DNA of 64,000 nt. Origin: Plumapathes pennacea (Eukaryota > Cnidaria > Anthozoa > Antipatharia > Myriopathidae). Shown piece by piece: positions 1 through 64,000 of the stretch. Below the pieces are notes generated by a model. It had not been told where the DNA came from and searched no databases. It was given only the letters and a program-made list of their open reading frames with translations. The position numbers were made by a program, and so were the translations under genes. Location of the stretch: positions 9,251,170 to 9,315,169 of the forward strand of contig OZ038467.1 of NCBI GenBank assembly GCA_964036295.1. Reading direction: 5' to 3'. The first letter of the stretch is position 1. Every line of letters begins with the position of its first letter.

Positions 1-40
1 CTGAGCAGGAGGAAAAAAATATTTATTATTATTAAGTAAT

Positions 41-314
<274 letters not shown>

Positions 315-471
315 CTAATTGTTAAATACCCTGGCCATTGTGAAGAAACAGTAAAGAGACAGGAGGCAGAAACTATCAATTCTCACTACATTAATCATAC
401 ATTTTATTCTTAAAAGGTAGGGAGAAACTGCGTTATGAACCTGCGAGTGAAAGGGTTAAAATCTCACTCAC

Positions 472-3400
472 CCTGTTGCAAGAACTGGTATCGTCAGGTC
501 CCACAGCACCATCAATTGATCTGGGTCCCAAGTGAGAAGCTGGCGTGAGACCAACTAAGCCTTTATACCTGTATCAAGATTGTAATAATAACAGTGATGA
601 GTGACTGACCGAGTGCACTGGTGGCCGTCGACAGAGGTCGCACTTTCGCACAGCGTATTTTATGGTGAAAACAACTCTTCGATACTTCAGTTTGCTAATA
701 AGAGTGCGTTTCTCGTACACAGCGGGGGTAGCGTGAATTTTTTCCTGCTGCAAGACGCGTTTTTCAAAAAGTTACGGCGATCGCTGTGAATACTCCATAG
801 CGGAACTATTAAAAGCTAATAAACAACTTCACGAGGTGTGACAGGTATAAATCTATTATAAATACTCGCAGATGTTCTCTTGTACAAAATAGTGAGCTGT
901 ACGGTGAATGGTTATTTATGGGAGTACCTCGCTCCCGAAAAAAGAAAAACAAAAAAACGTTTCCTTCGAAGCAAGGGGATTCTAAGAATTCCAGAAGTCG
1001 TTTTAATTGGACAAGGAATTGAACAACTGGATAAGTGAGAATTTTGCGACACTATGTACAGCCAGAGTTCGCTTCCCACCTTATTTTCCACCAACCAAAG
1101 TTGCTGGTTGCTAGGAGCTCCACCTCCTCGCCGGCGTCGTAACTGATCTCGTCATCGCTTTGCGCCGTGTAGGGCTGGACTGTCACCCAAAACCCTGACA
1201 CAAACAGATGACGCTACGTTACACATGACCCAGTCTGCTAGCACCCCTACTCCCACCGATTCTAAAACGCTAATCATCTTTTTCCGATTCTCAATGAAGT
1301 TGACTAAGGCCCCGTTTACACTAGAGCGAATTTGTCCGGATTCGTGAAAGTGTTTACACTAGCTTTTGTGAATCCAGTGTTATTTTTTCTGAATTCGGAG
1401 TAAAAATGAATCCGGAATCGAAAGTGGGAACTTTGTATCAGAAAGTGTAAACGGGGCCTAAAATACCGTGTCAGCGATTTATCCGTTTTATTCTGTTCTA
1501 AAGTAGATGGAGCGTTTCGGGATCCGTTTTTGACAAAGAATGTCCAATACAACTGCAGACACTTTATTTTAGTCAACTTCATTGAGTATCGGAAAAAAGT
1601 TGTTTTAGCATTTTCAAATAAAACCTCAGAAAGTTTTGATTCCCGTTGTGCCTGAAAACGATAACATCAGATCTACATTCTCTAGTCCAAGCTAGACCTT
1701 TACAACGATATACAATGCATGTGTGTACCTTAAATTGTAACCCTACGATGAATTTTCCAAGAGACTCGTGAACATTCAGTGGTTTAACTTACGGTCACTG
1801 TCCTGTATATCGGTCCACTCCTCCGCGTCAGCATTTTGAGGCGCGTCGACTGGCTCCAGGAATGTGGCGGGAGCAAATCCGTGCTCACCTTTCGCATTGA
1901 GGACGAGCCACCAGCCTGGAAAAAAAAATAACAAAGATTATTATGGTGTCGTCTCAGCCAGCTTGACATTTTTTGTTGACTTCCAGAAATATGACGTGAT
2001 ATTACAACATGACACGAGGTGCGACGATAAAATGAGAGACAAATTTGAGACGAGATGCTATGAGCAGACAAGACGGGATGAGATGGGATGGGACGAGATG
2101 CGATTACGATACGAATGCAGTAAAACGCGATAATAAGACGAGACGAGACCTATCTTCAGAACTTCGTTGAAAACGTATTAGACAGTTTAAGATTGCCGTA
2201 TTCCGCAACCCGCAAACCGCGAAAAGTAACACGATATAACTCACCCGTCATGTTTTGCTAAAGGTGGCAAATTCTCAAATAACAGCAGCTCATTTTGCTG
2301 TGGTATTTTACTTAAATACCTCTTTCTTCCTGGCGTCTAAAACGCGAAAAAATTACAGGGTAACCGTGACTGGTGACTTTCTAAGGTTTGCGGAATGCGG
2401 AATGCGGGATGCAGAATGCGGCCTGCCTATTTACGGTAACTCCAATTCCCCTGATAAACTCTCAAATGATAAAATCCAGTATCAACCTGGGTGAATATTC
2501 GGCAGGGTCAACCTTTCGACTTACCTGTCTGGTTCTTCTCAATCAAGCTTACTACTTCATCCTGCTCCAAACTCATTTCGCCACCGCCCTTTCCCAAGAA
2601 CTGCGCCACAGAGCGAAACCTTTCTGGGGCAATATCGTCGTCTTCTCTGCTATCATATCTCGAAGTCTGAACCGGATGGGACAAAGTCCGGCGCAAAACC
2701 GCACTGAAACACAACGGAAAAACTGAGCAATTGTAGAACATACCACTGCATCTGTTGTGGAAGATATCGGAAGCGTTTTGTAGAACAACGAAAACACAAA
2801 ATGATTCACATTAATAAAAAAAGTGAGATGCGTGGTATTCTGAGGTATTAACCCTTTCACTCCCAAGATCACAACACAGATTCTCCCAACTTTTTAGGGG
2901 GAAAATATGAGTGATGTGTAATGAGAATTCATAGTTATGATCAGCATATGGGAGTGGAAAATAATGTACATCGTTATCTCAGGAGAGAGACACACTTTAC
3001 ATGCATGGGTTACTCTGATGTTAGTATAGAGGGCCGATCTAAGTTAATTGTGGTTTAAAGAGTAGGCCGAGTTATGTTTACAGTTTAGGTTGACAGGGGT
3101 TGGTAGGACTGTATAATTATCGTATTTTTAATTTTGTTGTTTAAAACGCATAAAATCTTGTGAACTTGCACGGTGGAAGCAAGCATCGGAAAACAGATAG
3201 CATCTGCGGAACTACTCTAAAATACAGCTTAATACAAGGCAAGACGCTGGGATGATTTTTGTAACGTAGAAAAAAGTCAAAAGAAACACAATAACAAATA
3301 TTAAATAGTTACTTCTTGTCCAAATTTTCTTCTCAGAATGTGTTACTCGACCTTTACATACGAGGGATTTTGACAATTCAGAAAAGTCCTAAATCTCCTT

Positions 3401-6400
3401 GAACATCTCTTGTTTTACACGCCACCTGCTTCTGGTTCAGAGTCAGGACAACGCTTAAAAAAATGAGTGGTATTGCGATGCAATGTCCAAAAACGTGTAA
3501 AGTCAAAGAAAGTTTCAACTAATTCTAAGCAAAGTTTCCTGGTCATTGTTAAGAACCGGTGCCAAGATAAACCGTGTCTGAGTTTGTCTCTGTTTAAAAA
3601 GTTGGTGTCCCAGCGGATTAGGTCCTCCTTGGAATTGGACCCCCACCCCCTTGAAAAACTAACGGTCATGTACTTACGGTGAGGATTCTTCGTGGTTGTT
3701 GTTAATCAAAGCATCCGTTGCCCACTGACTGAAAAACTTCTCCACAATGCCACACTGACTTACTGTGGCTGGAAGCTGCAGGATCCTCTAAAATAAAAGT
3801 GATCATTAAATCAGTTATACCCTGTTCACACCAACTAAACCTGTTTAATTAAGCCAAGTTTACAAGACTGCGTTTTCTAAGTCCTGTTTTGATTTTGTGT
3901 CAATTGTAAACACACCATTTTACACCATCTCGCACAGGTTGTTTAGTTGGACTGGTTTTAGACCAGTTTAGTTTTGCCGTGCGTGCATTGTGAACGGCAG
4001 ACCTAACTAAACAAGTTTTATTAAACACCTCTTAAACAGGTTTAAGCATTGGTGTGAACGAGGCATTAGATATCTAAAAAAAAAACACAGTTTCACTTAA
4101 TTAAATTATTTGTCTCATTATCAAACCTGTTGCCCAGAAAATGCAAGGTATAAGGAACAAAGACCTACTAAAATGATTGTTCTATTCAGAATAGACAAAG
4201 GAAGTTAAAGTTGTTTCTTGGCAGGCAGGGGCAGGGGGGGGGGGGGGGCAGTAGCCTGTGGTTTTTCTTAAACATTTTTACAGCACATCATTCCTTGACA
4301 GTTTTTTTTTTCTTTTTTTTTTTTTTTCAGTAGCTTTCACTCTTCAGCACTGGTCTTAGTGATTGTTTGATTAAAACTTAAATAAGCATCAACATTTGAG
4401 GTAATATATCTTAATACAGTGAAAACCCAAGAAATAGGGAGGGCCTGGAGAATGACTTTGAGTGTATGTCTAAGGATTAATTGAGAACCGATTGCTTACC
4501 TCACAGAACTCCTCGATAGCTTTGCCCTGTCTCTTTATATTTGCTCCAAATAGCATTCGTCCTGCTTGGCTTGCCTTGAAAACTTAAACCAACAAAGGAC
4601 AATATCATGATCATCTATTCTATACAATAAATTATAATAACATACTTTATACTTTCACTTATTATGTTCTTATTATTAACACTCCCTAACTGACACATAT
4701 TTGAACAATATAATATATATGTACACAAAATGTCTGGATTAAAATATACATAACAAACTAGAAATTGTAATACCATACTTGAAAGCATTAATTGTACAGT
4801 GCAGTGGCAGCTAGATTGGCTTTAGTTGAATTTTATTTTGAATTAGTTGAATTTAGTTACATGGCCCTAATATGCTTTAATACATTTGGAAAATAAAAAG
4901 GTAGTGTTGTTTTTTCCCAGGGAAGGGAGCAGGCATATGCAATGAATAAGGAACAGAGGAGGTATTATGTTCTACATTAAAATTTTAGTATTAAATAAAA
5001 GTAATGTGGCACTACAATCTTATAGGTACTATGGTACTAATTGTAGGACAATTATCCCACCCAAAATTCAGAGAAGATGTAACCCACTCCCTCCCCCTCA
5101 ATTTCCTTATAAAATCCAACCATCATTGTTGCATAATGTAACAGCTGGTATTACTATCATAAAAAATAGAATTTAGTATTGATTTGATTTGGAGAATTTA
5201 GCCAAGATCAGCATGACCCTCATAACCCCATTAACTTTTTACTGATTACTGAGAATGACCAATCAAAATCTTTGTTCATCGCATCATTAGGGTGCATCTT
5301 AGTGACAACATGATGTGGTGCTATTATGATTGTTTGTCATACATACAGTGTTAGTGCAGGGAATTAATTATTGTACCATTTTGCACCAGCACCTAATATT
5401 AAACAAACCAATATCATCTGGTAAAAATGTAATGTAGTTTTATATTAAACATAAACAAGTCAACTCCCTAACAGACCACCTCAGGACCATCTCCAACTGT
5501 CCATTTTAGAGAGGTGTCTGTCTTAAAGAGAGTTCAGTCAATGAAAGTAAATGACTAAAGAAATGGCAGGGATCACTCCTACCATGTGTTCATCTTAGAG
5601 AGGTGTCTGTCTTAGAGGAGGGCCTAGATAGGGTTTACTGTTAAGTGTTATGGGCCTGAATTTTTTACTGTTAAATGTTATGCAGACCCCCCCCCCCCCC
5701 CCCCCCCTGTTATGCAGGCCCTCTTAGAGGGGTGTATGCTAAGAGGGAGTTTACAAGAGTTCTAGTTAAATCATTGTCAGGCAGTGTTGCAAAATTATAA
5801 TCTGTATCCCCACACTGTACCAAAACTGTTCAGTGAAGACCCATGTATACCTGCTAGAGTGGGCACCGTGATGCTCTGCTTGCCTTCAAAAAGCTGTTTC
5901 AATCCTGCCTGTTGAATCATAAATTCAATAGCGGTATAATTAAAATGCGCGCATTTCATACCCAATATATTTTTTTTATGCGTATACCTACAAATTGAAA
6001 ATAGGACACAAACTGCAAAGACATAAAACAGCAAGCAATATAAGAAATGAAAACACTCGTAAAGCGTGAATATACTTTATTAAAAAACGTAAGAAAGAAA
6101 ACGATGAAAACGTTAACTTTAATTGTGCAAATTATGAGTAATTTAGACCCCCGGATGAATTAACTGTGCACAACAAAAGAAGTCAAAGAACATGATATCA
6201 ACACGTCACAGGGAGTACAATTGTCAAGTTTGAATGACTTTCAGTTTCATAAGTCGATCAATATATACACATAACAAAACAAAAGAATGGTTCCATTTAG
6301 AGAAATATACCCATTAAAGGATTAAAACATAGACCTTTCGAGTGAGCAATAACACCCGAGGTTATCACCTCTGTTCTAATCTCTCACAAATAATCGAGCG

Positions 6401-6884
6401 ACGTAAACGTGTTTTTAAAAATAGACGTTCCCAAAATTCCTTCGTAAATAATACGTGTTAATATCAAACAAGCCCTTTCACGTCTTGCTGTGTTAATCGG
6501 CATTACATAAATATGGCAATTGGGAAGGTTTTCCCTATCTCACGCCGATGTCTCTCACCTGCAAGTCGAAAAACATGCTGTATCGTCGAAACAGACGATA
6601 TTGGGATTCATCGGACCATACCACCTTGAGCACATATTCCTTGAAAGACAAGCACAACAAGAAACCATTAGAAGGTAGCGATCATCAGCGATAAAAGTGT
6701 TGTTTCATGTGAAGTTTCAAAGAGCTCGAGTTAGGAACCGCAGCTGGCAGCCTTGCAATCGAGCTGCAATTGTTCACTTCACTGATACTAATTAACTTAC
6801 ACAATTCTTCTTCGTCCGCTTTTCTACGTCTTCAACTTTGATTTCAACAATCACAGGTCTCTCGTTTGTCGGACTATGCCTCAT
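472..6884 (-). CDS. PX-SH3-SH3 adaptor, SH3PXD2 (Tks)/p47phox-like, 5' part
   Basis: Nine coding exons join in frame with GT/AG borders: 6801-6884, 6559-6639, 5851-5908, 4500-4561, 3678-3787, 2525-2703, 1793-1915, 1080-1194 and 472-568. Exons 1-5 encode a PX domain carrying the phosphoinositide-binding motif RRYSMFFDLQ. Exons 6-7 give SH3 domain 1 (EMSLEQDEVVSLIEK, then GWWLV, then FAPATFLEP). Exons 8-9 give SH3 domain 2 (DDEISYDAGEEVELL, then GWWKIRYKGLVGLTPASHL). PX plus tandem SH3 is the layout of p47phox/NOXO1 and of Tks4/Tks5; the GWWKIRY and PASxL stretches resemble Tks more. Such proteins bind membrane phosphoinositides and organise NADPH oxidase or podosome complexes. The start is the first ATG before the PX domain. 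No stop codon was found, so the gene probably runs off the left edge. The family is firm; the orthology within it is not. Confidence 0.85.
1308..1458. mobile_element. MITE, PIF/Harbinger-like, TAA target duplication
   Basis: A 151-bp element has terminal inverted repeats beginning GGCCCCGTTTACACT and is flanked on both sides by TAA. The 3-bp TWA target duplication and GGCC-type ends suit a PIF/Harbinger MITE. It sits in an intron of the PX-SH3 gene, between exons 7 and 8. There is no coding capacity. Confidence 0.75.
2010..2145. repeat. Degenerate GA-rich low-complexity tract
   Basis: Loose repetition of GAGACGAGAT-like words within the intron between SH3 exons of the PX-SH3 gene. No function is evident. 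Confidence 0.5.
3823..4064. mobile_element. MITE with GTTCACACC termini
   Basis: The left end reads GTTCACACCA followed by TAAACCTGTTTAA, and the right end is the imperfect reverse complement of the same words. The interior is palindromic and AT-rich with no ORF. It lies in an intron of the PX-SH3 gene, just upstream (on the minus strand) of the exon at 3678-3787. The target duplication is not clear. Confidence 0.65.
4234..4248. repeat. Poly-G run
   Basis: Fifteen consecutive G on the plus strand, intronic, followed shortly by a T-rich run near 4302-4327. Confidence 0.85.
5687..5707. repeat. Poly-C run in a degenerate repeat region
   Basis: Twenty-one consecutive C. It lies within 5490-5760, where the word AGAGAGGTGTCTGTCTTA and variants recur three times. 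All of it is intronic in the PX-SH3 gene. Confidence 0.8.
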
Positions 6885-7010
6885 GATATTTCTGTCGAGT
6901 GAAGGCACACCTACACCGGACGAGACGCTTCTCGAAACTAACCAGCTTTACTTCCGACCGCTATCACAGTCGACACCAGCCACGCATGACCGGAAGTCCG
7001 TTTAGTCACG
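6885..7010 (-). promoter_or_regulatory. Probable promoter/5'UTR of the PX-SH3 gene with an ETS site
   Basis: Directly upstream of the start codon at 6884 there is an ETS/GABP-type word ACCGGAAGT at 6989-6997. No TATA box is evident. Assignment as promoter is inferred from position. Confidence 0.4.
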
Positions 7011-9317
7011 AAATGCATCATTTCCCTGTTGAAAAAAACAAACATTTTTTTCTAAAGCACGCGAAGTTCATTTAAGAAACGAAAAATAAGAATACGCAAT
7101 TGAGAAACCTTTAATCGCCAGTTTTTAGCAAAAATATTGCCATCCATGGTACAAAATTCGTAGCCTTGTGGACTATGTGACGTCTCATCTGCGTTTCAAC
7201 GCATACAGCGTGACGCAAACCATATACTTTCGAATCCAGCGAACTGTAAAAAAAATCCCCCGTGAAAATTTTAGGCATACTGCGGATGACATACTGGTAA
7301 ATTCTGCTGGAGACGGATTTTACTTTTGTAACTGATTGCAGGCCAGTCAAGGGCGGTATAACAACTAAACCAATATATGGAATTTAGGCAGGCTCTATGG
7401 CGTGATGGGCTAGAAGCATCAACCCAATAGCTCTTAGTTTTTGTACGATCACTAGATACTTTTGTCAAGGTTCGTGTTTTTCAACATGCATGGTACAGTA
7501 CTGACTCGGCGGTCAGCCGGTTGATTGTAGGTCAGCCAAAACACGGAATGCAGAAAAGAGCATGCCCAAATACAGGAAATTTCCAACGTGAAAGAATTTG
7601 TTAACTTGAATTTATTGTGTACTGCTATTTCTTTATATGGATGCCAGTTTTCACGCACGTCATTTTACTGACCTCAATCAATACCTCCTGACACACTGTG
7701 AAAAGGGCGTCAGCCAAATCAAAACAAAAGTATTTAAATTGTTACCCGCAGGCAACCTCTTTTCAAACGCGCAATAAATGGGAAAGTCTTGGTCAGACAT
7801 GCCAGTAACCGGATCATGCACATTTTCACGTCGCCGTGACGTTTTCGTTTGATTTGTTCGTAGTTCCAGTCAGCCTCATGGAAAACGAGCCGAAGTTGTT
7901 TGTTTGCTACGCATCCGTGAACTAATTTATATCAACATCAGTATGAAGGACAGTTTCCTTCGACCGGTTGCGGGGTAGATGCGTGGAAGGCTCGCATCGC
8001 GCGTGGAGTTCCGCGTGGACAGCGGAGAGGTCGTAACTTTTGTAACCATAGATTGTTGCGGGAGGTAGCTGAGAATTATAGATGTGCCGACACAGGAAAA
8101 TTAAACTAGCTGATTCATAAACTGACTTGATACTGATTAGCACTGCTACGTCACCCAACGGAACGGGCGGGATTACGTCACTCGTGGGCCGATGAATGTC
8201 AATATTTCACGGGCCGTTTGCGTTGCACGCGATCAACCTAATATTATGCAGAACTATCAAAATTCTGTCAAGTCATCTAGAATTATTGATCAATAAAAGA
8301 TCACCCATGTACGGGTAAACAGAATTTATTATAACCACAAGCACAAATTAAAGCAGGACTTTGAAACGGACAGAAACCCCAAACTTAGCCGAGACTGATA
8401 GCTGGAAAAATCGATAGAGGCAACCGTAACCACTCAGCCCCGACTGGCACTCGTGCTGTAGAAGAGATGGTCAAAAAGAGGTAGAGAATTGGTAGAAATC
8501 AGAGATAGCGGAGTTGCGGCACTCAGATGAAAGACAGTCAGAGGCAAGGAGAGAAGACAACGGCTAGTCGAGTTGACTGACAGGGGGCGCATATCGATTT
8601 GAGACAGAGACATTTATGGTGTGTAATACATATGACTTCCGGAAACACAGAGACAGTTGAAGTGATCAGCACGAGACAACTGAACTGGCTGCACACAGAG
8701 ATCACATACACAGCTTGCTTCATGTACGACCACACACATACTGACAGAAATACAATTGACGAGGAAGCAGTTGTCGCGGTTTCCCGACACGCAAAATGTG
8801 ATCCAGAACGTCGAATCGACTGCATGAGACTAGTTAAACTGGGTCAGTCAGGATGTCCTTGAGTGCTTGTAGCCGGGCTTGGTTGAGTGACCATAAAATT
8901 AAAGCCCACACCCATGACTAGACTAAAATGTGCTATATTGTCATCCTTGAACAGAAGTATGCGCGCTCACAACACTTAGTCAGGCTAAAACCACGAATCA
9001 TGGCCGGCAGAGGCTGTGACAACCCACTTAAGCTGAAATCATAATACCACACCAAAATCTAGCATCATAAACAATATGCCGGACTCACACCCATGGCTGG
9101 CCCACCAACCCACACAAACACAATACACAGACAGGGCCGAAAACAGATGACACAAAGTTACAGTTCACCGCATGTGAACAAATCTTCAGGCGTCAACCTC
9201 GCGTGCCCAGGAATTTAGTACGGCTAGCAGTTGTGATATTGAACTGTCAATTATGACCTAGAATCTAACTTTAATGATGTACAAATGAATTGCACTCGAG
9301 CGTATAGAGAGCGAAAG

Positions 9318-9348
<31 letters not shown>

Positions 9349-10574
9349 TCGGTGAATCTAGAAGAGCCGCTAACTCACGATCTGAACAGTTTCAATTAAG
9401 AGGCTTTGAGTGCCCCACTTATGAAGCCCTTGATCCTCTTATTCTCCACCCAATAGTTCTCATGATCCAATACAGACCAAACCATTGTGTTAGTACGCCG
9501 GCCGACCCTATGACGTCAATGGTGCCGATATATCTATCCCGCCCTCAAAGTCTCACTCTCGATTGCATGGACCCTGCACGCTTGATGTAAGAACAGCTTT
9601 TCGCTGTGGAGACTTTAGTACTGGTACAGCGCAATAACTGCCTGGTGACGCGGGTTCGATAATTTTTATCCCCGAACGAAGTGAGGGAAATAATCACGAC
9701 GCTAATGCATTAATTTGAAGACTCCAAGCGTGTCGCCATCTCGAAATTTAATGTTCGTGTGTGTATGGGTGTGTGTGTGCGATGCGACCTTTTTAGGCCA
9801 GGTGCCTAAGGCAATGTCCTTAATGAGGCAATTACGTAATCACTGTCGATTATCGGTTAGCGTCTCCGCCAGTGTTTTTAAGAAAGATTTGAACGAAGCA
9901 ACAATTGAACTGCGTTCACGAAAATGAATTTGAAAACTGGAAAACTTGAAACAGAACTGTCTCGCGAAGCTCGTCTTCAAAAGAGAAGGGAACAGGCACG
10001 GGCAAGGCGAAATCGTGATATGCATGCCTGAGTCTGGAGCATGCAGTCCAGAGTAAAAACAAATCGCACAGGAAACCTATTTAATTGTGCTGCCTATGAA
10101 TTCAAAATAGGAAAATCAGCGTTCCTTTTTTCCCGTACTACGACGGCCGACCAACTTCAAAATTTGGGTATAAATTTTGAGAACGTGCTTGGCAGACTGT
10201 ATGAATTAATTTGACGTGCCGACCGTGGGAAATACGTACTTCGTCACGCAATCGACTCTTTTTTCAATGCAAAAGTATAACACACACCATTCTAGTTTTC
10301 TCCTTCATTTGCGTGTAGCACTTGACTTCGAAGAAAAGATTGAGTCAGCATTTCGGTAAAACAAAGGCTACTCTTGTTGGGAGTACCAAAGTAAAAGTCC
10401 CATCAATGGCAGAGTGAGGGGCATCTGCGATTATCGTATTTCTAGTATTAATGAAGAAAATGAAAAATGTACATACTTATATGAGGAAACCTTGGGTGTT
10501 TCCTAAAACGGTCGAGAGATTGGTGATGAACTAGTGCCCAAGCTCGACAAGGAACTGTTGTTTACTCGTCCAAC
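7011..10574. other. Intergenic stretch without a supported gene
   Basis: Only short frames lacking family resemblance or flanking splice structure were seen. Notable points are an A-rich run near 9317-9340, a GT-rich patch near 9755-9780 and a CRE-like TGACGTCA at 9511-9518. The last few hundred bases presumably hold the promoter of the dehydrogenase gene. Confidence 0.6.
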
Positions 10575-13500
10575 ATGGCGGATAAAATGAAAATTGAGGG
10601 GTCCGTAGCTGTTGTGACGGGAGGAGCGCAAGGGATCGGAGAAGCGATATGCGTGGCGCTGCTGCAGCGTGGAGGCAAGGTAATCTGAATCATAGGCTAA
10701 GATCTGCGTTTTTTAAAACCATAGATGCGTGATTGCGTGCCGTCGGTGGTCCTTGATCCGTACCGACCCGCGATCTACTCCTGGGACCCTTGTTTGCGAA
10801 AACTCTTGCCTAAAGTGACCACAATAGAATCATTCAGCGAGATCAGATAAGATACCTTTCTACACACATTGATTAGGTTTTGTACGTCATGCAATCATGC
10901 AGCCCCATTTCGGTGTTTCTATGTACAAATTCTTCAAATGTTCTAAATCCGCAGTTGCTCTAAATGTTGATTTTTAGGTGAGTATATTGGATGTCAATGT
11001 CACAAAAGGCAAGGCGATCGCTGATAAGCTGAAGAAAGAATACGGCAATGAACATGTTATGTTTGTTCCTTGTGATGTCACTTCAAAATCTCAGATGGAA
11101 GGTACGAGGTTATAGATTTATCGTCTTAATTCATATTCTCTCCTTATCCGTATTAAATATTTTATTTTAAAACCTTTTCACCTTCATGTCCCAATTCTCC
11201 CATCTTGTCCTGAACAAAATGAAGGATCAATATAATCTGATCAATTTGAAGCTATTAGCAAGAGATCGCCTGTCATTTTCTCCCATTCTGTAAGGTCGGC
11301 TGGGAGTCTGCATACAATTTCTGGTTTGAACAAATAAATGACCATCTGGCCAATTGATTTGGAAAAATTAAAAGAGAAGCCTATACACTAAATCACACAG
11401 TCAATCAGTCAGTCAGTCAACAGGAAAGTTTTAAAAGTTAATCCATTTGAGCATTTATTTATGAAATATACACATGTATGTATATTTTATGAAATATACA
11501 CAGTTTTAGCATAAAAACGTTCTGACAGCTTTGCCTTTTTCTTTTTTTCTGTGATTAAGATGCATTTCACAGGACCAAGGACCTGTTTGGTTCAATTGAC
11601 ATTGTCTGCAACAATGCTGGTATTAGTGGTGAATCGGACCTGTCAAAAAATTGGCCATTGTTGAAGAAGCTTGTTGACATCAATGTGGTATGTGTATAGT
11701 AAAGCCATTGAAAATTGTGACAGACTACAGCACAAAGTTAAAGTTTTTATGAGTATAAGCTGAACAATAGCAAATATTTTGGATGAAATAGAATTTGCAT
11801 AGTTTACATAGATGAGCAAACAGTTAACTGCTGAATTAACATGATTTTTAAAGTAGTTCTGAGAATTATGGACATTGATATTTACAGAGTGTTCTATATG
11901 TACTGATTAGACAGGAGTTCTGTTGGGTACACATTTGGCCATCCAGCACATGGGGACCTCCAGTGGTAAAGGTCGTGGTGGTGTGATTATCAATGTAGCC
12001 TCCATGGCGGGTATGTAAGTTAAACAATATAGATAGGCATCATACACAATTTATATGTAGCTTTAGATAATGTATATGACAATCACTAGTTTCAAAATAG
12101 AGCAACATAATTCTCCTTGAGCATTCAGTTTGGAAATGCATAAGGTAAATGCTGGGAGTTTACAATCAAATTGACTTTTCCAAGTATTCCTCAACTAATG
12201 TACTGTATATATATATACTTCTGTTGTCAGACATTTTAAAACAGTAGAAGAAGTACCAAAAGTAATTATAAAAGACCATTGAATTTTTTTGTTGTTTCTG
12301 TGTAGTAGTACGAGTTGACAGACCTTTGGCTAGACCCTTTGTACCTTTTAGGGTACCAATATTAAATAATAATGGAGCTGTTTTCGGATGGCTGTCGAAA
12401 CCAAGACCAAGTACACTGCCAATCACAAAGGCTGTAAGAAACATTTTCAAACAAGCAGAAACCAAAATAATCTGCATTTGGTTCATTTACTTTGAAGAAG
12501 AAACCAATAAGCATTGTGAGAACACGCCATTGCCACTTTCTTGCATGAGACTATTGACGCAATCAGGTTTTGCTCTTGATTGGCCAATAATGCTGCTAGA
12601 CTTGTTTGGATCGATCCGAAAACGTAGAAAACACAAAACCAAAGCAATCGCACTATTACTTTTGACAGTTGGAAAATGGTTCTATAGGGAGCTGGACAAG
12701 TATCAGTTGAGAATCTCAACATTTACCCATTGTGATTGGTTAACTTATTGCAAATATCAGGACAAAATTTCAAACAAAGTAACCGTTGCTTCTTATTTTT
12801 AAATGTTACGGTTCTTGCGTTTGTGGCTTCGCACCGGTATCGTAAAGGTCATGGGTTTGATTCCAGTTTATTTTTCGGGTTATCCTTGCACTTGCATACT
12901 TTTACCTCAATTGTTAAGCCTGGTTTTCACGAGTGCAGGTTCAAGCGCAAGCGCAAGCACACAGAGATGTGCATCGGTGACTATGAGCGACACAAGCATT
13001 AGCATAAGAGATACGCGTCCGTGAAAACGAGCGACGCATGCACAAACGCAAACACAAGGGGCCGAGTTTTTAAACAAAGTTCTTAGACCTGATTTATCGC
13101 TAAATTGAAGTTTAGACGGACGCCGTAAAACAGGGTTAGCTAAACGTTAAATAGCACTTTTAGAACATGGATCAGAGTCGGTTTATAAAGACCACGTTTA
13201 GCCGTGTTCGTTAAGCATGGCTATTGTTTAATTCTTAACCGCTGTCTAAACCTTGTTTAAAACATCGGCCCAAGAGGTCTGCGTACGTGAAAACGAGCGA
13301 CGCAAGCATAAGTGCAAGCACAGCAGTCCTCATTTCACAGACTAAAACAGGCTCGACGCAAGCGCAAACACAAACGCAAGCGAAAGCACAAGGACCAAAT
13401 ATATTTCTTTTGCTTGCACTTATGCTTGCGTCGCTCGTTTTCATTGAAAATAAATAAAAATAAAAATAAATCACTTTATTTAAGTCTCAAATGTATTTAG

Positions 13501-14955
13501 CACTGCCATGCTAATTGGGGAGACTTGAAATGCAGAAACCAAATATCGTAAACTGAACGTAAATTTGTTAAGAATCCCAACTGGTCGGAGGCTAACCAGT
13601 TGGCTATTTACATAGTGTGGCCGAGGATTTGAACTCAGGGCTACCGTGTTGCAAATTCAGCTAGTGGTCAGAGCGGGACTTGAGCCTGGGACCTCCGGAT
13701 TTCAAGTCCGGCGCCCTAACCACTCGGCCACACTGCCTCCTTTTTTGACACACATTGCGCTTAAGCTTACTGTACCTCGCTCGTTTTCACTGACGCATAT
13801 CTCTTGTGCTTGATTATGTTCATAAATATGTTTTCCAGCAGAAAATAAACACCCAGGAAAATATATATTAAACAGAAAACTGTTTGCCCCTGAATGTTAT
13901 AACATTAGTTTCCATTTATTCAATCAATTCCCTTTGCTTAGAGCAGTATGTTTTCTATCTGTATTATTTAGGCCTTGTCCTGGCCCCGGATATGCCTGGA
14001 TATGCTGCCACTAAACACGCTGTTGTCGGATTAACAATCAACATGGAGGTATGAATGGGCTAATACTTCGATTCGCAAGTCATAAAGTTCAGCATACCTG
14101 AAACATCGACTTTCATCTCTTTTTATCTTAGGGTTACAAAAAAACTGAAGGAATCCGTGTGAATTGTGTCTGCCCCTCTTTCACCGATACGGCATTGCTG
14201 CAAAACAACCGCGTACTTTCCGCCCAGTATGATTCAACCGTTCAAGTGATCCGCAACCTGGGAATCATGAGGTGGGTATAATCTCCTTCGCTTTCTCCCA
14301 CTGCTGATTCAGGTCTCTTCTTTAGAGCGGTTTTCGGATGACTTTCGAAAGTAATTGTGTGATTGCTTTGGTTTTGCGTTTGCTTCGCTTTCGGATTGGT
14401 CCACACGAGTTTGTCAGCATGCTCAGCCAATCAGGAACAAAACCAAAACCAAAACCAAACACTTCTCACGTAAGCGATGGCGTGTACTCGCACTGCTGAC
14501 TGGAAAGTAAAACCAATCGCAAGACCAAACGCAAATTACTTTGGCTTCCAATTGGCTGAACTGTTTTCTCTCAGTCTCTGTGATTGGCCTGTGTGATTAC
14601 TTTGGTTTTGGTTTTCGACAGTCATCCGAAAACGGCTCTAAAGTAAACCTAATCGTAAATGTTTCTGTTGCTTGGGTAGTCGAAAGTGTTTTCTTACAGA
14701 CTTTGTGATTGTCGTTGACTTTGATTCTGGTTTTACGAACGTCATCCGAAAACCGCTTTTACATGAAGTATCTAGCAATAATTGCTACAAACGTAATAGC
14801 TATTTACACTTGCTTGCGTTGTTTTGAATTTAAGGCCTGAACTGGTGGCCCTGGGAGTCATCGAACTGATTGAAGACAAAAGTAAATACGGAGCTGTACA
14901 GATGATAACCAAACGCAAAGGCATCCAGTACGCCAGGAGACCGTCCAAACTCTAA
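10575..14955 (+). CDS. HPGD: Short-chain dehydrogenase, 15-hydroxyprostaglandin dehydrogenase-like
   Basis: Seven exons join in frame: 10575-10679, 10978-11101, 11560-11687, 11911-12010, 13972-14048, 14132-14271 and 14835-14955. They give a complete protein of 264 residues, against 266 in human HPGD. The Rossmann nucleotide motif VVTGGAQGIG is at residues 13-22, NNAG at 94-97, and the catalytic set is Ser150, Tyr163 and Lys167 (YAATK), with the Ser-Tyr spacing of HPGD. HPGD oxidises the 15-hydroxyl of prostaglandins and related hydroxylated fatty acids with NAD+ in the cytosol. The start ATG sits in a CAACATGGCGG context. Family and fold are clear; substrate is inferred, since other SDRs share these motifs. 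Intron 4 is 2 kb and full of transposable elements. Confidence 0.9.
12374..12684. mobile_element. CCAAT-rich MITE family, copy 1
   Basis: The left end GAGCTGTTTTCGGATGGCTG and the right end, an inverted imperfect copy ending TTCTA, bracket a body with several CCAAT/ATTGG words. It is a member of the family described at 14325-14638. It lies in intron 4 of the HPGD-like gene. An open frame at 12326-12802 is repeat-derived. Confidence 0.6.
13059..13271. mobile_element. MITE with GGGCCGA termini and AAG target duplication
   Basis: The left end GGGCCGAGTTTTTAAACAAAG is mirrored by an imperfect inverted copy at the right end. AAG flanks both sides (13056-13058 and 13272-13274). It is inserted in the foldback element. 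A related, more diverged sequence lies near 35890-36080. Confidence 0.65.
13495..13736 (-). mobile_element. tRNA-Ser-derived SINE
   Basis: Read on the minus strand from 13736, the head has an A box (TGGCCGAGTGG), an anticodon-like arm CCGGA-CTTGAAA-TCCGG with anticodon TGA, and a B box-like GGCTCAAGTCC. The two acceptor-stem halves do not pair well, so it is not a functional tRNA. It continues into a non-tRNA body with GGTTAGCCTCC and CCAGTTGGGATTCTTAAC words, as expected of a SINE. The body may belong to a widespread metazoan SINE domain, but that is from memory and unverified. The 3' limit is approximate. Confidence 0.65.
14325..14638. mobile_element. CCAAT-rich MITE family, best copy
   Basis: Terminal inverted repeats beginning GAGCGGTTTTCGGATGACT close a 314-bp element flanked by TA on both sides, consistent with a Tc1/mariner-type MITE. 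The body holds about five CCAAT or ATTGG pentamers. It lies in intron 6 of the HPGD-like gene. Related copies lie at 12374, 24972, 29866, 41022, 41573 and 58164. Confidence 0.7.
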
Positions 14956-15002
14956 TTCTCACATTCCTCGACCGTTTGTGAGTGAGCACTTGTTTTAACC
15001 GA

Positions 15003-15008
15003 AATAAA
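15003..15008 (+). terminator. Poly(A) signal of the HPGD-like gene
   Basis: AATAAA lies 48 bp after the stop codon. Confidence 0.6.
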
Positions 15009-15110
15009 CAATGTGAAGTGTACAATGTGATTGACACCGAGTACCGATAATCAGGCAGCCCTGTCCAAAGCACACTTTAAAAAAATGAAAAAAATACAGC
15101 AACCATGCGA

Positions 15111-15560
15111 ACACTGCTATTAGAATGTACTCATAAAGAACTTTTATTTGAGTGGTGACACTTTTAGGTTTCATTTGACAGTTTAGTTGTTTGAAGTGGA
15201 CACTGCTATTAGAATGTACTCATAAAGAGCTTTTATTTGAGTGGTCACACCTTTAGATTTTATTTGACAGTTTAGTTGTTTGAAGTGAACACTGCTATTA
15301 GAATGTACTCATAAAGAACTTTTATTTGAGTGGTCACACCTTTAGGTTTCATTTGACAGTCTAGTTGTTTGAAGTGAACACTGCTATTAGAATGTACTCA
15401 TAAAGAACTTTTATTTGAGTGGTCACACCTTTAGATTTTATTTGACAGTTTAGTTGTTTGAAGTGAACACTGCTATTAGAATGTACTCATAAAGAACTTT
15501 TATTTGAGTGGCCCGTCATACCTTTAGATTTTATTCGACAGTTCAGGAGTTGAAAGTGAC
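15111..15560. repeat. Five-copy tandem array of an 89-bp unit
   Basis: The word ACACTGCTATTAGAATGTAC starts at 15111, 15200, 15289, 15378 and 15467, giving an exact 89-bp period. Units differ by a few substitutions. A sixth degenerate unit follows to about 15620. A single related monomer lies at 37979-38060. Confidence 0.92.
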
Positions 15561-15620
15561 TGTTAGAAGCTTTGATTTGAGTGGCAACGCCTTTAGGTTT
15601 CAAGCAAATAGTTCAGGGTT

Positions 15621-16410
15621 TAAATGACAAGGCCTTTTGCAGAGAAATGTCTTGTATCGTATGAGGCACATTAGATAGCGTAGTTTCGTATTTCATCTCT
15701 AAAAGAGCCGGAATTAAAACAAGTGGCATACATTTTTAGATGGTAGTCTTTAACCAATATCCTTTTACCTCCAAGATAAGAATAAGAGATTATAAATTGT
15801 AAGCTGGAAAAAAGATTCGCTTGTTACTCAATAGTTGACTGTCTTCGGCATTGAAACTACAACTTTCTGTGTAGGATTCTTGGGGCATCTTTTGAAGGAG
15901 TGAGCTACAAAGCTACAATATTATAGCTGCTTGGGAGGTGGCCCCGGGATTTCCGGTCAAAACGTTGGTGAAACTTTGCTTTTAGAAGTCAGAACATATT
16001 ATTTTGAAATTTGCTCGGGGAAAAGCTAACGTGATATGCATACTCAATTTTGTGTATAAATCAATTTGGTTCTACTCACGTTCGACAACTGACAGACGAA
16101 CTTCTTTTTAGTTCCTACAGGGGAGGTTTTTCCGTCAAGCAACCCGCGTCTAAGACATTGCAGGAAAAACCGATAAAATTTGGACTGGGTTATTTACGCG
16201 TGCGCAAGAAGACAAATGAGTTCTGGGGGTTGACGTTCGAAAGTCAGTTTGGCAACTGACTTTCGAACGTCAGTATTGACGAGAAACTCAACAGAGTTTC
16301 TCGTTAATACTGTCACTTGTTAGAGTCTCCTCTTCCCTACCCCCTTCCCCTTCGTCAGACTTTTGTCACAGCTAACTTACTGGCTCAGAACTCCTGCATT
16401 GCAGGCTAAT
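15621..16410. other. Intergenic DNA without a supported gene
   Basis: No convincing coding sequence was seen. The paired hairpins at 16231-16312 are described separately. Confidence 0.55.
16231..16312. repeat. Two adjacent perfect/near-perfect hairpins
   Basis: A 19-bp perfect stem (TGACGTTCGAAAGTCAGTT and its complement) with a 4-base loop occupies 16231-16272. It is followed at once by a 19-bp stem with one mismatch (CAGTATTGACGAGAAACTC) and a 4-base loop, 16271-16312. No T-tract or gene end is associated. Confidence 0.85.
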
Positions 16411-16412
16411 TG

Positions 16413-16436
16413 CTTGTGACGTCACAAGCTATAAAA
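16413..16436 (+). promoter_or_regulatory. Palindromic CRE next to a TATA-like box
   Basis: A 16-bp perfect palindrome centred on TGACGTCA (16413-16428) is followed by TATAAAA at 16430-16436. It could drive the weak ORF at 16578, or it may be chance or repeat-borne. Confidence 0.35.
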
Positions 16437-16577
16437 TGCAGCGATTTTTTTTTTTTTTATTTTTCTGGGTTAGAGATCTGCATGCGATGATTGGTTGATA
16501 TTATCATGTGATTTGTGATGACTTTGCGATCACGTGACTTGTCGAGCAAGCAGTTTCGCCATTTTGAAGACAGCAAG

Positions 16578-16919
16578 ATGTGGGAGGTGGACTTGTGTGT
16601 TGCTTGCCTTAGTTGGCTCTGTGGATTATTTTATGGACCGCTCATCTTACTTACAAACGCATACGCCAGCTGCGGTAGACCCATACTAAATTTCATTGAG
16701 CGGTTTTGGCTTGGGTCGGTCCGTTCAGCCTCAAAAGCCATATTGAAAGCCATGAAAGCAAATGCAATGAACTTATCAATGAACTGCATAACTATGCACA
16801 ACTGTACAGAAATGTACGAAGAATCTGATATCCAGAACCTGGAGAACTTGAAGGAACAAGCTGAACGAAGGCGCTCGAGATACAAAGACGAGAACCTGTG
16901 TAAAGACGGCGATTCTTGA
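16578..16919 (+). CDS. Hypothetical small protein, unrecognised
   Basis: A 113-codon frame starts at ATG 16578; an upstream in-frame ATG at 16515 would add 21 residues. The product begins with a hydrophobic, Cys-containing stretch (CVACLSWLCGLFYGPLILL), so it may be membrane-associated, and ends in a charged helix (EESDIQNLENLKEQAERRR). A CRE/TATA-like pair lies about 145 bp upstream. I recognise no family, and a chance ORF is a real alternative. Confidence 0.25.
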   Translation: MWEVDLCVACLSWLCGLFYGPLILLTNAYASCGRPILNFIERFWLGSVRSASKAILKAMKANAMNLSMNCITMHNCTEMYEESDIQNLENLKEQAERRRSRYKDENLCKDGDS

Positions 16920-16941
16920 CAAGCGCTTGATAGCGGATTAT

Positions 16942-18348
16942 ATGGAACTGTTTAGTATGAGGGTGAACTTGAAGGTACTTTGTATTCTTTTACTTTGTAT
17001 TATTCTTGCTGATACAAGTAAAGCGTCAGAAAATCTGACTTTTGTTTGGAATCAAAATTTCACTCTGCGTGCATTTATGTTGTTGTTGCGACATTTTGGC
17101 TCGGTGCCATGAAGGTCAAACAATCAGTGGAACAGATGGCGTTATTATTTGAAAATTGGGAAATGGCTGAGGAAAAAGTGACCGTTGGTAGATCTTGCTT
17201 CGCTCAGTTTTATTGTATTCCCACAAATGTTTATGTGAAAGAAAACCGAAGTCCTCCAAGACGAAGTCGTGAGACAAGCCACGTACCATTGAATTACCTT
17301 TCACGCATTTTGAACAAGAGTAGAAAAGCAGGCGACTAATACAAGAATACATTTCAAAGAATGTCCCAAAGTCGTCAAAAGTTCATGATTATACCCGAGC
17401 TTACGTACTTCACAATGCTAATGCGTTCCGTGAACGTGCATGTAAACAACATGGAAACAATAAAAAAGCCACAGATGGAAATGGAAAGAGAAAATTAGGA
17501 TCACTAAACCATCGCTGCGAGAAAGCTAGAAGCTCAAAAAGAAGATTGCCAAAAGTAACCGAGGTGCTAAGATACGTTTGTATTTTAAAATGTGTTAAAA
17601 CACAGGCATTGCAAGATCAGACGTATTCAGAGATCAAAATCACAGAACCAAGTACAATGGGTTTTCTCTGTCAAGGGATATAGAAAAAAATTCCGGTCCT
17701 TCAGTTGTTGATCCAAACAAAACGATCATCGCGGAAGCCATACTTTAAGAGCGATTTTGGCTTGCATTGTTTTTAAGCGTCGGAAGACTTGAAAATAGCC
17801 GTACACAAATGCTTGATGTGTTACCAGCGGGACCCCCGTAAAGTACGAAGGGTTGTGTTTTGCAAATGCTCGATTAAAGATACCGCTTCAACCAATGTAT
17901 CTGTGTTCTGAGCAATATTTGTGTGAAAGAACATCGAATAAGTAGCAGAAGACGTGTCGAAACTTGATAGAACTTGAACTTTTTCCTGCGGGCAGAGCGT
18001 CTCCCTTTGTCGGAAACTCTGCGGCTTTGTGTAACGCGCGGCGTATACGAACAGTCGGCGTTTAACTTCGTTTTGCGTGCAGTAAAGGTTCTTTGTTTAT
18101 TGTCTGAGGATATTGAATTACTAATAGGATTGAGGCAAATATCACGCGAGATTAAGATACAAGATCTGTCAATGAAATGTCACGAGCATAATATCATAGA
18201 ACGGGGAATCACGAATCATCAGCTACTTAGCTTTCACTCACGCCGCTTTAACAAAAGCAGGAAAGACCGGCAGGCGATTACATCGAGAATATTTGTCACT
18301 GAATACCTCGAAGTCTTCAAGGTTGATATCCAACTATCCGAGCCGTAA
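16942..18348 (+). pseudogene. Decayed, internally duplicated ORF remnants
   Basis: Frames at 16942-17112, 17046-17339 and 17974-18348 show hydrophobic leader-like starts (e.g. KVLCILLLCIILADTSKA) but break quickly. About 17225-17400 and 17910-18330 look related: both contain TTGTGTGAAAGAA-like text, a following GAAGACG(A/T)GTCG motif and an NKSRK-encoding stretch. This suggests an old duplication of a sequence that has lost its frame. No family was recognised. Confidence 0.25.
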
Positions 18349-18574
18349 TTGTTCGCTCCACAAGCCCGTGATGCACGCCTTTGTTGTCACGGTATTCAAA
18401 CGTCTGCAGCTTCCGATAGAGATTAATTTCGTATCGACCCAGAATTTTGCGTTAAAGCTTAATGCATAGCAGTCTTGAACATATTAGTGATCAGACTTGT
18501 ACATGTAGGATGCGTAATGTCTGAGATGGCTTTTTCATACGAAGTAATTTCATCATGGGAAGTGTCATGTTTTA

Positions 18575-18907
18575 GGCCCCGTCCACACTACGCCGGATAA
18601 ATTTGAAAACGCAACTTTATTCTTACGGTTAGGAAAACGCTCTTCAAAGTGGATAAATTTGAAAACGACGGCCTTGCGTTTTGGTGTGGACGAAAAACAT
18701 TTTGAAATAGGAACTTTTCGAAAACCCTGACTCACGTGGTCACGTCAAGTGGTTTCAAAGATTGTCAGGGACGTTTGTAGAGCAATAACAATACATTTGG
18801 GCCCGGAAACATTTTATCCGTTTTCCAGTGTGGACGGAAAACATTTCTTGCGTTTTCAGAGTGAAAGTTGCGTTTTCAAATTTATCCGGCGTAGTGTGGA
18901 CGGGGCC
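18575..18907. mobile_element. MITE, PIF/Harbinger-like, TTA target duplication
   Basis: A 333-bp element has long inverted termini starting GGCCCCGTCCACACTACG and continuing for over 40 bp. TTA flanks both ends. It shares its GGCCCCGT ends with the element at 1308-1458. Confidence 0.8.
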
Positions 18908-20354
18908 TTAATGTGCTACAGCTACTTGAACATGATGCACACGCTGGGAAGATGAGATAAGGCTATTACGCTGTCTTACAGCTACTTAAGATGTCGGGTA
19001 TTCCCCAGTCAATCCCATTACAAAATGACAACACAGTTCCTCCACAAAACATGTCAGCTTGAAAATTCACTCAACAAGGTTGCCAGGTTGTATAGAAAGC
19101 GTCACACAAGTACTGTCACGTGCATCGGAAAGCAATGAAAACTGGGTTGTTGCAAACGAAGAATATTCCTACGGGGCCTTCGATAATTGTTTTCTCTCAA
19201 TTATTATAATACACTTTTTCGTGAATATCTGTTTGACCGAAATTAGAAGAAAAGAGGGCAAGAAAAATAAAGGGAGCTCTTGGATCCGTCATTTGCAAAA
19301 ACTGACTCGGCTATAATATCTTTTGCATATAAACGCACGACAAAAGTTCCTCTCCCGGGACCCCGCGTGTCTCTATTCATTGTACTAATGACGTCACAAG
19401 CGCACTGGCCACGGGCCTGTCTTGTTAATTTGAATCCTGCGCGTCGTGTACCTTCGTCAACTCAGTACGTTTCTGGGAGCCTAATATTTTTTTCTTTGTG
19501 TCTGTGTGTATGTGTTTAACCGACGTCAGCCGTAAGTTGTCAGTTATTCAACATAACTTTCGAACTGGAGTGTCAAATGATTACACACTGATGGGAGAAA
19601 CTGTAAATGAAAATGAAAAGTTCTCAACTAGTCAGTTGTGATAATTACAGTTTCTATTTTTCCATAGCCGAGTGTTCCTGCATGTTTTATTTTTTATTTG
19701 ATAGATAAAAACATGGCTGGGTTATTAAAAATAAACAGATTACGATTAAAAAATATAATAGAAATTATAAAAGGCACCTGTTCAGCACACTGAGCACAGT
19801 CGGACGATGCTCCCAGTAGCAAACAAGCTCTCACATCACCCAGTACAAATGTTTTCATCGGTCCTGTTTTTGGTTCATTAGGATCGGATCGTCTACTCAA
19901 AAGCATTCTTCAATGTAAGTTTGTATACTGTGTTGTTTAAGTTCTTACAGATTTACACGAACTAAGAGGTCACGTTGCTTTCTTACATAATCATTTAAAC
20001 TATACAAGGCGAAAAAAATTACTTTGCTTAATGGCTTGCATGCATAAATGAACGTATTGCATTGGGTAGCGAAGGTTTCTGTTTCATCCAGGTTCCTTCA
20101 GTTTGTGACAGTCTAGCATTAGGAAATGACCATTGTTCACAATTTTTAGTGAAGATTATAATTTGCCGAAATTCACCCCGATCGATGGCTGACATGATAT
20201 TTATTGTTTGTTGACCGACGATTGAGAACTTCCACCTTCACAGTTCATGATTTGGAGGTTTCGCCTTGACAGAGTTAAATATTGCTACTGATAGAACCAT
20301 GAACTCCATTCAACAGTTCCATGATTTGGAGATCTTTCATTTAACAGTTTCGCC

Positions 20355-20491
20355 GCGTTCACATGCACTTACTGCCCAAGTCTAATGTGAACACTCGGTT
20401 TTATCGCCATCTGTTTTGTTTTGTTTTTTGTCTTGTTTTTAGCTTTGCTTTGCTTTGTTTTTGTGCCGGGTACCAAGTGTGAACGCGGCCT
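20355..20491. mobile_element. Short MITE with GCCGCGTTCACA termini
   Basis: The left end GCCGCGTTCACATGCACTT and an imperfect inverted right end (AAGTGTGAACGCGGCC) bracket a T-rich, non-coding 137 bp. The ends resemble those of the element at 3823-4064. The target duplication is unclear. Confidence 0.55.
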
Positions 20492-22180
20492 TAGAGTTTC
20501 TGGGCTCAATCAAGTTTGCAGTTCAGCTCGGAACATTGACCACCGAAGTTGCGAGCGAGCATGTGGTATGAATTAAATGACAGCAGTTGTGGTGGCAACC
20601 TTCTAAAACCTTTCTTGCATTTCTTGGATCAGGCACAAATCGTCTCCGCGAATCGGTCTTATCGTGTCACGTGAATCCAAGTGCAAACCTGTTTTACAAG
20701 TACGACATGGAACCGAAGTGATATTTCAACTGTGTTGCCATATTCGGTCACTCGCAACTGTAAAATCCCCTAATGGTCTTAGACACCAAATCTCTAGCGT
20801 GTTATTGGTGGAATCTTGACATGTGACCCAAGAACGTTATTATCCGAGAAACACTGTGAAACCCCTCTGGTGAACTGTCAAACGTTTGAAGGATACTAAA
20901 GAAATCAAAATAAATAAAATACTTTTGGCTTCGGAATTGTGCACGGATATTTGTCCTTGGACTTTATCCGTTCCTCGAAGCAGTCACAGATAATAGTCAC
21001 TGACAACAGATAACCGTGTATATTTCCTCACCAAAAGTAGTCTATTGTATATATAATTCTGCTTTGTTTAAGCCGCCAATTTAGAGATATAACACATGAA
21101 GCTTTTCATAGAGTAAATTCAGCAGTCGGCAGCTGTAATACGTTGCGTTCACTATTGGCATAATGATTTGTATATTATTAAAATACAGAGAACACTTGAG
21201 CCACTCAAAGATATATTACAACACTCAAAGAACGAGATACAAGGTTGCTAAAAATCTGTTTCATTATTCTAAAGTATCATGTGTACATCCGAAATAAATT
21301 TGGTCAGACAATTCTTCAGTTGTTAATTCTTCCGCCAACAAGCGCTTTGTTTTCCCCAAATTTTACTTTAAAATTTGAAGTTATCCGGTGCAATCTGACT
21401 CCTGAGAAACGCATTTGCGCAAACAAAGATACACAGGCAATTTCCGTGGATTAGCTTTTAGTAACAGTGTCTGGAGAAAGTAGAGTGGGTTGTCTTACAG
21501 TGTTTACCACGATAACATCCGGACAACATGCGAAAGTAACAAAATTCAAAAGGTCGCCGATAATTTAATTTTCTTAATGCATGTTTTTGACTCTGTAGCT
21601 TTCCTGGCTAGAAAGTAAATTCGTTTTTCGCTTTCGTGAACACATTATTACTACCTTGAAAAAAAAAAAAAAAAAAAAACCCGCCAGTTGTGGTTATAGA
21701 ATCAGTCGGGTTGGTATATGACAATGTCTATAAAGTTTTTGAATAACAAATCTTAACGTTAACAAAACACTTAGCAATTCCTTTTTTTCGTTAATGACGA
21801 CGCGTTCCTATAAGGACTTCTTTGACACATTTGTTTCGAATAATGTATGCCCCCACTTTTACGAGAGAAAGGAATAAATGAAGCATTAATGAATATGCTG
21901 AAAGCTTGTCGAAGATTCCAGACTAAATGGCAAAGATCGTTGCTTGCAATAATTTAGCCGATAGCGGCCTAAACTAAGTCTATATATATATATAAGATTG
22001 GTAACGCTGGACACTTTCTGAATGCATATTCTATTAAGGTAGCATTTTCTACACGTTAGACCTCAGAAAAATCACGAAGACGACAGGCAGCTGATATGGA
22101 AACAAACGAGGTGAGGATTTAGACCGGTTCGGTTTCATCCAGTATGCGAAGATTGAAAGAGTCGCGCTAACTCCCCTTTT

Positions 22181-22327
<147 letters not shown>

Positions 22328-22796
22328 TTTGCTTTTCAAGAGTATCGCAAAGAGTTTTTTTCACAAATGTGATGGACTCTGATACAAAAACGAAGACAAC
22401 GACCGTTTTCGTTGTTGGCGGTTATCGCTAGAACTTCACCAATATCTTTCTGTGGTCGTGGGGAAGACAATTTTATTATAATTATTCAGCTGGCTGGATC
22501 ACGAGACTTGATCGTAGTCATACATATATATGCATTGCGTTCTTGTGAGAATTAAGCCTGCAAAGCTTTACACTCTTTAAAATTTACATTTATTTTTTTT
22601 TACATATTTTTGCAGTTTTTAGTTAAGTATCGACAGCCGGAAACAAGAGAATGAAGGTCTTAATCAATGACTCCTCTTTGAAACCATAAGCCATTGCAGG
22701 GTCTAGTGTTGGATTTACATTTCCCTTGTAACCTGTCTCTCCTCCTAACATAGCCAGGACAACGTGTAAACCCTGACCAACAATAACTCCTCAGAC

Positions 22797-24605
22797 ATGG
22801 CGGACAACGAGTACGCTGTCAAGCAGAACATATTCCTTGGCATCTGTGTGTGTCTGTCGGCGATAGTCACCCTCGCAGTGAACCTGAATGCCATCTTTTA
22901 TCTGCTGGTGTTCAAAACAGGCTCATTCAACCGACAATCATACAACAACCTGCTAATGGGTCTCCAAGCCATCATGGGAGCGTGCTTGGGCCTATTGGGC
23001 TACACATGGACCGCAGCCGGCCTTCTGACGGGAACCTGGCCTGCAGCAAATATCGGCTGTTCTGCCGCTACTTTCTTCCTTCTCTTCTTCGGCACCATGG
23101 ATGTTCTAATCACGCTACTCATGTCCGTGGAGAGACTCATCGCGTTGAAGTTCCCCTATCGTTACAAAGAGCTCATTACGTACGAGAAGATCCTGGTGGC
23201 TCTCGCGTATTTATTCGTTCACGGAGCGGCGCTTTCAGGCCTTCCACTTTTCCTCGATTCCGTGGAGCTAACGAAGGAACCGATCGCCATGTGTCTCTAC
23301 TCAATCTCGTCTCATAGCACAAATGAGAAAGTGGTAGTGCATGCCTTTGTGATCAACTTTTCGCTTTGTTTGGTCTGCATGCTCACTTGCAATGCTTTTG
23401 TGTTAGGTGCTCTGAGGCAAATGCAAAACACTGTAAGTACAACGCGCCACCTCGAGAGTAGGGATCGAGAGTCTGTTATATTCTCCAAGATGACGGGTAT
23501 GATGGCTTGTGCATATCTTCTGTGTTGGCTGCCTGTCGTGGTGAGTACGGCCTCCATAGTGTCATTCATTCATTCATTCATTCATTCATTCATTTTTTTT
23601 TTTTTTTTTTTTTTTCGTTTTTGCCTCTTTTTGCTCGGTTGGTATTGATAGAAGGTATCCTATTAGCCCGGACCCAAAAGCACGACTACACTAGTTCTAC
23701 GGCACTCACAATAAAAATTCTCATAACCACTCGAGAAGAAAATGCATGAGTATGTGAGTAAGTTTTTATTTAATTGATATGCCAATCAGGAAGGCTTTCA
23801 GCTGCACAGCAAACTATCGGCTAATGCCACGATCTGCGTACTACAATGATCAATCTACATGAGAGACTAAGAGAGAAGTTTGAAGTTGAACTCTCATCTA
23901 TAAATCAATATTTTAAATTTTTAATGATTCAGTTCTTTTTTTTCTTTACCAAACTTGGCATTCTATTCACAATGGGATTGAAATAGGAATCTTAATCAAG
24001 CTTTAAATAACTGAGCCCTTAGTAGAACCCCTAGTGAGCCCCTAGTGTTATAAGTTCACTTCCTTAAGCCGCCTGTTAGGGCGCGAGGTAAGACAGAGAC
24101 TGCAGAACGTTTCACCAATTCTGGATGCCACATGTCAGTGAAGTTACAAATGTTTGTCAACTCTACCCTGTTATACCGTATTCTTTTAGGATTCGATCCT
24201 AAAATTGGGCAAATGTTCGGTCAGTGTTCTGGTAAGACAGGTTTGCACTGTGCATGCGACTTTTGTTTATGAGTTTAGACAGTTCTCGATCGTAATTTGC
24301 AAGATATTTATCGTTTAATATTCTGTTTTCAGGTGCGGGTTTTGGTCATTTACTACATCGACTGGCGAAACATCTACTTTGACATCTTTGTTTTCTCGAT
24401 GTCTTCCGCTGACCCCTTCGTTCATCCTGTCACATGTCTACTGATGAGCCAGCGATACCGCGCAGGTTACAAGGCGACACTGTACAGATTTATCAACAAG
24501 TTCAGGGAAACATGCCTCAGAGCCAGATCTACGCCACGGGTGGATCCAATCTCTATAGTAAGCACATCGAACACGAATAATGTTAGTTTGAGTACTGTGA
24601 ACTAA
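22797..24605 (+). CDS. Class A (rhodopsin-like) G protein-coupled receptor, orphan
   Basis: Two exons, 22797-23540 and 24333-24605, join in phase 0 to give 338 residues. Hydrophobic segments match seven transmembrane helices. TM3 is followed by ERL in place of DRY (VERLIAL). TM3 and extracellular loop 2 each carry a Cys able to form the usual disulfide (NIGC; AMC). TM6 has CWLP. TM7 has DPFVHP in place of NPxxY, and there is no retinal-binding Lys, so it is not an opsin. The DP in TM7 recalls prostanoid receptors, but this is too little to assign a ligand. The tail is short and Ser/Thr-rich (STSNTNNVSLSTVN). The intron begins with an ATTC microsatellite and T run. Confidence 0.88.
23562..23615. 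repeat. ATTC microsatellite and poly-T tract in the GPCR intron
   Basis: ATTC/TTCA units are followed by about 23 T, starting some 20 bp after the exon 1 splice donor. Confidence 0.9.
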
Positions 24606-24629
24606 AAGGCATAACGTGTAGACCTTTTT

Positions 24630-24958
24630 ATTATATAGACACGAGTGTTTTACTGGAAAATATACCGTGCGTAAAATCCATACGAAACTACATCCGGGAC
24701 CCGAGTGGCGTATTTACCATATCCTCACTAGTGAGGATATTGTTGGCATCATTTCCCGCTTTTGCACGGTTGTTTGTGCAATTTCTCGTAAAACACTCGT
24801 GCCTAATATAATAAAAAGAAAATTACACGGCGGCTTGAAGATATGGATTTTATTTTCTCGTGGTAAAAACAATTTCACTCGCAAAGTGCTCGTTCGTAAA
24901 ATATTGTTTTTACCACTCGAAAATAAAATTCATATCTTCGCGCCGCCGTGTAATATCC
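24630..24958 (+). mobile_element. Double-hairpin interspersed repeat, copy 1
   Basis: Two inverted-repeat modules stand side by side. The first is bounded by GACACGAGTGTTTTAC and its complement; the second by a GGCGGCTTGAAGATATG-type arm and its inverse. A second copy in opposite orientation lies at 41929-42252. This copy begins about 25 bp after the GPCR stop codon and supplies an AATAAA at 24810-24815. Confidence 0.75.
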
Positions 24959-24971
24959 TATATGTATCAAC

Positions 24972-25193
24972 AGAGCGGTTTCGGATGACTGTCAAAAGTA
25001 ATCGATGATTGTTTTGGTTTCACCATTGCTGCGCTTTCGGATTGGTCCAAACAAGTTTGAGTAACATTCTCAGCCAATCAGGAACGAAAGAAAATATCGA
25101 TTGCAATTTTCTCATGCAAGCAAGCAAGTGGCGCTTTCTTGCAATGCTGATTGGTTGCTTCTTCAAAGTTAAACCAAACGCAAATTAATTAGG
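24972..25193. mobile_element. CCAAT-rich MITE family, partial copy
   Basis: Starts GAGCGGTTTCGGATGACTG and contains ATTGGTCC, CCAATCAG and TGATTGG words. The far terminus is missing. Confidence 0.6.
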
Positions 25194-25418
25194 TTGAGCG
25201 CAGATCTCTTTTTCAGTTCAATCATAAATAAGGAAACATGTAAGGCAAGAGAAATAAAAAGAATCGTCTTAGCCAGTTATGTAATTAGTCAGAGCGGCTA
25301 TCAAGTTAATAGTAAATTTTCTCCTTCAGCCTCTGAGCAGGAATATGAAGGTCAGTATAGCATCCGATCACTCACTCAGTGAACATGCAGCTGATAAAAC
25401 TATAAACTCTCTTTGCTG

Positions 25419-28339
25419 CACTGTAAAATCAAAAGTGCTGATTCGACCCCAAAAATGGGGCCGAAACGATGAGTCCAGGATGGCACCTTTTTTAGGTCTG
25501 TTTCAGCTCCATCATAATGGGGCCGTTTTGGCACCAGATTTTGGGGCTAATCTGACCCCTGTACTGGGGCCAAATTTGACCTTTGAGTGGGTTGAATTGT
25601 AATACTGGGGGGCTATTTTGGAATTCAGAAGTACCCAATCGGCCCCCAAAATTTTAGCCCTCTCAGAAATGGCCCCTTGAAAAATGGCTGATTCAGCTCC
25701 TTCACAGGTCGTTACAGCACCGTGTAGATCTAATTTACTGTTCCTGTTTTTTTCTTTAGCTCAGTATATAACAAAGGTTGACTCAAGTATAGTACAGTAG
25801 ATTTCAACTGTAACATTTTATTATATTCAAGTTGTTACAAGCTCATTTGGTAATTCGCCCTAAATTGAACCCCCTCTGTATGACTGATGATCACACAATG
25901 TGATCACAAAATTATAAGTGGAAACTCTAACACTGTTTCACCTAATTTTACAAGACATAGACTTCCAACCAGCACAATAGGTCTTAGTAATGTCATGGAA
26001 CACTTGCCCAAGCAGCAACAAAAAAAAAAACAGCACTGTAAGCCTAGTGAAATCATTAAATACACAAATAGTTAGGCTAAACGAGGATACATTTGAGCAT
26101 TGACTAATTTGACTAGATATTTTGCACTGGCAAAGCATTGACAAAGGAAGTGACAGACACAAGTGTCTGTCTCCTACCAATTTCTAGCAAAATTTGTTCG
26201 AAAAAGGTCAGAATTGCTTTGCAATTGGTGTACGAAATATCGATTACATAAAAGCAGGCAAGCAACCCAAGAACAGCATCCATCATTTTATGCTGGGGAG
26301 TGTCGCACAGCACACTGCCCTCAATCACAATGAAGAGTAAATCCACATCAAAAATACCTTCCACCAGCACAACTTGGGGCTGAATAAACTCACTGACACT
26401 TGCATCTACATCACAGTCCCTCTGAAAATAAAAGGCAAAAGTGTAAGTACAATCATAGAAAAAAAATGCACAAAGCAGCATCTCAGTTACAGTCAAATTA
26501 TGTGCAATTTGTCTAGAACCTCCTAGAACAAAAATAAGTTCAATCCTACTGTAGTAGGTCACACCTTAAGTGGTCAGTTACCAGATGGTTGGAGTACACA
26601 TTATGCAATATTCTTGTACTATGATAGTGCAAGTAACTGTATCAGGTGAACACCAATAGGCTCTTTGCATGTGGGGTCACATGACCCCAAATACATGACT
26701 GGGAAAACATCAACTCAGGCTGAACGAGTGTCAGAAATGGAAAGAGCACAAAAAAAAAAATGCTGACAGATAAAATTTCAGGTCCATATCATTTATATAT
26801 CACATTTGGTGAAATGGGAAGTTGCGGGAGGGCATTAACTTGCCCTCCAGCAACTCTGTTCTTATAAATCTTCTTAACATTCCTAAACAATGCCACCAAG
26901 TTTGATGTATAAATGCTACAAGATCTGATATTTCACCTGTCCGCATATTTTTTTATTTAAGTGTGAATTTACAAATTTTCACTGAGCATGCACAAGCAGA
27001 ACTGCATTGTACATGTATGTCCTCCCGTATAGGATTATGGTTAGAGTTAGGTTTAGAGTTAGATTTAGGTCTGATTATCATGTGCTAAAAAGAGGTAATT
27101 CGATTTTGTCACATCCAGTGTGTGGTGATACCTCAACTGTGTACAAGCAAAACTTACAAATCTGATGTGAAATTCCATCATGCATTCATCTCAAATACAG
27201 AACAGTGCATGTGAAAGAAAAATAGCATCAGAACTTATAATACTGTACTCACCGATTACATCTCTACTCTTCCATTATTCTTCAGTCTTTCGACCATACA
27301 TTCAAAATGTACGGAAAGGGACAGGTACTGTACGCAGCCTTCCACAAATAGTTCTAACTTTGAGTTGAAGGAAATGACTGTATACACTGATAACTTCGTC
27401 CTGCCAAAGGAGTGTTGGCCTTTGTAGATATACAAATAAGAATTCCTGATCACATTTATCCACCGAAGTCGGGGCTGCTGAACGCTGACGTTGTAATTGA
27501 TGGCAGACTGACCTGACCGTAACTCCAACAGCCGTCGATCAACAAGTTCGACTTATATCCACACAGCTGCATCCCTATTCTTTCTAAAAAAATGAACGTT
27601 CAACCGTTTCACAATACCGCACCACCACGCCACAGAAAAAACCGTTTGAACTGAATGGCGCCCGCGCTACTACGCATGCCCATTACGCTAAACCGCACAC
27701 ACCGACAGTCGTCGCAAACTCGTTCCCAGGGCCTTCAGCGTGAGGAAACTCTCAAACGAGAAACGAAGCCCTACCTTTTCAGATTTCTCTGGGTCATTCA
27801 AGTTTTGCTATTTGATGCAGTAGTGGATTGCGGAATTCAAAAAGTTGTTCTCAAAAATTTTGATCTGTAGCTTGAAGCGGTGATTCCCAGCCCAAGCGGT
27901 GAGGCCTGGGCGAGTGATGTCATAAGAGTTAGAGTGGGAATGGTATAACACAATTTCAGCCAGTTTCGGCCATTGATGGCCAGTTGCAGCAGCAATTTAT
28001 ATCTATCATGCATGTCTGTTTCAGTGTGTACCTTCCTGTGATTTTTTCTAATGCAAGTTTTAACAATAAATTTCTGAGCAACAGAACTTTGTGGAATTAA
28101 TTTTGGGGCCAAATCAGCCATTTGTATTTAGCACTTGGGGGTGTGGATGAATTGAAATCAAGGGCCAAATTACAATTTAAGAGAGCTAAATTGGAAACAG
28201 GAAGGGTCAAATCAGTACCATGTAGAACTGTTTGAGCCCTTCTTGCTCATAACGGCCCCACTGTGGGCCATACTGGCCCAAATGACTTTGGGGCCGAATT
28301 GGCTTTTGGGGCCAAATCAGCACTTTTGATTTTACAGTG
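25419..28339. mobile_element. CACTA-like transposon, gene-carrying, about 2.9 kb
   Basis: The two ends are perfect 25-bp inverted repeats beginning CACTGTAAAATCAAAAGTGC, flanked by a TG dinucleotide on each side (25417-25418 and 28340-28341). Subterminal regions of roughly 300 bp at each end hold many GGGGCCAAATC-type words in both orientations. CACTG ends, subterminal repeats and 2-bp duplications suit an animal CACTA/EnSpm element. I see no transposase, so it is probably non-autonomous. Its interior includes an apparent exon of an uncharacterised gene at 26113-26421. Confidence 0.65.
26113..26421 (-). CDS. Terminal exon of an uncharacterised gene inside the CACTA-like element
   Basis: A polypyrimidine-AG acceptor precedes an open exon of 102 codons plus stop. 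The product runs from RDCDVDASVSEF through VVLVEGIFDVDLLFIVIEG and AILTFFEQILLEIG to the end. The hydrophobic beta/alpha pattern resembles the C-terminal part of large uncharacterised gene families in fish and cnidarian genomes; this is recollection, not a search. Upstream exons should lie between 26.5 and 27.7 kb on the minus strand, but I could not place them. It may be a captured host gene fragment or the element's own accessory gene. Confidence 0.4.
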   Translation of the reverse strand, partial: RDCDVDASVSEFIQPQVVLVEGIFDVDLLFIVIEGSVLCDTPQHKMMDAVLGLLACFYVIDISYTNCKAILTFFEQILLEIGRRQTLVSVTSFVNALPVQNI

Positions 28340-28539
28340 TGTCCATGCTGTATCTTTTGCTTGAATATTAAGGAGAAGTTAGCATCTGAACACTTGTCTA
28401 GTCCAACGGAATATTCTTCACATTATCCAGAGAGAATCTAAAGGTTACATGAGTTCGTGAGACAAAGAATGTTCCGACTAATCAGCTTCAACGCTCACCA
28501 AATATATATCACACAGTAAGGAGAACTTGAGAATTAAAG

Positions 28540-30672
28540 CTATATGCACATTATCAATGCTACATAGAATGCAAAACCGTAAACTCTGATAGACACGACG
28601 CGACCCGAAGATCTGCTTTTCTGTGCCAAGACCTCTTTGCCGTAGTCAACAGTTCCTGGCGCTCGGGTCAGAGTCGGTGACTGCGAAGACCGAACCACCT
28701 TGTACGGAGAAACGGACGAGATCTTCGAAAACCGTGCAGTTTCCGCTGTATATTCATCGCCCGAGTAACCAACTTGAGACGTGAGGAGCGGGCGCCCGTC
28801 AGAATGTGATACGAACGGAGGATTTGCAATTTTGCTGAAGGTTAGACCATTCGGAGCTGGGTTTCTCGTTTGGAATGCTTCGTAGAGCCTTTGCACTGGG
28901 GAGAAGTTGATTGTGTTATAGACTTGAGTAAGCCTTATGGTTGACTCCATCCGCGTGGGAGAGGTACCACCAGCTCCACTTGATTTCTCGGGTATAGTGT
29001 CCGAGCTAGACGCCCCAAATCGGGTGGTATTTAGAGTAACCATGGTTACTGCCGACTCGGTCAGCTTAGTTGTGACAGTCGGCACCACACTTGGTGATGT
29101 CGTCATGGTAACCAGGTCGGGCAGAGGGCTAATCAAAGGACTAGACGATACTTTTATCATCACTGGTTTTGCTTCTGCATGCAATTGGGCACCTATACAA
29201 GCCAAAACAAAACGTACATGTAATCACTACAGCCATAACCTTTGACTCCTGAAGATGCTTTAGCTTCAGCAGTCTTAACTCAAATGTGATCAGGAGCAAT
29301 TTTCTCCTTCAGTCTCCTTCAGTCTCACAAGGTAAGGAGAACCAAGCACTTGATAGCTCGGCTCAAATAGAAGCCGATTGAACTAATTCACTCTCACTAC
29401 ATCACACATACAGTTTCGTCTCGATTAGCTGGGAGAATTTAAGATCTGAAGAGAAACAAAGCAGCTTGAAACTGTATCAGTCGACAGAGTTTCGAACGCA
29501 GTGCTGAAGCATCGTGTATAGCGCATTCGTAGTATGCTAAATATGGAATTGGACCAACCCGCGCTGAAGTTCGATGTATTCTGGAGTCCAGTCTCCTGAC
29601 AGTAGTTTTGCGTGGGACATTGACCAGTATCGCACACGCGTATGATGTCGGAACTCTCGCGCATTTCGACATCATGTAAGATCCCTATAGTGTCACTGTA
29701 TTGGAATCGCCCGAGACAACCGATGAAACGCCTAGAATCAAGAAAATGGACGTGTTTAATAGGACAAAGTTCAAAATGGCTGTCAGTTGGAAATTTGGAA
29801 AGTATAAAAGCTCAGACCGAATGGAATTGACAGTATGAACCCGAATGCAATTTGTGTTTAATAACGTTTCCTCGTGGTTTCTTCCTCAAAGTTAAACCAA
29901 ATGCAAATTAGTTTGGCTCCGCATTCATCAAAATTGTTTTTACAGACTCTGTGATTGGCGGTGTAATTACTTTTTAATTGGTTTTTGTTTCCGACAAATT
30001 TCATCCGAAACCTGGCATATTGATAAAAAAAAATTGATATGTAATCTTTCCAAAAAAAGCCACCTGGCACTTCAAGTTTCTTTTAATCATGAGTTTTTCA
30101 GTCGTTAGCATGAATTATTGAAACAACAAAATGCTTCAAACTAACCTTTCCGACTCATAGTAGTCTCTGTAGAAAGCAATCGACGACACTAGGGAATCTA
30201 CCAGCTCCATTGACCTCGGAAAGCTTCTAACAAACAGTCTTCTTACAGGGTTGAAAGGCGTTTCCTGCATGCACTTGATAGTTTTGAAAAAACGACCATC
30301 AACCGAAAGGTTGAAAATCTCAGGGCTTCCTTCGAGGAGAACTCTGTGCCATTCAGAATCTGCAAATTCTCCTTGTAAAAGGAATTCTTGCTGACGGCAA
30401 CTGCCCAAGGTGATCTCCATCTGCAAACCTTCAGTCTTCATCTGTAATTTCATATAGGCATAGTTTCCGTCATCTTGATAGAAAAGCATTCCACTCTGGA
30501 TGTGCGTCTTGAAGACGAAAGTCATTTTTCCCGAAATGTTCCACGGCTCATAAATAGCAAAGGCATTGCCACTAAAGTAGGCAATGTTTGGATTTGCAGT
30601 TTTCGATTCCGAGGCTTTGGTTTCCAGTACGAAAATACCGTAAAACGGCAGCCACCAAAGTAGCAGTAACAT
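28540..30672 (-). CDS. LamG protein with Cys-rich module, mucin-like stalk and hydrophobic C-terminus (paralogue A)
   Basis: Three exons join in frame: 30146-30672, 29559-29731 and 28540-29192, about 450 residues. Exon 1 gives a signal peptide (MLLLLWWLPFYGIFVLE) and a laminin G-like domain (GMLFYQDDGNYAYMKL, then DSEWHRVLLEG). Exon 2 gives the LamG-closing RRFIGCLGRF and a short Cys-rich segment (VCDTGQCPTQNYC). Exon 3 is Ser/Thr-rich, likely O-glycosylated, and ends in YGFAFYVALIMCI, a terminal hydrophobic tail that suits GPI anchoring or membrane insertion. The ATG at 30672 is chosen because it opens the signal peptide. Exon phases match those of paralogue B 3 kb away. The donor of exon 2 (GTTGGT) is weak, so this join is the least certain. 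Confidence 0.7.
29866..30020. mobile_element. CCAAT-rich MITE family, partial copy
   Basis: Contains AAAGTTAAACCAAATGC, GTGATTGG and a TTCATCCGAAA end. It lies in intron 1 of the LamG paralogue A gene. Confidence 0.5.
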
Positions 30673-31619
30673 GCTGGAAAGTGTCACAGATTAGTGAGTG
30701 CCGAGTTGAACAGACTATGCACCAAATAGAAGTTCAACTGCATGACCACGTGGTTGTCTTTTTGGAGAGCCAGTCACATCTGACTTTAAAATTTAAATTG
30801 CCTCATTCAATTAAATTCGTACGCCATTCAACCGCAGGACCGCAGGGATCGCTTAATTTGAAACTTCATTGTTGAATACGGCAAAATCTTCAGCAACAAC
30901 CTTCAACAGCAAAAATTTAGAAAATGGTCCAGCAAAATACTACAGTACACGGTTAATGTTTCCAAATTAGTGCTGAGCCGGGAGCTCAGGATGCAGTATT
31001 ATGCACGAACTTGGACTACACACCACTGTAGTGATAATACACATGAATGGTTCCACAACTGAAGAACTGAAAAACTTTTAAACTATTTTTTTAATTTTAT
31101 TCAACATGATTCTTTACTCTGAGTATTCAGTGATTTAAAATGCTGTCTTGAATTATAATGAGCCAGCCAGGGCAAATCTAATTATTATTCATCTTCAAAG
31201 TTCATATACCTTGCACGATTATATTGTCTGCAGTTTTTATTTTCATTTTGAAGCACGGGATCCCAGGAAGCTTTCTTTGGGAAATCTCCTATTTATACCT
31301 ATATGCAAAGTTTGTCATACTGGTCTTATTATAAAACGGGCGTAGTGGGACAAACTTACTATCAATCGGAAGAACTTCCCGGGTCGAAAGACCAGTCTCT
31401 TTTGGTGACCATTTAATTCACTTGGATATATCCAGAACGCAAAAATTTAACCGGACAAATGATCTCCATTTTCATGCCTTGATTTCTTAAACCACAAAGG
31501 GAAAATTAATACGTCAAACGTGATCAATTTACGTCAGTTCGAAGTAGATAGCTTCTTACATAGTCAATAACAAAATCCACGTCGTACTTTCTTAGAAACT
31601 GCGCGCAAAATATAGCTAC
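30673..31619. other. Spacer between LamG paralogue A and the hypothetical gene
   Basis: No supported gene. It probably contains the promoter of paralogue A near its lower end and any 3' exons of the minus-strand hypothetical gene at 31620-32044. An exon-like frame near 31368-31440 on the minus strand (FWIYPSELNG) could not be joined. Confidence 0.45.
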
Positions 31620-32044
31620 CTCTTCACAGCATGCAGTGTAGAATCGACATTTTTCGGATCATTCTGCTTAAGCATGCAGACTTGCTGAGGTTGCCGAGTA
31701 ATAAATTTGACCTCGAGCCAGCAGTGCATATTGAGGACTTTTAAAATAAAATCCGCATTGGCATCAAATTTGCATTTTGTGATGGTTTCGACAAACTGAA
31801 CTGATTCCTTTCCTCTAAAATGCTGTTCCCCTCCAGGACGGACGACATCCACATGCAACTATCTGCACTCGGTATGATTAGCGTATAGCGCTTATAGTAC
31901 CACATACCTTCAAAAGTGCCCGTACATCTCATGCTTCAGCTTACCAGGACGGTGCTTACTCCGTGTCACTAGCCCGGACAGCCTGTCAGTGTCCGTTGAG
32001 GCCAGAATCACCATTACGGCTTCACCGTCTTGTTCGCCCGCCAT
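31620..32044 (-). CDS. Hypothetical gene, two tentative 5' exons
   Basis: An ATGGCGGGCG start at 32044 opens exon 1 (31945-32044; MAGEQDGEAVMVILASTDTD). A tentative exon 2 (31620-31800) continues in frame with FVETITKCKFDANADF and LNMHCWLEVKFITRQP and ends at a GTAGCT donor. The exon 2 acceptor has a poor pyrimidine tract and other acceptors are possible, so the join is uncertain. The 3' end was not found. No family was recognised. Confidence 0.35.
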
Positions 32045-33836
32045 TTTGTATCGCTTGGTAGCCGCGCCCGTCAAAAACTACCCCAGGGGAGGAGTAAAGG
32101 GACAATTTCAGTTCGTCGCATTTACCTCGCGCAATCGCTCTTCGCTTTTTTTTTTCTTTCTTTCTTTAGTCTTTTGTTCAAACCATGGTGGCATGGAGAA
32201 AGCGTCGTCCTGATCAACAGAAGCTGAAAATATCGCGAACGATTTTTAGCGATAAAATTATGTGCAGTGGCTGCAACGCATTGGAGCCTTTGACATGAAT
32301 ATGCAACAAGGTTGCGTGAATTTGGAATTTGGTCAATTTTTGGCGCAAGCTCCGACGGCTCCCACAACAACTGTACGTTACCTGAGTTCAACGGCTTGGA
32401 GCACTACGTGAGCATATAAATTCTTCCTGCCGTTCTCAGTGTGGTTGTGTTTTGTACATTTCCATGTCTGCGTTTATCATTAGAGTCACCCAGTGGGGTG
32501 TCATACCTGACTAAACAACTTTTAGCGCAACATATCGTTGCAAATCGACCAATGCAACATCAGCTAAACCTAGGGGACAATGGCTTTGGGAGCCAGTTGC
32601 ATTATCATGACAGAAAAGAAGCATGCATGAATTTCAATTTCTCTTTTCATTCTCATACCACAGTTGTCATACAGTAAAGAGAATTTAGCACTTCATAGCG
32701 TGTTAGGATAAACGCACCTTTCGTCACTCAATATATTTCCTTTAAAAATGGTAAAGATAATCAAGACTATTGGTAACTTTCTAGAAATGCCTTTCCTAAT
32801 ACCGCCGCAGAAGACACTTTTACAACTCGCCCCTGCCTCCTCCAGTCTCTTCTTCCCCCTTCCCCAGCGAAAAGCTGACGCGAGAAAGCTGGGACGAGCG
32901 CAAAGCGTGAGCAAGGGAGTTGCTTTCCTTCTCCTTCCCATCTTTCTCCGCGCACGCTCCCTTCCCTTCCCATACTTCCTCGCGCACCTAGTTGGAATCG
33001 AGGAGGAGCGACTGGGGACGAGGCAGAGAACGCCCTATGAAATGGAGAGTCCCGCCTACTCACTAAGCAACACGTGTGCCCGATTACTCGAAACCTGAGC
33101 GTAGCACGCAATACGACGTAATAACAAAATAAAAAAAAGAAAAAGCATTAGTTGAACTCAAATTGTTTTCTCGCCGCAGGCTTTCAGTCACGCCATACAT
33201 AACTTAAGAAGAGTTAAGATGCTGACTAATTATTAGAAAGGACATTAATTTTGTTTGCTCTTTTTAAATAAAGCCTTAGTCTGTGGTATCACTGAGGCCC
33301 TGCCAACATAATACGTTTTCAAGAACCTCAAAGTATTACACCGGTACTGATTCACAGCTATTATACTGATTCACAGCTATTATACTGATTCACAGTCTTG
33401 AACTTAGATTAATATTGTTGATTGATAGTAGGCAGTTAAGATATTTACATTGCTAATCTCGTGGTTGTACAGCTAAGCTTATAAAGCTCTGCCTGTCTTT
33501 TATAATCACCTGCATAAAACTCAAAAGTGCAATTTAATCTTGAAACGTCTCTATCATGCTATCAACTACAAAGGATTCAGTGCCAGTTGTAGCACTTTAC
33601 ACATTGTGGACTGTACAACCCAAACAGGGAAGGCAATGAAGTCGCACAATCAATCTACTCCCTAGTCTACACGTATTGCATGTTGTTGCGTTTTTTTCTT
33701 ATCGGGGAGGGGAGGGAGGAGGGTAAAAGCGTTCCTACTATGCATTGCTGCCTTGAGAGTGCATCAATCTCTTCATCGAGACTGTGCGAACAGAGGCATA
33801 AAACTACTGCCAGCCTCCCACAGTTTTCCCCAGTCC
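32045..33836. other. Intergenic region, no supported gene
   Basis: Several open frames near 32.7-33.1 kb lack any family resemblance or splice context. A short tandem repeat lies at 33346-33395. The 5' end probably includes the promoter of the minus-strand gene starting at 32044. Confidence 0.55.
33346..33395. repeat. Short tandem repeat, 19-bp unit
   Basis: ACTGATTCACAGCTATTAT is repeated two and a half times. Confidence 0.9.
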
Positions 33837-35355
33837 TCATACTTCTACATCTTGCTTTGGACCTTTACTGTTTTCAGAGCTTACTTCCTGTGTTTGGGTC
33901 TTTTGTTCTGGCGTATACGAGCCCGCGTACCGCCTGTGCCAGCGTAACACCAGGAATAGTGTCACCAGAACAGCTGCGGTTACGGCTGTTGCTATGACAA
34001 CCAGGAAGATCGGCCCGATTGGAGAGCCGTCAGTCTCGGTTACAATTTGCTTTGGTAACTGTTCTCTCGTCGGCTTTATCTTCACGCTTTGTGTTGACGG
34101 GACCGAGGTGCTTTCTTTACCTAAATAAAAGCACGTCTTGTAAGAATTATGCTCAAAAGACAAAATTAAAGTAAGGAAGGCTTTCCTAAATTGTAGTTTT
34201 ATCCATTTGTCTGCCTGTCTCCTTGTTCCTGTCGCTGTATTTTCTATATTTCTGTTTGTCTGCCACTTTGTGTGTTTCTGTCACTGTCTTTGTATGTTTT
34301 TCTGTAAGTTTCTGTCTGTCTGATTCTCGAACTTTCTTTTTGTGTCACTCTCCCTCTGTATATTTAATGCTTGTCTGACACATTCTGTCTCAGTCTGCCA
34401 CTGTCTCTTCGTCTATTCCACTCTTCGGGGGAGGGGTAGGGGATGCTTTTGTATTTCAAATTTAGCACCCTATTTCAAACAAAATACAAAATTTGCTACA
34501 CCATTTCAGATGAAGACAGATAAATCCTATTTCAAATAGAAATGCTGAAAACGATACCCTTTGTGGCAGCACATACCTATAGGGCTTATATATGGGAGTG
34601 ACGTCTGTATTCTTGCCTGCCTATATACAACAAACGATCTACACATCTCTTCTACAGCAGTATTCCTATCTGTAAGTGTATTTCTTTGCCGACCTGTTTA
34701 AAAAGCGACACTAGTGACGAGAACACGCATGCGTGTCGTGCGTGATTAGAAAAGCAAGAACGACTCTTCCCTTCAGTTCCATTTCGACTCACCTGAAATT
34801 GAAACATTTCCTTGCTGACTTGACACTGGTCTGGTTACCAACTGCGTCGCAGTAGTCTGTAAATGTGCTACAATCACTGCCCCGAAATTTCTGAAGACGC
34901 TATGATTGTCAGACTGAGCTCTGACAATCACCTTTACCTTGTCAAAGCGAAACTGTTGCAAAATCCCAGAGAAATTTTTCTTTGAGACAGATTTTGTTAA
35001 CTCTCCCTTAGGACCTCCTCCGATGTACATCTCAGCTTTTTCTTTGTAGAAATCAAGTCTATTGAATTTTCCAGGGACCTTAGTCGCGGCGATCTTGTTG
35101 TCGATTATCAAGGAGACGTTTAGCTTGTTGCGTTGGACTTCTATCCAGTGCCAGCTGTCGTCGTGAAGCGAACCTTGCCCTCCTGTCAACATAATCTCAC
35201 CTGGAGATGTTTTCAGGAAACAATCAATCGATGTAGCTATCAATCAATAAATAAAAAAATACATAGCCAAATAGTCAAGCAACAAACAAACATATCGACT
35301 GACATAAAGTGCATGTCTGACAAATGAGCCAGCCAGTCAGTCAGTCAGTCAATCG

Positions 35356-35396
<41 letters not shown>

Positions 35397-38300
35397 AAAC
35401 AGGCAAGTAAACCAATCAATCAAGTATATCTCTATCTGACAGACAAATCAATCAATAAATCGATCTATCAATAAATCTATCAATATATAAATCAATAAAT
35501 CAAACAGGCAAATCAAAGAACCATTCGTCAATAGGCAAATCTATCAGTCAAAGCACTAGATCACTAAGTAGCAGCGATGATGATGATGATGGACAGCAAT
35601 GGAGAGGATAACAGCTTTATGTCATTCACAATTTTTATTTTACTGTTCGTACCTCCGCCGTGATCCATTTTCACTAAAATGCTGCCCCCTTCCAACTCCA
35701 CCATTAAGAAGTCTTTCTGTTTCCTGTTCCTGAGACCAGTCTGTAGCACGAGGCCATCTGGAGACCGTGTACGTAATCTGACTGCCAAGTATCTGGACCT
35801 GAACGACAAATCCTGCACATCCTTTGTCATGTTAAACAAGAGGTAGCTTGAACCGCTCATCTCAAGGGACGGGGATTCTGCAGAGTTAAAAGAATCGACT
35901 GGGTTTAAACAATAAGCATATTTATCGGACCACGACTAAACATGGTCTTTAATTTATAAACCGATACCAATCGATGGTCTAAAAATGCAATTTAACTTTT
36001 GTCTAACCCTGGTTTACACAATCTTCAATTTAGCGATAAACCAGGACTAAGTTAGGCTTTGCTTAAAAATTGGCCCTAACAGTTTACCTACTGGTTCACG
36101 TCAACACTTTTGCTGAGTACTCGCACCTTGTCTGCAAAAAGGTTCCTCGTATCCAGTTCCCCCGCAATTGCACCGAAAGATCTTTTGTTGATAAATGCAT
36201 TTGCCATTTCGATCGCACTTGGAACAAGGATCTGTGCAACCACTTTCGGTTCCACGGGACATGTTCAGTTTGGCTTTGCGAAAAGTTCTTCCAGGTCCTT
36301 CAGTGTACCTCACTCCACTTATGCATCCGTTAAACCTGAAATAAGACAAACAAGCCACAAGAATAAGAACAAGGATAATATTTTAGAAATAGGAGAAGAA
36401 GAAAAAGACGAACAGGAGCAAGAATAAGAGCGAATCCACGACCAAGAGCAACAGCAAAAGCAGGGACAAGAATAACAACAAGGAGGACAGGAACAAAAAT
36501 AGGGAGAAGAACAAGTACAGGGACAAGGAAAAAGAGCCAATAGCAAGAACAAGGATAACGAAAAGGACAAAACCAAGGCACAACAAAAACAAAGAGAACA
36601 AGTTCTGTAAGAACCATATTCCAGGTCTTAGTCTGCATCAGTCAGCCTGATACAAAATCAAAGCGTTCAGCATGCAATGGTGTTGATGGTCACAACAATG
36701 GCGGTATAGAAGTCGTGAATTTGATCAAGGCGGACCAACTGAAAAGCTATTTTAACTCAAAGGAAGTCGTGTTGAGCGACACCGTGCCCCTTTTATGCTT
36801 AAAAATGTCAAAAACGTCAGACTTTATCAAAAATCCAGTCAGCCTACTTGTGCTTTGATCAAAGTCTGGACCCTGGGGCACAGTATGGGACCCTGTCATC
36901 CTGTTAAGTAAAATACCACGGAATACCATGCACGCCTTTGACCTATTTCTGCGCACGGAGGGACATTTGGCCGCTTGTAATTTGGCAAGATGTTCACCAA
37001 GTACCCCGTGTTCAATCAGGGCTCATGTCCAGATGCCGTGTTCACAAAGCGTTCAATACAAATGAAAACGCTTGTTAGTATATTAAAGTTGTATACGCTT
37101 CCCATCTCACATCCCCGTATTTACAAAAGACAGTGTCGTGCAAAAGGGCTTGGCCGACCGTTTCGTACGGACCATTTCTCATACTTAGTATGAAAGATGA
37201 CAGCGAATTATGGCGGATTCATTCAAAAGCCACTATGTGAATAGCACTTACGAACTCTCCTTAAACTTGACAGTTCGTATAACTTGTTGTTCGTATGAAC
37301 TTCCTTACAAACTGAATTTCGGTCTCTGTCGTCTCGAGCCAAACGTATTGATGTACTGTGCATACCAGGTTTTATTTTATATCCAATTTTTGAGACAAGT
37401 TTCTAGCGATATCCAGAAAAACAAGTTATGTTATTATCTGATTTTGGCGATCGAATGGCTGGGAGTCAGCTTAAAAAAAAACAATGCATCATTTATGGGG
37501 TTGAAAGTTAAACTTTTCCATGAAAAATGTATGATGCATTCTTTTGAATAGCTGATTTACTACTAATTATTGTTTGCTATAATGCTACCGATGTTCATAT
37601 TCCCAAGAAATCAGCAGCAAAAATGTACCCTCTGCTAACGAGTGAAAAATAAACGAGTGGACATAGTAAAATCGTATAACGCAGAATCATACTGGAAAGC
37701 ACAGATCCTTATCAAGCAGAATTGCCATGAATGAATTTTTGTATGGTGAGAATGGAAACGATTTGCTTTCACATCAACAAAGTGAAGATTTTTCCTCAGA
37801 CTGAACGAGGAAGCATGGCGTAAATTAAACAGCAGCTGTAGCTTAGAACGACAGCTGCGCGAAATGAATAAACTTAACCTCTTCCACTGCCAATATTTCT
37901 TTGTCCAAATTAAATTTAAAATGCAAAAACATTTATGTAAGTACATATATGTACAACCTTCTCTCGACAAAAACATGGACACTGCTATTAAAGCGTGTTT
38001 AAGAGCGCTCATTTGAGTGGTCACACCTTAAAGTTCCATTTTGATAGTTCAGGAGTTGGACGGCTTGTAGGTTGAGTCAAATTCGACTTTCATGGCAGTG
38101 AAAGAATTGATGTAAAAAGGCTCAAGTTAGATTTTTCGATAAGGAAAACACGTATGCAATACCTTTTCTCTGCATAATAAAACTCGTAAAACGACGAAGG
38201 AAATGCCAGGCCTTGAAGGTCAATCTCTTTTGGTAGTCCGCCGAGGAACATGGCCCCGATCAGTTTCGTAAAACCTTTGGGTGCGTCCTTGGAACAGTTG

Positions 38301-38671
38301 ATGAAAACAGAACGCGTTTGGTCCACAGTAATAGTAGTTTTCTCGTTGTTAAATCCGATTCTAACGCGGTGCCACTTAGAATCGGCAAAATTACCCTCCA
38401 CGAGAGCCTTTCTGCGGCTGCACATGAACATGGCCAGTCGTAATCGGACTCTTCCATCAGTGAGGGACACGTCCAAAAATTCGAAATTCTTCTCGTCTTT
38501 GTAGAGAAGGAGGCCATTGGGTTTGTCCGTTTTAAAATATAACACCAAGTCACCCAGGCTAGGTGTGGTCCAGGCTTTGTACTTGGCATAGGATGACAGC
38601 GCTGCATCGAACCAGAGGCACGAGGTCGTTTGTGCAAGCGCCACCAAGCATAAAAGCATTCCAATAGACAT
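33837..38671 (-). CDS. Neurexin-like LamG-EGF-LamG transmembrane protein (paralogue B)
   Basis: Five exons join in frame: 38163-38671, 36127-36335, 35653-35877, 34793-35200 and 33837-34120, giving 544 residues. In order: signal peptide (MSIGMLLCLVALAQ), LamG domain 1 (NGLLLYKDEKNFEFLDV, DSKWHRVRIGF), the closing FNGCISGVRY, an EGF-like module (CSKCDRNGKC, FRCNCGGTGY), LamG domain 2 (GLVLQTGL, DSWHWIEVQR), a juxtamembrane stalk, a transmembrane helix (IFLVVIATAVTAAVLVTLFL) with RWHRR stop-transfer, and a 33-residue tail ending DVEV. LamG-EGF-LamG is the neurexin module; neurexins also have a short tail with a hydrophobic-x-hydrophobic PDZ ligand (YYV). A role as a cell-surface adhesion or synaptic-type receptor is inferred. 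Intron 1 carries a purine-rich tract and intron 3 a CAAT repeat. Confidence 0.88.
35331..35395. repeat. CAAT/CAGT tetranucleotide microsatellite
   Basis: CAGT units pass into about ten AATC units; degenerate ATCA/ATAA text continues to about 35500. It lies in an intron of LamG paralogue B. Confidence 0.9.
36345..36605. repeat. Purine-rich AAGAACAAGG low-complexity tract
   Basis: About 260 bp of A/G-dominated text with recurring AAGAACAAGG, GACAAGAATAA and GAGCAAGAATAAG words, strongly strand-asymmetric. It lies in intron 1 of LamG paralogue B. Long frames here (Leu/Ser/Phe-rich) are artefacts. Confidence 0.75.
37979..38060. repeat. Single dispersed monomer related to the 89-bp satellite
   Basis: Begins ACACTGCTATTAAAG and shares TTTGAGTGGTCACACCTT with the array at 15111-15560. 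Confidence 0.75.
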
Positions 38672-39982
38672 TTCAGTGCTCTGGTAAGATCAGTTCCATG
38701 GCGGCGCAAAGTCCTACATTGGTAGAAATGAACCACCCTGGATTCCCCCCTTAGTCAGTAGCAGTACTGCGAATCTCTCATACGTAGAAAAGGATCCAAG
38801 GTGGAAGAAGTCAAGATTTGAAGAACCATCTACGTCAAAGAAACGGCGGTCTGGTCTTATCTGAAAAAGTGGAGACCGTGATTGGCTGTCGAAGCCACGT
38901 TGATCGGCCCAATACTTTATTGAACATAAGCTGAGGTGAGAAAGTCAGTCAGTCCGCCACACGACTAGCTTTTACAGCACACATCAGTACTATACAGGTA
39001 AAAATGTGTAATGTCGACGCTCGCCGTGTCTTCTAAATAAGACTTCCGAAATCTGCGGAGCGAGAAACAAAGCTGACAGACTCTGATCAACACAGAAGAA
39101 TTAAGTAAGAGAAATCTGTCGATTTTCCTTGTTTAATATAGAAAATACCCAGCTGAAATTATAAATGAGTGAAAACCACACGCTCGGAATATTTTAGATT
39201 TCTTTCGGTGCTCGGACTCAAGAACGTATGAGGCAAATACAAAGGTCAGCTTCGTGTCTTTCACACTGATTCAGCTGAGTAAACCGGCTGTATCACATAA
39301 TTCTCACACAATTTTGAACTTTTAGTCGAAAGGATTTCCGGTTACACTCAACCACACGGAATTGTAACGAGTCTTTTTTTTTTTTCTTCCCGCATCTTTT
39401 TAGATGAAGGTTTTGTGGGATGGATATTAGACCAAACTGTTTATAACGTTTTTGATACGTTTTAGGATTGCCGCCTTTTTTAAACCACATTGAAGGAGCT
39501 TTTAACTGTTACAACTATACACATTTCCGTACAAAACATAGGGGTAAAGCCAGGAGAATATGACTAACTTAGCATATTCTCTTGGGTAAGGCTATATGAA
39601 TTAATAGCCGGAGACCTGCGAGCAGATTTAAAGACTTAAGAGTACAGCGCGCTGAGCAAAGATCTATGAATAAGATGATAAAAAGGCAAAAAATAAAAAG
39701 CAAAAAATAGACAAGCAAAAAATACATGCATAGGATATAAAACGTGTATGAAACAGTAATAATTATTGAAAGTTAATTAAATTGAATGATTTAAATCTTG
39801 TAAGTATAAGTCAGAAATGCATTTTTTGCACTTCGCACACATTTTCATAATGCACGCAATTTGCAGACACAATGCGCATGCCCACCATGACGTCACATGT
39901 CACACGTTGGGTGTCTGCTTGGTATCGACAGCGCTGCGAAGATTTCACAAAACAGATCGATCTGATTGAAAAATTGAACGTC
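38672..39982. other. Spacer between the LamG gene and BLCAP
   Basis: No supported gene; the promoters of both neighbours presumably lie here. An AT-rich stretch spans about 39660-39800. Confidence 0.5.
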
Positions 39983-40204
39983 ATGTACTGCTTACAGTGG
40001 CTACTGCCGTTACTGTTGATTCCGCGACCGGCTAACTTGCTATTGCTACACAATCACTCGATGTTTATGACTCTCTACTTGGCAAGTTTTCTTCTTGAAA
40101 GAAGGCCATGTACGATTTGCACTGTGGTGTTCATTGTCGCTGTTTTCCTGATATGTTACAGTGGCCTGGGAAACTGTCTGTTCTTCAATGATTGTTCGAC
40201 GTAG
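39983..40204 (+). CDS. BLCAP: BLCAP homologue (bladder cancer-associated protein), intronless
   Basis: A 73-codon frame starts [14 protein letters not shown] and continues [12 protein letters not shown] and [11 protein letters not shown], closely matching vertebrate BLCAP across two membrane-associated segments. BLCAP is a small, highly conserved membrane protein linked to apoptosis and growth control, with no known enzymatic role. The start at 39983 is chosen because MYCLQW is the conserved N-terminus; the frame stays open 37 codons further upstream, which looks incidental. The reading frame is uninterrupted, as in vertebrates. The C-terminus is about 14 residues shorter than the human protein and ends NDCST. 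Arg15 stands where human BLCAP has Lys15. Confidence 0.9.
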
Positions 40205-41021
40205 TGATGTGTTATCGGAGGTCTCGTATTTCGCCTTGGGTTATTTGCGACTCTGGATTATATCCTACACTGCGAGAACGAATCCGTGTGTGATAGTACT
40301 GGCGATAGTATAGACTCTCCCCGCCGCTTTCAAGGCATTTAGGAACAGAAGATATAAAGTAGAGTGCAACTGCGGAACAGACGGGACGCTAAAGTCGTAG
40401 TCCATTAACGTGACTAGCTGGATAGCTGTGTTCAAAATATGGAAGCCACAACAGTAAAGCTAAGTGCAAGCTGTTGGCCCAGTGATCCATTCTGTTATGG
40501 AGGAAGAAGCCTACAACTATAGTTTATATGAAGGGATTCATTCTACAGCAGTGAATTTGGGACATTACCTTGTGTTCGATGAGTTGAAGCGATGTCACAG
40601 GATCTGTGCATTTCCTTAGACGATCAATTATTGAGTTGTAGGGACCTGCGAAGTGTAGAAGGATGTACGTTAAAAGATTTAACATGATTGTATCAAATCT
40701 GATACATAGTTAATAGTGAACTTGAAATGACTGAGAGCACTGAAGTTACAGTTGACAACTTCGATGTTACTTCTATGTATTTACATGGAAGAGATTTTGT
40801 TTTTTTTATAAATCACTCTGGTGTTCCAGATTTTGAGTCAACTTTCAGATCATTTTAAATCTGAATCTAGTTTCTTAGTCAGTTCACTAAAATCCTTGTC
40901 TTTTTGGTGAGGGATTGAAAAACACTTCTAATGGACCTTGAACATTCTCACAACAAAAAAATAATATATTCAGCCATGTTGTTCCTTTGGCCTTTGAAAT
41001 CTAGCCTGTATCACATCTAAA

Positions 41022-41335
41022 TAGAGTTGTTTTCGCACAACTGTCAAAAGTAATATTGTGTGATTGCTTTGGTTTTGCGTTTGCCACACTTTCCGATTGA
41101 TCCAAACAAGTTTAGCGACATTCTTGGTTGCAATATTCTCATGCAAGAAAGCAAGTGGCAATGGTGTGTTCTCGCACTGCTGATTGGATAATGAAACCAA
41201 TCGCAATTACTTGGTTTTTGTTTTGGTCGTACTTCTAATACCAATTATTGGTTGAACATGTTTTTGCTCACCCCATTGATTGGCTCTGTGATTGCTTTGG
41301 TTTTGGTTTTCGACAGTCATCCGAAAAGTGCTCTA
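41022..41335. mobile_element. CCAAT-rich MITE family, full copy
   Basis: Termini TAGAGTTGTTTTCG and inverted CATCCGAAAAGTGCTCTA. The body has TGATTGG, CCAATCG and GATTGGC words. Confidence 0.65.
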
Positions 41336-41572
41336 ATTTTGACTAAGAGAAACCAAAACCAACATTGCAGCAATCATAGTAAGCAAAGACTTTCAACAAA
41401 CCAGAAGCCAAGGAGATATCATGTGTTTGGTTTTACTCTGAAGAACAGACAAATAGTATTAGCACAGGATTAGATGCACCTTGTTTGTGTGAGACTGATC
41501 AGTTTTTGGTTTTGTTCCTGATTGGCCAAGACTGCTAGCAAACAAAAAACCATATAAGCAATCACTTAATCG

Positions 41573-41909
41573 ACAGCAGTATGCGGATGACTGTTGAAAA
41601 CCAAAACCGAGGCAAGTACATTAGCAATCACAGAGGCTGTAAGGAACACTTTCCACCAATTAGAAGCAAAAGTAATTATTTATGTTTGGTTTTACTTTGA
41701 AGAAGAAACCAATCAGCAGTGTGAGAACATGCCATGGCTACTTGCTTTTTTGGCATGAGAATATTACAATCAGCTGTTGCTTTAGCTCCCGATTGGCCAA
41801 GAATGCTGTTTAAGCTCATTTGGACCAATCTGAAAGCATTTTATAGCAAATGCAAAACTGAAAATGGCTCTGCTATTTTCAATTTATAGTCATCTGAAAG
41901 CTGTTCTAT
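41573..41909. mobile_element. CCAAT-rich MITE family, full but diverged copy
   Basis: Termini GTATGCGGATGACTG and inverted CATCTGAAAGCTGTTCTA. It stands only about 240 bp from the preceding copy. Confidence 0.6.
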
Positions 41910-41928
41910 ACCACAGCCCATACATAGA

Positions 41929-42252
41929 GGATATTACACGGCGGCGCGAAGATATGAATTTTATTTTCGAGGGGTAAAAACAATATTTTATGAATGAGCA
42001 CTTCGCAAGTGAGTAAAATATTGTTTTTACCACGAGAAATTAAAATCCATATCTTCAAGCCGCCATGTAATTTTCTTTTTATTATATTAGACACGAGTGT
42101 TTTACGAGAAATTGCACAAACAACCGTGAAAAAGCGGGAAATGACGCCAACGATATCAAGTGGCATATGGAAAATACGCCACTTTGGTCCTGGACGTAGT
42201 TTCGTTTGGATTTTACGCACGGTATATTTTCCAGTAAAACACTCGTGTCTAT
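41929..42252 (-). mobile_element. Double-hairpin interspersed repeat, copy 2 (inverted)
   Basis: Same two-module structure as 24630-24958 but in the opposite orientation. Arms of roughly 50 bp around ACACGGCGGC...AAAACAATATTTTA, then a module bounded by GACACGAGTGTTTTAC and its complement. Confidence 0.75.
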
Positions 42253-43342
42253 ATAATAAAGTAAAATATGCTCTGCAGCATGAAAAACATCTTTACAAAT
42301 TATATAACAAAATGTTATTTCTGTCATTGCTTTGATTGTTTGGCATATTAAGATATTTTGCTGTAAAGCATAATACTGGTATTTTTCAAGCTTCGGCCTT
42401 ACATGTGCACTAAAGACAGATTTTGTTGACAAATAATAGTAAGATTTATAGATAATATTATTTTTTGTGAGAAAATGTTTTAGCATGTGGTATCAATAAA
42501 TCTCTTCACATGTTTGACTGAAATTGACAGGTATGTTTCATATCTTTGTCACAGCCTTGCTGTGCAAATTGCAAGCCTTTGCCCTTTACTCACTTGGCTT
42601 CAATCCTCCTAAAATGTTCTGAACAAAATGCTTTAGTGTTTGGGAGAATATTATTGATAGTCTGACCAGTTTGAAACCAGACAAGGGCTGGCTTGTCATT
42701 TCTCCATGTGCTATATACTGTAATACACTTTTTTCTTATCTTACTGCACAGATAGTATGCACACTGATTGGCTAAGTACTGGTCTAAAGGTTTTTGTGCA
42801 GACACTGGCACATTCTTTTCTCGGTGGAATAAGTCACATAATTATTAGGCGAGGAAACAACTCGGTTCACAAAATGATGCTGTGTGGACCAAGCAAACAA
42901 AGTTTAGAAGATGTACACAGCGCACTATACCAGTGTCTGTGAATTTTGATATTTTGTCCCAAGCATTTAATGAATCAAAATACCAAAAGTAAAATGTAAA
43001 TAACTCCACATTTAGTTTTTTGTGAAATTTCCCAAATTATCTAAACTACTAGACAAAGTACTTGAAATATTGAATGATAATATTATTGTCCAATGTCATT
43101 GTGTACAGAACCAACATCAAAACTGACATAAAATTCCTTCTAAAAATTTATTGAATCTTTACTTCAAGTGTTGGTTCTGGTTATTTTTGAAGTCATGTAG
43201 TGTGGACTCACAGTTCTAGCAGTAAAATAATAACATGATATTTTATTTGGCTTGTTGAAATAACCAATCTCCCCACCACCTAACTCAAATATACTGGTAT
43301 CATCAAAATAATGCTTCATTCCATGATATTTGCAGCACATAT

Positions 43343-46300
43343 CTACATAAAATCATCCTCATCAGTCAGTTCGTCCTGAAACACAAACACAAACAACAAA
43401 TAATCTACAGACAACCCAAACAAAATTAATGAGCAAACAAAAGAGATGACAATCAGAGGTTCACATGCAAAAGACAAAAACTCTAAAACTGTACAGTCAC
43501 AAGCAACTATTAGTAACATTATTTTGTCTGATAATATTTAAAGTTGATCTACATTACTTTGTTTGATTTCATGTTGCTTGCTTGCATCAGTGTGTCATAG
43601 CTCCTGTAGAAATGCATTTAATATTACAACAGTACACCAAACATGGCATCATAACACTAAATATGCATTGTTGCGCATTTCTGATGCATATTTCACAATC
43701 AACCAATTGCACCATCTTACAGGATACAAGATCATGCACATATTGTACTGTATTATTATTTTATATTTATTTCATGACATATTTAACTTATTGATCAATG
43801 CACCAAAAAACTTTAGTCTGCTGCTATGGCAGAAGTAGATTGTAGGTGCAATATTTTATATTACACTGTACTTTTATACCTGAGGGCAGCTTCCTCCTTC
43901 CGTCTCTTTTCGTCTTCTTTTTCCTTTTGTTTCTAAATAATTATTTAGATGGTTTTAGCTCAACCTCATACTTCTTAATAATTAATTTAAAATCCCAATT
44001 ATTAGGATTATTCTATATAGCAGCTTAGAGAAAAAATGTGAAACAGATGTAGTTCAACATTGTCTTGCTATTGGATCAATACAGTGGAATCCTGATCACT
44101 CGAACCTCCCAAGGGAAAAGGAAACTGGTTTGAGATATCGGGAGTTTGAGTTCTTGGGTATAAAATTATAGTGTTTACAAATCAAATAGAAATCACTTTT
44201 GGTTTGAGTTATCTGGATGTTCGAGTTATCAAGGGTTCGAGTTATGTTTAATCCAAACCCATACAATACCAGACTGTCAATGTGAATGGCATGAAAAAAA
44301 GAATACAATATATGGATTCTACTCACAACCTAAATAATTCAATACACTAAAAGATTGCTAGAATATTATTTCTAGCGAGTCCTCTCACAGAAAAAATAAT
44401 TTGTGAGCATTTACAAGACAGAACATTAATAAGGATATATTAATACCTAAAATAGAGATACAATATCATATTTAGTCAAGACACCTGTTCCCGCTGCTGC
44501 TTCTTGCCTTCCTCCCTTTCACTTCTGTCTCTCTCTTCCCGTTCTTCTCTCAAATTTGGGAACCTTTCCTCTTTGGTTTTGTTGAGTCTGTTTACGATTT
44601 CATTTATTCTTTTCTCTACTTTGATAGTAAGGACCTAAGCAACAGAAACAATAACTACATATTTAGTAAAATATTACTCCAGGGAGGTCATGGCAACACT
44701 GATTATATTATATAAACAAATTTTACTTTGAATTTTTTGCCACATCTTACAAAATTACCCCACTGGGTCTAAGATGTGAGTTTAGAAAGACAGTGCCACA
44801 CTCCATAGTAGTAAAGAGGTCGGATTGGTCACAGTTTCAGACTACAACCACAGTTTATAATAAGATCTGAATTAACACAGCTACGGAAGTCAAGGAAACT
44901 CTAGATCAAGTGCTGGAAACTAAACATAATTAATATTAAATACCTGTGATTAATTAATACTGACAAATGCTTGTACACACAAAAATTAAGCTAAAATATA
45001 TCATACAACATCTCTAGACAAAACTGCAAAATGATCTTATTTATTTCCCACCTCCTTTTGCTTATAAAAGCCCACTTGTCCAACTTCCATGTCACTGGTT
45101 TTTTTCAGATTGGCCCATGGAGTATACACTACTGCTATGTTATTCATTTTGTTACCTGAAAATAAAGAAATGACACTCAAATATATTTCACAATACTATA
45201 CATTCAATAAAATACAATACTGTATGTTTAAAAACAGAAACATCTACAAAGTGGTGAACAATGGGGACAAACTATAAAAATTAAATAATAATGTTATTGC
45301 ATGCTTGCAATAAATCCACTGATTGTGTAGGTTGATGCAGATTTCTGAAAACAAAGGCATTTTTAAGTACTGAGCAGATGAACCCTAAGATGGCTCAACA
45401 CTGAAGATTGGGGAATGGGAGTCAGGCAAAGAATAGAGAGATGCTTTAATTAGTTGCCATCCTTTCATAATTCCCATTCATAAAAAAATTCTATTGAGAA
45501 ACTAAGGAGACAATATTGATGTTTATGTCTCTTGGGGGAAACTGGTCTGGTACTCTGTATGGTATTGAATGAAGTGCATCACCTTGTATACTGTTAGCTT
45601 TTACCAGCTGAGCACAGTCCACAAGAACAGAGGCTGGAATATCATCCAGTGTTTGACCCTGTATGTAGAAATGAGTAAATTGATTGCATTTTATACATTT
45701 TATGTATTACACGTTTGTATAAAGGTGAAATTTATGTCAATTTAGCATTTTAAACTTCTTTTTGACAGGTTACAAGTTAATACACACCTTTTGTAGTCGA
45801 AGATAGACATGAGCAGATGACAGCTTGTCTACATGAAACCTTCAACAAAAATACTAAATTAACAACTTTCATTCAAGAGGCCAACATTATCATTCGATTC
45901 AAAAGTGTTATTTAATACAGAAATTTCTTGGATGAATTAATATCTTCGCTTATCTCAGGCCGGCCGAATTTCACTTAATATTTGTCTGTATCAAAACAAG
46001 GGTATCTGTTTTAGAGAGAGAGAGTTCATCATACATAATTTTTGGTACAAAATCTCTTACATTTTTATACTGTACGGTGTATATACAATACTGTGCCTTT
46101 GGCATATCTTTAGTATTTGTAAAGCTTACCATACATCCTCTGGGAAACCCCACTTTATTAAATCCTCATCTGTAAAATGATGCAAAGGTATAATTACAGG
46201 ACATCATAATATCCTGTCAGACACTAAAAAGTCCACATGCACGTGGATCCAAAATCACCTGGTTCATCATCATCATCATCATCATCATCGAATCGTTAAA

Positions 46301-46469
46301 ACTTACTTTCATGTTTGTCCAAGCCCATATATATAACATACGATGGGGAGACAACTGCGGAGAACGATGAAACAACGTTTAATTTTACGGAAATGCGTTT
46401 TGAGATCTCCACGAGTCATAAAAAGCATAACTTCGACCGCTCACCTCGGCTTTCGAAGAAGAACACCAT
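43343..46469 (-). CDS. CCDC25: Coiled-coil domain-containing protein 25
   Basis: Ten exons join in frame: 46445-46469, 46307-46354, 46130-46169, 45788-45839, 45583-45658, 45052-45155, 44485-44634, 43880-43932, 43558-43603 and 43343-43375. The protein has 208 residues, the human length. The N-terminal NFACT-R-type domain is clear ([50 protein letters not shown]), followed by a charged coiled coil ([16 protein letters not shown]) and an acidic end ([10 protein letters not shown]). CCDC25 is a conserved eukaryotic protein; the human protein has been described as a membrane sensor of extracellular DNA. It shares a 194-bp divergent promoter with TEKT2. Confidence 0.96.
44083..44250. mobile_element. 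Possible pogo/Tigger-type terminal remnant
   Basis: CAGTGGAATCCTGATCACTCG after a TA resembles the inverted terminus of pogo/Tigger elements. Inside, TTCGAGTTAT and GTTTGAGTTAT words recur. The right terminus is not evident. Confidence 0.35.
46262..46290. repeat. ATC trinucleotide microsatellite
   Basis: About nine ATC units, in intron 2 of CCDC25, roughly 17 bp beyond the exon 2 splice donor. Confidence 0.9.
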
Positions 46470-46663
46470 CTTTCTCCCAGGCGTTACTTTCGCGTCGACG
46501 AGACAAACTGGGTACAACCTTGCTCCAGTCCCCTCTCGAACCTGTTGCCCTGGAAACAAACAGACGCCGCCTACAAAGAAACCTGGCAACACCGACGAAG
46601 CCATTTATTTACCCAACAGAAGCAAGAAAGACAGCAGAAATCTGAGGACTGGTTTGATTTTAA
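46470..46663. promoter_or_regulatory. Divergent CCDC25/TEKT2 promoter with X-box-like site
   Basis: The two start codons are 194 bp apart, head to head. GTTGCCCTGGAAAC at 46544-46557 matches the RFX X-box consensus (GTNRCC, 1-3 bases, RGYAAC) with one mismatch, and a second half-site GGCAAC lies at 46585-46590. X-boxes are typical of cilium genes, which fits tektin-2. Confidence 0.65.
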
Positions 46664-49039
46664 ATGGCGCTGACTAACCCTAAAATCCCTCCTCGCTATG
46701 CAGTGTCCGACTGGCACACATCAAATACGGTTATAAGGACGAACGCCGAGAGACAACGAGATGCTTCGCATCGAATCCGCCAAGAAAGTCGATTTCTGCG
46801 GAACGAGACAGACAACCACACTCGATGGACTCAACATAACAGCAACACTAAGCTAGAGAAGAGAATTGAAGACATCCATGATTGGCGAAAAAGCCTTGAG
46901 AAGTGTCTTGCCGACACGGACAACGAGATTGCACTTCTGACGCAGGAAAAGGAGAGAACAGAGCGAGCTTTGGAGGCGAAGAAGGTGCCTTTGGATATTG
47001 CCTTGGAGTGCTTGATGCTCAGGGAGCATCGACAGGCTATCGACCTTGTCCGTGATGGAGTAGAAGCCCAGCTACACAAGGTATAGTGATAAAAAAAAGT
47101 ATCTTTGGGATCAGATGAACTCGACCTTCGGTTGGAAATTGTTTCCAGCAGGTTTGTTTACGACTAGGTTTATCATTGTTTGCTGAAACAATCTGCTTAT
47201 CTTTCCAGGAGGTGGAAGTGATCGAGGGTGCAAAAGCCCTTCTTCAACAGAAAGTGAACGAGGCATTTGAGCAATTATGGTATGTAAAGAGAAAGACTGC
47301 ACTATCAAGTTTTGCATCAAGTACTGTTATTATGAACACAGCTGCAGCGAGATCATGGAATTATTCTGATTCTTTATTCGCCCTTAACATTTTGGGGAAG
47401 TCACTCAATGATTCATTTTCAAAAGCCATCTTCATCAGGATTTTTTTATGTACAAGTCCCCTCAGTTACATTCATGTCATTTTGGAAAATCAGGACACAC
47501 TGTAGGTACTGGGGGATTTAAAAAGGGTTATCTGATAAGTTGACTAAAATCAGCTGTGTGCCAACTTAATAATTGACACTGAAGTCCTTGTACTGTCCTA
47601 ATTAATATTTTCTTATTCTGCTCTAGCCTGCTTCAGGAGGCTCGTCACCAACTTCATTTGGACCTGACAGACAAGTACACCGCTTTGGAAATCGATGGCG
47701 AGTGCTACATGCTCAACAATAACTCTGCAAACATTGGTTTCCACATCAACCCAACCCGCACAGTAAAAGGTAGTGTGACACCAGAAACATGGGATGCATT
47801 TTCCAACTACAACAAGCAGCGGGCAGAGGCAGAAATGAAAGCATCAAAGCACCTAAGAGAAGCAATCTTTGCAACCCTCACACAGACCGCCAATGATGTT
47901 GAAGCCCAAAGGCAGGCAACTGAATATGCATTCCGCAAAAGAATTCATGAAACGGAGCAAGCAAAGTCAGAACTGGAATGGCAACAGAAAAATGTAAGAG
48001 AAAGATCATATCTAAGCCCAGTTTGCCTGACTCCATAGTTGACCCAAGTTCTGAACAGCTATTATTTGGTCACTCAAATCAACTTGAGTTGACTATTGCT
48101 GAGAGTCAACCCAAGTCTATTCAAGCAGTTTTTTTTTTTAATTGAATGTGAGTGACTTGGGTTGACTAGCAAGTCCATTTGGCCACTCATTGCAAAGTCC
48201 ATCTGATTTTCAGCAGGGGTCCATTCAACCAGCAAAATCTCTATGTACATGCAACATGCCAAGTGTTATACACTGTAGGCACTTCTGTGTGTAATACCTG
48301 TATTGCTTTCTTTTCAGACAATGCAAGAGATTTCTACTCTGGAAGCAGACATTCAGGGCTTGAAAGGATCAATTGATGACAAGAATGCACCTATGATGGT
48401 AAGTGGCAAAAAGTTGAACAGTAAAGGTTTCACAGCTGCAAGTGTTTCATTTATTGCCTGTCTCTCCCTCCCTTTGATGTGAAGTATTGTATGTCCTGTC
48501 TTACTCATTAATCTGTAACTCAATCTTCTCTTCCAAAGGTTGCTCAGACTCGCTTGGAGAACCGCACCTACAGACCCAACGTGGAACTGTGCCGAGATGC
48601 TCCCCAATACCAACTATGCCACGAGGTTGCTGAGATCAGTGGCTCCATCCGTGCACTGAATGAAAAGTTACGAGAATCTCAGAATGCTCTGCAGGCACTC
48701 AAGAGCAACTTGTCTCAGATCAATGAAGATTTGGCCTACAAGAACAACTCGTTAGCCCTGGACAACAGGTGTATGGAGGTCCGCAAGAAACTGCGTGAAA
48801 TCCCCCACAGTATGATGGAGACCAGCCAGGATTTTTCGCGCAAGTTTCAAAGTAGTCTGCCAGCAGCCACAGAAAGGGTTGCAACACACCACCCTGAGCC
48901 ACAACCTACTGGCGCTGTGGCACAGTACTCGCCCCGTGTATCTCCCACTGGCCAACACTCGCCACCCCTTGCAACAACCCAGCGTTCACCAACTTTTGGT
49001 AGTGGACAGCGACAACGCTCTCCTCTTTTAGTCAACTGA
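46664..49039 (+). CDS. TEKT2: Tektin-2
   Basis: Five exons join in frame: 46664-47080, 47209-47279, 47627-47993, 48318-48398 and 48539-49039, giving 478 residues. The tektin signature RPNVELCRD is in exon 5. The order of motifs follows tektin-2 rather than other tektins: DWHTSNTVIRTNAERQRDAS, VPLDIALECLMLREHR, KEVEVIEGAKALLQQKV and AEMKASKHLREA. Tektins are filamentous coiled-coil proteins in the lumen of axonemal doublet microtubules. The protein is about 48 residues longer than human TEKT2 because of a Ser-Pro-rich C-terminal extension. An AATAAA lies at 49299-49304. Transcription is probably driven by the RFX-type divergent promoter. Confidence 0.96.
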
Positions 49040-50625
49040 TTAGATAAGAACATTGTCTCATAGACTGGCTGATCAATGATCCATTTTGAAAACTATGCTG
49101 CACATTAATTTTATATATTTCAGTTATTTGTGTGTGAAGAAAAATTGACTTCAAAATAATTTTGCTTCTTTGTATTATATAAATTTTAGTGGGAATTAAG
49201 TTTAAACTTGGTAATGCAGTAACATCATGGCTTACAAAGAGAAAAATATATCAAAGAGATCTGAGTTTTGCACAGATACATGTAAGTTGATTCTTTGGAA
49301 TAAATATTCAAGGACATATTTGTCCATAAAAGGCTGCAGATTTTTTAAAATGCAGTGCTTGAAAGTAAAAAGAGGTTAAAGATTACCTTTTAATCATCTG
49401 GAAAAAGTTTGTATTGAGTTTGACCTTTTTTCAGCGGTTGCTACCAGACATTTTTTTTCTTATTTACATCCCTAGATTTTTTTCTTTTTTGTTATTCCAA
49501 CGAATACACGAAGACACAAGTACATTCTCAGGGATTTTTTAGGTTGCCCAGTGGGTTTTCTCCCGAATGACCAGACTATCAATTTGGCAGAAAACCAGTC
49601 GTTAGAGCAAATTTTTGGTCATCTCGGACAACCGCTAATTTCGAGCACTGAAAACATCTTATTTCTTAGCTTGACTAATAAGATTTGTGTCAATAAAGTA
49701 ATCATAGATAAACTGTAAACAATACAGACTACTAGATTTATTCTTTGCAGGACCACTTTCCTAGATGGCACAACAAGACTTTTATGACCATCACTGTAGT
49801 AAAAAAAAAAAAACATTAAATATTACAGTATATCATGGCACTTTAAATCAGCCTTATCTTTCCAATGATTGAAGCATCTCTTTTACAAATACTATTACAA
49901 TCTAACCCCAAATATCTTGTGATAATGATTATCCTAACCACTTTATAATTATTTAGAAAATGTATACATATTGTTGACAGACCATCAGATTTCATCCGGG
50001 AACACATACACCACCCATCAACTGGCAAGTTTTCTCCTTCTGCCTTTTCAAAAAGGAACTCAGCAATGAGTAGACAGGACAGTATATTTACAAGCAAACA
50101 AAATAATACTGCCAGCATGGCTAATCTGAGGGTTATACTTACATAATAATGATTACATACTGTGAAAGAGCAGTTTTCAGAAGACTATTCTGTTCTCAAC
50201 ATTAAGGTCTTGGGTTCATTGCCCTTCGTACTGTAGATTGACTTCAAGCAATAGAAAGTTTCATAATATTTCTGGTTGCCTGGCCCTGAATTACCTGCCC
50301 GACCAAAATTTTTGGTTGCCCTGGACATAGCAGGCAACCATTAATGTCCAGCACTGCTATTAGAACCCAAAACTTTCAAAATACAGGGTAATACTTTAAC
50401 TGTACCGTAACTTTTTTTTTTCCTAGTTCTGTTTTTTACAACTTTTCCTTCTGAAAAATTCTATGTGCCAACATCCAATCAATATTCAATGGCCTGGTTC
50501 TTCACTAGATGAGAATTTATAGTTATCTTTTACCATGAAAACTACAGATAGAACCTTGAACCTACATGGCACGTCCCACTCATCCATTCTGTCATTCACT
50601 TTCATAACTGTTATTTGTATGCACA
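49040..50625. other. Convergent spacer between TEKT2 and the TMEM244-like gene
   Basis: Contains the TEKT2 3'UTR and poly(A) signal and, at its far end, the 3'UTR of the minus-strand neighbour. An A run lies at 49800-49813. GGTTGCC-type words recur near 49540 and 50280-50340, probably repeat-derived. No gene was seen. Confidence 0.6.
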
Positions 50626-53217
50626 TCATGTGACAGAATTTCTTTGGGGTGTCACAGATCTCTCTTTCAAACAGCACCGGATGGCCAGCTCGCCAAACAC
50701 GGCCATAAAGAAGATTGAAGAACCTAAAATGAAGAAATGATATTTAAAATCTTTACATCTAAAATCTGTTAGAGCTACAAAAACTGTACAATGTACTGTA
50801 AGGTCTAAATATAGCCCAATCTCATAAAAGGTTAGGGGGTAAAACCATAACCACAGTCACAATAAACACATCAATACCATAGTTTGTTTTATATGAAGAT
50901 AAACCATGCATACCAAATGCTATCCACCACTCCCAGTTGGTTGGAAACTTCCACATAACTGCAAATTAGACAATAAAAATTTATATATATGGCATAAATT
51001 GCTTGGCAAAAGCAAATTCAATGCAACAACCTTACTGTCAAAATTATGACACTAAGATTAATTTGATCATAATTTTATGTATTATATTTCAGTGTCACTT
51101 GTTTAACCCCTTGACTCCCAAGAGTGATCAACTTCAATTTTCTTGTTCAGTTTCTCACTCAGAGATATGGCATTCATACAGTTTGGAGAACTTGGCTTTT
51201 GATAACAATAAGTAACATAAAAAAAAAAAAATTGCTCAAATGAAAATAAAAATTGATTGAACTACTTATTGTTAGTATCACCTCACACTGCATCACTTAT
51301 ACTTGACAAATCAGACATTTTACTCATAAGGAAAATCTACCAACCCATTGAAATCCATATCTTCTTTGCAAAAAAAGTATTGACGAAACGGCTCAGTCCA
51401 TATGGTAAAAATCTTGGCATTATTTTTTTCTCTGTACAGTTCTTGTACTCCATTAATGAGAAATTTAAAATTAATATGTTCGAACAGAATCTCTTGAAAA
51501 ATATCTGAGCTTCCCCATGTAAATACAGAAAATAATAAGCATCATTTACTCACTCGCCAGGTAGTACTTAAGCCAACGAAAAGATGCTATAATAATTATG
51601 ACCATTTCCTAATTTACCAACAAGATATGTTATTGTGCCTGAATGAGGTGAAATTACTGTACCTGCACAGGAGATCCCAAAATGGATGACAGATATTGTG
51701 ATTGCATAGTCCCAGATTCTCCATCTAATAAATATCAGGTAAACTGCAGTGCTAATGACATAGGTCAACACCAATGATAAAACAGTCACTGCAATAAAAG
51801 TAAATCAAAAGGATAGGTCAAAACAACTGTGGTCAGAGATTACCCCCACCCCCTCTCACCTAAAAGCCAAACAGGCGGTGCTCCAAAGTTATTTATAATT
51901 TGGTCTTTACAAGGTGCATATTTTTGGAGAGATCTACAGGTCTAAAATAGGGCAAAAAGCTTGGGATACAGGTCTGATAAGGGTTGAAAAATCGTAAGGA
52001 AATATCGTTTGGTACTTTTCAGAACCAAGCGCATACTCTGATCCTCAAAATACTCAATCACAAGTTACAACAAGTACAACCTACCGAGTTTAGCATCTGT
52101 ACCACCACAACAGTTATCAAAGTCAAATGGTGTTTTCCCATCAAATGTGTCAATCCTGCAACAAGATTTTGATGCAATTATGATGCATCTGGTTGTATAT
52201 TCCCTAAATCTTTAAGGATATTTTGACATCATGACTACAGTTATGAGGAAGTAACAGTTATGGGAGTCACCCTTCTCTATCGAATTTTCAGTTTTGTTAC
52301 ATGTTAGGTAGGGTACCCTCCTACCAGGCCAGGGTCAACTTTTCTCAAGCTACATGTATGTTATTGTAGGAGGGCCAAGTTTAGCAGGAGAAGGTTACAG
52401 TCAAATTTCCAGACCATGTGATGGTTTCAGTTATCCCTGATGAGACAGACCCAGGGAATCACACTTTGCATTTTAAAAGGAGGGCTACTTTTCGACCCTT
52501 CTAGGAGGGTCGCCCCCTCCATGTAAACAACACCTAATGCTTAGAAATCAGTAGGTGGGTTGTTTCAACTGTTCTAGTTTTCATTGTCCTTGAAAACTAG
52601 GTAAACAACTTCCACAGTTCTGGCTCAATGTAGAAAAATGTAGAGAGAATCAAGGACAATAAAAACATACACAAAGCAGAAAATATATGGCCCCTGATGT
52701 CATCTCAGTCGAAGAAGATGAAAAATCTTAATTATCTGAGCGGGAAATCTTTGCTTTCCATTTTTGACAGGGTTGGATATTTTCCACGTACGTTTAAAAA
52801 ATCGCACTGAACAAATGTATCTAATACTTCGGTTCAGGACGCGTTTTAAAACAAACATGTCGACTGTATGTCCGTCGATCGATAACATGTTCATTTTAGT
52901 GTACATGCGCTGCAGCCAGTGACCGAAAGAAGTGCTGATATAAATCTCCAAACAACCAATGGCACTCTTTCTCGGTTTCCCAACACTTAAAAGCAAAAGA
53001 CATTAATTAGTGATTAAAACTTACTTGAAAGCACCACTCAGAAGCGACGCGACCATGTAGTAAACAAGATAGAAAACGGGAAGCGCTATCACCAGGTTTA
53101 TGCAGATCGTCTGAAAAGGAAACAGGGAAGTAAAACTAGACGTAAGACAACATTCTAGGCTGGTTTGCCTGGCTTGAAAAGAAGCAAAACACAGACCAGC
53201 GAACTGCCGTCCGCCAT
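50626..53217 (-). CDS. TMEM244: TMEM244-like multi-pass membrane protein
   Basis: Six exons join in frame: 53197-53217, 53025-53110, 52085-52155, 51663-51788, 50914-50958 and 50626-50723, giving 148 residues. Four hydrophobic segments are visible: ICINLVIALPVFYLVYY, VLTYVISTAVYLIFI, WDYAITISVIHFGISCAV and an IFFMAVFGELAI end. The WDYAIT-x-x-VIH and MWKFPTNWEWWIAFG blocks recall TMEM244, a small protein of unknown function that is 128 residues in human; this is from memory. The first coding exon (7 codons) is tentative because its donor GTCTGT is weak and the following intron is only about 86 bp. Confidence 0.65.
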
Positions 53218-53319
53218 CTTTTTATCCGGCTGGGCAACAGCTGTTGATACTAACGTGAGTGGGGTGAGGGGTTACTATGGATACGCCCGCCTTGTCAGCG
53301 GATGTTCTTTCAAGAAAAA

Positions 53320-53502
53320 AAAAGAAGAAGAAGAAGAAGAAGAAGAAGAAGAAGAAGAAGAAAATAAATAAATAAATAAATAAAACAATGGAAAATGGAA
53401 AAGGAATTATTTGATACCAAGTCATTTCCCTGACGGTCACCCATCCAAATACTAACCCGCATGACCCAGCTTAGCTTGTGTTAACCGTTGTATGGTCCTT
53501 TC
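53320..53502 (-). mobile_element. 5S rRNA-derived SINE or 5S pseudogene
   Basis: On the minus strand 53410-53502 contains GACCATACAAC, then AAGCTAAGCTGGGTC (box A region), then TTAGTATTTGGATGGGTGACC (intermediate element region) and TTGGTATC, in the same order as 5S rRNA but lacking about 20 nt in the middle. It is followed (3') by a TTTA run and a long TTC run (53320-53385), a microsatellite tail as in SINEs. Confidence 0.65.
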
Positions 53503-53863
53503 AGCAAAAACGAAACAAACTTCCCCCCACAGGGTTCTGCTAGTAACTTCAGAACTATGCATGTCAACTCTCCACAGTGATTTTCCGACCAAACTAGTGA
53601 ATGTTTGCAGAGCAATCCTTGTTACCTGGTAGTAAACGAATGAGTTTGGGAATAAACGATAAGCTGTCAGGTATTGTATATGGGACTACTGGGGCCGGTG
53701 AAAGAAAAAACGACAATTTGATATTACGGGATGACGCAACTTTATCACAAACAGTGGCACATTTGACTGTAAACTAAGTCCAATATACTCTCAGACAGTG
53801 ATTTGCACTTCGAAAAGGAAAAGAAAAGGAGGTTTAGTCGCAAAAAGTTAAAAAGAAAAACCG

Positions 53864-54012
53864 GGTATCGAACCCGGCCCCATGACACCGCACAGTGGTC
53901 GGGGGAGAGTTGCCCGGCCCCCAAGCCAGATCGAGGAGCAACCCGCCAACACCCGTCTACGCCTAGCCTCCAGACCGAACGGGGAGAGATAATTCGGCCC
54001 CCAAGCCATAGT
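53864..54012 (-). repeat. tRNA-like sequence with duplicated A-box words
   Basis: On the minus strand a perfect B box GGTTCGATACC (53864-53874) follows A-box-like TGGCTTGGGGG (53928-53938) by about 54 nt. The TGGCTTGGGGGCCG word recurs near 53995-54010. The arms do not form a clear tRNA, so this is a tRNA-related repeat at best. Confidence 0.4.
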
Positions 54013-55708
54013 AAATTATCCCTTGCCCGGAAGAGCGCAGTAGATGTCAGCCGACTTATTAGTAATATGTATCCAATCAGCTATATAGCTAGCGAGACAC
54101 CAGGTCCTTCATCCATATGGGATGTATCTTTGTATCGTCGCTCCTTTTATTACGACTAATTGCAACGGCAGCTCATAATATCCTTGCTTTAGCTCCTTTC
54201 ACATTCCAGAATCATTTAATATCCGACTTTTGCACTCAGAGTTTATAGTTAATGCGTCGATAGGTTTGCAAGCTACGATGGCAGCGCATGCGCTTCTGGT
54301 TTTTTGTTTTCGATTGTGACTGTGACAAGAGATGTATTCAAAATGTCAGTTGTTCGCAAGATCACACTGATAGGATAAAACTTTATCATTATACTTTCAA
54401 TGAGTGAACAGTGAGTGAAATTGTATAGATTTACACAATATTCTTGGCGTTTATCACTCCCAAGTGTTGTTCGTTTTCGATTCTCGCTACTGTGGCAGAG
54501 CCGGTCCAGCGGAAACTTAAGCAAAACGTAAAGCAAGCAACCAAATCTGCCGTTTAATTTTTAGCTCGGCTTGCTATGGTTCGTTTGATCTGTCACTTGG
54601 CGACTTTTTCGTTCAGTTTTATCGACATTTTCCGAGTTTTTATCAAAAACTAACCCTAGGCCCTCATTGACGTCACAATGAATGCTATCACAAAATAAAA
54701 CGAGTTCACACTGCGAATCGGGTCCCACTTTAGTAGCCGAGTACAATGCAAGGTGTTGACAATATACTTTAAAGTTAGTGAATTCGTTATAAAAACTGTC
54801 CATCTTCAGCAGTTGAGAAGGGACCGAAAATCTTCAAAAAAAGCTAAACATTTTACTCGGGCCAACAAGTACATATTAAGCCCTTGAAGAAATGCGGTCT
54901 TCAAAAGTTCTGGAATTTTGACTTGAAAGGGGTGCGGCGAACCATGTGAATGAGAAAAACCTTTCCGTAATTTTCGAACTAAAGATGACAAAAACTTTCG
55001 GACCAGGCGGTCGTTGGCCATTAAACGGCAGCAGTGGGAAGGTCTTTCACGGCTCCGACACATTTTTGTTAGTCAGTGTCTCCTTTGTACAGGTGACCAG
55101 GCGCAGCCCCACCAGGACATCATCACGGTTACTCAGGACGGCGTATACATATTCACTTGTTCATTTGTTTTACGTTTGATACATGTTGTCCTTTACAGAT
55201 GGCTGGGCTTCTGCTCTCCGCCCCAAAAAAGAATGTTGGCCTTTTGTCTTTTGTCCTTTTCAAAGCTTGTTTGTATAATTATTCATTACGTTGATCAAGC
55301 TCCCGTCAAGGACCTTCTGCGGCGTGATCAACTGCGAGCTAGAATTTAGTCAAAGTAACTGAATTATTGCTAAACAGCTTAAAAGTACGTTCTCTAAACC
55401 GCTTCTAAGAAATCTTGGCTCGCCGTATTGCCAAACCACCCATAAAACAGGTTATGCATGCAGCAACGATTTGAAAGACCGCTTTGTGAGAGGTGCTGTC
55501 ACATCAAGAAATTTCCCATTTTACCGCTAGTCTATGATGACAATCCCTTGGGCATCAATTAAGGTCTTTGATGCGCAACGGCAGCTGTATTAAACTTCGC
55601 CTTATTACCGATTCTGTACGTAGACCAGTTCACAGCCATTGTACGATTCTGAGGGCCTCCTGATAACTTTACCGGCTGTCAGCCAGTTTGACACTTGTGA
55701 CAAGAGGA

Positions 55709-58700
55709 ATGATGGTCTTACATTTGGTGGTTTTTCTCCTGCTGTTTTTCATCGAAGAAAGTGCCTCTGTGTGCTATGAGCCTAATTGCAAAGGTGAGTC
55801 TTACGTCTACAGCATCTTAACCTTTCAGAAGGGCACAAACACCACTGAACTTTGAATTACCAAGCGGCCGTTACTTCGCGAGGCATACGCGATGCAGTGC
55901 ATGTTTACTATACTCGACTTATTTAGCTTTATAAGTTATACTGTGTTAAACAAATCCCATGCAAAATTTATGTACTGTACAATAAAAGAATGTTATTATT
56001 CACTCGTTAAGATTTGTGAGGTAAATGCAGAGTCGATGCAACAAGAAACGTTTCCGCCATTTCTCTGATTCTTTGCACTTGTATGACTCGTGACTCTAAT
56101 GTACAACTCAGGCAAGTGTCCATTTTATAGACGGTGTCCGCTGTTCTACTTAGACTTCAGGTAATTTTTCACCAGGGGCATATATAATTTCATTCCGAGA
56201 ATGGTATTTTAAAGGGCTGGGTGAAGCTTCCGCGTATAAAAATTCTTCAAGTGCTTCCGAAAAATACTTTGTAACTTTGCTATCTACAGTAGAAACTTTA
56301 TATTTTAAAAGCCGTCGTCTTCTGCCGTCTAGTGCGAAGGGGCCTTTACAACAAGTAATGCACTCTTTGGTCCGTGGAATTTCTATAATTGAAAGTACAA
56401 TACAATGAAATGTTTCTAAGACGAACACCCTTGGAACCGTGGTCTTGGTGTCCGTTTTATAGAAAGTTTAGATATAAGTGAAATTTGGCCAACAAACCCT
56501 GTACAGCTTGTATTATGCGTCTTATACCTACGTCTGACTTGAGAAAGTTCGCTGTAACTCAAATCCTGAAAAGGAACGGCAAGAGCTTTCTATTAATATA
56601 TTTTTAGATATTTCATTTTGCATAAGTCTTAATAAACTCTTTTACAGCTTGTCAGACGCCTGTGCTGAGTAATTTGAGCGACGTCAAATTCAGTGCTTCT
56701 GGTTGGGAATCGCCATATTTTGCCGCCAGGCTGAAACTTTTCAGCGTTGGGGGCTGGTGCCCACCGAAGAATAGTACTGGACATTATGTTCAAGTAGACT
56801 TCGGAAGAGTCCAACGTTTGACAAATATCACTTCACGGACATGGCAAGCAGCGGGTTCATGTAGCACGAACTTCAAGCTTGACTACGCGAACGACACGTC
56901 CAGCAATTGGTCAACTTATCAGGAGAATGGAACAGACAAGGTGAGTTTTGATGACTCAAAAATAGAGCACCTTTCAATTGCCATTCAAATATCAAAACCA
57001 AAGCACTGCAATCACAGTGCCAATCACAACTGTAAGTCACCCAGACGCCATAATCAGCTATCACCATTTTAATTATTATTCTCCGCACTGTTTAACGGGC
57101 GGTTTCCTGATTAACTTTCAAATAGCGCTGCCTGGCGCCTCAGTATCATGTCGTACCGCCAAAGAAATAACTAATCGACTTCTGTCGCAATAAAAAACCC
57201 GTATTCAAATCGGATTTGCGTTTTTCGCATCCCAGGTATTCCAAGTACTACAACACACAAGCTTGAATGGACTTATTGACCCAGCTGTGGAAGCGAGATA
57301 CTTTCGTTTCGTAATTCAACCAGGACATAACGAATCTCTTTGCCTGGAAACGCAGGGGTTGAGTTCTTTAGCCGACTCAGCATTCAAAGCGACTGGCTCG
57401 CAAGGGCCATCTTCTGCACAGTTGCTGAAAACTAAAGGTGTTGGAGGGTGGTGCTCACCTAAAAATAGCTCCGGACAATATGTCCAAGTCGACTTGGGAA
57501 GTAACAAGCTCGTGCGAGCTGTAACAATGCGAGTATGGCAAGCGGCTCCTAATACGACCAGAGTGAATATTACCTACTCGAAGAACAATACCGACTGGAC
57601 AACTTATCAAGAGAATGGAACAGACAAGGTGAGACTTCATAACCTTCACTCTAGTTTCTCTTTACAACGTACCTCAGAGTGGGAAGACGTAGTACTGTAT
57701 GGAAAATGGGAATACCGATAGCATTCTTTATCGCTGGACCAATGACAATTAGTATACTTTCACAGCTTCCATTTTAAACTCTTTGATAAGTCGTGCGTCT
57801 TTCACTCAAATAACCACAGATGTTATGTATATTATACAGCTTTTTATTCGTCAAGCTTCAATCTGATAAAAGTTGCACTAGTTAGAACAAAACCCTAAAT
57901 GAAACGGCAATATTAATATTAAGTTTGTTGCTTGTGTTTCTTGTATCCTAGTTGTTCTTGGGGACTTCGAAATATGGATTGTATCCTACGATGGCAATTT
58001 TCCCGACAACCGTGGAAGCAAGATACTTTCGCTTCTCGGTTCTGCAACACCAAGAAATAGTTTGTTTGCAAGCTGAGCTGTACGAAGAAGGTAATGTTGG
58101 GATTATCGCTTTGACTGTGTATATTATTTTACACTATTCCCATTTCGATTAACGTGGGTGTGGATTAACTGTTGAAAACGAAACCCAAAGTACGTACGTG
58201 ACCCAATCACAGAAGCTGCAGTAAGAAACCGTTTCAGCCAATCAAATGCAAAGTAATTCATGAAGAAACCAGTCATCAGTACTGGCCTTTCTGCCGTTAG
58301 AATACCGCAATCAGGTTTATGATTTACTTTAGTTTGCTCTTAAGGAACCCAGAATGCTATTATTAATAATTGTGTTTAGGGCTGAGAGCGCAGAAAGCGC
58401 AAATCAACAGTCGTCCAAAAACGGCTCTTTTAAACATATTTCTTGCTACAATTACAACATGACTAGTACACCAAACTGAAGTCCCACTGACGTTGTACGT
58501 ACGCCGCCCAACTCAGGTGTTGTAAAAACAAAATTCTATCGGTTTTCGGACTGATTATCACGCAATGCCTATTTTCATTATTTTTTTTTCCTTAGAGGGC
58601 CCATTGATGAGCGACGAATACCCCAGAGATGTAACTGTTCAAGAAAACGGTTCTGCTACGTTGTATTGCGGTATTTCACGATGTCCCGAGGTGAACGTCA

Positions 58701-61700
58701 CATGGGAGAAGCAGGGAAATAGTGGAAAGATTTTCCCTGTGGGAAAAGAGCTTAATTTCAACAACTCATCACCTGCAGCTGATGATGGGTTCTATCGCTG
58801 CAACGCTACGAATGATATCAATGGTCCAGTCGCATCACGGTGGGCAAGACTTTTTGTAACTGGTAAGAACTTTTGTGGCCACAAGTTTACACAAGCATTG
58901 TTAGACGAGCACTTTAGCTTGAGTCTAATAGCCACTTTCAACTCTCTCTTTGGCCTTCTTCCTGAGTGCAGTATTGTAAAAAGAGTTATATTATGTAAGG
59001 AGGTGAGGGGACAGTCTACGTCAGTAAACTGCAGAGAATATGTTTCGGATTTTGACAAGTGGCCGTTCATTAATAGAGGATCAGCCACTTAATACAGGTT
59101 TGACAATATGAGGGTCATACGGTTTGAAAACTGTCAAATCGAGCCGTTATGCTCAAAATGGGCACAGTCTTTATCTCCATATATTTTCAGTGCCCCCAAA
59201 ACTGGATCCATCACTGCCGTCAGATCAGACTATCGTCGAGGGAAGTTCTGTGACTCTGCGGTGCAACGTGACGGCTGGCATTCCATCACCAAATGTCTCG
59301 TGGGAGAAAATTAACAGCAGTGTGGTTTTCCCCGATGGAGATGTTCTCACACTTACCAATGTAACCATAAATGACGTCGGAAAGTATCGGTGTAGCGCAG
59401 AGAATGGAGTGGGTTCCGTGGCCAGGAGCAAAATAGCTGAAGTTATTGTTCACTGTAAGTATCGGATTTTATATTCCTTTAGACTTTCCACAAAGGGCCC
59501 GTCCGGTCCCTCAAACACTGCAACAAGGCGCGAAGACTCTGCCTTCTCGTTTTTATTCTCTGCGCCTTGTCACAGATCTGAGTTTTAGGCTGGAAAATGT
59601 TATTCCACAGACAAAGACATTGCGTGCAGGTAGTCTTTGCTTTGCATAGTTTAGGATATGGATGCCCATTATTGATCAACATGGTACGAGTGGATTTGGT
59701 CGAAGGATTTGGTTTCAAAAGCACGTTATTGTAGTTGCTCCCTTTGTAACCATATTTTAACTGACGTTCTCCCCTCCTCTCGACAGCAAAAATCCCCCCT
59801 TCCCCCCTCCCCCCCAAATATTCACACATAATAAATTTCACGTTGAAATAGATACGGGCTGATGGTTTGACTATATAATAGTCACAGGTCATCTGTCACC
59901 CCGAGTGGCATCCTCAAAATGTGCACTGAGTCTTTATCTCCAAATGTTTTCAGTGCCCCCAAAACTGGATCCATCACAACCTTCAGACCAAGCTATCATA
60001 GAGGGAAGTTCTTTGACTCTGAGGTGCAACGTGACGGCTGGCATTCCATCGCCGAATGTCTCGTGGGAGAAAACTAACAGCAGCGTGGTTTTCCCCGATG
60101 GAGAAGTATTCACACTTACCAATGTAACCAGAAATGACGTGGGAAAATATAGGTGTAGCGCAGAGAATGGAGTGGGTTCCGTGGCCAGGAGCAAAATAGC
60201 TGAAGTTATTGTTTACTGTAAGTATCAAATTCTATATTCCTTTGGACTTTTCAAAGAGGGCCAGTCCGGTCCCCCAAACACTGCAACAAGGCGCGAAGAC
60301 CACCTCTCCCTTTCTATGCCTTTTTGTCTTTTTGTCTGCACCTTGAGTCACAGATCTGAGTATGAGCCTGGAAAATGTTATTCCAAAGACGAAGATATGG
60401 CGTGCAGGTTTTGCACCTTGCAGTTAAAACATGACCTCAATCATTATTAATCAACTGTAGGAGTAGGATTTGGCCAGAGGATTTCGTTTCGAAAACACGT
60501 TATTGTAGTTGTTCCCCTCTGTAATTTATACATTTCAACGTTCTCCGATCCCCTTTCTCGACAAAAAATTCCACTAAGTCACACCTGTGCGTTACATTTC
60601 AAACAGTTCCTCCTTCCCTTGATGGCATCAATCCAAAAAAACAAACAATCACAGAAGGCACATTAATGACGCTTCTGTGCAATGTGACAGCAGCCGCACC
60701 CGTACCGATAATTACTTGGAAAAAGATTGGAGATGATAATCGCGTTTATCCTCATGGTCAAACCCTGGCATTCAATGTGTCGAGGAAGGACTCGGGCCGA
60801 TATATCTGTATTGCTGACAACGGAATCAAGCCTAATGCCACTTCCAGTGTCGCTATTGTGAACGTCCAGTGTAAGTTAATAGTTATTTGGAAAGTCTGTC
60901 CAGACATGTCGGATTAATGAATTACTTACTTACTTATACTTGTCGGAGTAACATACAACATTTATAATAATACAGGAACTATAGTGTGGTGACAGTGACA
61001 CCAAAATCGACAGTGACAGTCGATATAACATTTTACACTCCCAGATCACACCTGTGCATTCTATTTTAAACAGTTCCTCCTTCCCTCGATGGCATCAATC
61101 CAAAAAACCAAACAATCACAGAAGGCACATTAATGACGCTTCTGTGCAATGTGACAGCAGCCGAACCCGTACCGATAATTACTTGGAAAAAGATTGGAGA
61201 TGATAATCGCGTTTATCCTCATGGTCAAACCCTGGCATTCAATGTGTCGAGGAAGGACTCAGGCCAATATATGTGTATTGCTGACAACGGAATCAAGCCG
61301 AATGCCACTTCCAGTGTCGCTATTGTGACCGTCCATTGTAAGTTAATAGTTATTTGGAAAATCTTTCCAGTATGTCGGATAAATGAATTACTTACTTACT
61401 TATACTTGTCGGAGTAACATACAACATTTATAATAATACAGGAACTATAGTGTGGTGACAGTGACACCAAAATCGACAATGACAGTCGATATAACATTTT
61501 ACACTCCCAGATCACACCTGTGCATTCTATTTTAAACAGTTCCTCCTTCCCTCGATGGCATCAATCCAAAAAACCAAACAATCACAGAAGGCACATTAAT
61601 GACGCTTCTGTGCAATGTGACAGCAGCCGAACCCAAACCGATAATTACTTGGAAAAAGATTGGAGATGATAATCGCGTTTATCCTCATGGTCAAACCCTG

Positions 61701-64000
61701 GCATTCAATGTGTCGAGGAAGGACTCGGGCCGATATATGTGTATTGCTGACAACGGAATCAAGCCGAATGCCACTTCCAGTGTCGCTATTGTGACCGTCC
61801 ATTGTAAGTTAATAGTTATTTGGAAAATCTTTCCAGTATGTCGGATAAATGAATTACTTACTTACTTATACTTGTCGGAGTAACATACAACATTTATAAC
61901 AATACAGGAGCTACAGTGTGGTGACAGTGACACTAAAATGGACAGTGACAGTCGATATAACATTTTACATTCCTAGATCACACCTGTGCATTCTATTTTA
62001 AACAGTTCCTCCTTCTCTCGATGACATCAATCCAAAAAACCAAACAATCACAGAAGGCACATTAATGACGCTTCTGTGCAATGTGACAGCGGCCGAACCC
62101 GTACCGATAATTACTTGGAAAAAGATTGGAGATGATAATCGCGTTTACCCTCATGGACAGACCCTGGCATTCAATGTGTCGAGGAAGGACTCGGGCCGAT
62201 ATATGTGTATTGCTGACAACGGAATCAAGCCGAATGCCACTTCCAGTGTCGCTATTGTGAACGTCCAGTGTAAGTCAATAGTTATTTGAAAGATTCGTTG
62301 GCAGACATATCGGATAAATAAATTAGTTACTTACTTAATATACGTATCGAAGAAAATATCCTTTAATAACATAGCAACTATAATGTGGTGACAGTGACAA
62401 TCGATATAACATTTTACACTCCCATAACACACCTGTGCATTCTATTTCAAACAGTTCCCCCTTCCCTCAATGACATCAATCCAAAAAACCAAACAGTCAC
62501 AGAAGGCACATTAATGACGCTTCTGTGCAATGTGACAGCAGCCGCACCCGTACCGATAATTACTTGGAAAAAGATTGGAGATGATAATCGCGTTTATCCT
62601 CATGAACAAACCCTGGCTCTCAATGTGACGAGAAAGGATTCAGGCCGATATATGTGTATTGCTGACAACGGAATCAAGCCGAATGCCACTTCCCGTGTCG
62701 CTACTGTGAACGTCCAGTGTAAGTCAATAAGTTATACGGAAAGTTTGTCTGGACAGCCGAATAAAGAACTTCATTACTTAATCTATTCGTCGGATTAAAC
62801 TCAGAAACATCTATTATAATAATAATACAACGACCAATTGCAGTGAGAGTGATAGTAAAATGGACAATGGTATAGGATTTGCCCTGAAAGGCTAAATAGT
62901 ACAGTGCAACACTGAATGACTAAAAAGGCAATCACAAGGGCAGCGCATAAACGTTAAAGTTAACGGCTTTTTTCAGCTAAATGCTGGAATTTTGAGGCCC
63001 TGCTTTTAATATTTCTGCGAAAGCCTCAGCATTCAGTTGGACAAAGGGTACAGAAAGTCTATGTGCAGTAGTGAACTCAGTTTACATACAGTAAGTACAA
63101 TGCATAAAAATCAAAATGACGTTATACACCGTTTACTAAAAATGCTTGTTCTTGATTGTTCCAGAGACCACATTATTTACCTTCATTTTCCCCGACAGAC
63201 CCTCCAAAAGTGCTTATAGTTTCCCCAAGGCAGCTGAAAGTACCTGAAGGAGCAAATATCACTTTGGAGTGTAACGTCACTGGAAATCCGGCACCAACCA
63301 TTGAGTGGACAAAGGGAAATGGCAGCTGTGTGGTGATTTCGTCGCAGAAGGCTCTGACGATATTGCATTTCAACCAAATCGACTCTGGAACTTATTTTTG
63401 CACCGCTAGCAATGGTATTGGATCTCCGGACACCGGCTCTGTCGTCGCTACATTTCTGCGTAAGTATTTATCCTGGGTAAAGAGTACCGAAACATAAGCT
63501 TACAGGGTACATAGAAACATGATATTTTTGGGTGCTTCCACAATCTTTTTTTGCACCAGAACCTTAGTTAGTTTATGCCATATAAAATAGTTCATACACT
63601 ATGTAGCTACCAAATTCAAAGTGCACTGTTTCTGTGCAATAAAAACTTTATTCTTCGCGATGCTGTATGTGAATAAATGACTTTTCAATTAATGAATCGG
63701 TTGCAGAAATCAAGATTTAGGCATTTGTAAATGAATTAAAACTGAGCCACGCCTTTTAATAATGAGTTCACAGAACTGTGCTCTTTATTTCTCATTAGAA
63801 CCGGAGAAAAAAGAGAAACTCGAATCTAAGGATGACACAAGTAAGTATTCCGTAATGTCTCTGCCCCTGCTTAAAAGAATGCCGAAATCATCAAATACTC
63901 CTTCAAGATATACATCACGCATAAGTGGCCGGAATTAGTCCACGTGAAACCCTCACCAATTTTTCCAGCAAAATCTGTTGAGGCAAGTATTTTATCGGGA
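55709..64000 (+). CDS. Discoidin-Ig cell-surface/secreted protein, 5' part
   Basis: Fifteen exons join in frame to 1,120 codons and the gene leaves the window: 55709-55793, 56648-56940, 57236-57628, 57952-58090, 58596-58862, 59191-59454, 59954-60217, 60607-60870, 61074-61337, 61540-61803, 62006-62269, 62455-62718, 63199-63459, 63799-63840 and 63969 onward. Order: signal peptide (MMVLHLVVFLLLFF), two F5/8-type discoidin domains (both with VGGWC and YVQVD motifs and ending VEARYFRF), then nine Ig domains, each with the Cys-Trp-Cys core (TLLCNV, ITWKK, YMCIADNG), then a charged stretch (PEKKEKLESKDDT) that may lead to a membrane segment outside the window. N-glycosylation sequons are abundant. 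Discoidin domains often bind glycans or lipids and tandem Ig domains mediate adhesion or recognition; a receptor role is inferred. Each Ig is one phase 1-1 exon. Confidence 0.9.
58164..58433. mobile_element. CCAAT-rich MITE family, diverged copy
   Basis: Contains CCAATCACAG, CCAATCAAATGC and a right end AACAGTCGTCCAAAAACGGCTC. It lies in intron 4 of the discoidin-Ig gene. Confidence 0.5.
59185..60400 (+). repeat. Tandem duplication of an Ig exon and its flanks (unit about 763 bp)
   Basis: Exons at 59191 and 59954 are very similar (both encode TAGIPSPNVSWEK and ENGVGSVARSKIAEVIV). The intron sequence after each (GTAAGTATC, then AACACTGCAACAAGGCGCGAAG) is shared too, which shows a genomic duplication rather than convergence. 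Confidence 0.9.
60540..62740 (+). repeat. Five-unit tandem array of near-identical Ig exons (unit about 466 bp)
   Basis: Exons start at 60607, 61074, 61540, 62006 and 62455 (periods 467, 466, 466 and 449) and all are 264 bp. The introns between them are also near-identical (CACACCTGTGCATT before each acceptor). Encoded domains differ at few residues (AAAPVP, AAEPVP, AAEPKP; GRYM, GQYM, GRYI). The last unit has diverged most. Confidence 0.95.

Follow-up and report, generated by a model that had tools for sequence, protein, structure and literature searches.

The window, a stretch of 64,000 nucleotides from the hexacoral Plumapathes pennacea, contains a gene whose model was built without RNA evidence and with a start codon picked by eye; all of its exons within the window lie on the + strand. 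Exon 1 (55709..55793) encodes a signal-peptide-like start (MMVLHLVVFLLLFFIEESASVC...). In the paralogue C6b, a hydrophobic N-terminal open reading frame (ORF) of similar kind precedes the first F5/8 type C (FA58C, discoidin) exon. The next three exons, recognized by Pfam and placed by the gene model, encode two such domains: exon 2 (56648..56940) carries the first part of domain 1, exon 3 (57236..57628) the end of domain 1 and the start of domain 2, and exon 4 (57952..58090) the end of domain 2. In the spliced N-terminal part (391 aa), Pfam F5_F8_type_C (PF00754) matches two stretches (E 2e-31), placing the product among the discoidin proteins. Nine of 15 listed ORFs of the window were scanned with Pfam; of the remaining six, two overlap scanned ORFs and four are part of this gene.

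Downstream of the FA58C pair follow nine immunoglobulin (Ig) exons. The Ig1 exon (58596..58862) is conserved in both full paralogues (52% identical in C6b and C6c), which lie 3.3 Mb away. Ig2 (59191..59454) and Ig3 (59954..60217) form an older tandem pair, as seen in comparison with the paralogues, in the tree and in the repeat search (91% over 300 bp, spacing 763), and have an amino-acid identity of 90% with a dN/dS of 0.20. After the array of five exons described below, the membrane-proximal Ig9 exon (63199..63459) is again conserved across paralogues (68% in C6b, 65% in C6c, 60% at C4:19.2 Mb; clade support 100/99) and is followed by a linker exon (63799..63840), which is spliced to a transmembrane exon beyond the window (C6:9315688-9315788, or 64519-64619 in extended window coordinates). 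In the gene model, every exon from Ig1 to the linker is a multiple of 3 in phase 1, and the model has a single C-terminal hydrophobic helix, a putative membrane helix recognized by its hydrophobic sequence only. The predicted protein would thus begin with a signal peptide and two F5/8 type C domains, continue with nine Ig domains and end in a transmembrane helix with nearly no cytoplasmic tail. This fits a single-pass membrane protein of the Ig superfamily (IgSF) and agrees with the discoidin-Ig gene proposed in the first-pass annotation.

The best gene model ends with A-R-R and a stop, 3 residues past the helix; a kinase or long signalling tail is thus not predicted, the downstream ORFs having been read by eye only. 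At this site, CGAAG is followed by ATAAG in the window gene versus GTAAG in C6b, C6c and the C4 duplicate; because CGAAG/GTAAG is a good splice donor, the tail may be longer in these three genes, of which C6b and the C4 duplicate do not count as independent cases. In all four genes a poly(A)-like hexamer lies 91-218 nt downstream, a motif that is expected to be frequent at 58-66% A+T. To look for a conserved downstream tail exon, the tails of C6b, the C4 duplicate and the window gene were compared with that of C6c by blastn, which gave no match at E 1e-3. Between the C6b and window tails, blastn gave six short matches (33-86 bp, both strands, 6-15 kb past the stop), which we take as scattered repeats, and tblastx of the tails returned mostly low-complexity noise among the matches listed.

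The Ig array and its relatives in the genome

The array consists of units A (60607..60870), B (61074..61337), C (61540..61803), D (62006..62269) and E (62455..62718), each supported by alignment, gene model and repeat search; E branches earliest in the tree. As claimed in the first-pass annotation, these are five near-identical Ig exons with a period near 466 bp: Tandem Repeats Finder reports a period of 466 at 60579-62742 (4.7 copies, 93% matches, 1% indels, score 3574), the repeat search finds five copies at successive spacings of 467, 466, 466 and 449, and an exon 24-mer (≤3 mismatches) occurs 5 times in the window versus a mean of 0.00 and a maximum of 0 in 100 shuffles. The exons are indeed all 264 bp long and frame-neutral, each starting and ending in phase 1 according to the gene model; their ungapped pairwise identity is 92.8-98.5%, and all five frames are intact without a stop. 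Of the four inter-unit introns, three (A-B, B-C and C-D, mutual identity 94.6-97.5%) share the near-identity that the first-pass annotation extends to the introns, and the fourth, D-E, does not (81.0-83.9% identity to the others, 28-29 gap columns). Outside the array, likeness is limited to 27-28 bp at the acceptor in the intron preceding A and to a stretch of ~150 bp at 68% in the intron following E. We conclude that the five-unit array is a real, fairly recent duplication of one Ig exon; the shared introns are as expected for the unequal crossing-over suggested earlier.

The Ig units show the two cysteines and the tryptophan of an I-set Ig sandwich fold. Units A and E, on which the Pfam scan was run, match Ig_3, Ig_2, I-set and ig, with no V-set match at E ≤0.01 in these two units. 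Ig9 passes the V-set cut-off (E 4.8e-9), its Ig_3 match being stronger (2.5e-17). Unit D has a predicted structure with a pLDDT of 92.2, and among the matches listed in the fold comparisons the nearest folds to the Ig unit are those of neural adhesion and growth-factor receptors. Further down the Foldseek list are V-type domains (SIRP, TCR V-alpha).

The assembly comprises 24 contigs, and the locus lies inside a 23-Mb contig. Searching the whole genome at the DNA level with a 951-bp part of the array (one assembly, 10 candidates scored) revealed no second allele, the next-best match being at 82%. In one paralogue the ancestral Ig exon of the array is still single-copy. In 128,830 bp around the gene (1,616 ORFs ≥40 aa, both strands), a profile of its own nine Ig domains, which could miss distant Ig types, recovered these nine and found no other Ig exon at E up to 10. 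Repeat blocks cover Ig exons elsewhere (C4:2.98 Mb, C4:19.19 Mb, C6:12.59 Mb, C6:12.64 Mb); in the genome-wide Ig search such a block was present at one of the eight top loci (L005, 84-90%), and locus L006 has an older pair only (73%). The tree was calculated from 55 rows and 87 columns, leaving out Ig pieces <70 aa (C4a_10130, C4dup_257) and the first two Ig exons of C6c, and 21 of its 50 inner branches are well supported.

As a side observation, the mitochondrial contig (C24, 17,711 bp) carries an intron-split COX1, together with what we take to be COX3, ND4L and COX2, and COX3-COX1-ND4L-COX2 is the anemone gene order. A comparison by GFP gave no match and carries no information on the species. 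A frame in the COX1 intron resembles a LAGLIDADG endonuclease; a cox1 group I intron with an endonuclease is described for Metridium and Relicanthus in the excerpt of PMC6890759.

Function of the array and alternative explanations

Our working hypothesis, to which we assign a probability of roughly 0.6, is that the gene encodes a hexacoral single-pass membrane protein in which the array is an Ig spacer below an FA58C head, with weak constraint on unit number. One ancestral Ig exon gave rise to the five units, three of the four introns between them still being near-identical, and the copies may have been made through unequal crossing-over within the short introns, which is harmless to the reading frame because the phase-1 exons are symmetric. 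The FA58C pair, resembling neuropilin b1b2, would be the binding head, and the sequon-rich Ig rod would, by analogy, act as a spacer that sets how far the head stands out from the membrane. If the rod is a spacer, the number of units is a length variable under weak constraint and carries no recognition code; with a tail of 3 residues, a signal would have to go via a partner, unless the protein is purely adhesive. To us, the array looks like ordinary spacer growth in an adhesion-type protein.

The alternative that survives best, about half as probable, is that unequal crossing-over lengthens and shortens the array without functional consequence, which may also be true of the further Ig arrays in this genome. 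The Ig-exon repeat blocks at further loci are in line with this, and exon and intron divergence are similar for A-B (p 0.60) and B-C (p 0.14), and neutral drift of the newest copies would fit this as well. Against it stand the five intact frames and the comparison between units, in which 17 nonsynonymous (N) versus 13 synonymous (S) changes show an overall nonsynonymous deficit (two-sided p = 0.017); the homogeneous units appear to lean to purifying selection. Several pairs do not show constraint, namely A-C (dN/dS 1.1; 7 N, 2 S), B-C (0.92; 3 N, 1 S), B-E (0.86; 12.5 N, 4.5 S) and C-E (0.76; 13.5 N, 5.5 S). Exon constraint is visible in comparisons against unit D, yet constraint on each domain need not mean that their number is important.

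Skipping of frame-neutral units, regulated or random, could also generate proteins of varying length, as the uninterrupted series of phase-1 exons from Ig1 to the linker would allow. We consider this improbable: skippability is common to any phase 1-1 exon, and because the units are near-identical, isoforms would differ almost only in length. Intron RNA structure for regulated splicing was rejected, since the consensus fold of the four inter-unit introns (36 pairs) has zero compensatory changes and thus gives no sign of a conserved splicing structure, although four related sequences offer little power.

Less probable again is an allorecognition receptor resembling Hydractinia Alr, polymorphic in that unit number or sequence varies between individuals and labels self. 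The window gene shares with Alr1/Alr2 an IgSF single-pass membrane protein, here with a duplicated array, and a cnidarian-type genome. It differs in that the array is homogeneous with a purifying lean, the Ig domain is of the ordinary adhesion type, and the model has a 3-residue tail in place of a long one, Alr1 having a cytoplasmic tail that was used as antigen (excerpt of PMC11876637). According to the excerpt of PMC11067881, the extracellular domains of Alr proteins are highly polymorphic and the genes lie in a complex, whereas the 128.8-kb scan found no cluster around the window gene. That criterion is not strict, because some putative ALR genes of Podocoryna sit singly outside the complex (excerpt of PMC13119343), and a lone gene is compatible with ALR. 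No Alr structure is among the best 60 of 464 PDB sequence matches or the best 50 matches of each fold comparison, which excludes nothing. Taken together with the missing V-set match in A and E and the Ig-exon duplications at other loci, these differences leave the earlier likening to allorecognition loci unsupported, and the present evidence does not identify the locus as an anthozoan allorecognition gene.

A shade more doubtful still is a reading in which three genes form a family with a constant head (two FA58C and Ig1), a constant base (Ig9 and a near-tailless anchor) and 8-10 Ig domains in total, and in which inner Ig exons were repeatedly replaced by independent expansions; reach would be selected, and unit number might vary between individuals as a height-based recognition or adhesion cue. 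Expansion of a shorter array during assembly is very improbable, with no sign for it found in the assembly sequence, at least one private change in each exon A-E, differing introns, a last spacing of 449 versus 466-467, and a position well inside a large contig.

Relation to known systems

Neuropilin-1 b1b2 is the best PDB sequence match of the FA58C pair (E 3.5e-11), followed by CASPR2 and coagulation factor VIII. Like neuropilin-1, the modelled window protein has two consecutive F5/8 type C domains, a single membrane pass and little signalling tail, and it would work like a co-receptor if the proposed function holds. However, in neuropilins the b1b2 pair lies between CUB (a1a2) and MAM domains and Ig domains are not known, whereas the window protein has nine Ig domains, and neither CUB nor MAM is among the 6 Pfam families matched by its 391-aa N-terminal part; we do not class it as a neuropilin. 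With the I-set adhesion molecules (IgLON/NEGR1, DIP, contactin, Robo, Dscam) it has the Ig fold and sequence family in common, and it differs in its FA58C head, its fairly recent homogeneous array and a model without FNIII, which occurs in several of those families. Hypervariable receptors of the Dscam type use clusters of diverged, alternatively used exons, in contrast to window units that are 92.8-98.5% identical, and discoidin domain receptor kinases have an intracellular tyrosine kinase where the window model stops 3 residues past the helix.

The locus is a clear example of how exons within one gene for a hexacoral surface protein are duplicated in tandem. Because a paralogue retains the single-copy outgroup exon and the genome holds parallel cases, it can be used as a possible test case of whether selection acts on the number of Ig domains in adhesion proteins or whether that number is neutral. 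Among literature titles and abstract openings we found no description of this FA58C-Ig architecture; PMC8260672 contains the words coral, immunoglobulin, discoidin and allorecognition. Tandemly duplicated gene families of corals evolve by birth-and-death, with receptor and adhesion families prominent (excerpt of PMC10236652). The array resembles them in growing by tandem duplication in a hexacoral, with the difference that the excerpt deals with whole genes and the array with single exons within one gene.

The Ig-exon array and the gene that carries it

The five near-identical Ig exons (units A-E; 60607-60870, 61074-61337, 61540-61803, 62006-62269, and 62455-62718, forward strand) form a real array, far above chance. 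TRF reported a 466-bp period over 60579-62742 with a score of 3574, a repeat search gave unit spacings of 467, 466, 466, and 449, and an array 24-mer probe, allowing up to three mismatches, matched five times in the window versus never in 100 shuffles, bearing out the five units and the period near 466 bp claimed in the first-pass annotation. As also claimed, each exon is 264 bp and in phase 1 (exon alignment and gene model); the five align without gaps at 92.8–98.5% pairwise identity. That near-identity reaches into the introns holds for only three of the four: introns A-B, B-C, and C-D are mutually 94.6–97.5% identical, whereas intron D-E is diverged from them (81.0–83.9% identity, 28–29 gap columns). 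With the inter-unit introns, the intron preceding A has only 27–28 bp in common, located at the acceptor; the one following E shares a 68% stretch of ~150 bp.

The predicted gene model comprises 15 exons from 55709 to 64619 (window numbering carried past 64,000), in which all 14 introns are GT-AG and a single open frame spans 1,142 codons. The encoded protein would consist of a signal peptide, two F5/8 type C (FA58C) domains (PF00754, E 2e-31), Ig1, Ig2, Ig3, units A-E, Ig9, a linker, a transmembrane helix, A-R-R, and a stop. All exons between Ig1 and the linker, both included, have lengths divisible by three and are in phase 1, and the predicted protein contains 47 N-glycosylation sequons, three or four per array unit. 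The gene has another tandem exon pair, older than the array, in Ig2 and Ig3 (59191-60217; 91% identity over 300 bp, dN/dS 0.20).

The transmembrane exon lies past the window end (C6:9315688-9315788, corresponding to 64519-64619). An in-frame TAA follows R-R at the same position in this gene, in its two full paralogues on contig C6 (C6b and C6c), and in a duplicate of C6b on contig C4. At this site the three related loci read CGAAG/GTAAG, which also reads as a good splice donor, versus CGAAG/ATAAG at the exon end in the window gene, as if the donor had been lost. Because ATAAG replaces the donor-like GTAAG and TAA follows R-R, the window gene is most simply read as tailless, perhaps through loss of the splice donor; the three related loci may end there too or may splice on into a longer tail. 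Poly(A)-like hexamers follow the stop by 176 nt in the window gene, 91 in C6b, 93 in the C4 duplicate, and 218 in C6c; in sequence of 58–66% A+T, they are weak evidence.

Origin of the units and selection on them

In an Ig tree of 55 rows, units A-E are monophyletic (support 90/81), branching E,(D,(A,(B,C))), and their clade is joined solely by a single C6b exon, 71% identical to an array unit, and its C4 copy (99/97). The Ig9-type exons group separately (100/99), and Ig1 of the window gene pairs with its C6b counterpart in a clade of its own (100/99). Following the divergence of the paralogues, a single exon gave rise to five.

Parsimony on the A-E ladder gave 17 nonsynonymous and 13 synonymous changes, where ~76% nonsynonymous are expected (two-sided p = 0.017); each base change was classed singly, and the tree was derived from the proteins. 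Pairwise dN/dS among units ranges from 0.17 to 1.1, and the two highest pairs, A-C and B-C, rest on nine and four changes. The values of B-E (0.86) and C-E (0.76), however, are backed by 17 and 19 changes, so constraint on the units is modest. Exons are less diverged than introns for A-D (p = 2.9e-5), B-D (5.1e-6), and C-D (2.0e-7) but not for A-B (p = 0.60) or B-C (p = 0.14). None of these comparisons gives a sign of diversifying selection among the five units.

Related genes and arrays in the genome

Across 290 Mb in 24 contigs, three genes, the window gene among them, have this type of FA58C pair at E below 1e-12 (six matches; best 150 of 357 candidates scored). C6b (within C6:12.631-12.650 Mb) and C6c (within C6:12.585-12.598 Mb) both lie on the minus strand, 3.3 Mb from the window gene; they have 10 and 8 Ig domains, respectively, and the window gene 9. 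C6b, too, contains a duplication, 2 kb long, in which two exons are repeated as a block (97.6% identity), and C6c has repeat pairs at 86–88%. On C4, an Ig array at 2.98 Mb (C4:2983000-2996000; L060, L054, L061) is larger than that in the window, with 12 exons at a 469-bp period in two blocks and a 1,813-bp stretch duplicated at 98%; another lies at C4:19.19 Mb. Among the top eight loci of a genome-wide Ig search, checked for repeats of at least 150 bp, five had none, L005 is the sole clear case (Ig-exon repeats at 84–90%), L006 has an older Ig-exon pair (73%), and L004 has one 70% repeat that may or may not involve Ig exons. Exon duplication is thus characteristic of this gene family and of certain other Ig loci, but not of every one.

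A C6b-like gene is represented at C4:16987197-17774249 (L020-L027) by eight near-identical copies of its 3' portion, 63–161 kb apart and in strictly alternating orientation. They are 99.2–99.9% identical to each other over the best-aligned 1.5–3.3 kb and ~96–98% to C6b; some Ig exons contain stops, and the FA58C search (best 150 of 357 candidates) found no FA58C exon at these copies. They are the product either of palindromic amplification on a large scale or of misassembly.

F5/8 type C matches cluster heavily at C2:13.75-14.58 Mb, C2:36.05-36.29 Mb, C5:21.47-21.59 Mb, and C11:1.22-2.02 Mb (at least 172 matches; best 150 of 1,240 candidates scored). The mitochondrial contig (17,711 bp) carries COX3, ND4L, and COX2 along with a COX1 that an intron splits. 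A cox1 group I intron with an endonuclease is on record in sea anemones (PMC6890759). The genome was accordingly read as that of a hexacoral, most probably a sea anemone.

Neighbourhood and comparison with allorecognition loci

A profile of the window gene's own nine Ig domains, which distant Ig types may escape, was run against 1,616 ORFs from the two strands of 128,830 bp, covering the window plus 20 kb on its upstream side and 45 kb on its downstream side; up to E 10 it recovered those nine Ig exons and no others. By Pfam, nine other long ORFs in the window are one rhodopsin-family GPCR (22797-23645, plus strand), three laminin G (30139-38671, minus strand), two tektin (46664-49036, plus strand), and three of no family. 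TRF also reported a tandem repeat at 15109-15543 (89-bp unit, 4.8 copies, 94% matches).

The likeness to allorecognition loci suggested in the first-pass annotation is not favoured, because the units are homogeneous, the Ig fold is of the adhesion type, the predicted tail is short, and the profile scan found no other Ig exons nearby; the probability that the window gene is an allorecognition receptor is low. Among the matches listed, dense Ig-exon clusters are found at C5:9.80-10.43 Mb and C5:17.54-18.01 Mb, and these are better candidate sites than the window for an anthozoan recognition complex.
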